Shown here piece after piece: positions 1 through 50,547 of a DNA stretch of 50,547 bases. The DNA comes from a virus. A model generated the notes under the pieces. That model was not told the origin of the DNA. It saw only the letters and a list, made by a program, of their open reading frames with translations, and ran no database searches. The first letter of the stretch is position 1. Each line of letters opens with the position of its first letter. The stretch covers positions 1 through 50,547 of IMG/VR virus record IMGVR_UViG_3300030329_004012; one strand, given 5' to 3'. A program made the position numbers and the translations under genes.

Positions 1-98
1 ATTTGGTACAAGAAGTAGAAAGAATTTAGCAACTTGCGATGAAAGGTTGCAAAAAATATTAAATGAAGTAATTAAATATGTTGATTGTAGTGTAATAG
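1..98. repeat. Terminal direct repeat, left copy
   Basis: Bases 1-98 are identical to 50449-50546; the next base differs (A at 99, G at 50547). The repeat lies inside the endolysin gene, whose reading frame continues from the right end into the left end. This is best read as the overlap of a circular assembly. A true short terminal repeat inside a coding gene is less likely. Confidence 0.9.
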
Positions 99-394
99 AG
101 GGGCACAGAAGTGAAGAAAGGCAAAATAAGCTTTATGATGAAGGAAAAACTAAAGTTAGGTACCCAAGTGGTCGTCATAACGATTATCCTAGCAGGGCTG
201 TTGATGTGGTCCCTTATCCTATTGATTGGAATGACCGCGAGCGTTTCCACCTTTTTGCTGGATTTGTCTTGGGCATTGCTCAGTCTATGGGAATAAAACT
301 ACGTTGGGGAGGAGATTGGAATCAAAACTTTGAAGTTGATGACAATAATTTTGATGACTTTCCTCACTTTGAACTAAATAAAAAAGGAAAATAA
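1..394 (+). CDS. Endolysin, M15 family peptidase (3' part; starts at 50441)
   Basis: A cell-wall peptidase of the VanY / L-alanyl-D-glutamate peptidase (M15) type, expected to cleave peptidoglycan cross-links at lysis. The frame is open from base 2. The true ATG is at 50441 across the contig join, giving a 133-residue protein; internal TTG 47 is not the start. Visible motifs are SVIEGHRS (typical of M15 phage lysins), the zinc-binding stretch SGRHNDYPSRAVDVVPYP (His and Asp ligands), and DFPHFEL near the C-terminus with the last His ligand. The LRWGGDW segment is also typical. There is no signal peptide, so release would need a holin. Length matches single-domain phage M15 lysins. Confidence 0.9.
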   Translation, partial: FGTRSRKNLATCDERLQKILNEVIKYVDCSVIEGHRSEERQNKLYDEGKTKVRYPSGRHNDYPSRAVDVVPYPIDWNDRERFHLFAGFVLGIAQSMGIKLRWGGDWNQNFEVDDNNFDDFPHFELNKKGK

Positions 395-395
395 T

Positions 396-866
396 ATGGC
401 AATTACAAATAGAGGTCTTTTAGGTCTTGTAGGAATGGACGGAGCTGGTGCAAGCCAAACTCCTGCTGGATTAGGACCAGAAGCAACAAGATTGTTTCAT
501 AATCCTTCAGCTTATAATTGGGGAAAATACGCAATAGCCAATCCATACTTTACTCCTGAAGATGAAATTTTAGATTCAGCACTTGGTCAGCAAGGTTATG
601 ATATGTATGAGAATGCATATGACTGGGATGAAGATTGGCGTGTAGGCTCTGGAATAGCTAATTTGACAGAATCAGCTTTAGCTGGTCGTTACCAAAGTTA
701 TAGACAGCATCCTAGTACAACTGCTGGCTATACTTCTGATGAAGGTTGGGATGCTCCTAGAGGTTATGGAATGAACGCGAATATTCAAGATATAGTACAA
801 GCACAACATGGTATGTCTTCAGGAGCAGCTAATGTTGCGCGAGCATTATTAGAAGAACCTTACTAA
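396..866 (+). CDS. Hypothetical protein, 156 aa, next to terminase
   Basis: Not recognised. It starts at ATG 396, one base after the endolysin stop, with AAAGGA upstream. The protein is rich in Gly, Ala, Tyr, Asn and Asp, has no membrane segment and begins MAITNRGLLGLVG, a style seen in virion-associated phage proteins. It sits between the endolysin and the probable small terminase in one unbroken rightward operon, so a role in packaging, virion or lysis timing is the only contextual hint. Confidence 0.7.
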   Translation: MAITNRGLLGLVGMDGAGASQTPAGLGPEATRLFHNPSAYNWGKYAIANPYFTPEDEILDSALGQQGYDMYENAYDWDEDWRVGSGIANLTESALAGRYQSYRQHPSTTAGYTSDEGWDAPRGYGMNANIQDIVQAQHGMSSGAANVARALLEEPY

Positions 867-867
867 T

Positions 868-1626
868 TTGTATACTATTAATATAGACCATAAAGATAAA
901 GGTCTTACAACATATACAGTTTATAGAAAAGAAGAAGCTGATAAACAAGGAATAGAGTATGTTTACTGGAAATTGGCTCAAGTGGGAGACTATGCTATAT
1001 CTGACGATGACTATGTTGCTAAGGTCATTAAAAGAAAAAAGTATCCTTCTAATCACAACAAAGAGAATGTATATCTCAGATTTCCATGGGGTTACACTTT
1101 TTTTAATCCTAAATATGCTTCTAAACAATTAAAGGTATCAGGTAGGAAGACTAACACAACCTTATCAGGCAAACCAGCTTTGGAGGTTAAGTCTAAGCAA
1201 GATATGATGAAGAATCTTGCAAAAGCCTACTCTGTTACTTGGGACTATAACTTAGCACTTGATATGGTCTTAGGTAGTTATACACCCACTGAATTTAAAA
1301 AGTGGAAACGAATGATGAAAACGGAGGTTTTTGATAAAATGATTAAGGAAGAACTTGCAGACTTATTATCTGACCATGGGCTAGATAAAACCTATACTTT
1401 AGAACTATTTTCTAAAGTAATAGAAATGGCTCAGGATAAAAAAGATGTTACTAATCTTATGCGTGCTGTAGAGAATCTACAAGGTATGCACGGTATGAAA
1501 GAGAAGCAACTTATTAAAACAACAGAGAGTATTGAGGCTGTAAGCAATACTAAGTTAATAGATGAACTGAGAGAAGAAGAAGATAAGCTTATAGCTACTA
1601 AGACTACAACTAAAGAGAGTCAATGA
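868..1626 (+). CDS. Probable terminase small subunit
   Basis: A 252-residue protein two genes upstream of the large terminase, the usual place of the small subunit, which recognises phage DNA and regulates the motor. The start is taken as TTG 868 because the frame has no nearby ATG before MYTINIDH; it is one base after the previous stop. Residues 100-150 (NLAKAYSVTWDYNLALDMV) could form a helix-turn-helix. Residues 155-215 (ELADLLSDHGLDKTYTLELF, then NLMRAVENLQGMHGMKEKQ) resemble the helical core of small terminases, where an 'aLe.lgkm.Gl' pattern is common. The C-terminus is charged and helical. Assignment rests on position plus weak motif resemblance. Confidence 0.5.
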   Translation: MYTINIDHKDKGLTTYTVYRKEEADKQGIEYVYWKLAQVGDYAISDDDYVAKVIKRKKYPSNHNKENVYLRFPWGYTFFNPKYASKQLKVSGRKTNTTLSGKPALEVKSKQDMMKNLAKAYSVTWDYNLALDMVLGSYTPTEFKKWKRMMKTEVFDKMIKEELADLLSDHGLDKTYTLELFSKVIEMAQDKKDVTNLMRAVENLQGMHGMKEKQLIKTTESIEAVSNTKLIDELREEEDKLIATKTTTKESQ

Positions 1627-1766
1627 ACAAAACTGAAAGTATAAAACTTGAGACTCCTATGGGAACTATAGAAAGCGATAGTGGAAATCATTTAATAGAT
1701 ATTGGAACTGTTATTCTATTAATATTGGTTCTTATGGTTAGTAAAAAATACATATGGAATAAGTAA
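1623..1766 (+). CDS. Small single-span membrane protein, holin candidate, 47 aa
   Basis: Begins at ATG 1623, overlapping the previous stop by four bases (ATGA), and ends in TAATG, sharing one base with the terminase start. This is textbook translational coupling. The N-terminal half is polar and acidic (MNKTESIKLETPMGTIESDS). Residues about 24-39 (LIDIGTVILLILVLMV) form one transmembrane helix, followed by SKKYIWNK, a positive tail. Size and topology fit a small holin or another lysis-associated phage membrane protein, but no family is recognised. Confidence 0.7.
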   Translation: MNKTESIKLETPMGTIESDSGNHLIDIGTVILLILVLMVSKKYIWNK

Positions 1767-3259
1767 TGGACTTTGAAGCTCAATATGAGCAAATGCAGGC
1801 TTTAAAGAAGCTTCGTAATAATATGGCTCTGTTCGGAAGGCACTGCTTCCCTACAGCCCTTAGAAAGAGTACGCCACCGTTTCATAATGAGGTATACTCT
1901 TCTCTAGCTAACGACAACAAAAGGAGGGTGTTAATTGCAGCTCCCCGTGGTACAGCTAAGTCTACAGTTACCACCCTCATCTTCCCTTTATGGAAAGTAG
2001 CTTTTAAGAAAAGCGATGAAGATTTATTTATTGTTATTATATCTGAATCACAAACTCAGTCTATAAACTTCTTATCACGTATTAAATATCATCTAACTCA
2101 TTCAGATAAATTTAAAGAGATATTTGGAGACCTTGGTCCTGATACCGCTAAAAGATGGACTAATAATGATATAGTTCTTAAAAATGGAGCAAGACTTATA
2201 GCGGTAGGTACAGGACAAAGAGTAAGAGGATTTATCGAAGGTGATACTCGTCCTAATCTTATTATAGTAGATGACTTTGAATCTGAACTAAATGCATATA
2301 CTGCAGAAGCTAGAGCTAAGAATAGAAAATGGATAACTGAAGCTGTTATACCGTCATTATCAGATGAAGGCAGGATAGCTATGATTGGTACTGTAATATC
2401 TGAAGATTGCTTTTTATATTGGGCAAAAGACTCAGATGCTTGGAATACTTTATGGTATTCTATATGGGATGAAGATGAAAAAAGTATATGGCCTGAAAGA
2501 TTTCCTAAATCAAGAATAATGGAAATAAAAAAAGAATTTCAATCTGTAGGAAACTTAAATGGTTTTTATCAAGAGTATATGAATATAGCTCAATCTCCTG
2601 ATATGGCTCCATTCAAACCAGAATGGATTAAATTACATCATTACGATTTTGAAAGAATAAATGGGCAAAATTGCCTAGTAAGGACTAAAGGTGAAGAAAA
2701 AGATATTAAGCCAATTGAAGTCTACTGTGGAGTTGACCCTGCTAGTAGCCTTTCTTCCACTGCTGATTATTTTGTGGTCTCTACAATCGGTATTGATTAT
2801 GATAATAATAAGTATATTATTGATATATTTCGCGATAGAATATCTCCAGCAGAGCAGCCTACGAAACTTATTGAAGTTTATAAGAAGTTTAGGCCTAGAA
2901 GAATGAAGATTGAAACAGTTGGTTATCAAGAAGCTTTAAGAACAGCTGTTAGAGAAATTATGTTAAAAGAAAATTTATATATCCCTGGATTAGAAAAAGG
3001 TGTAAAACCTCGTACGCGTAAAAGCGAAAGGTTACTTTCATTAGTTCCTTTATTTGCTAAGGGAACTTTTTACTTTAGACCTCAAGATAATATTGCTCAA
3101 CAAGAATTTCTATCATATCCAAGAGGTAAACATGATGATGTTATGGATGCTATATGGACTGCTTTAGATGGTTCGAAACCATCAAGAAAAAAACAGTTTA
3201 ATAATTTTGATGAAAACATTCAACCAGTTCAGAAAAAGCTTGATTGGATGACTTTATAG
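1766..3259 (+). CDS. terL: Terminase large subunit (packaging ATPase-nuclease)
   Basis: A 497-residue packaging motor that pumps phage DNA into the prohead and cuts it. The N-terminal ATPase has a Walker A at residues 60-67 (PRGTAKST) and a Walker B LIIVDD with D169/D170 followed by the catalytic acid in FESE. The coupling segment MIGTVISED follows. The C-terminal RNase H-like nuclease shows its acidic residues in YCGVDPASSLSSTADYFVV (about residue 320), KIETVGYQEAL and DDVMDAIW (about residue 455). Length is normal. It lies directly before the portal gene, with promoter-like sequence overlapping its 3' end. Confidence 0.95.
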   Translation: MDFEAQYEQMQALKKLRNNMALFGRHCFPTALRKSTPPFHNEVYSSLANDNKRRVLIAAPRGTAKSTVTTLIFPLWKVAFKKSDEDLFIVIISESQTQSINFLSRIKYHLTHSDKFKEIFGDLGPDTAKRWTNNDIVLKNGARLIAVGTGQRVRGFIEGDTRPNLIIVDDFESELNAYTAEARAKNRKWITEAVIPSLSDEGRIAMIGTVISEDCFLYWAKDSDAWNTLWYSIWDEDEKSIWPERFPKSRIMEIKKEFQSVGNLNGFYQEYMNIAQSPDMAPFKPEWIKLHHYDFERINGQNCLVRTKGEEKDIKPIEVYCGVDPASSLSSTADYFVVSTIGIDYDNNKYIIDIFRDRISPAEQPTKLIEVYKKFRPRRMKIETVGYQEALRTAVREIMLKENLYIPGLEKGVKPRTRKSERLLSLVPLFAKGTFYFRPQDNIAQQEFLSYPRGKHDDVMDAIWTALDGSKPSRKKQFNNFDENIQPVQKKLDWMTL

Positions 3260-3268
3260 TTGTATATT
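3240..3268 (+). promoter_or_regulatory. Sigma70-like promoter before the portal gene
   Basis: TTGATT at 3240-3245, a 17-base spacer, and TATATT at 3263-3268, 24 bases before the portal ATG at 3292. The -10 part lies in a 19-base sequence (tgtatattaagttgataaa, 3261-3279) repeated exactly at 48789-48807 upstream of another late gene. The promoter overlaps the end of the large terminase gene. Confidence 0.6.
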
Positions 3269-3291
3269 AAGTTGATAAAAAGTAGGTATAA

Positions 3292-5499
3292 ATGGAAGAA
3301 AATAAGACACCAGAAATAGTAACTGAGACTTTACAGTTATATAAGGATTACAGTAAAAAGAGAGACCCTTGGGCTACACAGGCAAAAGAAGATAAAGAAT
3401 TTCGTTTAGGTAGACAATGGAGTAAAGAACAATCTAAAATACTTGAATCAAGAGGACAGGCTCCAATTGTTATTAATCGTATACACCCTGCTGTTGAATC
3501 TGCAAAAGCAATGCTTACAGCTAAAAGACCTTCTTTTAGAGCAGCTCCAAGAGAAGATTCCGATAATAAAGTAGCACAAGTTTTAAGTAATCTATTATCT
3601 TATATGTATGATATATCCGATGGTGAATCTGTTATTAAACAAGCTATAGACGATTATTATGTAATGGGAATAGGTTACATAAATGTATACCAAGACCCTA
3701 TGATGGATATGGGCAAAGGTGAGGTTTGCATGCATGATATAGACCCTCTTGATGTCTATGTTGACCCTAATAGTCGAAACAAATTCTTTGATGATGCCGA
3801 AAATATAATTGTGTCACGTTTATTTAGTAGAGAGCAAGCTAAAAAGCTTTATCCTAAATATAAAAAAGAAATAGATGATGCTAATAGTGAACAAGATTTT
3901 AATATGCCAGAAACTGGAAGAGATAATAATAGTGAAATATTCTTTCCAGAAGATGTAGGATTATTACATGAACAAAGTGAATATGTAAGAGGTTATGAAA
4001 GATACTATAAAATAGAAGTTCCTAGAGTTAGAGTATTTGAAGAGTTCTCTGGAAAAGAATATTTATTCAAAGAAGAAGAGTTCAATCAATACATACAAAG
4101 ACCAGCCTGGATAATTGAGGGTAATATTATTACAGATGAAAAACAAGCTGAAAAATTAGTTCTTCAATTAGAAGAGAAAAGAGAACTAAATATATTAAAG
4201 GAACAAGCAGTTAATGAAGCACAAATGAAAGAAGCTGGTTATCCTGCAGAAAGCGAATTACCTCCTTCTCAAATACCTCCTGTTATGGCGCAAAAGATTG
4301 ACTTTCAAGAGTTGATTTTAAAACAAGCAATTAAAATTGTTAAATTAATGGCTACAAGAATTAAGCAATGTATCATTGTTGGAGAAACACTATTATATTC
4401 AAGAATACTTCCTTGTGAAGATTATCCTATAGTTCCTTTATGTAATCTGCATACTAGAACTCCTTATCCTACTTCTGATGTTAGAATGGTAAAAGGTTTA
4501 CAAGAATACATAAATAAAACTCGTTCTTTAATAATAGCACATGCTACTACAAGTACTAATACTAAAATATTAGTTCCAGAAGGCAGTATTGATATGCAAG
4601 AGTTTGAAGAAAAATGGGCACAGCCTGGTGTTGCTATACCTTATGACCCAACAGATGGAGCTCCTGTAACAGTTCAACCTAGTCCGTTACCTAATGAGCT
4701 ATACTCAAATGAACAGACTGCTAAAAACGATATTGACCATCAATTAGGATTATATGAATTAATGCAAGGAAATACTGCTGCAGCTCCAGAAACATATAAA
4801 GCAACTATTGCTTTAGATGAATTTGGTCAAAGAAAAATAAAATCTAAATTAGCAGATGTAGAAGCCGCATTAGTTAGAGTAGGACAAGTAGCAATCCCAT
4901 TAATGCAACAATTATATAGCACTCAAAAAGTGTTTAGAGTCATTCAACCAAATAACTCTATAAACGAATATGTTATTAATAAAAAACTAGTTGATGATAA
5001 AACTGGTGAAATAAAAATTATTAATGATATTACAGTTGGTAAATACGATATTACAGTTGTAAGCGGAGGTACATTACCAACTAATAGATATGCAGAATTA
5101 GAATTTTATATGGATGCTTATGCTAAAGGACTTGTTGATAAGGTTGAAGTTCTTAAGAAAACAGAAGTGTTCGATATGGAAGGGGTCATGCAAAGGACCG
5201 ATGCTATTACCCAATTACAACAACAATTACAAGCAGCTCAAGAAAATATTAAAAAGCTTCAAGGTGACTTGCAAACTAGAGATAGAGAAGCAGTTAACCT
5301 TAGGAAAAGAGTTGAGGTTGAGAAATTTAAAGCCGACCTTGATAAAATCCAAAATAAAGCTCAATCTTCTGGGACCTTGTATGAGAAAAGATTGGATGAT
5401 AGCTTAGCTACAGTTAAGCGTCAGATTTCTGAGGCAACTAAAAATCCTAGTTCACCTCCTGGTAGCGAAGGAGCAACTAAAACAAAAGGAAAGAAATAA
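3292..5499 (+). CDS. Portal protein (P22-like)
   Basis: A 735-residue portal, forming the dodecameric ring at the capsid vertex through which DNA is packaged and ejected. The N-terminal region (residues 5-150) has the pattern of P22-type portals: DPWATQAKEDKEFRLGRQWS, APIVINRIHPAVESAKAML, then ISDGESVIKQAIDDYYVMGIGYINVY. The region around residues 370-520 (MVKGLQEYINKTRSLIIAHA and NTAAAPETYKA) fits the stem and wing. The C-terminus from about residue 640 is a Gln- and charge-rich coiled coil ending in a basic tail, compatible with a portal barrel. A promoter lies just upstream and the stop overlaps the scaffold start. Confidence 0.9.
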   Translation: MEENKTPEIVTETLQLYKDYSKKRDPWATQAKEDKEFRLGRQWSKEQSKILESRGQAPIVINRIHPAVESAKAMLTAKRPSFRAAPREDSDNKVAQVLSNLLSYMYDISDGESVIKQAIDDYYVMGIGYINVYQDPMMDMGKGEVCMHDIDPLDVYVDPNSRNKFFDDAENIIVSRLFSREQAKKLYPKYKKEIDDANSEQDFNMPETGRDNNSEIFFPEDVGLLHEQSEYVRGYERYYKIEVPRVRVFEEFSGKEYLFKEEEFNQYIQRPAWIIEGNIITDEKQAEKLVLQLEEKRELNILKEQAVNEAQMKEAGYPAESELPPSQIPPVMAQKIDFQELILKQAIKIVKLMATRIKQCIIVGETLLYSRILPCEDYPIVPLCNLHTRTPYPTSDVRMVKGLQEYINKTRSLIIAHATTSTNTKILVPEGSIDMQEFEEKWAQPGVAIPYDPTDGAPVTVQPSPLPNELYSNEQTAKNDIDHQLGLYELMQGNTAAAPETYKATIALDEFGQRKIKSKLADVEAALVRVGQVAIPLMQQLYSTQKVFRVIQPNNSINEYVINKKLVDDKTGEIKIINDITVGKYDITVVSGGTLPTNRYAELEFYMDAYAKGLVDKVEVLKKTEVFDMEGVMQRTDAITQLQQQLQAAQENIKKLQGDLQTRDREAVNLRKRVEVEKFKADLDKIQNKAQSSGTLYEKRLDDSLATVKRQISEATKNPSSPPGSEGATKTKGKK

Positions 5500-6410
5500 T
5501 GGCACAAATAGACGAAACAAATGTGGATACCCCTAGTGGACACCAAGAGGGCTCCAGTTTATCAATTGAAGATGCGTTTTTTTCAGATAGTATTGAAGGT
5601 ACAACCACTGAAGAAACTAATGTAGTTCAAGAAGCGGTAAGTGAGGATGGTAGTAAACCTGTTTCAAACCCTGTGACTTCTAACGATAATGATGAGAGAA
5701 GATACCAGTATTGGCAATCTCAGGCAGATAAAGTTAAAAATGAAAACAGCGCTTTGAAACAGCAGTTAAATACTATGCAATCTCAGATTAATAATGTACA
5801 GCAAGCTCAAGCTCCTGTGCAAGAACAACCTGCAGAAGAATTCCCTCCACCTCCAGATAGACCTGAAAAACCATCAGGGTTTACCAGAGCCGATGCTTTG
5901 GAAGACCCAAGTAGTCCTAGTGCAAGATATCTTGATGAAGTTGAAACTTGGCGTGATAAAATGACTGAATATTCAGCAATGAAAAGCGAATATAACAATG
6001 CAGTATTACAAGAAAGACTTGATAAAGAGGAGCAGGTTAGAGTTGAGAACATAAAAAGAGCTCAAGCTCAACAACAAGCAAATCAACAGCTTCGTGGAAT
6101 ATACGAAGAAGTCCAAGGACATCATGGTCTTTCTGAACAAGAAGCTCAGTCTTTTATATCAGATATGTCAAAACCAGATTCTTTAAATATAGATAACCTA
6201 GTTGAACTTTGGAGAATTAAAAACGGTAGTGGTGCAGCAATGAATCAAGCTCCTGCCCAACCTAGTGAAACTTTTAATCAGCAAGCTAGAGCACAGCAAG
6301 TAGCTTCACCTATGGGTGTATTGCCTTCACAGCAACCTGTTCAAAAATCTTCCGAAGAATCAATTATGGATTCAATGATAAATGATTACAAGAAAAGTAA
6401 TCCTTGGTAA
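5499..6410 (+). CDS. Probable capsid scaffolding protein
   Basis: A 303-residue acidic, Gln-rich protein between portal and major capsid genes, the normal position of a scaffold. Residues 1-65 are disordered and acidic. Residues 70-105 form a coiled coil (YWQSQADKVKNENSALKQQL), followed by a proline-rich linker (EEFPPPPDRPEKP). Residues 150-210 are helical and Gln-rich. The C-terminus ends in ESIMDSMINDYKKSNPW, possibly the capsid-binding helix. No protease motif is visible, so a scaffold without a fused protease is inferred. The start overlaps the portal stop by one base (TAATG). Confidence 0.75.
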   Translation: MAQIDETNVDTPSGHQEGSSLSIEDAFFSDSIEGTTTEETNVVQEAVSEDGSKPVSNPVTSNDNDERRYQYWQSQADKVKNENSALKQQLNTMQSQINNVQQAQAPVQEQPAEEFPPPPDRPEKPSGFTRADALEDPSSPSARYLDEVETWRDKMTEYSAMKSEYNNAVLQERLDKEEQVRVENIKRAQAQQQANQQLRGIYEEVQGHHGLSEQEAQSFISDMSKPDSLNIDNLVELWRIKNGSGAAMNQAPAQPSETFNQQARAQQVASPMGVLPSQQPVQKSSEESIMDSMINDYKKSNPW

Positions 6411-6424
6411 ATTAAACTAATTCT

Positions 6425-6475
6425 TACTCGAAGGTCTACGCGACAGCTGAGAGAAGAATATAATTGGAGATTGAA
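6425..6475 (+). promoter_or_regulatory. Hairpin leader and ribosome site of capsid gene
   Basis: The gap before the capsid gene can fold: ATTCTT..CTC pairs with GAG..AAGAAT around 6419-6461. GGAG at 6465-6468 then lies eight bases before ATG 6476. The folded leader may stabilise or process the highly expressed capsid message. There is no obvious terminator T-run. Confidence 0.4.
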
Positions 6476-7807
6476 ATGGCTAACTTTTATAGTGGTCAGG
6501 GTAGTAATGCGCCTCAAGGTGTTTCAATCGATAGTACTCGTAGATTATTTAACTTTGGGGAAAGAGTTGCAGAACTTGCTCCTCAACAAAGTCCATTTTT
6601 CGTTTACTTATCGAAAGTTGCCAAAAAAGCGACAAACGACCCTGTTTTTAAATGGCTAGAACAACGTCACCAATGGCAAAGAAGAAATTTTGTAGTTAGT
6701 GAAGCTGTAGCAAGTAATGCTTATACAGCTGGAACTGAGTATATAAATGATTCAGGTGATGATTTGGTAGAACTAGCTTGTTATTATGATGAATACGGTA
6801 GTATTCAATCAGCAGAACAAAAACCTAACTTTTTAGTTCAAGGTTTGATAGTAGCAATTGAGGACACAACTGGAACTCCTCGTAGATTTCTTGTAGATGC
6901 AACTCCGTCTGTAACTTCAGGCGCTGGTGTAGTAGATACAAAACTTAAATTCTACGATACAGCTGATGCGACTTTTGCTATTGCAGACCAAGCTAGAGGT
7001 CAGGTTATAGGTAGTGCTTATGCAGAGGGAACTGATACTCCTGATGGATGGCAAGATAAAATGTACGATAGAGAAGGCTATTGCCAGATATTTAAAACTG
7101 GTATGAGCATATTCTCTGGTACAGCTTTAGCTACTGAGTATAGAGGTATTAAAAATGAGTTTCAAAGAGTTTGGACAGAAAAACTAATGGAACACAAAAT
7201 GGATATTGAGCAAGCAATGTTGTTCGGTAACGGTACTTCAAGTAACGAAGCTAGTAGTAGTGCTCCTTTAAGGAGAACTCATGGTATCCTACCTTATGCT
7301 GAGACATACGGAAAAGTCTATAATATGACATATGATTCATCTGGTTATGATGCTTTCTTAGATGCGATGGAAGATTACTTCGCTCCTGAAGGTGGAAATA
7401 GTGGAAATAAACTTGTATTAGCTTCAAGAAAAGTTATCACATATCTAAATAAATTAGGTTCTGGTGGCTTTATGAATAATACAGTTGGAAGTTCACAATA
7501 CAGATTAAATGTGGATAACGTTCCTGGTCAATTTGGACATACAGTAACAAAAGTAAATACTATATTTGGTAATTTACATTTTGTAGCAGAACCTTTATTA
7601 AGAGGTGTTTGGGAAAATTACTGTGTTGCAGTTGATTTAAAGAATGTTGCTTATCGTCCATTAATGGGTAATGGTATTAGTCGAGATACCTATATAGAAA
7701 CTAATGTTCAAGACAACGGTGTTGATGGTCGACAAGACCAAATCATTACTGAAGCTGGCTTGGAAATTCAGTTACCTGAAACCCATGCAGTTCTTAAGTT
7801 TTCTTAA
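6476..7807 (+). CDS. Major capsid protein (SU10/HK97-like fold)
   Basis: A 443-residue protein that should form the icosahedral shell. The start is ATG 6476 (MANFYSGQGS), which has the GGAG site; the longer TTG frame at 6464 would swallow that site. Position after portal and scaffold is diagnostic. Segments such as EYRGIKNEFQRVWTEKLMEH, followed by MLFGNGTSS (glycine-rich E-loop-like area), and the C-terminal YIETNVQDNGVDGRQDQIIT with ETHAVLKF recall the SU10/DUF5309 capsid group of the HK97 fold. Subfamily placement is from memory of the pattern. Confidence 0.85.
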   Translation: MANFYSGQGSNAPQGVSIDSTRRLFNFGERVAELAPQQSPFFVYLSKVAKKATNDPVFKWLEQRHQWQRRNFVVSEAVASNAYTAGTEYINDSGDDLVELACYYDEYGSIQSAEQKPNFLVQGLIVAIEDTTGTPRRFLVDATPSVTSGAGVVDTKLKFYDTADATFAIADQARGQVIGSAYAEGTDTPDGWQDKMYDREGYCQIFKTGMSIFSGTALATEYRGIKNEFQRVWTEKLMEHKMDIEQAMLFGNGTSSNEASSSAPLRRTHGILPYAETYGKVYNMTYDSSGYDAFLDAMEDYFAPEGGNSGNKLVLASRKVITYLNKLGSGGFMNNTVGSSQYRLNVDNVPGQFGHTVTKVNTIFGNLHFVAEPLLRGVWENYCVAVDLKNVAYRPLMGNGISRDTYIETNVQDNGVDGRQDQIITEAGLEIQLPETHAVLKFS

Positions 7808-7821
7808 GTAGGAGGTAGATT

Positions 7822-8382
7822 ATGGCTTTATTAGGTATAAGTGCATCTGGCTCCACTGGAGCTGAGATAACTGATGGTACAACTCATGCTACAGATTCTG
7901 AGTATGGGAAATGGAAGTTTGATAATGAAAATGGTATAGGTTATCTTTATACTAGTGAAACTGACCCTTCTGATACTGATGCTGAATTTATCAGTCCAGC
8001 TTTAAGAGGGACTTGGGTTAACGGTAGAAAGATAATTGTTGGATTTAATATTACTACAGCAGGTGCAGATGTTGCATCTGGCTTTAGTATTGATGGTTCA
8101 CATGACGGTAAAAATTGGGTTATGATTGGCTCTGAATTAGATGCTGATATAACACCTGATGCTACTGGCGTACAACTCTATACAGTTGATTTATCTGACT
8201 ATACATTACCTTGGTATAGACTAACAATGAATGATGATACTCATAATGCAGTAAATATTAAGTATCAATTTTATTGTTCAGGTATTGACCCTACATATTA
8301 TGTTGGTATGGATGTTAATGCAACTACCAATTCTATGATTGGTGGTGTAGGTCCAGACCCATCTCACGGTCAAACAAACTAA
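7822..8382 (+). CDS. Probable head decoration protein
   Basis: A 186-residue Gly/Thr/Asp-rich protein immediately after the capsid gene with a near-perfect ribosome site (GTAGGAGGTAG). The sequence alternates short hydrophobic strands with turns (GRKIIVGFNITTAG, FSIDGSHDGKNWVMIGS, PWYRLTMNDD), suggesting a beta-sandwich similar to discoidin or carbohydrate-binding modules. Such proteins often trimerise on capsids as decoration or cement proteins. The strong ribosome site and placement before a terminator imply high expression together with capsid. Function is inferred from position. Confidence 0.6.
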   Translation: MALLGISASGSTGAEITDGTTHATDSEYGKWKFDNENGIGYLYTSETDPSDTDAEFISPALRGTWVNGRKIIVGFNITTAGADVASGFSIDGSHDGKNWVMIGSELDADITPDATGVQLYTVDLSDYTLPWYRLTMNDDTHNAVNIKYQFYCSGIDPTYYVGMDVNATTNSMIGGVGPDPSHGQTN

Positions 8383-8408
8383 TAATAGTATTTAATATAC
8401 TAAATTAT

Positions 8409-8431
8409 AGGGGGCCTTCGGGCCCCTTATA
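8409..8431 (+). terminator. TTCG-loop hairpin terminator after capsid genes
   Basis: GGGGCC (8411-8416), loop TTCG, GGCCCC (8421-8426), extended by flanking A-T and G-T pairs, then TTAT. A UUCG tetraloop on a GC-rich stem is exceptional in this AT-rich genome. The T-run is short, so it may be a partial terminator that steps down expression after the capsid genes or protects the 3' end of their message. Confidence 0.75.
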
Positions 8432-8441
8432 AGGAGATAAA

Positions 8442-8546
8442 ATGGCAAAAAAAGTTTATAGTGGTAGTATAGGAAATAAATATAATTCTAGTGTTAAACC
8501 AAGTACTAGAAGAAAGCATAGTAAAAAAAATAAAAAGGGTAAATAA
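8442..8546 (+). CDS. Very basic 34-residue protein
   Basis: Starts at ATG 8442 with AAGGAG seven bases upstream, and its stop overlaps the next start (TAATG). Residues 24-34 are almost all Lys/Arg (RRKHSKKNKKGK). Likely roles are nucleic-acid binding or an internal virion peptide. No family is recognised, but the ribosome site and coupled stop argue strongly that it is translated. Confidence 0.7.
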   Translation: MAKKVYSGSIGNKYNSSVKPSTRRKHSKKNKKGK

Positions 8547-9439
8547 TGGCTGGTAATAATGGTGGCAACTTAAATATTGATGACATAGGTTCTAATATTG
8601 GATTATCTCCATATGGAGATGATGTTGGCACAATGTCAATGTCTGTTGGTGGAGGTAAAGCTCCAATAGATTATTTAAAATTTATTTTAAGTGATGCAGT
8701 TTTTGATATGTTTGGAGATTTTGTAGTAAATAACGCTTTTGAAGAAGCATTTATAGAGATTTCAGACTTAATATTAGATGATATAATATTAGATAACTTA
8801 TATGAAAGATATTCAATAACAGCTAATTCAACATATAATGATGGAGCTTTTACTAAAACGCATAAAAAAAGAATTTTAAAAGTAGTAAGACAAAATACTA
8901 CAGCTGAAGATACCGTAAATGATAATCAATATTATTATAACTGTAGAAAAGTTTTTAACTATGATGGCCAAGCTGTAAATCCAAATAGTTTATATTTTGA
9001 AAATGACCCATTTAATCCTGCATGGTATGTTAACTCATCAGGAGGTATAAATATTCTTCCTAAAAATTCATCTTCTGAACCTACTGGAAAAATTTATTAT
9101 ATGTCTTTTCCAAAGTTTGGAGTAGGAGTAAATATAGATTCATATCAAACACACAATTTAGATGAAGCTTCTGGATTACAAAATTTTGTTTTAATTGGAG
9201 CAAGTGATGAAAAAGAATTATTTTATGGTATTCCTGATGATTGTAGAAAAGCTGTATATGTATCAATGGCTTTAAATTTAGTAGAAGGATATTTAAGTGA
9301 CTTTATTCATGACGATGAAGATTTAGAATTGGTTGAATTATTAACAAAACAATCTAACACATTAGTTGGAATAAAAGCTATTCTTATAAATAATGTTAGA
9401 AGTAAATATGGCATTCCTGCAGAAAGAAGTCAAAACTAA
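8546..9439 (+). CDS. Structural protein, probable head-tail connector
   Basis: A 297-residue unidentified protein between the capsid and the next adaptor-like gene. It starts with a Gly/Asn-rich flexible segment (MAGNNGGNLNIDD). A helical, acidic middle follows (residues 45-95), then a beta-rich part. The C-terminal helical segment, IPDDCRKAVYVSMALNLVEG onward, resembles the final helix of phage adaptor/connector proteins. It overlaps the downstream gene by one base. A neck or connector role is inferred from position. Confidence 0.5.
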   Translation: MAGNNGGNLNIDDIGSNIGLSPYGDDVGTMSMSVGGGKAPIDYLKFILSDAVFDMFGDFVVNNAFEEAFIEISDLILDDIILDNLYERYSITANSTYNDGAFTKTHKKRILKVVRQNTTAEDTVNDNQYYYNCRKVFNYDGQAVNPNSLYFENDPFNPAWYVNSSGGINILPKNSSSEPTGKIYYMSFPKFGVGVNIDSYQTHNLDEASGLQNFVLIGASDEKELFYGIPDDCRKAVYVSMALNLVEGYLSDFIHDDEDLELVELLTKQSNTLVGIKAILINNVRSKYGIPAERSQN

Positions 9440-10218
9440 TGAATAAAGTACAATTAACAGAAATAATGAAACTGCATCATCCTGATTTATCAGGAAGGCA
9501 ATATGAGTTATTTATTGAAATGGCAGCAGACAGAATAGCAGAAGAAACTAATATTTATAAAAGAACAGAAATAATAAGCAGTATAGCTGGGCAAAGATTT
9601 TATAATTTTCCAAGACATCTTTTACAAATAGATAAAGTATCATTTAATGATGTTTTTATTCCAAGACTAGTTGGAGAAGTATTAATAGATGATGATGAGT
9701 TTGGAACAAATTCAGAAGATACAGCTGATACAGCATTAGCAACTCCTTCTGCGAATGCTGAAAATGAAAGATTTTGGTTTCTTAGTCCTTATAAAAAATA
9801 TACAGCAGCAAGTACTTCAGCAGAAAAAGTATTCTCTAGAATTGGTATTGTAGAAAAAGTAAAAAATGCAGTTTCTAGAGATGGAAGAACTAGCGATTAT
9901 CAAACTTGCTCTATTACTGGAACATATAATATAAGAGTATATGGTTCATGGATTCCAGAACGATTTACTCAATCTGCAGCTGGTACAGACCAAACTGATG
10001 CTATGTTAGATTATCATGGTCCTTTATCAGCTATTCCAGAACAATTTCATGAAATTTTAGTTATGGGAGCAATAGCTTATGCTTATAAATTTCCTCCTAA
10101 AATAGATATGAAAATACATCAAGTTTTTATGGATGATTTTTTACAAGGTATAAAAAGAATAAGAAAGTGGACAAGGACTAAACAAGCAAGTGGATTTATT
10201 AAAGCACAGGACTTTTAA
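9439..10218 (+). CDS. Probable head-tail adaptor (gp4/gp6-like)
   Basis: A 259-residue protein beginning with a helix typical of connectors (LTEIMKLHHPDLSGRQYELF). The middle is beta-rich, with FNDVFIPRLVGEVLIDDDEF and an ITGTYNIRVYGSWIP strand pair. The C-terminal helices are IPEQFHEILVMGAIAYAYKF, then a basic IKRIRKWTRTKQ. Such an arrangement matches adaptors that sit under the portal (P22 gp4 or lambdoid gp6 type). TAATG couplings join it to both neighbours. Likely function is closing the portal and attaching the tail. Confidence 0.6.
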   Translation: MNKVQLTEIMKLHHPDLSGRQYELFIEMAADRIAEETNIYKRTEIISSIAGQRFYNFPRHLLQIDKVSFNDVFIPRLVGEVLIDDDEFGTNSEDTADTALATPSANAENERFWFLSPYKKYTAASTSAEKVFSRIGIVEKVKNAVSRDGRTSDYQTCSITGTYNIRVYGSWIPERFTQSAAGTDQTDAMLDYHGPLSAIPEQFHEILVMGAIAYAYKFPPKIDMKIHQVFMDDFLQGIKRIRKWTRTKQASGFIKAQDF

Positions 10219-10430
10219 TGGAAAAACAAGTTATAGAAAAATTAACTCATATTACTGCTGTTCAAGAAAGAACATTAGAAGATGTAAAAGAAATAAAGTC
10301 TTTATTAAAAGAGCAGAATGGTAGAGTTAGAACAAACGAAAGTGCTATAGCAAGATTAAATGTTATAGCTTCATTAATGGTAACAATAATAGCTGGGTTT
10401 ATAACTTGGTTATTTGGATTTAAACTATAG
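10218..10430 (+). CDS. Coiled coil plus C-terminal membrane anchor, XhlA/holin-like
   Basis: A 70-residue protein. Residues 1-45 form a heptad-rich coiled coil (VQERTLEDVKEIKSLLKEQN). Residues 46-67 form one transmembrane helix (LNVIASLMVTIIAGFITWLF). This is the organisation of haemolysin XhlA-like and related phage holin-associated proteins. It overlaps the adaptor stop by one base. A lysis role is likely but not proven; a second candidate follows at 12079. Confidence 0.65.
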   Translation: MEKQVIEKLTHITAVQERTLEDVKEIKSLLKEQNGRVRTNESAIARLNVIASLMVTIIAGFITWLFGFKL

Positions 10431-10439
10431 GAGAACAAA

Positions 10440-10619
10440 GTGGATATAAAACAAATGATAGTAGGTTATATATTTAATGATGAAATGAAAGCTAAAATTG
10501 TCAAAGAATTAAATGATAATGTTGATATACCTTTTATTTCTGAGAAAACAGAAGGTAAAATATTAGATGCTGTTTATGATTCTGTTGAAGATGTGATTAA
10601 AAAAGCTATCTTAAAATAA
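10440..10619 (+). CDS. Hypothetical 59-residue protein, GTG start
   Basis: GTG 10440 lies seven bases after GGAG, and the stop overlaps the next ATG (TAATG). The acidic, helical C-terminal half (DIPFISEKTEGKILDAVYDS, then VEDVIKKAILK) looks like a conserved small phage protein, but I assign no function. It has no membrane segment or cysteines. Confidence 0.7.
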   Translation: MDIKQMIVGYIFNDEMKAKIVKELNDNVDIPFISEKTEGKILDAVYDSVEDVIKKAILK

Positions 10620-10933
10620 TGATAAATAAACTATTTGTTCTACTTAATGATATAACTGATAAAAAAAAGGGAGATATAGTTGAGAGAATCGGTATTGAAA
10701 ATGATAAATCGTATAAAACAAGGCCTAAAAAATGTCCTTCTTGCAGTAAAAAATCTATTGCAGGTCTGGAAATAATAGGAGCTTATGATAGTGAACTATT
10801 ATGGCAATGTTTAAAATGTGGTAGTAGATTTTTGAAATTAAGTAGAATAGAGACCTTAGAACTTTTGGAGAACGCGACCTCCGCTTGGACTAACCCAAAT
10901 GATTGGGGGGAAGTAGACAAACTAATGAATTAG
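10619..10933 (+). CDS. Zinc-ribbon protein, 104 aa
   Basis: Contains a C4 zinc ribbon: C39-P-S-C42 and C64-L-K-C67 separated by a beta-hairpin-sized spacer. The N-terminal 35 residues are basic and polar; the C-terminus contains WTNPNDWGEVDKLMN. It lies between a small protein and a metallophosphoesterase in the late operon. Zinc ribbons of this type bind nucleic acid or protein; which applies here is unknown. Confidence 0.75.
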   Translation: MINKLFVLLNDITDKKKGDIVERIGIENDKSYKTRPKKCPSCSKKSIAGLEIIGAYDSELLWQCLKCGSRFLKLSRIETLELLENATSAWTNPNDWGEVDKLMN

Positions 10934-10940
10934 GAGAGTT

Positions 10941-11732
10941 ATGGCAAAAGATAAGGGCGTGTTAAAACGTGCAATTGTCACACCAGACAAACATGCACCG
11001 ATACATGATAAAGCGGCAATAAATGTCGTTAAGAAAGCAATAGAAATAATAAAACCTGATATTTATGTAGATTTAGGTGACTTTGGAGAATGGCACAGTG
11101 TATCACACTGGCAGTGGAAAAGAAAGAAAAAACCACCACTAGAGTACATTATACCAAGGATTGATAAGGATATTATAGGTGTTAATGAGCTTTTTGACAG
11201 TATTGATGAATCTTTAGATAAAGTAAATTGTAAAGAAAAATATATTACAGCAGGTAATCATGATGAATGGTGTAATATGTTTGTTGAAGAACATCCGTAT
11301 TTACCACAATATAAATTTGAAAATTGCACTAACCTAGAAGAAAGAGGTTATAAGTATTACTCAAATACTCTTTTTGCAGAAAAGTGGCTAAAAATAGGTA
11401 AATTAAGGTTCTATCACGGAGATAAGAAAAAGGGTATGCATCATGCAAAAGCACATTTAGCATATGGAAAAAGTGTTATGTATGGTCATCATCACGGATT
11501 ACAACAAGCTTCGTCTACTATAATAGGTGGACCAATATCAGCTTGGAGTGTTGGATGTTTAAAAGATATGAGCCCTGAAAAAAACAAATGGTTAAAAGGT
11601 AATTTAACAAATTGGTCTCATGCCTTTGCAGTAGTAGATTACTTTAGAGGAGGTTTGTTTACTGTGCATATAGTACAAATAATAAATGGTAAAACCTCAT
11701 TATGGGGGGAACTAATAGATGGGAATAAATAA
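10941..11732 (+). CDS. Calcineurin-like metallophosphoesterase
   Basis: A 263-residue two-metal phosphoesterase with the full motif series: D16-K-H18, D44-L-G-D47, G105-N-H-D-E, H159-G-D161 and G182-H-H-H185. Family members hydrolyse phosphomonoesters or diesters, including nucleic-acid ends and nucleotides; the substrate here cannot be read. It has a GGAG site before ATG 10941 and a one-base overlap with the next gene. Its place among late structural and lysis genes, not replication genes, is unusual and may hint at a role in lysis or virion DNA handling. Confidence 0.9.
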   Translation: MAKDKGVLKRAIVTPDKHAPIHDKAAINVVKKAIEIIKPDIYVDLGDFGEWHSVSHWQWKRKKKPPLEYIIPRIDKDIIGVNELFDSIDESLDKVNCKEKYITAGNHDEWCNMFVEEHPYLPQYKFENCTNLEERGYKYYSNTLFAEKWLKIGKLRFYHGDKKKGMHHAKAHLAYGKSVMYGHHHGLQQASSTIIGGPISAWSVGCLKDMSPEKNKWLKGNLTNWSHAFAVVDYFRGGLFTVHIVQIINGKTSLWGELIDGNK

Positions 11733-12079
11733 TGGCTGGATATAGTAGCAATAGAAGAGTATGGTATTCTGATACCAAACCAAAAGGCGAAGGCGCTTTA
11801 GACCCTAGTAATTATAATTATGATATGGCAAAAAAGATGGATGAAGTGTATTATAATAATCCATCTATACTGTCTCTTTTAATGGGAGGTAAAGGAGAAA
11901 ATCCCAGAGATAAAAAAGAAGTATATCAAATACAGCAATTTTTAGGTGATATTGGATATCTCGATAATCAATCAGAACTTGATAGTTTATGGGGACCTAA
12001 AACAGCTGGTGCTTCACATAGATATATATTAAATAAACCAAGTCCTATTTCTAGATTGTTGGATTGGATAGATGGTTAA
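11732..12079 (+). CDS. Peptidoglycan-binding-like protein, 115 aa
   Basis: Residues 60-103 resemble the three-helix peptidoglycan-binding domain 1, with VYQIQQFLGDIGYLDNQSEL followed by DSLWGPKTAGASHRYI: an 'i..l...Gy.......D..wGp.T..A' pattern. The N-terminal half is polar and Tyr/Asn-rich. No catalytic domain is fused. It is flanked by small membrane-protein genes, which supports a wall-binding or virion-entry role. Start and stop overlap neighbouring genes (TAATG). Confidence 0.55.
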   Translation: MAGYSSNRRVWYSDTKPKGEGALDPSNYNYDMAKKMDEVYYNNPSILSLLMGGKGENPRDKKEVYQIQQFLGDIGYLDNQSELDSLWGPKTAGASHRYILNKPSPISRLLDWIDG

Positions 12080-12384
12080 TGGACGTACTTACAATATTGG
12101 AACAATTTGGAATACCAGTAGCGGTAGCAATGGCATTCGGATTTTTCATTTGGAAACAAAACAGGTTCATCCAATCTACTCTTATGACAGAACTAGACCA
12201 AGACTTCAAGAGGTTGGAAGGTATTATTATTAAGTTGATTGACCAACAGAAATTAGTGCAAATGGAACAGAAAAAATTAAATGGAATATTTAGAGCTCAA
12301 GTGGAAATAATAGCTAGATTAAGCGGAAATGGATTAAAGGATAAATTTATGAGAATGATGGAAAGAGATAATGATACTATCTAA
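12079..12384 (+). CDS. Membrane-anchored coiled coil, holin-like (BhlA type)
   Basis: Start chosen at ATG 12079, overlapping the previous stop by one base; the frame extends upstream to TTG 12064. Residues 8-27 (EQFGIPVAVAMAFGFFIWKQ) form one transmembrane helix near the N-terminus. It is followed by a long charged coiled coil (residues 40-85). This topology matches BhlA/UviB-type holin-like proteins. Its stop overlaps the next small gene. Confidence 0.6.
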   Translation: MDVLTILEQFGIPVAVAMAFGFFIWKQNRFIQSTLMTELDQDFKRLEGIIIKLIDQQKLVQMEQKKLNGIFRAQVEIIARLSGNGLKDKFMRMMERDNDTI

Positions 12385-12586
12385 AATGTTAATCAATCAA
12401 ATGGCAAGTTATTTAACTAAGCATTTTAAATTAGATAAAATGATGTCGTATGTTTTTGATGATAATGAATTAGATGAGAAAGTTAAACAACTAGAAAAAA
12501 GGTTGGATTTAATAGAGCAAATTGCTCATCCACCTAAAGATTTTGAATGTAAGTATAAAGAAAAAAAGGAGATAAAATATGGCTAG
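12371..12586 (+). CDS. Hypothetical coiled-coil protein, 71 aa
   Basis: ATG 12371 overlaps the end of the preceding gene by 14 bases. The protein is helical, with a charged heptad segment (ELDEKVKQLEKRLDLIEQIA) and a Lys-rich C-terminus (KYKEKKEIKYG). No family is recognised. Its 3' end supplies the AAAGGAG ribosome site of the next gene. Confidence 0.6.
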   Translation: MILSKMLINQMASYLTKHFKLDKMMSYVFDDNELDEKVKQLEKRLDLIEQIAHPPKDFECKYKEKKEIKYG

Positions 12587-13328
12587 GTCTTTTTCAACTA
12601 GCACATTAACTGTTAAAATACAAGAAGGTATAGTACTTGGTGGAATGAATATGGGAGCTGTAAACTCATTTTCTATCACAGGAATAAAGAATGTTGTAAA
12701 GCGTTTAATGACAGCCACAACTACAGAAGCTGATATTGTTAAATTTTCTACGACAGAAGCTTCAGGTCAGTATATTGCTGCTAATGTAAGATATTTAAGA
12801 ATAACAAATCTTGATGATACAAACTTTTGTTACTTAGTATTTAAAAATGAATATAGTAATGAAGTATGTTTTAAATTAGATAAAGGGCAATCATTTATTT
12901 ATAATGCCGATTCATCATCTGGAGTTATTGATACAATGTTAGCAAACCAAGTTCCATTAGGATTTACTGAAGCTACTGGAGATACAGCTGATGGTAGCGA
13001 TGATATAACTAATATTACAGCTACAAATAAAATAATTCCAGGATTACGATTTTCGCATGATAACGCAAATCCAGTATCAGGTAGTAGTGTAGGGGCAGTA
13101 ACAGGTGGAGATTCTACTGATGGATATAGAGCAACAGCGCATACTCTTGTTACTAGAAACGCAACAACAGGAGCGGAAACTACAGCTAATATAGCTGACC
13201 ATACATCAGGAAGTTCTGATACAAATGGTACAAGTACATACAAAGCTGGATTTGGTGATTTATCAGAAATAACAGTTGAAGCTGATACAGCTTCTTGTGA
13301 TATAGAATTTTATATAGCGACCACTTAG
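12579..13328 (+). CDS. Probable tail/virion structural protein, 249 aa
   Basis: Begins MARSFSTSTLTVKIQEGIVL with AAAGGAGATAAAAT upstream. The protein is beta-rich and full of Thr, Ala, Gly and Asp, especially residues 130-225. It ends in strands typical of phage tail or fibre subunits (ITVEADTASCDIEFYIATT). It sits directly before the giant tail gene, two bases apart, and probably forms part of the tail or its appendages. No catalytic motif is visible. Confidence 0.5.
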   Translation: MARSFSTSTLTVKIQEGIVLGGMNMGAVNSFSITGIKNVVKRLMTATTTEADIVKFSTTEASGQYIAANVRYLRITNLDDTNFCYLVFKNEYSNEVCFKLDKGQSFIYNADSSSGVIDTMLANQVPLGFTEATGDTADGSDDITNITATNKIIPGLRFSHDNANPVSGSSVGAVTGGDSTDGYRATAHTLVTRNATTGAETTANIADHTSGSSDTNGTSTYKAGFGDLSEITVEADTASCDIEFYIATT

Positions 13329-13329
13329 T

Positions 13330-16300
13330 ATGGCAAAAGAATTTGAAGAAATAAAAGCCTTTCATACTGGGATAATAGGCTCTCCTTCTGGAGTTGATGT
13401 GCCTAAAGAAGCAGCAGTCTACTCTTCTAATGTAGACGCAACTCTTCAACAAGGTTCTTTAATAGGTGTTCAAGACGATTTAATATTAAGTGATGGTGGG
13501 TGGAAAAATAAAAGAACAACATCAAGTTATATAGCATTTAATTATTCAGAAGCAGATTGGACTTCAGTAGTATATCCTCAACTAACAAATAAATATTTTA
13601 TAATTCCTACTTATAAATCTCATTGGCTTGTATATTTTAGTGAAGACTCTACTAAAACCTCTTACAATTTAATTGATTCTGATGCATATGACTACTGGAA
13701 TGAAGAATCTCCTGATTTACGAGAATATAGAATATCTTCATACGCTACTCTTGCATTTTTTTGGGTTAGTTTAAAAGCTTTTGTTGAAAATTCTATGAAA
13801 CCTCGTGAAGATACTTTCGAATACAAAGAAATAAATACAAATTATATGACCCTAACATGGGAAGGTTTAGACCAAAATGAAATGGATTGGACTAATGGTA
13901 TATTTGCAGTAAGATTTACAAATAATTTTTATGGACCAATACCTAATATAAATGTTTATCATGATAGTAATATAAGTTCAACTTATATAAAACACTACCC
14001 TGCAAATGCTACGCATGGAGTTGGGCAAATCGGTAATTTCTTTCAACTAAATTGGATAAAAGTTTTAGAGGATAATGAAGGGCATACATTAGCATTTATA
14101 AATAATGCTGGACAATTCGGTGCATATGAAAATTTTTATACAGAAACTTCTAGTTCTACTACTGTAGCATCAGGTGTAGAAAATGCTGGTAGAAATAAGA
14201 TTACTGCAGAACAAAGAAATAATGATTTATATATAGGTGTAGGAGGTTTATCTACAACTCCTTCAAGATGGTATGGAAAAATAAATAGAAGGCAACTAGA
14301 AAGAACTTTAAGCGGAAGTTATCTTGATGAACTACGTTTACAGTCTCCTCCAAAATTAGATAGATTTTATGAGTTTGATAAAGTAGTAGTTCCTACTTTA
14401 AATAGAGATATGAATAGTGATAATAGTATGATAGCTGGTGCAGCTAGTTTGTATTGCGGAGGAACAGTTGGTACAGACTTTGGTGGAGCAGACGTAGAAG
14501 CTGATGCTTCCATTAATGACTATAGAAGTTTAAATGGTTGGGTAATGAAATGTTTAGCAAATGCTGGGCATGCGTTTCAAGATGATTATACAGCTGCTAC
14601 AGATGATGGACATTTTGATTGGACCTTAAGTTGCAAAAGAGGTATGATATTTAGAGTGTCTATAGGTAATGAAGCTAATGCTCAAGCATTTTCAGTTATA
14701 CAAGATAGTACCTTAGGAGCGCCTGCTGCAGGAGAAGCTATTTTTGAATTAAGAAAAATAAAAGAAATAGGATTTGGAGATACCTCAGCTGTAACAGCTT
14801 CTGCAGAAGGTGTAGAACTTCATGATGGAGATTTATTTCAAGTAGTCGCAGCTCCTAAAACTGGAACTGACTCCTTAGCTCAATCTAATGGTAATGTTAA
14901 TACATATCCAAGATTATTATATGTAGGGTCTTTATCTGGAACTAGTACACATCATGATAGTACTACAGCAGATTTTCCTGCTCCAGCCTGGTCTTATGGA
15001 ATGTTTAATGATTCTTCTATGCTATATAGAATAGCTTTATCTGAATGTAATGATGATAACATATCTAGTGCTGAAACTCAATATACATTTTCAAAAGAAG
15101 GTGCTACTGGTAACACTACTTCTTCTACAGAATTTACAAAAAGAATTACATCATATGATTTAGCTCATTATATAAGTGGTGTTTCAGATTTTAAAATAGG
15201 TACAATTGCAGAATGTATGAGTACTGATGGTTTAGGAGGTATAGGAGGAAGAACATCTACACAAAATTTATTAACTGTTGATACAGTTACTAGGTGTAAT
15301 TCAGTAGGTACTACTGGAGGAACAGATGATACTATAGATAAATATGTAAAATTTCATACTACTGCTAATCATAGCTATATAGTTGGTGATTGGGTTAGAA
15401 TTACAAATAGTGACCACCATAATGGAACCCATCAAATTGTTTGGGCTGATGCTGATGAATTTGTTATTTTAAATAATGTTTATACTGATTCAGATAATAG
15501 TTGTAATGTTATAGGAATTAGTAGAAATTATTATGCTGGTCATGGTAAATTATGGGTAACTTCTTCTAATCCTGAACATTATGATAAACTTTGGCTTGTT
15601 GATGTAGTGAATTGGCATGGTCAAGATAATGATTCTAAAAGAATAACTGCACAAGAATTTAAAATGGATTTTGATAGAATTCATTCTTCATTAACAAGTA
15701 GCGATTCAGGAGAAGGTTTGTTAGAAATACCATGGTGGGATAGAACAGAAAATGGTGGTCAGCCATGGACTGACCCATATTGGACTCCAAATCCAAAAGG
15801 TTTTCCTTCTTCTATTTGTGAAACTCACTCTCATAGACCTCATCTAGATGATGGAGCTTATAATGCAAGCGGTCTTGGTAGATGGAGAGTATGGGTTATG
15901 TACTCTCAAGATAGCGAAGCGACTTTTAATAATTGGGATTTATTTTTATTTAATTTTAGGCCCACAGATACAGGGAATGATGATAATAAATTATGGATGT
16001 ATGATAAAACTCCTCCGTTTCAAGAATGCGGTAAGATTCTAGATACTGCTTATGCTCCTAAAGACAAATTTATGATAACAAGAGGAATACCTCATGGAGG
16101 GGGAAATAATGAAAAATATTTAGGTAATGGAACAGATGAGGCTATTAATAGTGGCTCAGGTATTACATATACAGACTCTGCAAGACAATTTTGGAACGAT
16201 ACTACAGATTTATTTAGTGATAGTAATATGACTAATATTCCAGGTGATTTTGTTCTTAACGCTGGTGAAATATATGATACAAAAACTGGTGGAACTAATA

Positions 16301-19300
16301 CAACTCCTAGTAATGCTAAACTAAGAAGAAATGGTGGACATCTTATAATAAGAGATATTTTACACACTTATTGGGACCAGGGCACTACTCTTGGTCGGCC
16401 TATAAGTAGCGGTGTTCAAGGTCATGTAGACCATACTAGAGAACATGGACATATAGATGCTGTTCAAGGTGGGCTCTGTTATAAAGACCCTAGTGGAATG
16501 TGGCATATGATAGAACTTCCTTTCTATAGAGGAGATTCATCAGGATTTAATAATGCTACTTATGGAGACGATACACATCGTGCTCAGTATAGTTTACGTA
16601 TGGGATATAATATTGGATGGTATAGAGACAATATTACAGAAGATAACGCAAGGTCTCATGCCCCTACTAGACATTGTTTAATTCCTTATTATTCACAATG
16701 GTGGAGTGTTAAAGCATTAGAAGTAGAAGATATACCTGGCGATAATGATGAAGATGTAGCTCATATAGTAACTTTTTCTTCAGAAGTAAGTGGAAAATTT
16801 GTACAAGATGGTGGATATATAGTAGCAAATTATAATGCATTTAATAAAGTTTTGCATTGGCAGGGAAATCCTGGCGAAAGTGCATCAGGTGCAACTTTAG
16901 GTATTCAAAATTATGATAAAAAACAGGTTTTATGTACTATGCATGATTCTCCAGTTGCATTTACTTCATCAGATGCTTATGGTAATATAGGTTTTGAAAC
17001 TGATTCAGTTAGCGATTTAGATTCAGTTACAGATTGGAGTGGTAATGGAAATACTTTCACAGATAGTACATGCGATTATGACAATGACCCAACAGTAACT
17101 TGTAATGCTAATTCTCAGATAATGCCTGATATGTCAGTAAGTGGTACAGGCATACCAACTGGAGCATATGTTGATAGTGTTGATACTCCTGGAGCAGTTA
17201 CTTCATTTGAATTAAGAAATTTAAATGGTACTGCATTATCTACAACAGGCGGAGCTGTTACTGATGGCACTTTAACATTTAGTAAGGGTATACCAGAAGT
17301 TCAAGGAAGACCAACAAAAGCGGCTAATGATGCAGGAGTTATAGATGTAGAAGCTGGTCGTGATACGCAAAATGGTGTAAGAGCTACTTTAGGTTATTCA
17401 AAATATAATCAATATCGTTGGGGACATGATTTTAATGGAACTCATGACTTACATGTTGATGATTATACGACTACTAATCCATGGAATACTTGGGATAGTT
17501 ATAAAGGTCAAGATGGTTATGGTCATTATAATATGATTACAACAACATGGTGTTCTAATGCATATAGTTCTTCTTCTGGATTTGAAAACGAAGATAAAGA
17601 TTATCTTGATGGAAATAATAAATGGACTTATGGTCAATTGCGTTGTAGACATTTTAATGTAGACCACGGTGGACCAAATGATTACTCTAAAGGAGCGGGA
17701 ACATTTTCTGGTTCACGTGGTGAAGGGACAGGATATTTTACATGGTATACTAATATGGATAACACCCAAACTTCTATTGCGTCTTTATATGCTACAGAAT
17801 TTGGTGATAGACCAGTTGGAGATAATGCAGGTGGTAACTATGAAATAGATGACCCAGAAATTATTCAATGGGGTAGATATTATTGGAATGGTATGGATAG
17901 AGGATATTATGCTTCTGATATTGCTTTTCAAAAAAATATATCTGGAAACGTTGTAATGAATTCAGTTGTTGATGGTGGAGAAGATGAAGTTCCTGGTGGA
18001 AAACAGTGGCAAAACAGAAGGATTGTCTGGTGTTGGAGTGTTATGCCCTTTATAACAGGAGGAACTAAAAATTCATCTGCTAGTCCATATGTTTTTTTAA
18101 AAGCTCCAAGAGTTACACAAAGACCAATAAATGCTTATTTTACATATACTGAATCTGGAACTGATGAAAGAACTTATGATATAAAAGTACATGCTTTAGA
18201 TAATTATGCAACTTATTATGATTTGAATAGTTTAAATACTTACTCAAGTTGTACTATGATATACGCAACAGCTCCTGATTTGTCAGGTACTAAAAGAACT
18301 ATGATATTAGTTGTTATTCCTGTTCATGGAAATGGTGATAATGAAGATAGTAGTAATTTTAAAATTAGGTTAGCATATAAATGGAATCAAGGCATTAGAC
18401 CTCTTAGGCTTGGTTCTACTGAGCAAGCTAGAAGAATGTTTTATAATGAAAAACTTACAGGTAAAAATCTTTGTCATGGATTATTACATAAAGGGAATAC
18501 TTATGATGTTTATTGTCCTATTATGTGGGGAAGTAGTAAGGATAATGATAATCAAATGGTTTTACATTATAGAAGAAGTCAATGGCCAACTATGTCAACT
18601 AGTGCAGCAGGTCCAACTGATTTACATTATTTATTCGATAAATTTTATGATTATGAAGATGTTGCTAATTGTTTCGGAGGATTTGATAATGCTGATGGAG
18701 CTTTAAGTACTAGATTTCCTCTTGAACAATTAGGTTCTTATCAAGGAACAGGAACAGGTACTAGTAGCACTGTATCAGGAGATAATGATGATGATGGTTG
18801 TCATTTGAAAACTTCTATACAAATGGGATTTTCAGCAGCAACAGGCGGAGCTGCTTCTGGAACTACAGATTTTCATACAGGTGATGTGGTTGAATATAAA
18901 TTATCTTATTTATATGATGGATATCAAGATGGTCCATTATCTGATTGGGTTTATCAATATGATAATGGAACTGCTTTAACTGGAGATTTGGACCACTTAA
19001 TTTGTACTTTAGAATTAGCTAGAGCTGAATTATTAGGCTTAAGCCCTAGAGTAACTGATGTTGTTGTATGGAGAAGAAATAACGAAACTGATGAATTCAG
19101 ATATGTACATCAAGTAAATTTAGAAGAATTAGGAAATGGGCCTGAAACTACCAATGAAACATATGTTGCTACTTTTAAAGATAGAGTTGCTATGCAAAGT
19201 TATCAAGCTACAACTGGATTAAGTGAAACACTAAAGTCATCAGAAATGAATTTTGCAACTTCAGCTCAATTAGCAGACTTTTTATTTGTGGCAGATGTTT

Positions 19301-20739
19301 GGAATAGAAACTTTACAGATACTACTAATATGATATTTAGGTCTATGCCTGGTAGATTTAGTCAATTTAATTGGGCAGAAGACTTTTTAGCTCTTCCATC
19401 AAAACCTATAGCTTTAGCTAGTTTTGCTGGTAAATTATGGGCATTTGGTAGAGAAAAGATATATAGAATAAATCCTGAACAATTTTATATTGAATCAATT
19501 CAAGAAGGTGTAGGAATTCTTAATCAAAACTCATTAGTAGTTACTGATTTTGGTATGTTCTTTTGTGATAAAAATAGTATGTATCAACATGATGGAACAA
19601 AACCTGTAGATATAGGTGGAACAGTTTTATTTAATAATGATAATCCAGAAACAACAGTTGGTTATAGAGCTGCCTTAGACAAGTGTATATTAGAAGGTAT
19701 TGACCCAATAGTTGCATATGACGGAAGAAATAAGTGTGTTTATTTTATGGTCCAAGGTGTTAAAGAAGTTAATTCTAATGATTATACAAAAACAAAAACT
19801 GCGATGTATACTTATTATCCTAAAACAGGTAGGTTTGATTATTTACTTCTAGATTACCCAGCTAAATTTGCTGTATTAGGAAGAGATGGAGATACTTTAT
19901 TATCTACACAATACCAACTTTTTTCTTTAAGAAGAAGTAACTTAAATTCTAAAGCTTGGGATTGGACTAGTAAAGAATTTGATATGGGAACTTTAAACGT
20001 AGATAAAGTTTGGAAATCTGTAAAATTAACTGGTGCTCCTTCTTTTTCAAATTGGTCAACTACACATTTTTCCAGCATTACTGATGATGTCCAAGTTTTT
20101 ATAGATGGACATCAAAAAAAGCTTACTATTGATAATAAAAATTATAGTATATCAAAACCGATAGCAAGTTCAAATGTTAAAATGGCTAAAGGGGCAGGAC
20201 GTGATGAAGGAACAGTTTATGGTATTAAATATCCCTTGCCATCTCCTGGTTCAATAGGTAATATTAACCAAACTTTACCAGATGCATTTACTTTATATAC
20301 TTCAACTATGCCAGAGTTTAATACAGGTACAGATACATTTCAAAAAGATTACGTACAAAAAGGTGATATGCTACCAAATAACCCTTTAAAGTATATTTCT
20401 AAAGGTCAATATTTATATTTTGAAGTTTACAATGAAGTTTCTAATCAATCATTTCATGAAATAGTTAAGGTTAAAGAAATTAAACTTACATGGGATTTTT
20501 CTACAGATGAAATTAGTAAAGTAGATATTGCTTGTGATAGAGGACAATTAGGAACAACTGCTGTAGATTTTACTCAATTTATTTCAACTGATTGGGTTCA
20601 TGCTCCAATAAGATATGTTGGACCTTCTCTTAAATTACCTGGAAGAACTAAAGGTAAAAAATTACAAGTTGTATTAAAAAATCAAAGAGGTACTGTAGAT
20701 TCAGTATCATTTATTTATCGCCTAAAAACACTTAAATAA
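13330..20739 (+). CDS. Giant tail protein (2469 aa), propeller-like C-terminus
   Basis: One unbroken frame. The N-terminus (GIIGSPSGVDVPKEAAVYSS) and the C-terminal 650 residues resemble podoviral tail-tube/stabilisation proteins. Signs are ARAELLGLSPRVTDVVVWRR, then GKLWAFGREKIYRINPEQFY and DFGMFFCDKNSMYQHDG, repeating strand-turn blades consistent with a beta-propeller. Between them, about residues 150-1800 are a very long Asp/Asn/Gly/Tyr/Trp/His-rich insertion with no recognisable domain. It includes TWSGNG- and DSVDTPG-type turns suggestive of beta-helix or immunoglobulin-like modules. No membrane segments are present. It lies between adaptor genes and fibre. A main tail-tube or hub with a surface-exposed insertion is inferred. 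Confidence 0.6.
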   Translation: MAKEFEEIKAFHTGIIGSPSGVDVPKEAAVYSSNVDATLQQGSLIGVQDDLILSDGGWKNKRTTSSYIAFNYSEADWTSVVYPQLTNKYFIIPTYKSHWLVYFSEDSTKTSYNLIDSDAYDYWNEESPDLREYRISSYATLAFFWVSLKAFVENSMKPREDTFEYKEINTNYMTLTWEGLDQNEMDWTNGIFAVRFTNNFYGPIPNINVYHDSNISSTYIKHYPANATHGVGQIGNFFQLNWIKVLEDNEGHTLAFINNAGQFGAYENFYTETSSSTTVASGVENAGRNKITAEQRNNDLYIGVGGLSTTPSRWYGKINRRQLERTLSGSYLDELRLQSPPKLDRFYEFDKVVVPTLNRDMNSDNSMIAGAASLYCGGTVGTDFGGADVEADASINDYRSLNGWVMKCLANAGHAFQDDYTAATDDGHFDWTLSCKRGMIFRVSIGNEANAQAFSVIQDSTLGAPAAGEAIFELRKIKEIGFGDTSAVTASAEGVELHDGDLFQVVAAPKTGTDSLAQSNGNVNTYPRLLYVGSLSGTSTHHDSTTADFPAPAWSYGMFNDSSMLYRIALSECNDDNISSAETQYTFSKEGATGNTTSSTEFTKRITSYDLAHYISGVSDFKIGTIAECMSTDGLGGIGGRTSTQNLLTVDTVTRCNSVGTTGGTDDTIDKYVKFHTTANHSYIVGDWVRITNSDHHNGTHQIVWADADEFVILNNVYTDSDNSCNVIGISRNYYAGHGKLWVTSSNPEHYDKLWLVDVVNWHGQDNDSKRITAQEFKMDFDRIHSSLTSSDSGEGLLEIPWWDRTENGGQPWTDPYWTPNPKGFPSSICETHSHRPHLDDGAYNASGLGRWRVWVMYSQDSEATFNNWDLFLFNFRPTDTGNDDNKLWMYDKTPPFQECGKILDTAYAPKDKFMITRGIPHGGGNNEKYLGNGTDEAINSGSGITYTDSARQFWNDTTDLFSDSNMTNIPGDFVLNAGEIYDTKTGGTNTTPSNAKLRRNGGHLIIRDILHTYWDQGTTLGRPISSGVQGHVDHTREHGHIDAVQGGLCYKDPSGMWHMIELPFYRGDSSGFNNATYGDDTHRAQYSLRMGYNIGWYRDNITEDNARSHAPTRHCLIPYYSQWWSVKALEVEDIPGDNDEDVAHIVTFSSEVSGKFVQDGGYIVANYNAFNKVLHWQGNPGESASGATLGIQNYDKKQVLCTMHDSPVAFTSSDAYGNIGFETDSVSDLDSVTDWSGNGNTFTDSTCDYDNDPTVTCNANSQIMPDMSVSGTGIPTGAYVDSVDTPGAVTSFELRNLNGTALSTTGGAVTDGTLTFSKGIPEVQGRPTKAANDAGVIDVEAGRDTQNGVRATLGYSKYNQYRWGHDFNGTHDLHVDDYTTTNPWNTWDSYKGQDGYGHYNMITTTWCSNAYSSSSGFENEDKDYLDGNNKWTYGQLRCRHFNVDHGGPNDYSKGAGTFSGSRGEGTGYFTWYTNMDNTQTSIASLYATEFGDRPVGDNAGGNYEIDDPEIIQWGRYYWNGMDRGYYASDIAFQKNISGNVVMNSVVDGGEDEVPGGKQWQNRRIVWCWSVMPFITGGTKNSSASPYVFLKAPRVTQRPINAYFTYTESGTDERTYDIKVHALDNYATYYDLNSLNTYSSCTMIYATAPDLSGTKRTMILVVIPVHGNGDNEDSSNFKIRLAYKWNQGIRPLRLGSTEQARRMFYNEKLTGKNLCHGLLHKGNTYDVYCPIMWGSSKDNDNQMVLHYRRSQWPTMSTSAAGPTDLHYLFDKFYDYEDVANCFGGFDNADGALSTRFPLEQLGSYQGTGTGTSSTVSGDNDDDGCHLKTSIQMGFSAATGGAASGTTDFHTGDVVEYKLSYLYDGYQDGPLSDWVYQYDNGTALTGDLDHLICTLELARAELLGLSPRVTDVVVWRRNNETDEFRYVHQVNLEELGNGPETTNETYVATFKDRVAMQSYQATTGLSETLKSSEMNFATSAQLADFLFVADVWNRNFTDTTNMIFRSMPGRFSQFNWAEDFLALPSKPIALASFAGKLWAFGREKIYRINPEQFYIESIQEGVGILNQNSLVVTDFGMFFCDKNSMYQHDGTKPVDIGGTVLFNNDNPETTVGYRAALDKCILEGIDPIVAYDGRNKCVYFMVQGVKEVNSNDYTKTKTAMYTYYPKTGRFDYLLLDYPAKFAVLGRDGDTLLSTQYQLFSLRRSNLNSKAWDWTSKEFDMGTLNVDKVWKSVKLTGAPSFSNWSTTHFSSITDDVQVFIDGHQKKLTIDNKNYSISKPIASSNVKMAKGAGRDEGTVYGIKYPLPSPGSIGNINQTLPDAFTLYTSTMPEFNTGTDTFQKDYVQKGDMLPNNPLKYISKGQYLYFEVYNEVSNQSFHEIVKVKEIKLTWDFSTDEISKVDIACDRGQLGTTAVDFTQFISTDWVHAPIRYVGPSLKLPGRTKGKKLQVVLKNQRGTVDSVSFIYRLKTLK

Positions 20740-22061
20740 TGAAAAATAAAATTATACCTCCATATTTAAGAGATTTAGATTTATCTTTGTTAAATGATAT
20801 AATTATAGACATTTATAAACATCTTAGCAGAATAGCAGATAGTGCTGATGAAATTACTTTTAGACCTAAACAAGATGGAACTAGAGAACTTATTTTAAGA
20901 GAAGGGCGAGGAGAGCTTGTTGATGTTTCTAATACAATTAGATTTAGTTCTAATTCTAGCTCTATAAAAACAATAGTACAAGGTAAATTAAAAGAAGATT
21001 TAGAATTAGATAAAGTAACTAATGAGTCTAAAGCTACTATGTTTACTAATCCTTCGTTTACTGGAGATGATAAATTAAATACTTCTACTTCTAATACATT
21101 TAAATTTAATCCTGATGATGAAGATAATAACACACTAGTTGATGTGGTTACAGCTTTAAAATCTCCTATAATAAGATTTATGTCTGGAGCAACTCCTCGT
21201 TGGAAAATTGGATTTGATACAGATGATACTATTAATAAATTTAAAATAGATAATGGGACAGGAAGTACACTAGCTGACCCTAGTGAATTTGAATTAGATA
21301 ATAGTGGTAATTTAGAGTTAGCTGGAACAATAAAAGCAAGTATTTCTAGCGTAGGTAGTGATACAGATAAATTTTTAGTTTCTGATAGTGGAACTGTTAA
21401 ATATAGAACAGGTGCTGAAGTATTAAGTGATATAGGAGCAGGTGCTGTAGCAGGTAGTTCTAGTATAGTTACTACAGGAGCATTAGATGCTGGTAGTATT
21501 ACTAGTGGGTTTGGAGCAATAGATAATGGAAGCTCAAATATAACTACCACAGGAACAATTAGTGGAGGAACTATAACTGGTTCAGTAATTTGGCAATCAT
21601 TTCCATTTTATGCTTTAACTCTTACACATAGTAGGTATTATTATATAGATGTAGATGATACTGCAAATTCTCTTAGAAGATGGGATGATTATGATGTTGA
21701 CCCAACAGGATTTAATTATAGAGATGTAGCAGGACAATTTGTTGTTCCAGAAAACTGTACATTAAAAGGTATGCACGGAGTTATCTCAAATCAGTCTTCA
21801 ACAAATAATCCTACTATAGGGATTTACCATGGAACAGTTACAGAAGGAACAGGTGATACTACACTTGCCTTAGCTGCTGGAGCTGGCGGAGCTGCTAAAA
21901 CAGTAACAATAAGCACTCTAAGAGTTCCTTATAAATTTAATGATACATATAGTGTTAATTTAGATGCAGGAGATATAATAGTTCCAACTATTTATCATGC
22001 AGATAGTGGTGGGACTAGAACATTCCAAGGAAGTTTAACATTGAAATTTATAACAAGATAA
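20739..22061 (+). CDS. Tail fibre/spike protein
   Basis: A 440-residue protein coupled to the giant tail gene (TAATG). The N-terminus (residues 1-60) is a short helical attachment part. Residues 100-290 contain repeated beta-helical stretches such as FLVSDSGTVKYRTGAEVLSD and TTTGTISGGTITGS, typical of trimeric phage fibres. Residues 300-440 form a compact beta-rich C-terminal domain (YYYIDVDDTANSLRRWDDYD onward), probably the receptor-binding or trimerisation tip. No chaperone-cleavage motif is recognised. Confidence 0.65.
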   Translation: MKNKIIPPYLRDLDLSLLNDIIIDIYKHLSRIADSADEITFRPKQDGTRELILREGRGELVDVSNTIRFSSNSSSIKTIVQGKLKEDLELDKVTNESKATMFTNPSFTGDDKLNTSTSNTFKFNPDDEDNNTLVDVVTALKSPIIRFMSGATPRWKIGFDTDDTINKFKIDNGTGSTLADPSEFELDNSGNLELAGTIKASISSVGSDTDKFLVSDSGTVKYRTGAEVLSDIGAGAVAGSSSIVTTGALDAGSITSGFGAIDNGSSNITTTGTISGGTITGSVIWQSFPFYALTLTHSRYYYIDVDDTANSLRRWDDYDVDPTGFNYRDVAGQFVVPENCTLKGMHGVISNQSSTNNPTIGIYHGTVTEGTGDTTLALAAGAGGAAKTVTISTLRVPYKFNDTYSVNLDAGDIIVPTIYHADSGGTRTFQGSLTLKFITR

Positions 22062-22064
22062 TTC

Positions 22065-22093
22065 TTGGAAAATTATTAAAAATTACTTATATT
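22065..22093 (+). promoter_or_regulatory. Sigma70-like promoter before internal-protein genes
   Basis: TTGGAA at 22065-22070, a 17-base spacer and TATATT at 22088-22093, placed 33 bases before ATG 22126. Same -35, spacing and -10 as the promoter at 48768. It should start a transcript of the internal virion protein block. Confidence 0.6.
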
Positions 22094-22125
22094 AAAATGA
22101 TGAATTATATTCAAAAAGGAACTGT

Positions 22126-22875
22126 ATGCAATTAAAAGATTATGGAAGATTTGGTGATACTGAGATTCGTAATATTGATGGTGAACCAAATCACGTAAAC
22201 GAAGTTGAAGCTCATTGGATAGATAACTATGGTTTATTAGGACAATTAGCTACTAAAGCATCTGGTTCTGGAACTACTAATCCTCATACTGGATATACAG
22301 AAAGATTCCCTTGGATACAAGCTGCTATAGCAGTTGGTTCCTATCTTTTAAATGATTCTGCTAGTGATAAAGCTGCAGATACTATGGCTGGAGTTTCAGG
22401 TAGAGTTGAAGAACATTTGGAACCATGGAAAAGTTCTATAAGTGAATACCAAAATATGTCTAAAGAATATATAGACCCTTTTAGTGTTGCAAATCAATCC
22501 CAGCGTCAAGATATAAGAAATCAAGCTATGGATTTTGTAGGTATGCAAGATGTAATGAATAGGCGTAATTTGGCTAGTGGTGGATTAGGTGGATTTAGTG
22601 GTGTTGCAAATCAGAATTTAGCCTCTGCAACACAAGCTGCTTCTGTTCAATCAGAGCAAGCATTTCAAGACCAATTTTTGCAAAATAAAAAATTCGGAAC
22701 ATCTTTAATGGATAGTTACATCCAAAACTTAAGAGCTTACGGAGAAACAATGGCTCAAGGACAAATTCAAAATGATGCTATGTTAGCACAACAACAGCAA
22801 CAATCTGGTTCAGGAATGGCTATGGGCCTTTTAAATGCTGGATTGAATATTTTTGGTGGTGGAGGCGCAGCATAA
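22126..22875 (+). CDS. Internal virion/ejection protein, 249 aa
   Basis: First gene of the block after the 22065 promoter. Residues 60-85 contain a hydrophobic Ala-rich segment (WIQAAIAVGSYLLN). Residues 95-220 are helical and Gln/Asn/Ala-rich (SEYQNMSKEYIDPF, ASATQAASVQSEQAFQDQFL). The C-terminus is Gly-rich and hydrophobic (GMAMGLLNAGLNIFGGGGAA). This resembles small ejection proteins of podoviruses that enter the host envelope with the DNA. Assignment is by style and by the four genes that follow. Confidence 0.5.
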   Translation: MQLKDYGRFGDTEIRNIDGEPNHVNEVEAHWIDNYGLLGQLATKASGSGTTNPHTGYTERFPWIQAAIAVGSYLLNDSASDKAADTMAGVSGRVEEHLEPWKSSISEYQNMSKEYIDPFSVANQSQRQDIRNQAMDFVGMQDVMNRRNLASGGLGGFSGVANQNLASATQAASVQSEQAFQDQFLQNKKFGTSLMDSYIQNLRAYGETMAQGQIQNDAMLAQQQQQSGSGMAMGLLNAGLNIFGGGGAA

Positions 22876-22878
22876 AAA

Positions 22879-23343
22879 ATGGCATATAATGATAATAATT
22901 TTTCAATAGCAAATAGTCAAAATGTTCCAGCAGGAACATTCGGAATATCACAAACTGATAATCCATTCTCTGTAGGAACTAACGCAGGAATGAACAATAC
23001 ACCAGCTAACAACCCATTTTCTATAGGAAATTCTCCTAATTTAATTTCAAGAGGTGTTGATGAATTTAGTCAGAGAATAATGCCTACATCTAATTTTTCT
23101 ATGCCTGGCATTAATCCATCTACTGATGATGGTACTAATTGGGATAAAGTAATGACAGGTGTTAGTGAAGCTTTAAGTAACTATCGTTTTCCATCTCCTT
23201 CTGCAGCTCAAAGACAAGTTCAGAAGGCAAATCCTATAAATACTCGTACAGATTTTTTATCTCCTCCACAAAGAGGTGGTCTTTTACAAGAATTGATGAT
23301 GAAGAATTATATGCAAAATAAAAATATGAGAGGATTAGGTTAA
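22879..23343 (+). CDS. Hypothetical virion protein, 154 aa
   Basis: Asn/Ser/Pro-rich, largely disordered, with a repeated NPFSxGxN-like element (NPFSVGTNAG and NPFSIGNSPN). No domain is recognised. It is coupled to its neighbours (three bases after the previous stop, one-base overlap with the next start), so it probably belongs to the same internal virion complex. Confidence 0.55.
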   Translation: MAYNDNNFSIANSQNVPAGTFGISQTDNPFSVGTNAGMNNTPANNPFSIGNSPNLISRGVDEFSQRIMPTSNFSMPGINPSTDDGTNWDKVMTGVSEALSNYRFPSPSAAQRQVQKANPINTRTDFLSPPQRGGLLQELMMKNYMQNKNMRGLG

Positions 23344-24500
23344 TGGCGTTAGATTGGACACCTTTACAAACTCCTGCTCTTCAAAGAGCTCAGAATACAT
23401 ATGATATGAATGCAATGATGACTGAAATGGCAGCATTAGGATTGCATGAAATTACTCGTAGGCCAGATATATCAACAAAAGATGCTGATGAATTTATTAG
23501 AGGTTATGGTAGAAGTTGGTATAAAGACGAAGGTAAAGGTACTTATGATACTTATGAAGATTTTGTAGCTGATAATCCTCTTTTACAACTAGCTGAAACA
23601 GGAACTCAAATGAGGTATGATTCTAGTGGTAAACTAGAATATAAAGAAGGTGATAAATGGAGTTCAGATTTATCTGCTATAACTGGAGGACAATCAGACC
23701 AGGCATATGGAGGCGGAACAGGAGAAGAAATATTTTCACCTTTTGGGATAAAAACTGATACAGGAGTTTCAGGAACAGGAGATGCTTCAATTTTTGAGAC
23801 AGATTTAGATAACGCTTGGAGACTTGGTATAAAAGGTCCAGAAGGGTTGCAATATAAAGCTCCAAAAAGTATGTTAGGTGCTTTATTTCATAGAGATACT
23901 TATAGACCTACAGGTGGAACTTATCAAACAGATAAAGGTACTGTTTCAAGAAAACTTCCAGGACAAAATATATTTCAACAAGTAGGAAAAGGAGTATCAA
24001 ATGTTGCAAGTAATGTTTATCAAAAAGGGGCTGGATTAGTAACTGGAGTAGGCGATGAACTAAAAGGGGCAGGCTCTCAATTAAAAGGAGCTATTGGAGA
24101 TTTACTAAGTAATCGAACTAAACAAGATGAGGTTGCTAATTATAGTTTTAGCGATGATGGTACAGTTATAGCTACGAATAAACCTGATACATACGTGTTA
24201 CAACCAGGAGATACTCTAGATGCAATCGGTAGAAAATGGGGTGTTCATTGGCCAAAGATTCTTGAATGGAATAATTTAACTGAAGAAGATGCATATAAAC
24301 TTCCTGTAGGATATAAACTAAGACTAACTGCTCCTTCTTCAAAAGAAGGCAGTGACCAATCAGGAACTTTAGCTAGTGATGATTTAGCAAATGAAACTGA
24401 CCCTACATTAAGTGGAAATTATACTCCTAAATGGTACGAAAGTGCTTACGGTTTAGCAACAGAAAATAAATGGCCAGGTCCATATGGAGATAGAAAATAA
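23343..24500 (+). CDS. LysM-containing virion protein, 385 aa
   Basis: Residues about 280-330 form a LysM domain: YVLQPGDTLDAIGRKWGVHW, then KILEWNNLTEEDAYKLPVGY and KLRL. This is the classic 'PGDTL..Ia...g.....i...N' fold that binds peptidoglycan N-acetylglucosamine. The preceding part contains a Gly/Ser-rich stretch (residues 110-150) and a region rich in Gly-Val-Lys (GKGVSNVASNVYQKGAGLVT) that may be membrane-active. Context among ejection proteins suggests it crosses or grips the cell wall during DNA entry. Confidence 0.75.
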   Translation: MALDWTPLQTPALQRAQNTYDMNAMMTEMAALGLHEITRRPDISTKDADEFIRGYGRSWYKDEGKGTYDTYEDFVADNPLLQLAETGTQMRYDSSGKLEYKEGDKWSSDLSAITGGQSDQAYGGGTGEEIFSPFGIKTDTGVSGTGDASIFETDLDNAWRLGIKGPEGLQYKAPKSMLGALFHRDTYRPTGGTYQTDKGTVSRKLPGQNIFQQVGKGVSNVASNVYQKGAGLVTGVGDELKGAGSQLKGAIGDLLSNRTKQDEVANYSFSDDGTVIATNKPDTYVLQPGDTLDAIGRKWGVHWPKILEWNNLTEEDAYKLPVGYKLRLTAPSSKEGSDQSGTLASDDLANETDPTLSGNYTPKWYESAYGLATENKWPGPYGDRK

Positions 24501-25609
24501 TGTCATACTTTCAACAAATAAATCAATTAAAAGAGCAACAAGCTCAAAGATATATGGAAAATTACTGGGGTCAACAGCAAGCTTTATACGGTGGTAACAG
24601 TGGAAAATTTATAGAAAACGATGCAGGTAAAGTTGTTTATACTGGAAGAGGCAATGAACTTCCTTCATTAAACGAATTATGGTCAAAATTTCAAAGGGGA
24701 GCTCAATCGAGAGGATTAAAAGCTAATTATTTAACTTTTAAAAATAACTATGATATGATGAAAAAGGTTCAAGATAATCAGTATTTAGGTCACTTACAAA
24801 ATGCTGAGCTAAGAGGTATCCCTTTAGATAAAATTCATGATGCATTACAAGAAAATCCTAAACTAAGGAATAAACTTATAACTGCTGCTGGCGATGGTTC
24901 TCCTGAAGGTAATCAATTTATATCTCATTATAATCCTGAAAGAGAAACTAGTATAAGTGATATGATAGGAGAAAAAAGTTGGTTAGCAGCTCCTTTATTG
25001 TTTGGTGGTAAAGCCGCTTATGACTTTGCTATGTCTCCAACAAAAGAGGCTAAAGATATTTATGAAGCTTCTAAATCTAAATCACAGAAACTTCTTGATG
25101 ATGCAAAGAAAAAATTAGCTGATTCTGAAAAAAAACAAAAAAGAGCTAGAACGGACAAATCAAAAAAGAAACACACTAAAGATATAGCAACTCATAAGAA
25201 AGCTGTCACAAAATACACAAATCAAATATCTAAAATAAAAGAACCTCCTACTAGATGGAGTGCTAGAAAATGGTTTAAACCAGGTGGTGGTAAAATGGGT
25301 GGCTATGGTGATATAGCAGCTTATGTTGCTCCTGGAATTGTTGAAACAGCCTTAAAGAAGGTAGGTGTTAAAGATAAAGAAGCAGAGATAGCTGGTGATG
25401 TTACTGGAGTTGGTACTGGAGGCTACTTACTTACAAGAGGTATTCTTGGTCTTATTAGAAGCAAAGGTCTAAGTCCAGCTGCTTGGATGCAAACTGCAGG
25501 TGGAGCACAGCAATTATACGGAGCAGGTAAGGAGTACGCGACAGGATTATTCTCAGGAGATGAACCAGATGCTGAAGTTCCAGAATCCCAAACTCCAACA
25601 GTTTATTAA
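24500..25609 (+). CDS. Internal virion protein with coiled coil, 369 aa
   Basis: The N-terminal 170 residues are mixed helical. Residues 185-250 form a long Lys-rich coiled coil (SKSQKLLDDAKKKLADSEKK). Residues 265-330 are Gly/Ala-rich with hydrophobic stretches (GYGDIAAYVAPGIVETALKK; GVGTGGYLLTRGILGLIR) that could insert in membranes. It directly precedes the giant virion protein. An ejection/trans-envelope channel role is inferred; no family is recognised. Confidence 0.5.
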   Translation: MSYFQQINQLKEQQAQRYMENYWGQQQALYGGNSGKFIENDAGKVVYTGRGNELPSLNELWSKFQRGAQSRGLKANYLTFKNNYDMMKKVQDNQYLGHLQNAELRGIPLDKIHDALQENPKLRNKLITAAGDGSPEGNQFISHYNPERETSISDMIGEKSWLAAPLLFGGKAAYDFAMSPTKEAKDIYEASKSKSQKLLDDAKKKLADSEKKQKRARTDKSKKKHTKDIATHKKAVTKYTNQISKIKEPPTRWSARKWFKPGGGKMGGYGDIAAYVAPGIVETALKKVGVKDKEAEIAGDVTGVGTGGYLLTRGILGLIRSKGLSPAAWMQTAGGAQQLYGAGKEYATGLFSGDEPDAEVPESQTPTVY

Positions 25610-25618
25610 GAGGTTCTT

Positions 25619-28600
25619 ATGCCTATAAATCTTGGGTATCAATATCCAAACTTTTCTTCACAACCTAATACGTATACTCCTATAGGTGATAATGCTGCAA
25701 CTGAAGAAGGATTTCAACCTAATTTAAGTGAAAAAAATCTAAAGGATTTAATTAGTTTATACAAAAAAAATCCTACATTAATACCCCCACAACAAGTAGA
25801 CAATATGCAGAAGCATGCTGTATTATATAATGTCCCTTTTCATAAGGGAGATTTTAGTATAATGGGAGCTTTGTCTGAATTTGGTAAAGGTTTCTTATCT
25901 GGTTTTACAACTATGGATATAGGAGACCCTCCTGATAATGAATATGAAGCAATCATTAGGAATATAGGGCATTTAGCAGGGTTTGCTCCAGGTATAGCTG
26001 CTGGACCTTTAAAAGCGTTAAGAGTTCCTGCTTTAGCTCAAGCTGCTATGGCTTTAAATAATAGGTCAGTTCCTATGATGGGTGCTAATTGGTTAACTAA
26101 AAAAGCTAAAAAGATTGTTAAACCTGCTTTAGAAACAGCTATAAAAGGTAAGGGAGATGCTACAAAAACAATCACCAAATTCTTATTAGGTCCTAAAGCA
26201 AAGCATATGGCTGAAGGTGCATTTCATCTTGGAGCTGCTAGTGCTATTAGTTCTTGGACACAAGGAGTTGATGCTATGATGCATTCGGCTTTTGGTGGAG
26301 CTGTTGCTGGTGGTGCATTCAGAGCTATGGGTAATTTTGTAAACACAGGAAGTAAAGATGCTGATAAAATAGTAAGAGGTTTAGCAGGTTCTTTATTTAT
26401 GGGTTTACCTGCTACTGCAAGAGGAGCAACTACTGCTGAGCAAGTATATGAATATTTATTAGGTGCTTATTTTGGTGGTAAAGAAATGCCTTGGTATAAA
26501 GCTAAGGGAGCTAAAACTATGGCATCCTTAGAAAAACAAGCTCAGAAGAATCCAGAACTAGCTATTACTAGAGACCCACGTCTTTTAAAGGAATGGAAAA
26601 GTTTAGAGCCTGAAGTTCAAAAAGAAGTTAAAGAACTAGCAGAAAAAGCATATGGAAATGCTGATGAAAGAAGTGCTGCTGCTCATTTATTAATGAAAGA
26701 AATGGGTATATTAGATAAGAATACTAAACTACCTACTCCACAAGGATTTACCGAATTAAAGAAAGTTGTTGGCGGTCAAGAACTTATTAGATTAACCGAC
26801 CCTAACCAAGTTCTTCATCATGGTATATCTGGAGCATCAAGAGGTTCTGATGCTTATTGGGCTATAGTTGGAAAAAATTATCAAGTTCCATTTGTTCACT
26901 ACTCTTTTAAAGGGCAAAAAACTAGTAGAGGCGCTGGAAAAATAAGAGAATTAAATCAAGCTGAACTTGCAGAAGCTAATATAAAAATTAAAAAGGCAGA
27001 TGAAAGTTTAAATAGATTAAAAGGGAAACAAGCTAAAGGGTTTACACAAAAACTTTTACAAAGAAATTGGTGGCAAGTAAAGACATCTAGAGGAATTTAT
27101 GCTTTAGGTAAAATTATTAAAGGAGGAACTGAACTACAAGGCGGTAGTGGTTGGGCTACTCAAATGGCTATCGATGCAAGAAAAAAACATGTTTATGCTT
27201 GGGACACAGCTTCAAAGAAATGGCATAGATATGATTATAAACTTAAAAAGTTTAGAATGCTTGATAGGACACCTAAACTTGTAAAGCGTTTTGCTGGTAT
27301 AGGTACAAGAAAATTAAGTAACGAAGGTAGAAAAGCAATAGAAGATATATATGCGGTTACTTTTGGAAAGAAAAAACCTTTAGTTACTAGAAAAGCTGAA
27401 GCAATTTCTGAAAAAGATATATCAGTTATACCTGCAGAACGTTTAAAAAGACTAAACGAATTATCAGAACAAGAAGTTATTTTAGATAAAGAGTTAGATA
27501 TTCATATTCAAGATTCTAAGAATCCAGATTTATCTAATTCTCAAAGAATTTCTGCTAAAAAAGAAGCGCAAAAAGTTGCAGCACAACTTAATGAAATTAG
27601 AAAAGAAATGAAAGATGAAGCCTATTCAACAGTAAAGGAAGAAGAATTACAATCTTCTGAAACTCAAGATGGCAATGATATTGGAATGATATCTGGTAGG
27701 GAATTAGAAAAGAAATCTGTTTATTTTATAGATAAATACGCAAAAAAACTTTGGGACGATGCAGGGTACACACCTGTAATGAAACTCACTAAAAAGGCCC
27801 AATTTGCGAGTATTTTACAAGATATAGTAAATAAACCTAAATATTCTAAAAAAGGTTCAAGGGTTAAAGTTGAAGAAATAATTAATGAATTTGAGTCAAC
27901 AATAAAAAAACAAGGCGAAGATATATCTATAAGAGCTGAAGGAAAAAGAAATTTAAGACAATGGTTAACTTTAAAAAGCTTTGGTAAACAAGTTAGATAT
28001 TTAAGAGCAGATGATAGAGGTATATATATTGCCCCCTTAGATAGAGTTATTACAAGGGCTGGTAATAAAAAATTAGTTAATGAACCTACTAAACGATTAG
28101 AGGAAGTATTTTTAGAATTAGGAGGCAAGGAAACAGATAAAGAACCTCCTATTGTTATTTTTGATACTATAACCTCTGGTAAGGATGGCGCTTATAAAGA
28201 CTTAAGCCTATCTAGATATAGACAAATGGAAGAAAGAGATGACTTTACTGGTACTCCTTATTATTCTTATATAAAGAAAGTTTTTAAGAAGATGTTAGGT
28301 AAAGGTTACTATCCTTTTGGAGGTAGAGGAGATGCTGATGCTATAACATTTGTTAAAATGAATCCTATGCTAACTAATAAATCTGAAATGAGATTATTTA
28401 AAAGAGCTGTTGAAAAATCTTTAGGACAAAAAGGGATAAAACAAATAAAAGATGGAATGGCTTTATTTAAAAAGACATATGGATTAAGTAATAAAGTTCA
28501 GGATATGTATTATTCTAACCTTCTTTATGATATTCAAATGAATGGATTTAGACCTGACTTACAAGTTGGTACTAGATTAGAAAAAGCAAAGATATGGAAT

Positions 28601-31600
28601 GATACAGTTTCTAAATTTTTTAGAGACAATAAAACGTTTATTCCTAATGCAACTGCTTTAAACAAAAGAAATCAAATATGGTTTACTCCTGGATGGAAAG
28701 CAGACCGTGAATTTGTTAAAGACTTTATGAAAACTAGGTCAGGTAAAAAAGGTTTTATAAATGATTTGATAACAAAATTAGACGAATTAAATATACCTGT
28801 TATTTATAAGACTAAAATTACTTCAGCCCTTCAGCCTGATGTATATACCGCAGCAAGAACAAACCGTAAAACTCGTGAAATATATATAGATAAAGATTTA
28901 ATGAAAAAGAAATTCAAGGAAAAAGCTTGGACAAAACCTAGGATGAAAGGTGTTGACCCTTTACCTGAAGATGCTTTTAAAACTTATAAGCAATGGGAAA
29001 ACTTTGTAATCGCTCATGAAAGAGCTCATTTTACTAAAGAAAATCAAGCTTTACCTAAAGGTCCTGAAAGAGAAAATCATGCTAATAAAGTTGCTTTAGA
29101 TGTTGTTCAAGGTAAACAAGATTCATTTAAATATATTATAGTTAAAGATGTTGATAAAGAATTAGGGAGAAGAATAAAGCTAACTGATAAAAATAGTGAC
29201 GACCCTACAAGTGTAGATGGTATGATTATAGTTAGAGATGATATTGTTGATGCTATAAATGCAGATGCTGGACAACCACCTTCTGGGCAAAATAAATCAT
29301 TTATTGTTAGTCCTGATAGTAATAATGGAGCATTGCTTGGTAAATATATGATGCATTCTGCTGGCCGAGAAGCAACTAGAGCTATGCAAAAGAAGGGATT
29401 ACATTTTATAATGCAAGAATCAGCAGTTAAACAAGCTGGTGATAGAAAAATAGGTTCATATAGTTATGATGGAAAGTCTTTAAAATATAGCTCTCCTGAG
29501 TATTCCCTTCCTATAGAGCATATAAAATATAACTACTCAGTTAAACAAGATGCTCATATGTTAGACCCTAAACGTATTCCTAAGCAGCTATTTATGGCTA
29601 TGGGTAAGAATGCTTTCTCAGAGTTCTCTAATGATTTAATAAATGATTTCTTTACTGAAACAGTTTATAAAAGATTTAGGGGAGAAGATGCTTATAATAA
29701 TATGTTAGACAACTATATAAATAATCCTAGGAAAGAAAAGTTAAATGAATTACTAGACAATATTGACAAAGTAGGAATAGATAATTTGTTACATGCTATT
29801 AAACATGGTCATAATGATTTTACTGATTTGGCTTATGCTAAGCTAATGAAATTTAATAGAGAAGCTTTACGTGAAATGGTAGCTTCTGGAGAAATGTCTG
29901 CTGAAAGAATGCAAGAAGTAGAAAATAATTTACTTGAATTTAATACTGCAACAGATAGATTAATTAAAGAATCTGATATATGGTCTACAAAAGAGAAGGC
30001 TGCAGGTCGTGATGGAGATATTACTCCTATATTTTTACATAAATATGTCAGACCTTTTAGAGTTCAGGTTATTAGAAATTATATAATGGAAAATTTATCA
30101 AAACCTAAGATAAAAAATTCAGCTGTAGCTCGTATGAGAGGTTATGATAAGTTTTTTCAATCTAAAAAAGAATTTAAAGAACTTGAAACAAGAGATGATA
30201 TATTCTTTTTAGATGAGTCTTATAGAGATTTAAAACTAGATACTCATTTAGGAAAGGAATTTAATACTTTAGGTAAATTATGGGAAGCATATGTTAGTAA
30301 GGGTAAAAAATGGGTTCATAGAGCTGATGCTAAAGAAATATTAAGAGCTGCTACTGTTCGTGTTCCTATGGATTCTACTAGTGGTGCTCAAGTAATGCAT
30401 TTTGGAGGATTTACTGGAAGAAAAGGTCATGGTATAATGATGCATTCAAGAGCTATGAAAGCTGAAGGTGGTGCTGACCTTGATGGAGATGAAGCGTTTA
30501 TCTTCTTTGGTGGTAGAAAAGGCGGAAAAGGTGATGGATTTAAAAAGTCTTGGAAAGATGCATTTAGAGCTAATAAAGAAGAGTTTTATGAAGGTGGAGA
30601 ATTAGAAACTATCTCACGATTTTCTCCTTCATTATTAAAAGCAAATCCAGATAAAGTGTATTTGTTTGGAGATAATTTAGCAAAAGTTGGAAGAGGACCT
30701 GGGGCTGGTCAAGCTATTATAAGAGATGAGCCTAATGCTTATGGTATTCCGACTAAAAAAAGTCCACGAGTATTTATGACTGACAAAGAATATGATGCTA
30801 ATATAAAAGCTATAGATAAAGCTTTTAATTCTGTGCCTAAGGATAAAACTGTAGTTCTTCCAAAAGATGGGCTTGGTACTGGTAGAGCTCAATTAAAAAC
30901 TAAAGCGCCTAAAACTTGGGCTTATTTACAAAAGAAACTGAATGAACTAAAATCTAGCCGAGGTCAAGCTGAATATACTTACGATAATAAAAATGAAAAA
31001 GTAAGAAAAGAATTAACGCTTCAAGATAGTATATCAGAAACTGGTATAGACCCTAAAGTAAGAGATAGTGCTGCTTGGAAATACATGCCTGGTTGGAGAG
31101 TTATGATTTCAGAAAGAGCTAGAGATGGAAGGAATCAATTGGGTTCAGCTTCTAATAATGTTCAATTATTAAAAGCATTTCATAATTCTTTATTAGAAAA
31201 AGGGCAAGATAGATACTTTATAGGTAAAGGGAAAAATAAAAAAGAGATTATTGTAACACCTAAAAAGGATATAACCAAAGCAAGAAAGCTAGCCTCTTCT
31301 ATGATAGCTTTTGCATCTGACCCTTTAGATGAAGCAGGATTAAGAAACTATAAAAATTGGTATGTTAAATTATATGATTCCTATTTTAACGTAACTAAAG
31401 ATGGTAAAAAAGTTAGATTAACTGAAAAAGATTTTAATTCTTTATCTTATAATGGTATGTATAATCAGTTAAGAAAAATGAACCAAGGTATGTTCAGTAG
31501 AAATTGGTCTGCTGATAGAAATTTCAATATGCATGAAATTAATATGATGACAGCAGGTGTAACAGATAAAACTACATTTGGTAATGAGTCTTTTAGAAAT

Positions 31601-34600
31601 ACAATGTTACCTAAATTAGCTAGTATCGCTAATAAGATAGACTATTCTGATTCGGTTTATCGTAGAGCTCACCTTACATCATTAGAAAATATGTATAAAG
31701 AACATACTGAATTAATTAAAAAATATCCTGATTTGGTTAAATTATTAGGAAGAAGTACTATAGATGTTCCATTAAATAACTACGTAAAAAATGTTAAAGA
31801 ATTTTATTTATACAATGACAATGCTATTGATATTGTTTCAAAGAATTATACAACTTTTGTTAAAGCATTAAAGGGGACTCATTTTTCTCATAAGCTTAAA
31901 GCAGGTGAACTTAAAGATAATACTTGGAAGAATATTCAAAAAAGAAAATTTGTTCTAGAGAAATTAAGAGACCTTTCAGAAGACTTTTTAGTAAATGATA
32001 TAACAGATATGGTTACAGTTAAACTATTAGCTAAAGATGCTGGTAAAGTTTCTAAAAATGAATTTAAAGAGATACATAGATTCACAGATAAATTAAAGAA
32101 ACAAAGTTATTTAATGGCTAAAAATAGACGTAATTTTATGGACTCCTTTAATCGATTAGATAAAATGGACCCTGAGCATAGAGAATTTTTTAGAGAAATG
32201 TATAATGCTCATGAGAAACTTTATGGGAAAGAAGAAACAAAGAAAGTTTTTCCTGGGGGAAGAAAACAATTTGAAACTCCTGTTGAAGATATATCTGCAT
32301 TAAAAGACCAGCTTGAAATAGATGCTGAACTTAAAACCTTTAAACAAAAGTTAAGTCCTGAAGGGAAAAGACTTACAGATATACTTATGTTAGGTTCTTT
32401 AAGAAGAGGAAAGCTTAGTGAAATAAATAAGCTAGATAAAGAATGGGGTAAGAAACTTAGAAAAGACCCTTTATATGAAGATTTATTGCATAGTTTAAAA
32501 ATGAAAGGTTCAAAGACTGGTGTTTCTAAACTAGGACTATCTTCTCAGGAAGTTGATGGTAAAGTTTTAAGAGAATTTTTTGGAGAGTTTTCTAAAGTTA
32601 TGCGTAAATCTTGGGATAAACCAACTGAACTTGATGCTGAAGTAAAGGATGCGAATAAACGTAAAGAAGGAACTGTTAATGAAGAGTTTATTGATAAGAA
32701 AGTAGAAGGAACTGAAGTTGATGAAATATATTCAGGTTTTGAAGGTTTAGAAAAAGCTGATTTATCTGTATTAACTCCTGAAAAAAGGCAAATAATTACA
32801 GAACTTGCAGAGAATCTAAAGTTTTATAATAATAAAATGGGGAAAGACTTAAATGCTTTAACTAGAGGAATGTTCGAAAAAGATTTAAATGCTATGAACT
32901 TAGCTGATTTTGCTGATATGAATGCTTACTTTAAAGAAGTTAGAGGTGGAACTATATGGCAAAAGTTATTTAATGAGAAAACTCCTGATATGAGAAAAAG
33001 ATATTGGTGGCAATTTCCAGCTACTGTTGGAAGAGAAATGATGAAGTATGAGATAATGTTCTTAAAGAGTAAAGGTATATTTAAAACACAAAAAGGATTA
33101 GTGCCTGAAAAAGGTGGTGTAATAATGAAGCCTACCAATGTAATATCAGCAGCTCAAAAAATTCTTGGAAGAATGTCAGAACAAGGTGTTCAAGAAGGTG
33201 AAAGACTTGTTGGTGACTTAAGAAAAAAACTTGGATTTTTAGAAGGACTATCAGATGGTGAAGCATTAAGAAGACTTGCTGTAGCTAAAGCTGAAACAGC
33301 TGAAATAGAAAGAATATTCAATAGTGAACATATACCAAATGAACTAAAAGGTATTCAAGCTGATGAGTATAGATTAAGATACAAGGAAGAATTAAAAAAA
33401 TCTGATTATATAAATAAAAAAGATAAGAAGTATATCGTAACTAATACTAAAGGTGAAAGAGAAACTTTAAAGGGAAGTGATATAGTTAAAAGAGTTGAAG
33501 AAGTCTATGATGCTCATTTTAAGGAAATGTTTAAAACAATTGAAGGTGAATCAGGTGTTCTTGATAAATATACCTTAGGTTATTATGATAAAAATATAAA
33601 AGAAAAGCCTATAATTGACCATAAAGCTTTTATAAAGGATGTGTTAAAAGACTTTAATGCAGGTAAAGGTATCTCTCTTAAATATGGTCTAACTCCATTA
33701 AGACATATTTCTAGGTCTATGATGATTGAACAAGCTAAAATCTTAGGCAATCAAAAGCTTTTAACTAAGCTATTAAAATTTGAAATACCTACTGTTCGTA
33801 GAATTAGAGAAGGTTATTATCCTCATATGTTCTTTAGCAAATCTAAAGCTATGGATGCTTTGAAAAGGGCTCATGACTATATAAAGAATTTACCTGAAAA
33901 TGTTATGTCAAAAGAAGATAAGATTGTTCAAATACAAAAGCTACTTACTAAACACAAGACTCTTACTGGTGATTGGATGGAAGGGATAGAAAATTGGGAT
34001 GCTTTTGATAAAGCTGTCCAAAATATAAAAGAGAAAAAAAGTACTGACCCTATTAGTGCATTTGATAATGCTAATCAAATGACAGGTTCTATGCATCATA
34101 GAATGTCTCATGTTGGAGGATGGTCTATTGATGCGGCTGCTGCTGAATCATATACTCGTAATCAAATAAACACTTACTATAAACAATTCTCTCAAATTAT
34201 GTCTCGTGATTTATTAAATAAATTTACTGAAAAGGCTATGTCTAAGCCTCATGAATGGCATAAAATTAAAGATTATGGCGATAATACATCTTTATTAACC
34301 AGATGGCAAAATTGGTTAAAACTTTATATATCTGAATCTATGGGAAGTCCTAGTATTATACCTGACTTTATATTAAATGACCCTAAAATGAAAGTAAAAG
34401 GTACTCCTTATGCTTGGTGGGCTGATAATAAAGTTAAAGAAAAAGCTAATAAAATAGCTAAAAAGCTAGGATTAAGAGGTAAAAATTTACTTACTGTTAA
34501 AGAAGACCTTGAAAGAATTGACTATAATGATATACGACATTGGTCTAATCTTGAAGCTAAATTCGAATTAATGTCTTTACTTGCTCATCCAAAGTCTGCT

Positions 34601-35704
34601 GTAGCTAATATATTTGGTGGTTCTTTACATACTGTACAATCAACGGGTTTAGAATATTTAAGAAAAGCAAGAAGTATAAGTGATTTACAAAAAATAAATC
34701 CTAATTGGGAATCTTTAACTGATGTTGATAAGTTTGTTGTAAAGCATGGTGTATTACCAGAATTCATTATTGCTGAACTAGGTTTGTCTAGAGAAGCTCA
34801 AGCTACTAATGTAAAAGCATTTATTAAAGATTTATCTGCTAAAATAACTAAAACTGGTGAAGTTGATAAGGAAACTTTAAGAGATATAAATCGTAAACAT
34901 AAAGTTAGTGAAAGTATAATGAATAAAGCAGCTAAATTTATGTCTGTTCCTGAAAGAGCTCTTCGTAGAGATGCGTTTATGGCTCATTATATTAAAGCTT
35001 GGGAAAGATTTGGTGGAGCTATAAAAAATCCAGACCATCCATTCTTAATTGAAATGGCTAAGAAAGGTGTTAAAGCTACACAGTTCTTATATAGTGCTCC
35101 ATATAGACCAGCTTTTGCCAGAACAGCTCTTGGTAAGGTGATGACTCGTTTCCAATTGTGGTCTTGGAATGCTGTAAGGTTTAGAAATGATGTTATAAGA
35201 GAAGCTAAAGTAAGGGGATATAGAAGAGGTACTGCTGAATTTGAGAGGTTTAAGAGAACAATGCAAACAGACTTGTTTGTTTTAGCTCTTGCTAATGCAT
35301 TTGCTTATTCTTTATTTGATAGTGCTTTACCAGCTCCTTACAACTGGTTAAAGGATACTTCTGAATGGATATTCGGTGATGAAAAAGAGAGAAACAAAGC
35401 CTTTTTTGGAACTTGGCCTAGTGCTATAGCTCCCTTACAAATTGTTACTCCTCCTATAATGAGACTTCCTGTTGCGGGATTAAGAGCATTTTTAGATAAT
35501 GACTATGAAAAATTAGCTCATTATCATGTGTATACTATGTTACCATTTGGAAGAATGGTAAGAGATGTATCTCCACTTGCTAAAGGTAATTTGATAGAAA
35601 ACCCTAGTAGAATACTAGAGAAATCAATGGGATTTCCGTTAGGGGATTTACAAGGTATGGCAAAGAAAATAAAAGAGGGTGATGCCTATCATCCTAGATA
35701 TTAA
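25619..35704 (+). CDS. Giant virion protein (3361 aa), RNA-polymerase-like barrels
   Basis: A fifth of the genome. Residues 80-270 hold Gly/Ala-rich, potentially membrane-active stretches (GFAPGIAAGPLKALRVPALA). HERAH at 1133-1137 is a zincin motif. D1200-G...K1242...S-A-V-K1271 resembles the first (beta-like) double-psi barrel of RNA polymerase. R1581-V-P...A-D1620-L-D1622-G-D1624 closely parallels the 'R-P...NADFDGD' metal loop of the second (beta'-like) barrel. Residues about 1680-1790 (VYLFGDNL, GPGAGQAIIRDEPNAYGIPT, GLGTGRAQL) are a separate phage domain. The C-terminal 300 residues are hydrophobic-basic. It follows the ejection genes, so packaging and injection with the DNA, as for crAss-like virion polymerases, is inferred. 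A giant 'polyvalent' protein is the alternative. Confidence 0.6.
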   Translation: MPINLGYQYPNFSSQPNTYTPIGDNAATEEGFQPNLSEKNLKDLISLYKKNPTLIPPQQVDNMQKHAVLYNVPFHKGDFSIMGALSEFGKGFLSGFTTMDIGDPPDNEYEAIIRNIGHLAGFAPGIAAGPLKALRVPALAQAAMALNNRSVPMMGANWLTKKAKKIVKPALETAIKGKGDATKTITKFLLGPKAKHMAEGAFHLGAASAISSWTQGVDAMMHSAFGGAVAGGAFRAMGNFVNTGSKDADKIVRGLAGSLFMGLPATARGATTAEQVYEYLLGAYFGGKEMPWYKAKGAKTMASLEKQAQKNPELAITRDPRLLKEWKSLEPEVQKEVKELAEKAYGNADERSAAAHLLMKEMGILDKNTKLPTPQGFTELKKVVGGQELIRLTDPNQVLHHGISGASRGSDAYWAIVGKNYQVPFVHYSFKGQKTSRGAGKIRELNQAELAEANIKIKKADESLNRLKGKQAKGFTQKLLQRNWWQVKTSRGIYALGKIIKGGTELQGGSGWATQMAIDARKKHVYAWDTASKKWHRYDYKLKKFRMLDRTPKLVKRFAGIGTRKLSNEGRKAIEDIYAVTFGKKKPLVTRKAEAISEKDISVIPAERLKRLNELSEQEVILDKELDIHIQDSKNPDLSNSQRISAKKEAQKVAAQLNEIRKEMKDEAYSTVKEEELQSSETQDGNDIGMISGRELEKKSVYFIDKYAKKLWDDAGYTPVMKLTKKAQFASILQDIVNKPKYSKKGSRVKVEEIINEFESTIKKQGEDISIRAEGKRNLRQWLTLKSFGKQVRYLRADDRGIYIAPLDRVITRAGNKKLVNEPTKRLEEVFLELGGKETDKEPPIVIFDTITSGKDGAYKDLSLSRYRQMEERDDFTGTPYYSYIKKVFKKMLGKGYYPFGGRGDADAITFVKMNPMLTNKSEMRLFKRAVEKSLGQKGIKQIKDGMALFKKTYGLSNKVQDMYYSNLLYDIQMNGFRPDLQVGTRLEKAKIWNDTVSKFFRDNKTFIPNATALNKRNQIWFTPGWKADREFVKDFMKTRSGKKGFINDLITKLDELNIPVIYKTKITSALQPDVYTAARTNRKTREIYIDKDLMKKKFKEKAWTKPRMKGVDPLPEDAFKTYKQWENFVIAHERAHFTKENQALPKGPERENHANKVALDVVQGKQDSFKYIIVKDVDKELGRRIKLTDKNSDDPTSVDGMIIVRDDIVDAINADAGQPPSGQNKSFIVSPDSNNGALLGKYMMHSAGREATRAMQKKGLHFIMQESAVKQAGDRKIGSYSYDGKSLKYSSPEYSLPIEHIKYNYSVKQDAHMLDPKRIPKQLFMAMGKNAFSEFSNDLINDFFTETVYKRFRGEDAYNNMLDNYINNPRKEKLNELLDNIDKVGIDNLLHAIKHGHNDFTDLAYAKLMKFNREALREMVASGEMSAERMQEVENNLLEFNTATDRLIKESDIWSTKEKAAGRDGDITPIFLHKYVRPFRVQVIRNYIMENLSKPKIKNSAVARMRGYDKFFQSKKEFKELETRDDIFFLDESYRDLKLDTHLGKEFNTLGKLWEAYVSKGKKWVHRADAKEILRAATVRVPMDSTSGAQVMHFGGFTGRKGHGIMMHSRAMKAEGGADLDGDEAFIFFGGRKGGKGDGFKKSWKDAFRANKEEFYEGGELETISRFSPSLLKANPDKVYLFGDNLAKVGRGPGAGQAIIRDEPNAYGIPTKKSPRVFMTDKEYDANIKAIDKAFNSVPKDKTVVLPKDGLGTGRAQLKTKAPKTWAYLQKKLNELKSSRGQAEYTYDNKNEKVRKELTLQDSISETGIDPKVRDSAAWKYMPGWRVMISERARDGRNQLGSASNNVQLLKAFHNSLLEKGQDRYFIGKGKNKKEIIVTPKKDITKARKLASSMIAFASDPLDEAGLRNYKNWYVKLYDSYFNVTKDGKKVRLTEKDFNSLSYNGMYNQLRKMNQGMFSRNWSADRNFNMHEINMMTAGVTDKTTFGNESFRNTMLPKLASIANKIDYSDSVYRRAHLTSLENMYKEHTELIKKYPDLVKLLGRSTIDVPLNNYVKNVKEFYLYNDNAIDIVSKNYTTFVKALKGTHFSHKLKAGELKDNTWKNIQKRKFVLEKLRDLSEDFLVNDITDMVTVKLLAKDAGKVSKNEFKEIHRFTDKLKKQSYLMAKNRRNFMDSFNRLDKMDPEHREFFREMYNAHEKLYGKEETKKVFPGGRKQFETPVEDISALKDQLEIDAELKTFKQKLSPEGKRLTDILMLGSLRRGKLSEINKLDKEWGKKLRKDPLYEDLLHSLKMKGSKTGVSKLGLSSQEVDGKVLREFFGEFSKVMRKSWDKPTELDAEVKDANKRKEGTVNEEFIDKKVEGTEVDEIYSGFEGLEKADLSVLTPEKRQIITELAENLKFYNNKMGKDLNALTRGMFEKDLNAMNLADFADMNAYFKEVRGGTIWQKLFNEKTPDMRKRYWWQFPATVGREMMKYEIMFLKSKGIFKTQKGLVPEKGGVIMKPTNVISAAQKILGRMSEQGVQEGERLVGDLRKKLGFLEGLSDGEALRRLAVAKAETAEIERIFNSEHIPNELKGIQADEYRLRYKEELKKSDYINKKDKKYIVTNTKGERETLKGSDIVKRVEEVYDAHFKEMFKTIEGESGVLDKYTLGYYDKNIKEKPIIDHKAFIKDVLKDFNAGKGISLKYGLTPLRHISRSMMIEQAKILGNQKLLTKLLKFEIPTVRRIREGYYPHMFFSKSKAMDALKRAHDYIKNLPENVMSKEDKIVQIQKLLTKHKTLTGDWMEGIENWDAFDKAVQNIKEKKSTDPISAFDNANQMTGSMHHRMSHVGGWSIDAAAAESYTRNQINTYYKQFSQIMSRDLLNKFTEKAMSKPHEWHKIKDYGDNTSLLTRWQNWLKLYISESMGSPSIIPDFILNDPKMKVKGTPYAWWADNKVKEKANKIAKKLGLRGKNLLTVKEDLERIDYNDIRHWSNLEAKFELMSLLAHPKSAVANIFGGSLHTVQSTGLEYLRKARSISDLQKINPNWESLTDVDKFVVKHGVLPEFIIAELGLSREAQATNVKAFIKDLSAKITKTGEVDKETLRDINRKHKVSESIMNKAAKFMSVPERALRRDAFMAHYIKAWERFGGAIKNPDHPFLIEMAKKGVKATQFLYSAPYRPAFARTALGKVMTRFQLWSWNAVRFRNDVIREAKVRGYRRGTAEFERFKRTMQTDLFVLALANAFAYSLFDSALPAPYNWLKDTSEWIFGDEKERNKAFFGTWPSAIAPLQIVTPPIMRLPVAGLRAFLDNDYEKLAHYHVYTMLPFGRMVRDVSPLAKGNLIENPSRILEKSMGFPLGDLQGMAKKIKEGDAYHPRY

Positions 35705-35718
35705 AGTGTATTTGAAAG

Positions 35719-35898
35719 TTAATTTTTTCTTATATGCTCTAATGTTTTAGCTACAAGCATATCGTCTGATATACAATCTAAATGTATTACTAAGAAACTG
35801 TCTTCCATAAAAGTTTCATCGTGACAAAATCCATAAGTCAATTTAAAACAAGGTTCTAAATTATTTATTTCTTCACCACATTTATCACAAAATTCCAT
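35719..35898 (-). CDS. Cys-rich zinc-finger-like protein, 59 aa
   Basis: ATG at 35898. The N-terminus MEFCDKCGEE gives a C-x2-C knuckle (C4, C7), with further cysteines at 17, 25 and 42 and His 26 and 39, so one or two zinc sites are likely. The C-terminus is helical (DMLVAKTLEHIRKN). There is no Shine-Dalgarno; a TATATT-like element lies just before the ATG, so translation may be leaderless or coupled to the gene upstream. It is the last leftward gene, only 14 bases from the convergent giant gene. Confidence 0.65.
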   Translation of the reverse strand: MEFCDKCGEEINNLEPCFKLTYGFCHDETFMEDSFLVIHLDCISDDMLVAKTLEHIRKN

Positions 35899-35918
35899 AA
35901 TTTAATATAAGTATAAAA

Positions 35919-36272
35919 TTATTTTTTTGCTACATTTTTTTCTACAGGATTACCTATTGCTTCTGTATGGTCTAAATTTTCTTTAGGTTCTTGAATACTT
36001 AATTTTTTATTTGCTTCTTTTTTAGCTGATTCACCTAGTTCTTTTTGAGCTTTTTCTTCTTGCTCTTTATTCCATTGTTCTATATAGTCTTTAAACTTAT
36101 CTGAATCATTATTATATTTAACATATAATTCAAGTGCTAAATCTGTAGACTTAGCAAATGTATCTAAGTAATCTATTTTAGAACCTATATAATTTATAGT
36201 TTCAAAGATTTTTTGAATAGCTGTATCTATATCTTTTCTAGTTGGTTTGCCTTTACTTCCTTTTCTTGCCAT
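35919..36272 (-). CDS. Hypothetical helical protein, 117 aa
   Basis: ATG 36272 with GAAGGAG upstream. The N-terminus is basic (MARKGSKGKPTRKD). A helical middle (residues 15-70) follows, then a charged coiled coil (WNKEQEEKAQKELGESAKKE) and a disordered Lys-rich tail. Not recognised. Its start overlaps the end of the preceding small membrane-protein gene by 20 bases. Confidence 0.6.
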   Translation of the reverse strand: MARKGSKGKPTRKDIDTAIQKIFETINYIGSKIDYLDTFAKSTDLALELYVKYNNDSDKFKDYIEQWNKEQEEKAQKELGESAKKEANKKLSIQEPKENLDHTEAIGNPVEKNVAKK

Positions 36273-36390
36273 TTGACTTCTCCTTCTTCCATAATTGTTT
36301 TTCTTCTAATACTGGTTTTAAAATTAGTGTCCATAATATAAAACCAGAGATTGAAGTTACTGCTGTTATTAAAAATATGTCTAGTAACAT
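36253..36390 (-). CDS. Small membrane protein, 45 aa
   Basis: ATG at 36390 with GGAG (ggagagtaa) upstream. Residues 2-24 (LLDIFLITAVTSISGFILWT) form one transmembrane helix, followed by a strongly basic tail ending KSNGKKRK. It overlaps the next gene by 20 bases in another frame. An early-region membrane microprotein, such as an anti-host or membrane-targeting factor, is possible. Confidence 0.6.
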   Translation of the reverse strand: MLLDIFLITAVTSISGFILWTLILKPVLEEKQLWKKEKSNGKKRK

Positions 36391-36567
36391 TTACTCTCCT
36401 TGTTCTTTCGCCAAAAAGCCTTCGAGTTCTTTTGTATACTCTTCGGCTTTTTTGCGAAGTTGTTTTTCACCTTTTAGTTCTTTTTCAAGAGAGCTAACTT
36501 GTTTTGCCAGCTCTCTTACTTTTCTACAGCATTTGTTCAATGCTTTTTCTACTATTTGTATCTCCAA
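36391..36567 (-). CDS. Coiled-coil protein, 58 aa, TTG start
   Basis: The start is taken as TTG 36567 because AAGGAGGTG sits eight bases upstream; the open frame extends to 36618 but without such a site. The whole protein is a charged coiled coil (VRELAKQVSSLEKELKGEKQ) with a Cys-Cys pair near residue 12. The start lies inside the 3' end of the nuclease gene. Function unknown. Confidence 0.6.
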   Translation of the reverse strand: MEIQIVEKALNKCCRKVRELAKQVSSLEKELKGEKQLRKKAEEYTKELEGFLAKEQGE

Positions 36568-37276
36568 GTTTAAACACCTCCTTAAGCTTAGCTTTTTGTT
36601 TAGGCTTAGGTTTACCATAAGGGAAGTTTAAAAAGCACCATAAATCATATACTTTATGATGTATTTTATTCTTTTTATCAAACTTTCTAAACCCATAGTT
36701 AGGTTCTTTTATCCATTTACCTTTTAAGTAAAGTCCGTATATCTCTTCTATTTGACATTCAGGGAATATTAAGTTCCATAAGTCCATGTACATTAGTTGC
36801 TGTATCTCATGTGTCTTACGATAGTCTCCTGTTTTAATATCTATTATAGATAAACGTCCATTGATTGTCGCTATTATATCTGGAGTACCTGCCCAAGGTA
36901 AGTCTTTGTGATATAGGAATAGTTCTTTCGTTATCACTGTAGGCTTAATTTCTTCATACCATCTTTCGAAAGACATTAATGACTTCTGAATAAATTCATC
37001 ATTAATGATTATTTCTTCTCTGTCTAGTAAAAGTTCTATGTTTTCGTGTACGGATGTACCTCGTGCAGCTGCATCATCTCTTAGTTTGATAGCGTTCAAA
37101 CCATTCTTCATTAACCATTCATCAAAGAATTTACCTTTAGAACAGGTTTCTCCTATGATTGTTGTTACTGAAGGCTTCCAGTTATTGCTTTGTCCTTGTG
37201 AATACCAACGCCCTTCTCCTTCGTGTCTTTTAATCTTCGTCTTTTGTAGGTATTCGTCTATTAATAGTTTTCTCAT
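36524..37276 (-). CDS. PD-(D/E)XK nuclease, Cas4/RecB-like
   Basis: The start is ATG 37276 (GGAG upstream), giving 250 residues. Catalytic signature: R72-G-T-S-V-H77-E (helix with His), E118, A129-G-T-P-D133, and D146-I-K148 in the strand LSIIDIKTG, then QLMYM. This matches Cas4/RecB-type exonucleases of phages. No Cys cluster for an iron-sulphur centre is obvious. It probably resects DNA ends for replication or recombination together with the Sak4-type ATPase in this operon. Confidence 0.85.
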   Translation of the reverse strand: MRKLLIDEYLQKTKIKRHEGEGRWYSQGQSNNWKPSVTTIIGETCSKGKFFDEWLMKNGLNAIKLRDDAAARGTSVHENIELLLDREEIIINDEFIQKSLMSFERWYEEIKPTVITKELFLYHKDLPWAGTPDIIATINGRLSIIDIKTGDYRKTHEIQQLMYMDLWNLIFPECQIEEIYGLYLKGKWIKEPNYGFRKFDKKNKIHHKVYDLWCFLNFPYGKPKPKQKAKLKEVFKLGDTNSRKSIEQML

Positions 37277-37346
37277 TAAGTCTCCTGACCCATTGTTTGC
37301 TAACACCATTTGTTTTGATTGAACTCAATCTTGGTGTAATATCGCT

Positions 37347-37439
37347 TCAAGTTTCGCTATAACCACATGTCGAACATGTGTAACCACAGTCGCCACCTGA
37401 AACGATATTTCCACATTGTAAACAGTCAGTTATTTCCAT
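37347..37439 (-). CDS. Tiny zinc-knuckle protein, 30 aa
   Basis: ATG 37439 lies in the last codons of the HTH gene (overlap ATGGAAATAA). The protein holds C6-x2-C9 and C22-x2-C25 plus C18, a minimal zinc ribbon (CLQCGNIVSGGD...CSTCGYSE). Ribosome site is weak, so coupling to the upstream gene would be required. A chance frame cannot be excluded, but the two CxxC pairs argue otherwise. Confidence 0.45.
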   Translation of the reverse strand: MEITDCLQCGNIVSGGDCGYTCSTCGYSET

Positions 37440-37558
37440 AAATGCCTATAAATTGTCCTTATTGATACTTTGAATAGATTAGCTAATTTAGCAGGTTTAT
37501 ATCCAAAAAACCAAAGGAAATTTATAACCATTGTATCTAACTTGTTTAATTTCTTCAT
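37430..37558 (-). CDS. Small helix-turn-helix protein, 42 aa
   Basis: ATG 37558 overlaps the previous stop (ATGA) and has AGGA upstream. Residues 20-40 (YKPAKLANLFKVSIRTIYRH) match a helix-turn-helix: a helix, a turn at the Lys-Val-Ser, then a recognition helix like that of resolvase/AraC-type modules. It likely binds DNA as a dimer or as an accessory to the replication or HNH proteins nearby. Confidence 0.65.
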   Translation of the reverse strand: MKKLNKLDTMVINFLWFFGYKPAKLANLFKVSIRTIYRHLWK

Positions 37559-37701
37559 TTACTAGTCCTACATTGTCTAGAATTATGTATTAGCATTTGA
37601 TATAGCCACCAACATCGACCATCATTGGTTGCTTCTAGTATTTTTTTCTTTCTTTTTGCGTTTAGTTTACGCATATATTCCTTCTGACTTGGTCTCTTCA
37701 T
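37555..37701 (-). CDS. Small basic protein, 48 aa
   Basis: ATG 37701 with AGGAG seven bases upstream (aggagataaaATG). The protein is very basic (MRKLNAKRKKKILEA) with DGRCWWLYQM and a second cysteine near the end. The stop overlaps the next ATG by four bases. It may bind nucleic acid; no family is recognised. It is the first of three coupled microgenes leading to the nuclease. Confidence 0.65.
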   Translation of the reverse strand: MKRPSQKEYMRKLNAKRKKKILEATNDGRCWWLYQMLIHNSRQCRTSK

Positions 37702-37709
37702 TTTATCTC

Positions 37710-38189
37710 CTAATTAAAAACATCTGATTTTGCTAATTTTCTAAGTATGTAATTTTTTACTTGTTCATCTTGTTTACCTATCCACTTAAGAAATATTTTA
37801 TATTGTTTATCTGTAAGTGGACCTTTCTTAGTATTGCAAGATGCACATATCATTTGAAGGTTTCTCTTGAACGAGCCTCCTCCACTAGATAATGGAAGTT
37901 TATGGTCACATACCATATTAGTAACATCTAGTTTCTTTTTGCAGTATCTGCAAGGTTTACTGTATGCAAAGTATAACATTTGACGTATTTCAGTTAAAGA
38001 TATGTTAAACTCTACTTCATATTCTTTACTTCGTTTTTTTAGTGAAGATTTTAAAGTAGATGATTTCTTCATTAATCTGTGAAACATTCTCTTTGCATGC
38101 GTTCCGTGAGCAGGGAGAAGTTTCTTCATGAATTTCTCCTCCCATACTCTTGGACTACGCGACTTCCGAATGGAATTTTTGGTATTCAT
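37710..38189 (-). CDS. HNH endonuclease
   Basis: A 159-residue protein with a complete HNH site: C80-R-Y-C83, D95-H96-K-L-P-L, N110, and C115-A-S-C118-N. The basic N-terminal 60 residues are probably DNA binding. It stands alone between an HTH protein and small basic proteins, away from the packaging genes, so it may be a free-standing homing-type or host-DNA-cutting nuclease. A packaging HNH cofactor would normally lie near terminase. Confidence 0.85.
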   Translation of the reverse strand: MNTKNSIRKSRSPRVWEEKFMKKLLPAHGTHAKRMFHRLMKKSSTLKSSLKKRSKEYEVEFNISLTEIRQMLYFAYSKPCRYCKKKLDVTNMVCDHKLPLSSGGGSFKRNLQMICASCNTKKGPLTDKQYKIFLKWIGKQDEQVKNYILRKLAKSDVFN

Positions 38190-38199
38190 AACTAGGTTG

Positions 38200-38445
38200 T
38201 TATTTACCTACTTTTTGTCCAGTCGGAGTTTTAACCATTTGGTATCTACCAAAGCCTTTATGTATACCTCTAGTATTCTGGGTTGTGACAATGTCAAAAC
38301 CTTTCTTTCTAAGGTTAAATATAATAGCTGATAGTCTCCAAGCTCCAAATAGTTTAGCTGCTTGTGCTTGATTTAAAGTTTTACCTTTAAGCAAATGCAT
38401 CATAACTTTTTGACTCTTTGAGTTTCTGTTTGGTCTTCTCGGCAT
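38200..38445 (-). CDS. Winged helix-turn-helix protein, 81 aa
   Basis: Start chosen at ATG 38445 (MPRRPNRNSKSQKVMMHLLK), preceded by AAAGGA; the frame extends ten codons further. Residues 12-52 (HLLKGKTLNQAQAAKLFGAW, then RLSAIIFNLRKKGFDIVT) form a helix-turn-helix with a following wing, as in phage helix-turn-helix regulators. The C-terminal part is Gly/Lys-rich. It is likely a DNA-binding accessory or transcription regulator of the early block. Confidence 0.75.
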   Translation of the reverse strand: MPRRPNRNSKSQKVMMHLLKGKTLNQAQAAKLFGAWRLSAIIFNLRKKGFDIVTTQNTRGIHKGFGRYQMVKTPTGQKVGK

Positions 38446-38551
38446 TACTTTTTTCCTTTCCCAAATAAATAGCAAACTGAAATTTCCATATCTTTATTAT
38501 CATAGATACGGTATCTATAAGCATACCTTTATTTGAATTAAATGAAATCAT
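38387..38551 (-). CDS. Hypothetical 54-residue protein overlapping the HTH gene
   Basis: ATG 38551 overlaps the primase-helicase stop by four bases (ATGA) and has AGGAG seven bases upstream, so it should be translated. Its 3' third overlaps the helix-turn-helix gene in another frame. Residues 12-30 are mildly hydrophobic (IDTVSMIIKIWKFQFAIYL), perhaps a membrane segment; the C-terminus is Lys-rich. Confidence 0.5.
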   Translation of the reverse strand: MISFNSNKGMLIDTVSMIIKIWKFQFAIYLGKEKSNAEKTKQKLKESKSYDAFA

Positions 38552-40323
38552 ACTTTTCTCCTTAATCTAAAGCTTGGCTGCCATTCTAAATCAGTTTTAA
38601 ATAATTCTCCGTCAGTATTCTTTAATACTTCAAGTGTTTTATCTGATGAATTAGCTTGGCCATTTAAGCCTATCACTTTACGAGATGCGTTTTCTATTGC
38701 TCCAGAACCTTTACCAGCATATAAGTCAAGAACTTCGTTTCTAGAATATTCTCTTGAAACTTGGGATACCTGAATTATAATCAAATCATTATTTACAGCC
38801 ATACTTGATAGTGAATGTGATATATATTTAATTTGTTCATACTCTCCTCTAACGTGAGGTGGAGTTTCTACTAAATCAATATAATCAACTACTACTAATG
38901 CTGGTCTTAATTCTTTGACTTTTGCTTGTATTTGTTCTAGATTAGGAGGTATTGTTTGAATGGCCATATGATTTAACTTATCTTTATGTTCAGTATAAAC
39001 TTGTTTAGGATTATCGTTTATCTGTTCTTTAGTTAAGCCTGATACTATTTGCATGTTTCTTCTATGCATATACCAAGCTGATAACTCTAAAGATAAATAC
39101 AATGTAGGTATTTGCCAATCTGGATTTACATCATCATTAAGAAAATCAACTCCTAATGCTATGCACTGAGCTAGTGTAGTTTTACTTGAACCTGTAGGTC
39201 CAAATATAGTTACTAACTCTCCTGGATATATTTCTGTATCCGATTCACTTATACCTAACATTTCAGCTAAAGGTAAAGAACGTCCATCAAAATCTGCTGA
39301 CATTCTTTCTTCTAACTTTTCTTGTAAATCATCTGAACTCATAACGTCTATAAGGTAGTCTTTTCTTTTGAAATGTATGCATCTAGTTTTACAATGCTTT
39401 AACATTATCTCATCTTGACAACCAAATCTATACCCTCTATTGTAAACATACTCAACTTTTTCGACCACACTATTTTCATTTAAACTATTATTGTTCCAAT
39501 GTAAAATAGCAGTTTTAGCATATTCACTAGGTATACCATGTCTGAAGAAATGACTAGCTATTCTAAGTAGCGTTTGGTTTCTAGAGCCCTCTTGGGGCCC
39601 ATTTGACAACATTTCTTGTACACACGGTATAACGTCCTTTGGTTCTACTACTTTTCGTATTTGGGTCATTCTAGGGGCTCTAGTGAGTATTTTGCTTTCT
39701 AGCTCTCCATTTCCTACTAGTTCACTATAAGCATATTCTATCCTTGGTGTTTTAGCTAGTTCTTTAATAGTTTCTGAATCTTTATTTAAGATTTCAGCTA
39801 CTGTTAAAGGTATTTTATGAAGGTTTGTTTTCTTGTTTATTGTATGTTGAATACGATAAATACCTGTCCTCATAAATATACTACTGTCTATTATATCTCC
39901 AAAGATATTCTTAAGAGTCCCTTTTACCAAATAATGGATGTTATCACTATTTGGAAAGTTAAATACACTATTAGGTAAAGCTAAATGATAACCGCTGCCA
40001 CTAAAATATGGCTGAATAGAATAGTTTATATCTACTCCTAGTTCATCTATTTGGTTTATTACATTTCTAGCTTTATTTAATGTGTATTCATCACTATTGT
40101 CAGCTTTGTCTATATCTAATAAAATCCAGTCAATTGCTCTTTCGCCAAAGTAATTCTTTAGCCCACCGTTAGACTCGGCATAGTCTACTGCTTTTTTAGT
40201 ATATAAATAAACTGACCTAAATAAAGGTGTATCGTGATTTATATATTTAACTAAATCTTTCTTTGCAATAAGTCGCCCTCTATTACGAGGGCTACCTACT
40301 GCTATTTCAATATAGTCAAACAC
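38548..40323 (-). CDS. AEP primase-DnaB-like helicase fusion
   Basis: A 591-residue bifunctional replication protein, GTG start sharing one base with the previous stop. N-terminal archaeo-eukaryotic primase module: L68-L-D70-I-D72 metal pair, then S108-G-S-G-Y-H113 and the downstream NLHKIPL. A Cys/His cluster (CQDEIMLKHCKTRCIHFKRK) sits near residue 300. The C-terminal RecA-fold helicase of the DnaB/SF4 type has Walker A G375-P-T-G-S-S-K-T and Walker B VVVD480Y, then QVSREYSR and GSGAIENASR. It would unwind the fork and prime it; because no polymerase gene is seen, host polymerase is probably recruited. Confidence 0.9.
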   Translation of the reverse strand: MFDYIEIAVGSPRNRGRLIAKKDLVKYINHDTPLFRSVYLYTKKAVDYAESNGGLKNYFGERAIDWILLDIDKADNSDEYTLNKARNVINQIDELGVDINYSIQPYFSGSGYHLALPNSVFNFPNSDNIHYLVKGTLKNIFGDIIDSSIFMRTGIYRIQHTINKKTNLHKIPLTVAEILNKDSETIKELAKTPRIEYAYSELVGNGELESKILTRAPRMTQIRKVVEPKDVIPCVQEMLSNGPQEGSRNQTLLRIASHFFRHGIPSEYAKTAILHWNNNSLNENSVVEKVEYVYNRGYRFGCQDEIMLKHCKTRCIHFKRKDYLIDVMSSDDLQEKLEERMSADFDGRSLPLAEMLGISESDTEIYPGELVTIFGPTGSSKTTLAQCIALGVDFLNDDVNPDWQIPTLYLSLELSAWYMHRRNMQIVSGLTKEQINDNPKQVYTEHKDKLNHMAIQTIPPNLEQIQAKVKELRPALVVVDYIDLVETPPHVRGEYEQIKYISHSLSSMAVNNDLIIIQVSQVSREYSRNEVLDLYAGKGSGAIENASRKVIGLNGQANSSDKTLEVLKNTDGELFKTDLEWQPSFRLRRKV

Positions 40324-40931
40324 TATAAATTTCCGATTCCTTCTGATGACATTTCAACATTTTGAGTTGGAGTAACGTCTTCTTCATTAGCTTCTTTTAA
40401 GAAACTTTTATCTTTAAACCATTTTACATCCGAATCAAGTTGTTTTTTACCATTATCATCATTGGTTTGTATTCTGTGGAATACTCTAGTATAGACTTTG
40501 CCACCTTTTTGTTTAGGTTTTTCTTTATAAACATAAGCAACATAGTTAAAGTCTGGGTCAGTATCTGGTATTACTTCTGATGCGTGTTTTTGATTTAAAT
40601 ATCTTGCAATATCATGAATCTCTTCACCATCTTCAGTTTCCCATTTACCGTCTACTGTTAATCCAGCTTTTTCTCCAATAATGTCAAAGAAATTATACAG
40701 TCTTTTAAGAACTGAGCCACCACTAATTTTACCATTAGTTTTTTCTAAGTCTCCTACTATTCTTAATTGTTTTGTATAATCACTTCCTTTTTGTTTAACT
40801 TCTATATCTAAGTAAATATCAGCCCATTTAAATTCTGAAGACCTATCTTCAAAACCTATAATGGCTATTTCACATATTCCATAAAAGCTATTACTTGACG
40901 AGCTTCCGCTCTCTGGCCTAAATATCGCCAT
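40323..40931 (-). CDS. Candidate ssDNA-binding protein
   Basis: About 202 residues, start taken at ATG 40931 behind AGAGGTG. Residues 1-80 alternate strands (FYGICEIAIIGFEDRSSEFK, ADIYLDIEVKQKG), consistent with an OB-fold. The C-terminal 50 residues are acidic and flexible (EANEEDVTPTQNVEMSSEG), like the tails of phage SSBs. It lies between the recombination ATPase and primase-helicase genes, the place where phages keep an SSB or recombination partner. No sequence family is certain. Confidence 0.5.
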   Translation of the reverse strand: MAIFRPESGSSSSNSFYGICEIAIIGFEDRSSEFKWADIYLDIEVKQKGSDYTKQLRIVGDLEKTNGKISGGSVLKRLYNFFDIIGEKAGLTVDGKWETEDGEEIHDIARYLNQKHASEVIPDTDPDFNYVAYVYKEKPKQKGGKVYTRVFHRIQTNDDNGKKQLDSDVKWFKDKSFLKEANEEDVTPTQNVEMSSEGIGNL

Positions 40932-41103
40932 CTTCACCTCTTCTTTCTATTCTTATTGTTATTAGGTTATTTTCTACATCGGGATTTAATACAATCTTAT
41001 CTCCAATTTTCCAACCCATTATATCATTCCATACTTCAGGTGGTAAATTAGTGCAATGAGGATTGCTTCTGAGTGTTGATTTAAAACCTTTTATCGTACT
41101 CAT
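40918..41103 (-). CDS. AbrB/MazE-like DNA-binding protein, 61 aa
   Basis: The segment LPPEVWNDIMGWKIGDKIVL followed by NPDVENNLITIRIER has the AbrB-like swapped-hairpin pattern ('lP..v......GDki.l......i.i...'). The N-terminus carries basic residues. It overlaps both neighbours (ATGA with the ATPase gene; 14 bases with the SSB candidate). It may bind DNA to regulate the early operon or assist recombination; no partner toxin is visible. Confidence 0.65.
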   Translation of the reverse strand: MSTIKGFKSTLRSNPHCTNLPPEVWNDIMGWKIGDKIVLNPDVENNLITIRIERRGEDGDI

Positions 41104-41768
41104 TTCTTACCCTCCTTTTTATATATTTTATCCCATTCAAAAGGTATACATTTACCTCGTAAGTGTTCACATCTACTACCTGCTTCTACAGATTCGTCTG
41201 CTTTAAATGAAATCATTAGTTTATCGTCTTCTCTTAAGACATAACCGATAGCATCACAATCTGACATAATCAGATTCTTCAGCTTACCAGTTATATCTAA
41301 AGATTCAGGTTCAACTAGGGCTTTGCCATCTATGACTGCCCTAGCAACCTTTCTATGTCCAACGATTATTAAATGGTCACAAACATCTCTAAAAGCATTG
41401 ATAGTATTCATTACTTTTTCACGAGCTAACGCATAACCTTTACCAAAAGTTAAATCTGCTATTGATGCAACTTCATACTCTGCACAAACAGCTTTTTCAG
41501 CCCATTCTACTACTTTGTCAATAGTATCTAAAGCTATATATTTAAACTCATGGCCTTCCATAACATCTTTAAGAGTTTGGATTAACTCTTCTCTGTTATT
41601 TACTTCTTGAACGTATGCTTCTAGCATTTGCGTTCCTTTTTCAGTATCTACAATCAAACAGTCCTCTAACTGAGAGAGCATAGTAGTTTTACCTACTTTG
41701 GGTGCTCCATACAGAAGAAGTACCTTCGGATTCAGAGACACTGGTTTGCGTTTCTGTTTCTTTATCAC
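41100..41768 (-). CDS. Sak4-type RecA-fold recombination ATPase
   Basis: A 222-residue single-domain ATPase. Walker A is G21-A-P-K-V-G-K-T28; IVDTEKG and the Walker B YIALDTIDKV follow; then IVGHRKVARAVIDG and LIMSDCDAIGYVLRED. This order is that of phage 'nucleotide-binding protein'/Sak4, a minimal RecA/Rad51-like ssDNA annealing or strand-exchange protein. The start lies 80 bases inside the 3' end of the E1-like gene, so the two proteins are tightly co-expressed. It probably works with the SSB candidate and the Cas4-like nuclease. Confidence 0.85.
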   Translation of the reverse strand: MIKKQKRKPVSLNPKVLLLYGAPKVGKTTMLSQLEDCLIVDTEKGTQMLEAYVQEVNNREELIQTLKDVMEGHEFKYIALDTIDKVVEWAEKAVCAEYEVASIADLTFGKGYALAREKVMNTINAFRDVCDHLIIVGHRKVARAVIDGKALVEPESLDITGKLKNLIMSDCDAIGYVLREDDKLMISFKADESVEAGSRCEHLRGKCIPFEWDKIYKKEGKK

Positions 41769-42435
41769 TTGTTTTCTCCATGTTTATTGGTAATACTAGC
41801 CCTTCTTCTTTCGACATATAAGGGGCTAACGACTTCCAAATATACGAATGATAAGACCTTTTATGCAAGACATTAAATGCTTGTGACAACATTATGCCAG
41901 CTACTATATTAGCTGTAAATATTGTATGCTTTGCAGTACAAGGTTCATCCTCTATTTCAGAGCTAGGTTTCCAAGTATTTATGTAGTTATCGTTTAAATA
42001 GTCACAAGTTATGACTTCCATTGACAATGCTCCCATACGTCCATCAACAAGCACTTTTCTATTTCTTTGTCTTGTCCATGTTCTCCATATAATCTTACGT
42101 ATTTCCATGTTATCTGGAGCCATCATCACACAAGGTGATAACGGGTCAAGTGGTCCCCATTGTTTGTGTTCTATTATTTCTGTTGGGCAACCAAAGTATT
42201 TTACTAATTCTTTAGCTGCCTTTGTTTTAGATAAACCTAAAAAACTTTCTGGGTACATAGTTGTACTTAGATTATGTTCTTCAAGTTCATCAAAATCCCA
42301 TAAATGTATCTTTTTAAAGCCCATTATAGAGGCTGCTAGTATTAGGCAAGACCCAACACCACCAGCTCCTATAATAGTAACTTCATTAAGATTCTTTTGC
42401 GAGATTATATCTTTATTGCGTAAGAATCTATTCAT
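41689..42435 (-). CDS. ThiF/E1-like ubiquitin-activating enzyme homologue
   Basis: A 248-residue adenylating enzyme expected to use ATP to activate the C-terminus of the ubiquitin-like protein. Rossmann motif G23-A-G-G-V-G28-S; D47-F-D49-ELEEHN55-L contacts ATP and Mg2+; K72 after GLSK; D108-N in APDN; D131-G. C166 (EPCTAKHTIFTANIVAG) occupies the place of the thioester cysteine ahead of the 'aNivAGim..Q' helix. The usual R-Q after NL is replaced by Ser-Thr. The acidic Ser/Thr/Glu-rich tail (residues 220-248) is encoded in the overlap with the ATPase gene. Start ATG 42435 follows the JAB stop without a gap and has GGGAGG upstream. Confidence 0.9.
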   Translation of the reverse strand: MNRFLRNKDIISQKNLNEVTIIGAGGVGSCLILAASIMGFKKIHLWDFDELEEHNLSTTMYPESFLGLSKTKAAKELVKYFGCPTEIIEHKQWGPLDPLSPCVMMAPDNMEIRKIIWRTWTRQRNRKVLVDGRMGALSMEVITCDYLNDNYINTWKPSSEIEDEPCTAKHTIFTANIVAGIMLSQAFNVLHKRSYHSYIWKSLAPYMSKEEGLVLPINMEKTSDKETETQTSVSESEGTSSVWSTQSR

Positions 42436-43320
42436 TTATAACCATCCTCCCTCTTCTTTGTTAAAACCTTTTTCAATACAATAATTATCTAGAGCTGTTT
42501 CAGTATCTATAGCTCTTTGTTCTATTAATTCATAATTAGGACTACCTACAGTAACAGACATCCAATTTTCTTCTGCTTTTTTATAGGCTTTTAATAACTT
42601 TTGATACTTTTTATCTTTGATATTCTCATCGTAATCATAGATTTGACCTGTATGTTTTTGTTCTATAACTTTATGTGCATTATTATGAAACAAACCTATT
42701 TGTCTTGGGTCTTGTCTAAAATATCCCATATGCATACCAAAACCACTGTATGTTTTAACTTTCTTTGCCTCTTTCTCTTGCTTTTTAAGGCTTTCTATAC
42801 AATCTTTAAATAAAGATGTTGGTTTATAGTCAGGTACATCTATTATAACTTTAGCATCTTTTGCTTCTGTCATACTTATTTTACCAAATTGGTCTTCCCA
42901 GCTTACAGCAAATGCAAAAGGGCTACCTGTTTCTTGTAAAGCTACAACAAGTGAAGGATAACCTACTTGATTAGCACATTCTTTTAAATGTTCTTTATCA
43001 GTTCCACTAAAGAATGCACCTCCACTTAATGAATGGTGACTATGAATTAAACCTCGATAACATTCCCTTAATTCAGGAAATTTCTTATAAGCTTTATCTA
43101 GAAATTTAATTTCATCTTCTCCACTAAATTCAGTAGCTGCTGTACTGCCTAAGTCAAGTGGGAAAAATGCTTTTAATTCCCATTTAGTAGTCCAGTTTCT
43201 TTTATTTGTTTCTACTTTTTTATAAAATGCTACTCCACTCCATTCTGTATTAGGATATAATCCTAGCAAGTGTTGTATTTGTTTATAAATTAAGCGTGTC
43301 AATTTTAGTTGTATTTTCAT
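42436..43320 (-). CDS. JAMM/MPN (JAB) deubiquitinase-like metalloprotease
   Basis: A 294-residue protein whose N-terminal 150 residues form a JAB domain with the complete zinc motif: E26 (TEWSGVAFY), H93-S-H95, then S105-G-T-D108 in GGAFFSGTD. The HxH to SxxD spacing is two residues longer than the canonical seven. JAMM enzymes remove or process ubiquitin-like tags. Residues 165-294 are a charged helical extension (KKQEKEAKKVKTYSGFG) of unknown role. AAGGAGG lies ten bases before ATG 43320, which sits 38 bases inside the E2-like gene; the next gene begins immediately after its stop. Confidence 0.9.
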   Translation of the reverse strand: MKIQLKLTRLIYKQIQHLLGLYPNTEWSGVAFYKKVETNKRNWTTKWELKAFFPLDLGSTAATEFSGEDEIKFLDKAYKKFPELRECYRGLIHSHHSLSGGAFFSGTDKEHLKECANQVGYPSLVVALQETGSPFAFAVSWEDQFGKISMTEAKDAKVIIDVPDYKPTSLFKDCIESLKKQEKEAKKVKTYSGFGMHMGYFRQDPRQIGLFHNNAHKVIEQKHTGQIYDYDENIKDKKYQKLLKAYKKAEENWMSVTVGSPNYELIEQRAIDTETALDNYCIEKGFNKEEGGWL

Positions 43321-44812
43321 TTTCTGTGAGCCTCCTTAACTCTTCTTTGTAATGTTCTATTTTCTTATCTTTAAGTATTTTGTTTAATATAGGTATTAGA
43401 TTTCGATATTCTAGTTCAATCTCTTTAATCCTATTTTTCTTATTACATTCTTTATCATTATCAGTAGGTAAGTTTGCAGCTTTAACTAATAAATCATTAA
43501 TTGATATAGGTTCAGAATGTTCTGGTTTTAGTAATTCAAACCAAAGTTTTTGCATATCTTCAAACCTTATCATACCAGAATGTTCATAATCACATTTATC
43601 TCTTATAGATACTAGTTCTTTAGTTAGATTATCTAAAAGAAGTGTTTTTGTTATAATATCATCTTCAAGACTAATATCATCATGTAAATAATATAAATAA
43701 TAGTCAGCACCAATAATTTCTGGATGTTCTTCATATTTAAATGTTTTATGTTTATAAAATTTTAAACTATCTTTAAACTTCATCATTTCTGAAAGAAGAT
43801 TTTTATCATCATCAGAAAAAGTAGGATTATTTTGTTCTTGTCTTTCTAGTCCTATATGATATAATAACTCATGTAATTCTCTAAGTAATACTATTGAATC
43901 ATGGTTATGTTCAAAAGTAAAGTTATTTCTTAGATAAGATTCTATGTTATAAGATAACATATTGCTTCTATAATGAGAGCTACTATTAGGAAAATGTCTA
44001 TTTCCTTCTATATCTCTCCACTGAGTTGATTCAAACATTATTCTAGATAAAGGTTCTGTATCATATGCTTTACATCTAGCTGATGGAAATATTTTTCTTT
44101 TATTAGTAACAAAATCATTTCCAGATTCAATGTCAAATGTAGTTAAGCACGATTCTTTATAATCAAATGTATTAGTTATCATACCTAAACTTAAACTATT
44201 TAATAAATGAGGTTCATCCCATTCAAGATAACTATTAAATTCAAATCTTTCAGGTGTATGATAAGGACTTCGATAATTCCATTTATCTAAGTATAATTTA
44301 AAATTCCACATAAATCCTGTTATATTATAATTAGTTATACTAGCTCTTATTGGAGTTTCGAAACTTGAAAGACAAGGTCTTCCATTCTGAATATGAGGAT
44401 GTTGTGCTGGATAGAACATATCTGCAAATTCTCCAGCAAGCATTATTCTTGATTTAGTTAATACAAGAAAATCCCATTTATTTAGTCCAGAATGAAATAG
44501 TTTTATATAGTAGTCTCCAAATCTAAATATTTTCCTTCTTTTAATTCTTATATCTTTAAATCTAAAGAATAATACATTACTACCTTTTTCTATAGTTTTT
44601 CTAGCATATATTTCATCTTCTTCGCAAGTATACGCATCAATAATTTCAGCATTATCATCTTTTAATATTCTATTTGATAATTCTTCTATATTTTCAGGAG
44701 GAGCTGGATAATTCTCTGCAGCATTTTCTCCTATGTTTTGTTTTATTATTTGTATTGATTCTCTATCACTTTCAAAGATAGTTAATAATACATTTTTTAA
44801 TCTTTCTAACAT
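43283..44812 (-). CDS. E2-like ubiquitin-conjugating protein with long extension
   Basis: Start ATG 44812 (GAGGTAAC upstream), 509 residues. Residues about 75-190 have a UBC-type layout: strands (VLFFRFKDIRIKRRKIF, DYYIKLFHSG, WDFLVLTKSRIM), then the active-site motif H138-P-H-I-Q-N-G-R-P-C147-L-S-S-F. The downstream helix ends LYLDKWNYRSPY, the 'fL..yN..sPY' seen in prokaryotic E2-like proteins. C147 would carry the thioester. Residues 200-509 are a largely helical extension with no recognised domain, making this far longer than a normal 150-residue E2; it may replace an E3 or bind the target. Gene order and overlaps tie it to JAB and E1. Confidence 0.8.
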   Translation of the reverse strand: MLERLKNVLLTIFESDRESIQIIKQNIGENAAENYPAPPENIEELSNRILKDDNAEIIDAYTCEEDEIYARKTIEKGSNVLFFRFKDIRIKRRKIFRFGDYYIKLFHSGLNKWDFLVLTKSRIMLAGEFADMFYPAQHPHIQNGRPCLSSFETPIRASITNYNITGFMWNFKLYLDKWNYRSPYHTPERFEFNSYLEWDEPHLLNSLSLGMITNTFDYKESCLTTFDIESGNDFVTNKRKIFPSARCKAYDTEPLSRIMFESTQWRDIEGNRHFPNSSSHYRSNMLSYNIESYLRNNFTFEHNHDSIVLLRELHELLYHIGLERQEQNNPTFSDDDKNLLSEMMKFKDSLKFYKHKTFKYEEHPEIIGADYYLYYLHDDISLEDDIITKTLLLDNLTKELVSIRDKCDYEHSGMIRFEDMQKLWFELLKPEHSEPISINDLLVKAANLPTDNDKECNKKNRIKEIELEYRNLIPILNKILKDKKIEHYKEELRRLTENENTTKIDTLNL

Positions 44813-44833
44813 TGTTACCTCGTTTCTTTGTTT

Positions 44834-44928
44834 ATTAAAAGAGAGCCTCACATATTCCTTTGCCTAACCCAGGCTTAGCGAAGGATTTTTACAAGGACTT
44901 ATAGGACCAGTTATTGGCTCTCTTTTAA
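44834..44928 (-). promoter_or_regulatory. Structured RNA element between Ubl and E2 genes
   Basis: A perfect 13-base inverted repeat, ttaaaagagagcc (44834-44846) and ggctctcttttaa (44916-44928), encloses 69 bases. Inside lies a second stem: tcctttg-c-ctaa pairs with ttag-cgaagga around loop cccaggc (about 44856-44885). It starts 21 bases after the Ubl stop and ends just before the E2 ribosome site. It could adjust the Ubl:E2 expression ratio by processing or attenuation. There is no T-run typical of a terminator on this strand. Confidence 0.65.
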
Positions 44929-44949
44929 TTGTTAACTTATCTGTTATTA

Positions 44950-45186
44950 CTATCCTGATTTATTACTTTTATTAGCAATTTGAATTGAATCGCCTTCTTC
45001 TATAGTTGTAGAAGGTTCCTCTGATTTAGTATTACCATTCTTATCTTTGAATACTATAACAACATTATTCATTTCAACCATTTCCTTTTGTAATAAATCT
45101 CCTAGATTTGTGTAATCATTTACATTTAAGGTGGCTAGTGCGCCTCCTCTTTTGTATGAATCTAGGAAAAACGTAGCTACACTCAT
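44950..45186 (-). CDS. Ubiquitin-like beta-grasp protein, 78 aa
   Basis: Residues fit a beta-grasp: strand VATFFLDSY, strand ALATLNVNDY, helix NLGDLLQKEMVE, strand NNVVIVFKDKNG, then EEGDSIQIAN, the GD-containing last strand typical of ThiS/MoaD/ubiquitin-like proteins. The chain ends N-K-S-N-K-S-G, leaving a C-terminal glycine exposed without processing. It is the first gene of the Ubl-E2-JAB-E1 series, with AAAGGAG before ATG 45186. Size equals ubiquitin (76). A ThiS-like sulphur carrier is the alternative, but no thiamine or cofactor genes are present and an E2-like gene is. Confidence 0.75.
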   Translation of the reverse strand: MSVATFFLDSYKRGGALATLNVNDYTNLGDLLQKEMVEMNNVVIVFKDKNGNTKSEEPSTTIEEGDSIQIANKSNKSG

Positions 45187-45955
45187 TTAAGTCTCCTTTA
45201 TTGATGTTATTTATTAAGTAGACCTGACAAGCAACACCAATATTTAACTTGTCAGGTCCTGAGGTAAACTAGGTTGTTCACCTATTAATTTTTTTGATAA
45301 CTCCTGCAACTTCCAGCCAGGCAATGAGTAATTAGCTAGGAAATCATTCGTTTATAGCTCTAAAACGAACTCATCATATTATTATAAAAAAGAGTTTTTA
45401 TGCTGTTATCAATTTTTTGGGAACTTTAATGGTGCTCATTTATCCATATTTCGGTAAATAGCTAATTCACGGAGCTTTTTCATGTTAATTCATGTCGTTC
45501 CCTTGGTACCAAATATTAAAAGAAAGATTACACTCATCCTTTTTTTCAAAGATGACCCTTTTGTACTTTAGTCCATACTTATCTGGTTGCGCATTAGAGT
45601 ACCATATTGATAGTATACCACCGTACTTACCCTACAATCCAGCCTATGTCGTCACATAGCGCCTCATCTTTCTTTAATTATCGTCAAAACTCTCTTATTT
45701 AATTTTTGGCATACATTGCATAATAGACCACTAGTGTCTTAATCTTTCTGCCTTGAGTATGCCAGCCAAGTTTATAGAGGGTCTATAGCATATTACATTA
45801 ATAACCTCTAATTTTTGAGGCTACACTTACAACTGAATGAACCATTACATGTGCGGTATGTAGGAAGTGTGTAAGCATAGCCTCTGTGAGTCTATAAATA
45901 GGACATAAACGCTATGTAATTAGAACTAAAGGATTAGACCGAAAAAGAATAAAAG
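45187..45955 (-). other. 769-base region without an intact gene, rich in hairpins
   Basis: Contains no frame with both start and good ribosome site longer than about 20 codons. Inverted repeats: 45221-45231/45248-45258 (11 perfect pairs), 45644-45649/45654-45659, 45708-45714/45757-45763, 45773-45778/45782-45787, and 45817-45831/45870-45884 (7 pairs, CA/CA loop, 6 pairs). One start-less open run of 48 codons (45485-45631, minus) could be a gene fragment. Candidate structured RNA or long leader of the Ubl cassette. Confidence 0.5.
45221..45258 (-). promoter_or_regulatory. 11-base perfect inverted repeat upstream of the Ubl gene
   Basis: gacctgacaag (45221-45231) and cttgtcaggtc (45248-45258), 16-base loop, 35 bases before the Ubl start on the minus strand. 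No T-run follows on either strand, so an operator or RNA element is more likely than a terminator. Confidence 0.5.
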
Positions 45956-46297
45956 TCATTTAGTTCTATTGCCCTTGTGAGACCTCACGGTATCTCCTCT
46001 CAACTCAATATTAATCTCATCAAAGGGATGTATATTATCTTTTGCTAATTCTATAAAAGGTAATAATCCCATTCTTTTTCTTCTAAGGTAGTCTTCATCT
46101 GGTTCATCGATGAATCTGAAAGGTACTCCAAATATCTCTTCAAAAGGCTTGAGATACTTCTCCCATCTTTTATACTCCGAATAATAAGAAGTCCATTCAC
46201 AGTGAGATTTATCTGTTAGGAATCCTTCAGAGTTTATTATCTTTTTAGAAGGCGGATTGGGAGGAAACCCGCCCTCTTTTTTTATGTTGCATCTCAC
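45956..46297 (-). CDS. Hypothetical early protein, 113 aa
   Basis: GTG 46297 overlaps the previous stop by four bases (GTGA). Proline-rich N-terminus (FPPNPPSKK), then aromatic and charged helices (CEWTSYYSEYKRWEKYLKPF, EEIFGVPFRFIDEPDEDYLR). It is not recognised. It is the last gene before the hairpin-rich interval and the ubiquitin-like cassette. Typical in size of phage early proteins that act on the host. Confidence 0.6.
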   Translation of the reverse strand: MRCNIKKEGGFPPNPPSKKIINSEGFLTDKSHCEWTSYYSEYKRWEKYLKPFEEIFGVPFRFIDEPDEDYLRRKRMGLLPFIELAKDNIHPFDEINIELRGDTVRSHKGNRTK

Positions 46298-46398
46298 AGG
46301 ATAGCTCTTAACATAAATATAATTAGTTTAATTGTAAAATAAGATGTTATTATCATTATAATCCAAGTAATTAAGAATGGCCAATTGAAATCTTGCAT
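46294..46398 (-). CDS. Small membrane protein, 34 aa
   Basis: ATG 46398 with GGGAG nine bases upstream, located in the 3' end of the preceding microgene. Residues 7-31 (PFLITWIIMIITSYFTIKLI) form one transmembrane helix. It shares four bases with the following gene. Likely an early membrane microprotein of unknown role. Confidence 0.55.
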   Translation of the reverse strand: MQDFNWPFLITWIIMIITSYFTIKLIIFMLRAIL

Positions 46399-46505
46399 TT
46401 ATTTTCTCCCTTTTTCTTTTTGTGTTCTTTTCTAATTAATGGTAGTTTATAACAAAAACAACTCTTACACAAGAATTGTTTGCTATAATAAGATTTGCAA
46501 GGCAT
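46371..46505 (-). CDS. Cys-rich basic microprotein, 44 aa
   Basis: ATG 46505 is preceded by GGAGGG eight bases upstream, one of the strongest ribosome sites in the window. The sequence has five cysteines (C3, C13, C16, C18 and C37; LCKSCFCYKLPL) and a Lys-rich tract (KEHKKKKGENK), so a small zinc-binding or nucleic-acid-binding protein is likely. It is coupled to microgenes on both sides. Confidence 0.55.
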   Translation of the reverse strand: MPCKSYYSKQFLCKSCFCYKLPLIRKEHKKKKGENKCKISIGHS

Positions 46506-46506
46506 A

Positions 46507-46632
46507 TTAATCCCTCCACCATAAGAATTTATGTCCATCAGTATAAGACATAAAACATAAAAATAAGGATACTATTAGTGTAATACCTATTATAGTTCCT
46601 GATAACATTAATACTAGCACTATAAATTCCAT
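46507..46632 (-). CDS. Small membrane protein, 41 aa
   Basis: ATG 46632 with GGAG seven bases upstream. Residues 3-28 (FIVLVLMLSGTIIGITLIVS) form one strong transmembrane helix, then a short soluble tail ending FLWWRD. It ends one base before the next ATG. Third of a run of coupled early microgenes. Confidence 0.6.
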   Translation of the reverse strand: MEFIVLVLMLSGTIIGITLIVSLFLCFMSYTDGHKFLWWRD

Positions 46633-46813
46633 TTATTTCTCCTTTTTTCTTAATAGATTGTCGTTATTATTACTGTTATATCTCTACATAATAACATATT
46701 GTCTCCTTTTTCTATGAGGAACAGTAATAATACCTATTACGGTCAAACTTAATTGACTCTTCAGGTTTCCTATTTATAATAGATACTATTACCGTCTGTT
46801 TTACTCCTCGTTA

Positions 46814-47365
46814 TTAATCTACGAATGTATAACCTTCTTTCTTGTCTTCTTCAGCTCTTTTAGATAATTGTTTAGCCAAAGCTTTTTGTTCAGCTTTAAA
46901 ATCAGGTTCTTTACGCTTAGGTTTAACTACTTCAAAGTCACTAGAATATCTAGCATCAGCTTCAATAGCTTCTAGCTCTGCATCAGTAGCTTGAACTATC
47001 AGTTCAATATCATTTATAATGCCTGCTTCTTTTAGCCTTTTATTGATAGATTGAATTCTAACTTCAAGAGCCTTTAATCTATTGTTAATTCTATCTTCTG
47101 ATGCTAATTTACTTAATTTATTATCAAGTGTTACTTCAGCTTCAAGAGCATTTAAGCTTTTATAATGATTTGTTGTTATTTCTTCAAGAGTATGTATCTT
47201 TCTAAGAGCATCATTATTTAGAAGATGAAGAGATTTAAGACTTCTCTCTACTTCTTTAAACTTATTGTATACATCTTTATCTAGTCTAGGATATCTCTGT
47301 CTTGGAAAAAACACTGCCCCTAGCGCATAAAATGGTGATAATAATAATTTAATTAACTTTTTCAT
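46814..47365 (-). CDS. Membrane-anchored coiled-coil protein, 183 aa
   Basis: Start taken at ATG 47365 (MKKLIKLLLSPFYALGAVFF), whose basic-hydrophobic N-terminus looks like a membrane anchor or uncleaved signal; the frame extends nine codons upstream to GTG. Residues 35-130 are a long helical coiled coil (VERSLKSLHLLNNDALRKIH). The C-terminus is acidic then Lys/Glu-rich (KRKEPDFKAEQKALAKQLSK). No family is recognised. It could organise early replication at the membrane. Confidence 0.6.
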   Translation of the reverse strand: MKKLIKLLLSPFYALGAVFFPRQRYPRLDKDVYNKFKEVERSLKSLHLLNNDALRKIHTLEEITTNHYKSLNALEAEVTLDNKLSKLASEDRINNRLKALEVRIQSINKRLKEAGIINDIELIVQATDAELEAIEADARYSSDFEVVKPKRKEPDFKAEQKALAKQLSKRAEEDKKEGYTFVD

Positions 47366-47401
47366 TGTTTCTCTTTCTGTGCCTGTGAGCACTGTTTGGT
47401 G

Positions 47402-47530
47402 TTATTTATTTAATTTAAACTTAAGTCTACTGATAATAAAGCGATATGCTATAATAATCAGTAGTGACTTAATAGTTATGTTAAGTAGTGTTTCTATTAT
47501 GTAAATTGTATCATATATCCAATTTGCCAT
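47402..47530 (-). CDS. Small membrane protein, 42 aa
   Basis: ATG 47530 with AGGGAGG a few bases upstream. Hydrophobic from residue 8 to 34 (IYIIETLLNITIKSLLIIIA) with a basic end (RLKFKLNK). Probably one membrane helix. It opens the leftward microgene series after the hairpin-rich gap. Confidence 0.6.
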   Translation of the reverse strand: MANWIYDTIYIIETLLNITIKSLLIIIAYRFIISRLKFKLNK

Positions 47531-48000
47531 ATGCCTCCCTGTATTCTAAAAGAGCACTATCAACTAATCAGCAAGCATTGACTAATACAGGGTCCGTGTG
47601 TTACGGCTATTATGTCCGCCATGTCCTTCTATTAGTTGCCACTAATCAATTGATAGTCTTTATATAATCCTATTATGCCCAGCCTACACCATAGTAGACC
47701 ACAAAGGCCAAGAATTATATGCTCTATGTTATAGAACCTCAATTATTTGCAAAGCAAGATGTTACGCGGTCTCGCAGAGGATAGCAGTCGTAATCTGATT
47801 TATTTTATCACAACTATACGGATTGCTAGTTAAAGCTCATCCATCACCTTCTCGGCTTGTATCGTGAGCCATCATCTCACATAATTGAGGTTCTTATTAA
47901 TGGTTTATGTGTAGTAATATATATAATACCGCTGTTTCTACACACTAATTAAAGACAGACCTAGCATAAGCTAGGCCTGTCAAACACCTGTAAAGTTAGG
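47531..48000 (-). other. 470-base region without an intact gene; large stem
   Basis: No convincing gene is seen. A perfect 14-base inverted repeat (agaacctcaattat 47733-47746; ataattgaggttct 47881-47894) encloses 134 bases that hold smaller stems, including GCTCA/TGAGC near 47836-47870 and gcggtctcgc. Another pair (actatcaa near 47558, ttgatagt near 47650) encloses the left part. It lies between two leftward genes and is transcribed with them. Candidate structured RNA. Confidence 0.5.
47954..47981 (-). terminator. Hairpin terminator after the 104-aa gene
   Basis: gacagacctagc (47954-47965), loop ataa, gctaggcctgtc (47970-47981): 12 pairs including one G-U on the minus-strand RNA, followed by tcttta. 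It is 20 bases past the stop of the first leftward gene, so it likely limits read-through into the rest of the early block. Confidence 0.7.
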
Positions 48001-48315
48001 TTACTCTTGGTAAGATGACATCAGGCTTGTTAGTTCTTCATCTGAACTACTAGCTAGTTCTGATGGAGGACCAACATAAACTGATGCATCTTTGGTTGTC
48101 CAAGAGTCACCTGGCTTTGCAGGTGGCACATCTTCTTCAGGGAAATGAACTGCTTCCATAGCAATTCCTTGCTCTGTAAGCAGGGCATTTATCGCTCGAA
48201 TATCGAGAGTGTCAGGGTTTAAACCGAAAAGGTTGTAACCCTTACCACTCTTCGATATGACGATACGCCCTGAAGAAGATAGCATTGACTTAAGTAATTT
48301 AATTAATTGATTCAT
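48001..48315 (-). CDS. First early protein, 104 aa, unknown
   Basis: ATG 48315. The N-terminus is helical and basic (MNQLIKLLKSMLSSSGRIVI). The middle has a turn-rich part (GKGYNLFGLNPDTLD). The C-terminus is acidic and Ser-rich (PSELASSSDEELTSLMSSYQE). Not recognised. It is the first leftward gene after the divergent control region, has its own terminator and a GAAAG/CTTTC hairpin just before its start. Its sequence appears richer in G and C than neighbouring genes. Such a place is typical for a first-expressed host-takeover or regulatory protein. Confidence 0.65.
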   Translation of the reverse strand: MNQLIKLLKSMLSSSGRIVISKSGKGYNLFGLNPDTLDIRAINALLTEQGIAMEAVHFPEEDVPPAKPGDSWTTKDASVYVGPPSELASSSDEELTSLMSSYQE

Positions 48316-48837
48316 TTTGAAAGCTCGCTTTCTGAATGAGTTAATTCATTCAATTGGTTAATTCAATGCAAGCATTGTGCTTGCACAATGAGCGGGGGCA
48401 GACGACCCCACCGTTCAAGCTCACGCTGTTGCTGTATCAGTGTGAGTGGTTTCTGACCTATGGCGTAAGTAGCTTTCAACGTAGTAGCGTCGCCATAGGG
48501 CGGAAATGAACGGGTGCGGGTCAACGTATCTCTCCCACACGCATTCTCGTGCCAATTTTTTGAAAATCAACCTAAATAGTGGGTTTATCCTCAGGAAACG
48601 TAGTAACTGGGACCCCTATTGGTAATTATTTTATTTTTTTCTTGGAAAATTGGTTGATATATACTAAGTTTATCCCGCGCTTTTGCGGTAACTAACTCAG
48701 TTACTGCTATCTGAGTCTATATAGTAGGTGGTAGTAAGGGGTAAATAGACTCTACTTAATAAACTGTTTGGAATATAGCAGTAACTTATGTATATTAAGT
48801 TGATAAATTTTATAAAATTCTAACAATTGGGGAATAT
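48316..48837. other. Divergent control region, possible origin or structured RNA
   Basis: 522 bases between the divergent early and late blocks. Successive stems: CATTGTGC/GCACAATG (48373-48390), GGGG/CCCC (48395-48409), CTCACGCTG/CAGTGTGAG (48420-48446), CCTATGGCG/CGCCATAGG (48457-48499). Then come overlapping alternatives between 48685 and 48755 (GTAACT/AGTTAC, ACTCAG/CTGAGT, GAGTCTA/TAGACTC), an arrangement that could switch folds. It is GC-rich for this genome on its left half and T-rich at 48626-48640. Direct repeats of ttaattca lie near 48338-48365. Confidence 0.6.
48768..48796 (+). promoter_or_regulatory. Sigma70-like promoter starting the late block
   Basis: TTGGAA at 48768-48773, 17-base spacer, TATATT at 48791-48796, 42 bases before ATG 48838. 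Its -10 sits in the 19-base sequence 48789-48807 that is identical to 3261-3279. Confidence 0.65.
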
Positions 48838-49437
48838 ATGAGTGATTTAACAATAACACATGCAGGTAGTACAGTAACTCAACTACGCCCTGGCATGAAA
48901 TCAGACAATAATAAGCTAAATGATATGCAAGCTGTTACTATAGATGTTACAGCAACACTTACAGGAGACGGAACTTCTGGTGATGTGATGTTTGTAACTA
49001 CAGAACTTCCAAAAGCAATAGCTAAAAAGGGTGGAAAAGCCATTCTTCAGTCTGTAACAGCTGTTTTAACTGATAATAGTACTGATGCAAGTGGTACTGG
49101 TTCTAACTGTACAGGCGCTTTTAAGCTTGTTTTTACGTCAAATAGCCAAGTTTTAGGTACTGTAAGTGATGCTTTAGGTACTAGAGCAGTAGATGGTGGC
49201 GGTGCTGGAGATATAGATAACTGGTCAAGAGCGATTTTAGATGATACATCTGCTATAGTAGATGTTACTAATGTTGTAGACATGGGAGAACTAGCAGTAG
49301 CTCATAAAAGTAACATTGGAGCTGTGGTAGAAGCAGCATCTGATTCTAGAAGTTTGTACGTATGGGGCATTACTAACTCAGCTAATGACTATAATGGTGC
49401 AACTATTAGTTTAAAAGTTGGCTTAGTTCAAGATTAA
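48838..49437 (+). CDS. Virion structural/decoration-like protein, 199 aa
   Basis: First gene of the late block, with GGGG upstream. Thr/Ala/Gly/Asp-rich and strand-forming throughout (MQAVTIDVTATLTGDGTSGD, ATISLKVGLVQD), lacking catalytic motifs or membrane segments. Begins MSDLTITHAGSTVTQLRPGM, the manner of phage surface or decoration proteins. It overlaps the lectin-like gene by one base, so the pair may form a surface appendage. Confidence 0.55.
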   Translation: MSDLTITHAGSTVTQLRPGMKSDNNKLNDMQAVTIDVTATLTGDGTSGDVMFVTTELPKAIAKKGGKAILQSVTAVLTDNSTDASGTGSNCTGAFKLVFTSNSQVLGTVSDALGTRAVDGGGAGDIDNWSRAILDDTSAIVDVTNVVDMGELAVAHKSNIGAVVEAASDSRSLYVWGITNSANDYNGATISLKVGLVQD

Positions 49438-50204
49438 TGTTTCCAAGTAGAAAAGCTACTATATTAGGTGGTGCAGAAGAAAATACTCGTTATGCACTAC
49501 AATTTGATGGTACCGATGATTACGTTACCATGGGTGATATTACATTAATGGATGGTTATGATGTGTATTCCTTGTCATATTGGATGAAGACAGTGGGAAC
49601 TACCACTCAGCAGCCGATGGGTATAAATAAGGGTGCATATAATATTGCTGGTGATACATTTGGTGGATATTGGGATAGTACAGCTAATACTGGCACAGGA
49701 AGATTTAGATTAGGGCATGCAAAGAATTTTTGGTATACGAATGGAACCTATGCTAACGGGCATTTTGTTCATGATAAGTGGATTCACCATGTTATAACTT
49801 GGTCTAATACAAATGATAGAGTATTCTTCTATGCTAATGGAGTACAAATAGGGATAGATGCTGATGGAGGAGACGGAAGTTCAGACCCAACTTATGAAAG
49901 TCTTCCAAATACCGATGAAGAATTAACGATAGGAAGACAAGCAACCGTCTATTTACATGGAATGATAACTGATGTAGCTGTATATAATTCAGAACTATCC
50001 CAAGCAGAAGTTACTACTATATATAATAATGGTAAACCCTATGACCATGCAAATGGAGTAGGGACCAATCTTGTTGGATGGTGGAGAATGGGAGATGGTA
50101 CTGAAAAAGGCGCAGGTTCTACAATTTATGATATGTCTACAAATTCAAATAATGGTACACTAACTAATATGGTTGGTAACGAATATGTTTTAGTTGATTT
50201 TTAA
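49437..50204 (+). CDS. LamG/concanavalin-like lectin protein
   Basis: A 255-residue protein dominated by a laminin-G/concanavalin A-like jelly roll: ALQFDGTDDYVTMGDITLMD at the start, WIHHVITWSNTNDRVFFYAN in the middle, and LTIGRQATVYLHGMITDVAV with YNSELSQAEVTTIYNNG at the end, the standard LamG_3 signature. The C-terminal repeat-like part (VGWWRMGDGTEKGAGSTIYD) is the start-type motif of a second LamG unit. It probably binds sugars on the host surface or decorates the capsid. Confidence 0.8.
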   Translation: MFPSRKATILGGAEENTRYALQFDGTDDYVTMGDITLMDGYDVYSLSYWMKTVGTTTQQPMGINKGAYNIAGDTFGGYWDSTANTGTGRFRLGHAKNFWYTNGTYANGHFVHDKWIHHVITWSNTNDRVFFYANGVQIGIDADGGDGSSDPTYESLPNTDEELTIGRQATVYLHGMITDVAVYNSELSQAEVTTIYNNGKPYDHANGVGTNLVGWWRMGDGTEKGAGSTIYDMSTNSNNGTLTNMVGNEYVLVDF

Positions 50205-50214
50205 GGGGTATTGA

Positions 50215-50448
50215 ATGTTTGAAGATAGAAAATGGGTAATAGTTAATGTATCTGATATAACAGATGAAATGATAGAAAATGCAATGCAAACATCTGTAGA
50301 TACACTAAGAAAAACACTAGATGGTAGTAAAGCCTTGTTAAAATGGGAAGGTAACACACCTTCTTGCTTTGATGATATGGATATTTATAACCATAGTGAA
50401 ATACTAGCTGAATTATCAGGCAGTGATTGGACTGAATCAGATGCCTAG
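50215..50448 (+). CDS. Hypothetical acidic protein, 77 aa
   Basis: ATG 50215, ten bases after the lectin gene, with AAGGGG upstream. Begins MFEDRKWVIVNVSDITDEMI; helical and acidic (ENAMQTSVDTLRKTLDGSKA) with the end NHSEILAELSGSDWTESDA. It is not recognised. Its last codons overlap the endolysin start at 50441 by eight bases, so it is likely co-translated with the lysin and may belong to the lysis group. Confidence 0.65.
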   Translation: MFEDRKWVIVNVSDITDEMIENAMQTSVDTLRKTLDGSKALLKWEGNTPSCFDDMDIYNHSEILAELSGSDWTESDA

Positions 50449-50547
50449 ATTTGGTACAAGAAGTAGAAAGAATTTAGCAACTTGCGATGAAAGGTTGCAA
50501 AAAATATTAAATGAAGTAATTAAATATGTTGATTGTAGTGTAATAGG
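50441..50547 (+). CDS. Endolysin, M15 family (5' part; continues at base 1)
   Basis: True start of the endolysin: ATG 50441, overlapping the preceding gene. It encodes MPRFGTRSRKNLATCDERL and continues past the contig end into the frame at bases 2-394. The N-terminal 'RFG.RS..NLatcd.rLq' is typical of phage M15 lysins. Confidence 0.85.
   Translation, partial: MPRFGTRSRKNLATCDERLQKILNEVIKYVDCSVI
50449..50546. repeat. Terminal direct repeat, right copy
   Basis: Identical to 1-98. The last base of the window (50547, G) differs from base 99 (A), as expected at an assembly tip. It supports a circular or circularly permuted genome of about 50,449 unique bases. Confidence 0.9.

Follow-up and report, generated by a model that had tools for sequence, protein, structure and literature searches.

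A giant late-cluster protein of an uncultured podophage family with a predicted single-chain two-barrel RNA polymerase core

A 3361-aa protein encoded by an uncultured virus is likely a giant virion polypeptide that contains a single-chain, two-barrel, DNA-dependent RNA polymerase, packaged and ejected by the particle and used for early transcription. Fold matches, a register shared with a profile of crAss-like polymerases and a set of conserved residues together argue for a single-chain two-barrel RNA polymerase. That the protein carries the two-barrel polymerase fold is, on the predicted model, close to certain; its catalytic activity, judged from the residues that are kept, is very likely; and its delivery by the virion, for which architecture and gene position speak, is reasonably likely.

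The DNA analysed here (the window) is the IMG/VR virus contig IMGVR_UViG_3300030329_004012 at its full length of 50,547 bases. Because the same sequence of ~100 bases stands at both contig ends (1-98 and 50450-50547), the genome of about 50.4 kb is probably complete, being either circularly permuted or terminally redundant. Its structural genes encode TerL (phrog_38), a portal matching P22_portal, a capsid protein matching SU10_MCP and an SU10-type adaptor, which makes a short-tailed virion likely, and the source is likely an uncultured short-tailed virus of bacteria (podophage). A plasmid search with the window TerL gave no match. Elsewhere in the window, a protein with a Laminin_G_3 (concanavalin-like) domain (49437-50204, plus strand) is possibly a receptor-binding or tail-fibre part. 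Additionally, the minus-strand interval 41692-44851 holds an E1/ThiF-like gene (Pfam ThiF 1e-14; PADLOC E1-E2 and BilD models 1e-5 to 1e-7), which is adjoined by a weakly JAB-like protein and a 522-aa protein; by sequence, this gene group is a possible phage ubiquitin-like module. The features of the polymerase gene and its surroundings are collected in Table 1.

Table 1. Coordinates of the polymerase gene, its predicted domains and related features in the window
Feature	Residues	Position	Strand	Basis or remark
Upstream late cluster		13330..25609	+	2469-aa giant, then 440, 249, 154, 385 and 369 aa
Giant two-barrel RNA polymerase gene (predicted)		25619..35704	+	open frame, 3361 aa; IMG/VR homologues about 2900-3500 aa
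N-terminal domain, no known family	1-400	25619..26818	+	conserved G/F-rich blocks, 42 homologues
DprA-like (SLOG) module	404-582	26828..27364	+	tblastn, hhalign, BLAST
Insert with HERAH zincin-like motif	1046-1165	28754..29113	+	few relatives
First barrel DPBB-B, beta-like	about 1168-1304	29120..29530	+	AF2 strands, invariant residues, hhalign
Second barrel DPBB-A, beta'-like	about 1576-1631	30344..30511	+	AF2 strands, hhalign
Catalytic D1620-L-D1622-G-D1624, putative Mg2+ ligands	1620-1624	30476..30490	+	D-x-D-x-D kept in motif-independent relatives
DUF7831 domain, after DPBB-A	1671-1772	30629..30934	+	Pfam PF25176, E 8.4e-29
Putative bridge helix	1824-1861	31088..31201	+	38-residue helix, AF2 model
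C-terminal domain, helical	2400-3361	32816..35701	+	41% mean column identity
Conserved structured non-coding leader, ahead of leftward cluster		45187..45412	-	also L230-L251

An earlier note on this DNA had read the protein as bearing the motifs of both polymerase barrels, and these lie exactly at the residues it gave: D1200, G1201, K1242 and S1268-A-V-K1271 for the first barrel, and R1581-V-P, G-x-Q, H and A-D1620-L-D1622-G-D1624 for the second. A further invariant lysine, K1226, had been missed. In shuffled copies of the 3361-aa protein, a bare D-x-DGD arises in 5.3% of cases, and the ordered pattern R.P...G.Q...[AGS]D.DGD in 0 of 20,000. An initial search returned a single close relative, L001 (3123 aa), and a family search with a 54-aa motif region, whose pattern contains ADLDGDE, yielded 55 contigs, that of L001 among them. 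In forty-seven sequences, the window among them, the gene is complete or nearly so and encodes about 2900-3500 aa; 42 of these are non-redundant. Seven residues of the first barrel (D1200, G1201, D1216, K1226, K1242, K1271 and Q1272) are invariant in 42 of these 42 full-length copies, as are R1581, P1583, D1585, S1588, G1589, D1620, D1622 and D1624 in the second. The invariance of D1620, D1622 and D1624 in this set is partly by construction, since the search pattern contained ADLDGDE, whereas the lysines, R1581 and P1583 are invariant independently of the pattern. For this reason a second search took the C-terminal domain alone as query, leaving the motif unused, and the best 80 of 197 matching stretches were kept. 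Among these 80, D-x-D-x-D is kept in all 17 additional relatives that reach the site (some near-identical, hence fewer than 17 independent events), and the x residues vary (DLDGD, DLDAD, DKDGD and DADID). Three fixed aspartates with varying x residues form the pattern expected of a metal-binding triad. Allowing for near-identical sequences, we put the number of distinct relatives with the site at about 60, from both searches. A scan of genome contigs gave one short, spurious-looking match, which lies in an archaeal MAG and has no giant ORF around it.

Much of the 3361-aa protein is non-polymerase, as would suit a structural or ejection protein that descended from a two-barrel polymerase and lost catalysis. 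However, the catalytic residues are all invariant while the neighbouring x positions vary, which is the mark of selection for catalysis, and we consider such a loss very improbable.

The AlphaFold2 (AF2) model of residues 1000-2199, computed with the alignment of 42 sequences, has a mean pLDDT of 77.9; in the barrel regions, most 10-residue blocks exceed 80 and commonly 90. The model adopts a two-barrel fold, and a fold without two barrels, the outcome that had been named beforehand as speaking against a polymerase, was not seen. In a Foldseek search of the PDB, phi14:2 gp66 (6VR4) ranks first (E 7e-8); QDE-1 and plant RDR2 come next, ahead of cellular RNA polymerases. VIA-align gives a Z of 17.6 for QDE-1 (472 residues, 4.4 Å) and 17.1 for RDR2, then 12.9 for P23-45 gp64 and its P74-26 homologue, 12.3 for phi14:2 gp66 (581 residues, 4.2 Å) and 11.3 for P23-45 gp96, with the large subunits of multi-subunit polymerases below them, around Z 9. 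The top of both the Foldseek and the VIA-align listings holds only two-barrel polymerases. Against BFVD, the AF2 model finds two unnamed viral proteins (E 2e-53 and 1e-40, 23-24% identity), and crAss-like phages supply many of the other top matches.

The highest Z values belong to the RNA-copying enzymes QDE-1 and plant RDR2, which would fit a two-barrel enzyme that makes a different product or copies a different template, either a PolD-like DNA polymerase or an RNA-dependent RNA polymerase. The first Foldseek match is, however, a phage DNA-dependent enzyme of the same kind, the QDE-1 Z rows are uninformative on template, and the origin of the eukaryotic RdRPs is thought to lie in single-chain RNAPs of phages (PMC7281927). 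A different product or template is thus very improbable in our judgement, and a DNA-dependent RNA polymerase remains the preferred reading.

Sequence profiles were compared by hhalign with a crAss profile of 82 sequences (80 fetched crAss-like polymerases plus the seeds phi14:2 gp66 and crAss001 gp50). The family profile scores 55.2 (P 1.9e-5) on R-x-P...DxDxD of DPBB-A, against at most 26.7 for 30 column-shuffled profiles and 22.2 for the reversed profile. The first barrel scores 26.9 with crAss DPBB-B, against a maximum of 18.7 over 40 shuffles; specifically, the alignment puts ESAVK1271 on the lysine of the crAss motif [S/D][A/G][V/I]K-V-G, which is present in 80 of the 82 crAss polymerases. 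With the single gp66 and gp64 sequences the motif is aligned at a weak score, and with the single gp96 sequence it is missed; a clear score came with the 82-sequence profile alone. Taken together, the predicted fold and the sequence profile support the polymerase reading of the motifs, and the proposed match to one-chain, crAss-like enzymes holds both in the Foldseek top rank and in the motifs of both barrels, which are in register with those of crAss polymerases. Pfam RdRP (PF05183, QDE-1 type) matches one of 39 family members (E 4e-4), and no such match appears in a whole-contig search of the 47 family contigs including the window. Searches of PDB sequences by phmmer and profile hmmsearch returned nothing relevant, tblastn of the polymerase core against INPHARED phages returned no credible relative, and neither Pfam nor PHROG annotates the 3361-aa protein as a polymerase. 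A BLAST link to the huge phage LR745206 was rejected, as the matches there, to the DprA-like and DUF7831 modules, lie in small proteins apart from one another, with the polymerase not matched.

Within the polymerase core, DPBB-B contains D1200-G, K1226, K1242 and K1271, and a connector separates it from DPBB-A. The long AF2 helix that follows DPBB-A stands at the place of a bridge helix, and this region carries a family motif, GRNxLGxAV, comparable with GK.GVGI.AN of the crAss polymerases. Columns 1051-1150 of the family alignment are 92-93% gaps, with the HERAH insert found by BLAST in 5 relatives, and BLAST of the family set finds the DUF7831 insert in only 2. Because both are missing from most relatives, the enzyme appears to tolerate recent insertions near its barrels. 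In the C-terminal part, the final ~460 residues are strongly conserved; the AF2 model of the C-terminal domain has a mean pLDDT of 65 (low confidence) and no fold match in the PDB.

By tblastn, the DprA-like module matches phage DprA-like proteins and the N4-like vRNAP of Klebsiella phage Pylas (hhalign with the latter, 2e-28), and BLAST detects it in a further 45 members of the family set. In both the window protein and the Pylas vRNAP it lies ahead of the polymerase domains. This SLOG module is common to giant polymerase proteins of two unrelated kinds, the window polymerase and the Pylas vRNAP, and to jumbo-phage proteins annotated as DprA-like. Such a common module, together with the similar size and gene position, would be in line with a virion polymerase of the T7/N4 type found in Schitoviridae. 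Yet none of the Pfam N4-type vRNAP domains PF21894, PF21867 and PF21769 occurs in the window protein, though the same library detects all three in Pylas, used as positive control, and the predicted fold is two-barrel, which makes a T7/N4-type enzyme extremely improbable. A scan of 20 family records for PF00940 (T7-type polymerase) gave no match, but the control genomes likewise gave none, so this negative does not establish absence.

The predicted two-barrel polymerase gene is the last of the rightward late/structural cluster, after the 2469-aa giant and a transglycosylase-like gene. The late-cluster proteins between 13330 and 25609 are candidate cargo and ejection proteins; the 385-aa one has a PHROGs endolysin/transglycosylase match, and the gene order is kept in relatives. 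The 2469-aa protein (13330-20739, plus strand) has no Pfam or PHROG match, and its conservation in relatives is mainly C-terminal (about 1850-2235). Convergent with the polymerase gene runs a leftward cluster that encodes an exonuclease, an HNH nuclease, a primase-helicase and an AAA protein, an arrangement also kept in relatives.

P23-45 gp64, which is not a virion protein, matches the AF2 model no less well than the virion enzymes, and the protein could likewise be an intracellular two-barrel RNA polymerase for middle/late transcription. However, gp64 has only 616 aa, compared with the ~3000-aa protein here, and the place as last gene of the late cluster, the adjoining candidate ejection genes and the large conserved non-polymerase flanks all speak against a non-virion enzyme, which we regard as unlikely though deserving some weight. 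By its gene position and N4-like layout, injection of the polymerase is plausible.

For a packaged and ejected enzyme, we propose that the polymerase core would occupy about residues 1165-2000, in the middle of a giant virion polypeptide (~3000 aa). DPBB-B would supply the conserved lysines K1242 and K1271, perhaps with K1226, and DPBB-A the Mg2+-binding D1620, D1622 and D1624, with the bridge helix after it. The N-terminal domain, the C-terminal domain and the DprA-like module may serve packaging, ejection, or membrane or DNA handling, as proposed for the N- and C-terminal domains of N4 vRNAP. The polymerase would be packed in the capsid and then ejected with the DNA, and would transcribe the leftward early/replication genes ahead of phage protein synthesis, a promoter choice that we infer.

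The non-coding leader that precedes the leftward cluster is 86% identical at DNA level to the L001 contig and has a fold z of -3.4, and its hairpins are conserved, with compensatory changes between the window and L001. Its 26-nt core, ATTGCCTGGCTGGAAGTTGCAGGAGT (21 nt of it served as the search pattern), does not vary across 22 aligned stretches, namely the window and 21 from other phage contigs, one of which (104 kb) gives two. The leader has no match in Rfam. It may be a candidate early promoter for the polymerase or, equally, an RNA element. Sigma-70-like promoters in the right arm of the genome are at chance level only, and the search for repeated promoter motifs turned up no obvious one.

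We found no description of this lineage, although the supplement of PMC10770324, with its 23 family alignments, may list it. Such a populous family of podophages, so far unannotated, adds a new branch to the single-chain two-barrel enzymes and reveals which of their residues can vary; how these enzymes are related matters for the question of where cellular RNA polymerase and the eukaryotic RNAi polymerases came from. Single-chain two-barrel polymerases are known from many phages (PMC7281927), and virion forms have been characterised in crAss-like phages (phi14:2 gp66) and in P23-45 (gp96) (PMC10770324). Two well-studied and otherwise unrelated virus groups thus pack such an enzyme and inject it with their DNA, and probably the window phage does likewise.

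Like phi14:2 gp66, the predicted window polymerase is a single chain in which barrel B precedes barrel A, with the catalytic motifs in register, and it is a giant protein encoded beside other giant proteins. Unlike gp66, with which it has no BLAST-level similarity, it adds the DprA-like module and a C-terminal part of ~1400 aa; homology to the gp66 family is detectable at profile level, by the DPBB-A alignment described above. The setting may also differ from that of gp66 in crAss-like phages, in that the window phage has a P22-like portal, an SU10-like capsid protein and a ~50-kb genome. P23-45 gp96 (8H2N) is similarly a two-barrel polymerase within a giant late-cluster protein. In its case the polymerase lacks a clamp and stands at the N-terminus of a tape measure protein, in a phage with a long tail (PMC10770324), whereas the window polymerase occupies the middle of its protein and the phage is probably short-tailed. 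QDE-1 and RDR2 reach the highest structural Z, and one family member matches their Pfam RdRP model, but they are cellular, act in RNA interference on mainly RNA templates and have no giant flanking domains.

In its layout, the window protein resembles N4 vRNAP, a protein of about 3500 aa that is encoded last in the late cluster, has an NTD-RNAP-CTD layout and is ejected (PMC12633501), and it shares the DprA-like module with the N4-type vRNAP of Pylas. The N4 core is T7-like, whereas the window core is two-barrel. The pair therefore offers a natural comparison, in which the same delivery problem has apparently been solved with an unrelated catalytic core. As a tentative possibility, which we think rather doubtful as a whole, delivery may be modular: an N4-like chassis of NTD, DprA-like module and CTD would have a two-barrel core in place of the T7-like one, giving a third injected single-chain two-barrel lineage beside those of crAss-like phages and P23-45, and this enzyme would read the structured leader ahead of the early genes.

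Follow-up and report, generated by a model that had tools for sequence, protein, structure and literature searches.

The best-known bacterial ubiquitin-like (Ubl) pathways are anti-phage defences, and the locus described here raises the question of what such a pathway does when a phage itself owns an apparently whole one, adjoining its replication genes. The window (the whole stretch of viral DNA analysed, 50,547 nucleotides of IMG/VR record IMGVR_UViG_3300030329_004012) carries four consecutive leftward genes for a Ubl, an E2-like protein, a JAB protease and an E1 (41689-45186, minus strand; Table 1). The analysis shows these genes, their order and conserved positions, and a set that is kept across two distant phage groups, and we consider the cassette to be probably a reversible Ubl-conjugation pathway owned by the phage. 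In the literature searched, we found no description of a phage Ubl/E2/JAB/E1 cassette, and a megablast search with 15 kb of the window gave no match.

Table 1. Positions of the cassette genes, the intergenic stem-loop and neighbouring genes in the window.
Feature	Position	Strand	Remarks
Ubl gene	44950..45186	-	78 aa, ends ...NKSNKSG
Stem-loop, Ubl-E2 intergenic	44834..44929	-	predicted fold
E2-like ORF as listed	43283..44851	-	522 aa from GTG start
E2-like gene, likely start	43283..44812	-	ATG 44812 = residue 14; GAGGT upstream
JAB/JAMM metalloprotease gene	42436..43320	-	294 aa
ThiF/E1-like adenylating enzyme gene	41689..42435	-	248 aa
AAA_24 / Sak4-like ATPase	41100..41768	-	Pfam AAA_24 3.3e-24; PHROG 124 4.2e-32
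Primase-helicase (PriCT_1 + DnaB_C)	38548..40323	-	Pfam DnaB_C 7.4e-14; PHROG 19 6.5e-30

The initial annotation had recognised the four leftward genes and their motifs from the DNA letters, and all four reading frames lie where it placed them, with the motif columns conserved in relatives beyond what chance would give. Its further claim that the set lies inside a phage operon is well supported, the operon being replication-side and the set occurring also in crAss-like phages. A Shine-Dalgarno-like TAAAGGAGACTTAA-ATG marks the Ubl start, the JAB and E2 genes share 38 bases, and the E1 gene shares 80 bases with the next gene. The AAA_24/Sak4-like ATPase is the first of the replication-recombination genes downstream of the cassette.

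Related loci were gathered through E1, because a related-locus search with E2 had no match, and all counts that follow accordingly cover phages with an E1. Among window-type IMG/VR loci, all four genes are present in 15 of 28 (14 distinct sets) and the other 13 end upstream, such that the set is complete in 15 of 15 uncut loci. Four cut loci with upstream DNA and no detected E2 piece (L011, L016, L023 and L026) show an open frame from the contig end to the JAB start. The AAA_24 ATPase is present in 28/28 window-type loci. In crAss-like loci the four genes occur in the same order in 41 of 45 (38 distinct sets; the other four are cut), behind the primase gene in 40 of the 41 uncut loci, and the cultured crAss001 carries them as gp79-gp76, annotated as "hypothetical", "hypothetical", "metalloprotease domain" and "ThiF". 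Direct sequence matches between the two groups are limited to JAB and E1. A search of 84,980 bacterial and archaeal genomes with two patterns returned one E1 relative, on an apparent crAss contig, and plasmids yielded three weak ThiF matches, with no E2 or JAB annotated nearby in the two inspected.

The window Ubl is a single beta-grasp domain in its AlphaFold2 model (pLDDT 90.8), a predicted fold that we regard as well supported and that bears out the structure first proposed for it. The best Foldseek match is SUMO (E 1.8e-3, prob 1.0), and the structural matches include TtuB (Z 8.2; 64 residues superposed at rmsd 2.5), MoaD (7.4), ThiS (6.5) and ubiquitin (about 6.3), with SAMP also among the nearest structures. 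The C-terminal NKSG is invariant in 13/13 window-type relatives, preceded by Ser in 12 of them. No tail follows the Gly in the window, and one residue follows it in most marine relatives. The presumed Ubl of crAss-type phages has a C-terminal extension, mostly of 100-217 aa, after a near-invariant Ser-Gly (S 40/41, G 41/41 at the aligned site; L072 has HG instead of SG). The two are encoded apart in cr106_1, where an HNH gene divides the presumed Ubl (KKIKSGKF) from the extension and the split falls just behind the Ser-Gly. Pfam gave the extension no family name in 23 crAss Ubls, and the crAss-type Ubl profile found no Ubl in the PDB, matching designed helical proteins only, through the extension. 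Comparison of the window-type and crAss-type profiles was not significant for either Ubl (E 0.07) or E2 (E 0.15, with HPHI..C landing on HSHV..C), and both crAss-type proteins are presumed equivalents of the window proteins by position and motif only.

The E2-like protein is numbered here from the GTG ORF, so that C160 corresponds to C147 of the initial annotation. Its N-domain contains the motif HPHIQNGRPCL, with H151, H153 and the candidate catalytic C160, in which His stands where the usual HPN has Asn. In an alignment of 20 relatives, some incomplete, H151, P152, H153 and G157 are kept in 18/18 and C160 in 19/19. The N-domain model runs in the order helix, beta-meander, HPHI...C160 loop and helices, at a block pLDDT of 86-96 over most of residues 11-190, dipping to 64 at 101-110 and to 73-81 at 131-160, the active-site part. 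A profile of three yeast E2s places HPN...C on HPHI...C160 (p 0.0076), against p 0.40-0.66 for three unrelated control profiles; the yeast profile misses the crAss E2 site (p 0.39). Element order, motif and this weak profile match tentatively suggest a UBC-like N-domain.

Foldseek, run with the model of the whole E2, found nothing in the PDB at E <= 0.001; two Cap2 chains ranked 11 and 15 (E 1.7-1.8). In a second fold search, again with the whole protein, the matches listed were taken up by the C-terminal helices, so that the absence of UBC among them does not count against a UBC fold. A viral library returned three nameless matches at E <= 0.001, the best at 4.7e-10. The window-type E2 sequence profile found no E2 in the PDB and the crAss-type profile had no match there at E <= 10, and tblastn of the window E2 against 50,697 phage records was blank even at E 1. 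A gene search for Prok-E2_B found nothing in 299 genomes, and was uninformative since its controls were also blank. The crAss-type motif is HSH...C, with a longer gap to the Cys, and Phe replaces its first His in L051 and L052. An E2-like gene is present in every uncut locus, with the Cys in every one whose motif is readable. The fast-evolving C-terminal domain, predicted to be helical, may pick the target.

The JAB metal site comprises E26, H93-S94-H95 and S105xxD108, and all six named residues are kept in 27/27 sequences, a set that, like the window-type E1 set, includes four crAss/Flavobacterium phage loci (L029-L032). In the crAss set the columns read E 39/39, H 39/40, H 40/40, and S and D 42/42. 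The family searches foreseen for the four proteins met with mixed outcomes. ThiF was matched over its cut-off by E1 (PF00899, E 1.1e-14, 54.6 bits against 28.1), and Prok-JAB fell below its cut-off of 25 bits for the window JAB (E 0.024, 15 bits) and for a crAss member (19.9 bits), a divergent sequence, while Ubl and E2 had no meaningful match in Pfam, PHROGs, NCBIfam or PADLOC. Against the PDB, the JAB profile had no JAMM among its significant matches, an Rpn11-like chain of the 26S proteasome standing at E 0.62 behind unrelated matches.

The E1 sites are GAGGVGS (23-29), D47, D49, N55, K70, D108-N109, R113 and a candidate thioester C166. Residues of the ATP site (GxGGxG, DxD, N, K, DN...R) are invariant in 21 chosen E1s, G28 nearly so, and C166 is kept in 29/29 of the window-type set and 45/45 of the crAss set, three sequences being common to both. 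C166 lies in the loop that follows the DGR motif; we take it to be the counterpart of the known E1 catalytic Cys, the PDB alignments ending before it. The statement that all catalytic residues look intact holds for the metal, ATP-site and Cys positions and fails at the Arg of NLNRQ, which is Thr or Gly wherever readable (motif read in 46/49 and 28/29 sequences of overlapping sets). MccB and UBA5 keep this Arg. It is usual rather than defining, and its loss lowers our confidence in E1 adenylation.

The working of the cassette, from the adenylation and thioester steps through transfer to the site of cleavage and the target, is inferred as follows. Where a tail exists, JAB would trim the Ubl precursor to ...Ser-Gly. 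E1 would adenylate the terminal Gly (Gly78 in the window) and then hold the Ubl as a thioester on C166, from which it would pass to C160 of E2. E2 would put the Ubl on a target protein, with the variable C-terminal domain substituting for an E3, and JAB would remove it again. The neighbouring genes suggest that the target belongs to phage DNA replication or to host machinery engaged by it. The analysis named no E3, proteasome or substrate for the cassette.

Several known systems resemble the cassette in part. The Bil operon has the order BilA Ubl, BilB E2, BilC JAB and BilD E1, and shares with the cassette four separate genes of the same functional set in the same order. According to PMC11354881, BilB has a CEHH motif and the Bil Ubl and E1 are each two-domain; by contrast, the cassette E2 has HxH before the Cys, and no His stands at +8 or +13 from C160, the CEHH spacing given there. 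The cassette also differs in its single-domain Ubl (78 aa), its one-domain E1 (248 aa) and its place in a phage replication-side operon. Bil-likeness, as initially claimed, survives for gene order only, and we rejected Bil membership given the lack of CEHH and of a two-domain Ubl or E1. Type II CBASS Cap2/Cap3 and 6A-MBL likewise bring E1, E2 and JAB functions together within a single operon, with distant E1 similarity. Cap2 is an E2-E1 fusion that, according to PMC10097602, conjugates the cGAS-like enzyme itself and not a Ubl. Type II CBASS was rejected, the cassette E2 and E1 being separate and PADLOC finding no CD-NTase among 10 neighbouring proteins.

PRTRC is presumably the same as operon type 6d, with which the cassette shares a four-part set. 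Type 6d of Iyer 2006 comprises Ubl, JAB, E1, E2 and an alpha-helical protein, and its E2 lacks the classical E2 His and has one His after the Cys (PMC1779556), whereas the cassette E2 has two near-invariant His before it. The crAss E1 matched PRTRC_ThiF weakly (9.9e-7, below cut-off), the PRTRC_B model drew a blank across the window at E <= 10, and no PRTRC model was among the NCBIfam matches listed for the four cassette proteins. The absence of a PRTRC_B match in the window and the differing His arrangement led us to reject PRTRC membership. The ThiS-ThiF, TtuB and SAMP-UbaA systems pair a beta-grasp carrier with a single-domain E1; to our knowledge, they have sulphur-transfer partners instead of an E2. 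A phage-encoded Ubl with a JAB is also found in TAPI and TAPK of lambda and T1, which are tail-assembly genes, and the passage of PMC1779556 on them mentions no E1 or E2.

The closeness of the Ubl to TtuB, MoaD and ThiS, together with an E1 of one ThiF-size domain that matches a ThiF model best in NCBIfam (9.3e-13, well short of the cut-off), would suit a sulphur carrier, in which E1 thiocarboxylates the Ubl for thiolation of tRNA, cofactor or DNA and JAB merely trims. We judge this quite unlikely given the E2-like gene and its Cys in the uncut loci, a Ubl ending in SG and not GG, and no sulphur-transfer gene named among the cassette neighbours examined, a result that covers the neighbourhood. 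TtuB-like carriers can tag proteins too, so carrier and tag roles are compatible. An MccB- or PaaA-like modification, with E1 adenylating a peptide towards a small molecule, is extremely improbable: MccB (7.7e-13) and PaaA (4.7e-12) are among the best PDB matches of the E1 profile, but their alignments cover just the nucleotide-binding part common to the superfamily, and the presumptive substrate is modelled as a folded beta-grasp protein, next to whose gene lie those for an E2-like protein and a JAB.

The cassette might instead serve conflict between genetic elements. As a defence of the Bil or CBASS kind, carried by the phage to keep out competing phages or plasmids, it would fit the Bil gene order and the distant similarity of E1 to the PADLOC E1-E2 (3.2e-7) and BilD (5.5e-5) models. 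Yet the set is in every uncut locus of both groups (collected via E1), hence not accessory, and sits in a replication-side block with overlapping reading frames; it is nearly absent from bacterial genomes at the sensitivity used, and PADLOC gave the 10 neighbouring proteins weak matches only (ATPase, helicase, HNH and PD-(D/E)XK), without a CD-NTase, which makes defence improbable. Counter-defence, through real conjugates on host proteins or competition with host Cap2/Bil machinery, is in our view unlikely. Of the genes compared, E2 shows the lowest conservation (median identity 20%; C-terminal half 17% vs N-domain 37%), as for a host-facing protein, but a decoy would need less than a complete four-step pathway.

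Returning to phage-owned conjugation, we regard as evenly balanced the broader proposition that a full Ubl pathway is core to the replication block in at least two distant tailed-phage groups, crAss-like phages of the human gut included, that it is essentially virus-confined, and that its modifier, released from an extended precursor by a JAMM protease of the phage, tags phage replication proteins or host partners during infection. If true, common gut phages would have an unexpected protein-tagging step, gp79-gp76 of crAss001 would be explained, and simple four-part systems would become available for biochemistry. The idea is testable, as crAss001, which infects Bacteroides intestinalis, grows in the laboratory on a named strain, and the rapid evolution of the possibly target-picking half of E2 provides an entry point for identifying the tagged protein.

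Two features of the DNA itself may be added. The stem-loop predicted between Ubl and E2 has arms ATTAAAAGAGAGCC (44929-44916) and GGCTCTCTTTTAAT (44847-44834), with an MFE of -30.6 kcal/mol (z -3.0 vs mononucleotide shuffles). It had no match in Rfam; a closing stem is also predicted in 11/11 relatives folded, with differing loops, and we ask whether it is an attenuator or a processing site. Group I introns lie inside the HxH motif of JAB in two loci (L046 and L047) and inside that of E2 in a third (L058).

The window is an entire IMG/VR virus record (50,547 bases) and comes from a tailed phage, with genes for a terminase large subunit, a portal and a major head protein; the 15 kb spanning the cassette gave no near match among 50,697 phage records. 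We recovered the four leftward genes of the initial annotation (Ubl, E2-like protein, JAB and E1), with a better start for the E2-like frame at ATG 44812 that gives 509 instead of 522 aa. By their coordinates, the E2 and JAB genes overlap by 38 bases, and E1 shares 80 bases with the Sak4-like ATPase gene in a different reading frame. Nearly all relatives show a like E1/ATPase overlap, which may account for the conserved Ser/Arg at the E1 C-terminus. Two very long ORFs lie in the rightward gene block.

Positions of cassette genes, adjoining features and insertions in the window and in loci of relatives
Feature	Locus and positions	Remark
Ubl gene	window 44950-45186, - strand	78-aa protein, first in leftward order
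E2-like gene	window 43283-44851, - strand	522-aa ORF
JAB gene	window 42436-43320, - strand	294-aa protein
E1 gene	window 41689-42435, - strand	248-aa protein
Downstream of E1		AAA_24/Sak4-like ATPase, 61-aa ORF, 204-aa protein, primase-helicase
Ubl stop-E2 start gap	window 44834-44929	predicted stem
E1/ATPase overlap	window 41689-41768
Very long ORF	window 13330-20739	2469 aa
Very long ORF	window 25619-35704	3361 aa
crAss001 set		gp79, gp78, gp77 (annotated metalloprotease domain), gp76 (ThiF)
HNH endonuclease gene between presumed Ubl and extension	L035:1770-3063	directly behind SGKF
HNH gene insertion in cr106_1	L083:1956-3159	directly behind SGKF
Group I intron in JAB gene	L046:4178-4390	Rfam RF00028
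Group I intron in JAB gene	L047:3582-3841	Rfam RF00028
Group I intron in E2 gene	L058:2222-2453	Rfam RF00028
Insert in JAB gene	L054, between 3550 and 4742

With the window E1 as query, 28 IMG/VR loci were recovered, 15 of which (14 distinct sets) carry all four genes, their E2, JAB and E1 signatures unbroken; the remaining 13 end on the upstream side at the limit of the available stretch. Four of these 13 (L011, L016, L023, L026) had no E2 piece by similarity and show an open frame that continues from the edge of the contig into the start of JAB, and in L012 and L028 the stretch starts at or within E1. All 28 loci have the AAA_24 gene. Median full-protein identity to the window is 20% for E2, the lowest among the genes compared, 47% for Ubl, 53% for JAB and 73% for E1, and reaches 65%, 86% and 91% for the neighbouring 204-aa protein, primase-helicase and ATPase. 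Within E2, the median is 37% for residues 14-195 versus 17% for the C-terminal domain, which is helical in a low-confidence prediction and, judged by these alignments, is evolving fast.

In keeping with the ThiF/E1-like enzyme with C166 proposed initially, the window E1 matches ThiF (Pfam, E 1.1e-14), and a 21-member profile found MccB, UBA5, PaaA and E1s in the PDB at about 1e-12 to 1e-11, matches that cover the nucleotide-binding part. Invariant in the 21 are R3, G23, G25, G26, D47, D49, N55, K70, D108-N109-M110, R113, D131, R133, C166 and T171. The claim that the catalytic residues are intact holds for the conserved signature columns of E2, JAB and E1, but not for the Arg of MccB NLTRQ and UBA5 NMNRL, which is absent from the phage E1s; most window-type sequences have NLSTT in its place and crAss-type sequences mostly N-[LM]-[SA]-GQ (four sequences were unreadable in this survey). 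The Arg of the NLNRQ-type motif helps adenylation; these enzymes would have either a substitute residue or a different chemistry. The window JAB scores 15 bits against Pfam Prok-JAB, below the 25-bit cut-off; E26, S28, G29, H93, S94, H95, S105 and D108, which include the JAMM residues originally picked out (E26, H93/H95, S105/D108), are kept in 27 aligned sequences, and W27 in 26 of them. E-W-S-G...H-S-H...S-x-x-D is recognisable in the JABs of both phage groups.

The window-type E2 motif, HPHIxxGxxC, is much like the UBC signature HPN...G..C, with H151, P152, H153 and G157 invariant (18/18) as well as C160 (19/19). The modelled N-domain follows the UBC order of helices, beta-meander, HPHI...C loop and helices, with pLDDT 86-96 across most of residues 11-190, 64 at residues 101-110 and 73-81 at 131-160, which hold the active site. 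A UBC profile built from three yeast E2s, their sequences entered by hand, puts HPN..C on HPHI..C160 (p 0.0076; 0.018 with the full-length alignment), and control profiles in the same test gave p 0.66 (JAB), 0.40 (E1) and 0.45 (Ubl). Against this, a fold search with the full-length model gave no significant PDB match, ranks 11 and 15 going to a pair of Cap2 chains with insignificant E, and the E2 sequence profile found no E2 in the PDB.

Structure prediction agrees with the beta-grasp fold proposed for the Ubl. The AlphaFold2 model (alignment of 13 sequences; mean pLDDT 90.8) was matched by Foldseek to SUMO, ubiquitin and ThiS-like proteins (best E 1.8e-3, prob 1.0). A second comparison placed TtuB on top (Z 8.2, rmsd 2.5, 64 residues) and below it, among others, MoaD (Z 7.4), TT1568 (7.3), ThiS and SAMP2 (6.5) and ubiquitin (about 6.3), Z below 8 being a range that can reflect common arrangements. 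Most matches are to ubiquitin, ThiS/MoaD-type or Ras-binding-domain proteins, which all have beta-grasp folds. The C-terminal NKSG is invariant in all 13 window-type sequences; the window sequence and one further distinct sequence stop at Gly, and the remaining 11 carry one residue past it, Asn or Lys, and would need trimming. In the gap between Ubl and E2, a closing stem, often AAAAGAGAG...CTCTCTTTT, is predicted in all 12 loci folded (the window, L003, L005, L006, L009, L010, L013, L015, L020, L021, L025 and L027), with loops very different between loci and folding z between -1.2 and -6.5, four loci not reaching -2; the gaps of the window and L009 had no Rfam match. This stem-loop could set Ubl above enzyme levels.

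By tblastn, the window E1 matched 41 of the 50,697 phage records and a crAss JAB 74, the query's own records included. In all six phages inspected (Steigviridae cr128_1, DAC15, cr111_1, crAss001 and cr106_1, and Flavobacterium phage FpV4), the gene ahead of JAB carries no name and overlaps it, the DAC15 annotation excepted, and the next gene upstream encodes a protein that reaches ...KKI(K/R)SG or similar within its first ~100 residues and continues with an extension. Its position, length and motif make the segment ending at SG a putative Ubl; a PDB search with the crAss-type Ubl profile gave no Ubl. The crAss001 set stands behind primase gp80 and helicase gp85, and IMG/VR locus L071 equals this stretch at every sampled point. 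A crAss E1 query yielded 45 IMG/VR loci, 41 of them (38 distinct sets) with the four genes in the same order and the other four cut. A primase relative occurs in 40 of the 41 (L048 is cut at that place), and the helicase did not turn up in the stretches examined. Signature columns are conserved in Ubl (S 40/41, G 41/41), E2 (H 39/40, S and H 41/41, C 42/42), JAB (E 39/39, H 39/40, S and H 40/40, later S and D 42/42) and E1 (Cys 45/45). The E2 motif is whole in 38 of the 41 loci, the exceptions being L058, with its intron, and L051 and L052, which share coordinates and scores and carry Phe at the position of the first His; the JAB motif is likewise whole in 38 and split in L046, L047 and L054. 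Direct homology between the two groups is seen for E1 and JAB; profile comparison of their E2s and Ubls gave no significant likeness. One of 23 aligned crAss-type Ubl precursors matched the Ribosomal_L12 C-terminal domain (3.1e-10).

We consider it likely that the cassette performs Ubl conjugation. A role of the Ubl as sulphur carrier is less favoured, because every uncut locus pairs the Ubl with an E2-like gene and the neighbours examined include no gene named for sulphur transfer. For such a conjugation pathway, the replication-side location suggests that the tagged target would be a replication or takeover protein.

Two degenerate E1 patterns, a scan that may overlook distant forms, found one relative in 84,980 bacterial and archaeal genomes, on a 12-kb contig (L080) of a Clostridium MAG. 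With Ubl, E2 and JAB also present, and a primase and further crAss-like genes recognised by eye, this is probably a misbinned phage contig; at two-pattern sensitivity, the cassette appears essentially confined to viruses. Among the matches listed in the open-access literature, no Ubl pathway was described for phages, crAss-like or otherwise, apart from the TAPI-TAPK pair reported for lambda/T1 phages (PMC1779556), and an earlier description is possible. Ubiquitin, metalloprotease and thiamine are absent from the main text of the Crassvirales papers examined by term.

Insertions interrupt the cassette in several relatives. In cr106_1, an HNH endonuclease gene comes after the presumed Ubl gene, whose product ends ...KKIKSGKF, and the extension lies beyond it as its own gene; this split is evidence for a domain boundary at Ser-Gly and for a Ubl able to exist by itself. 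Group I introns favour conserved sites of important genes; those found here (66-70 bits) interrupt the JAB genes of L046 and L047 between the first His and Ser of HSH, and the E2 gene of L058 at the corresponding place of its own HSH. The JAB gene of L054 is split just past HSHNTM by an insert that had no Rfam match at gathering score and that holds, as judged by eye, a LAGLIDADG-like frame.
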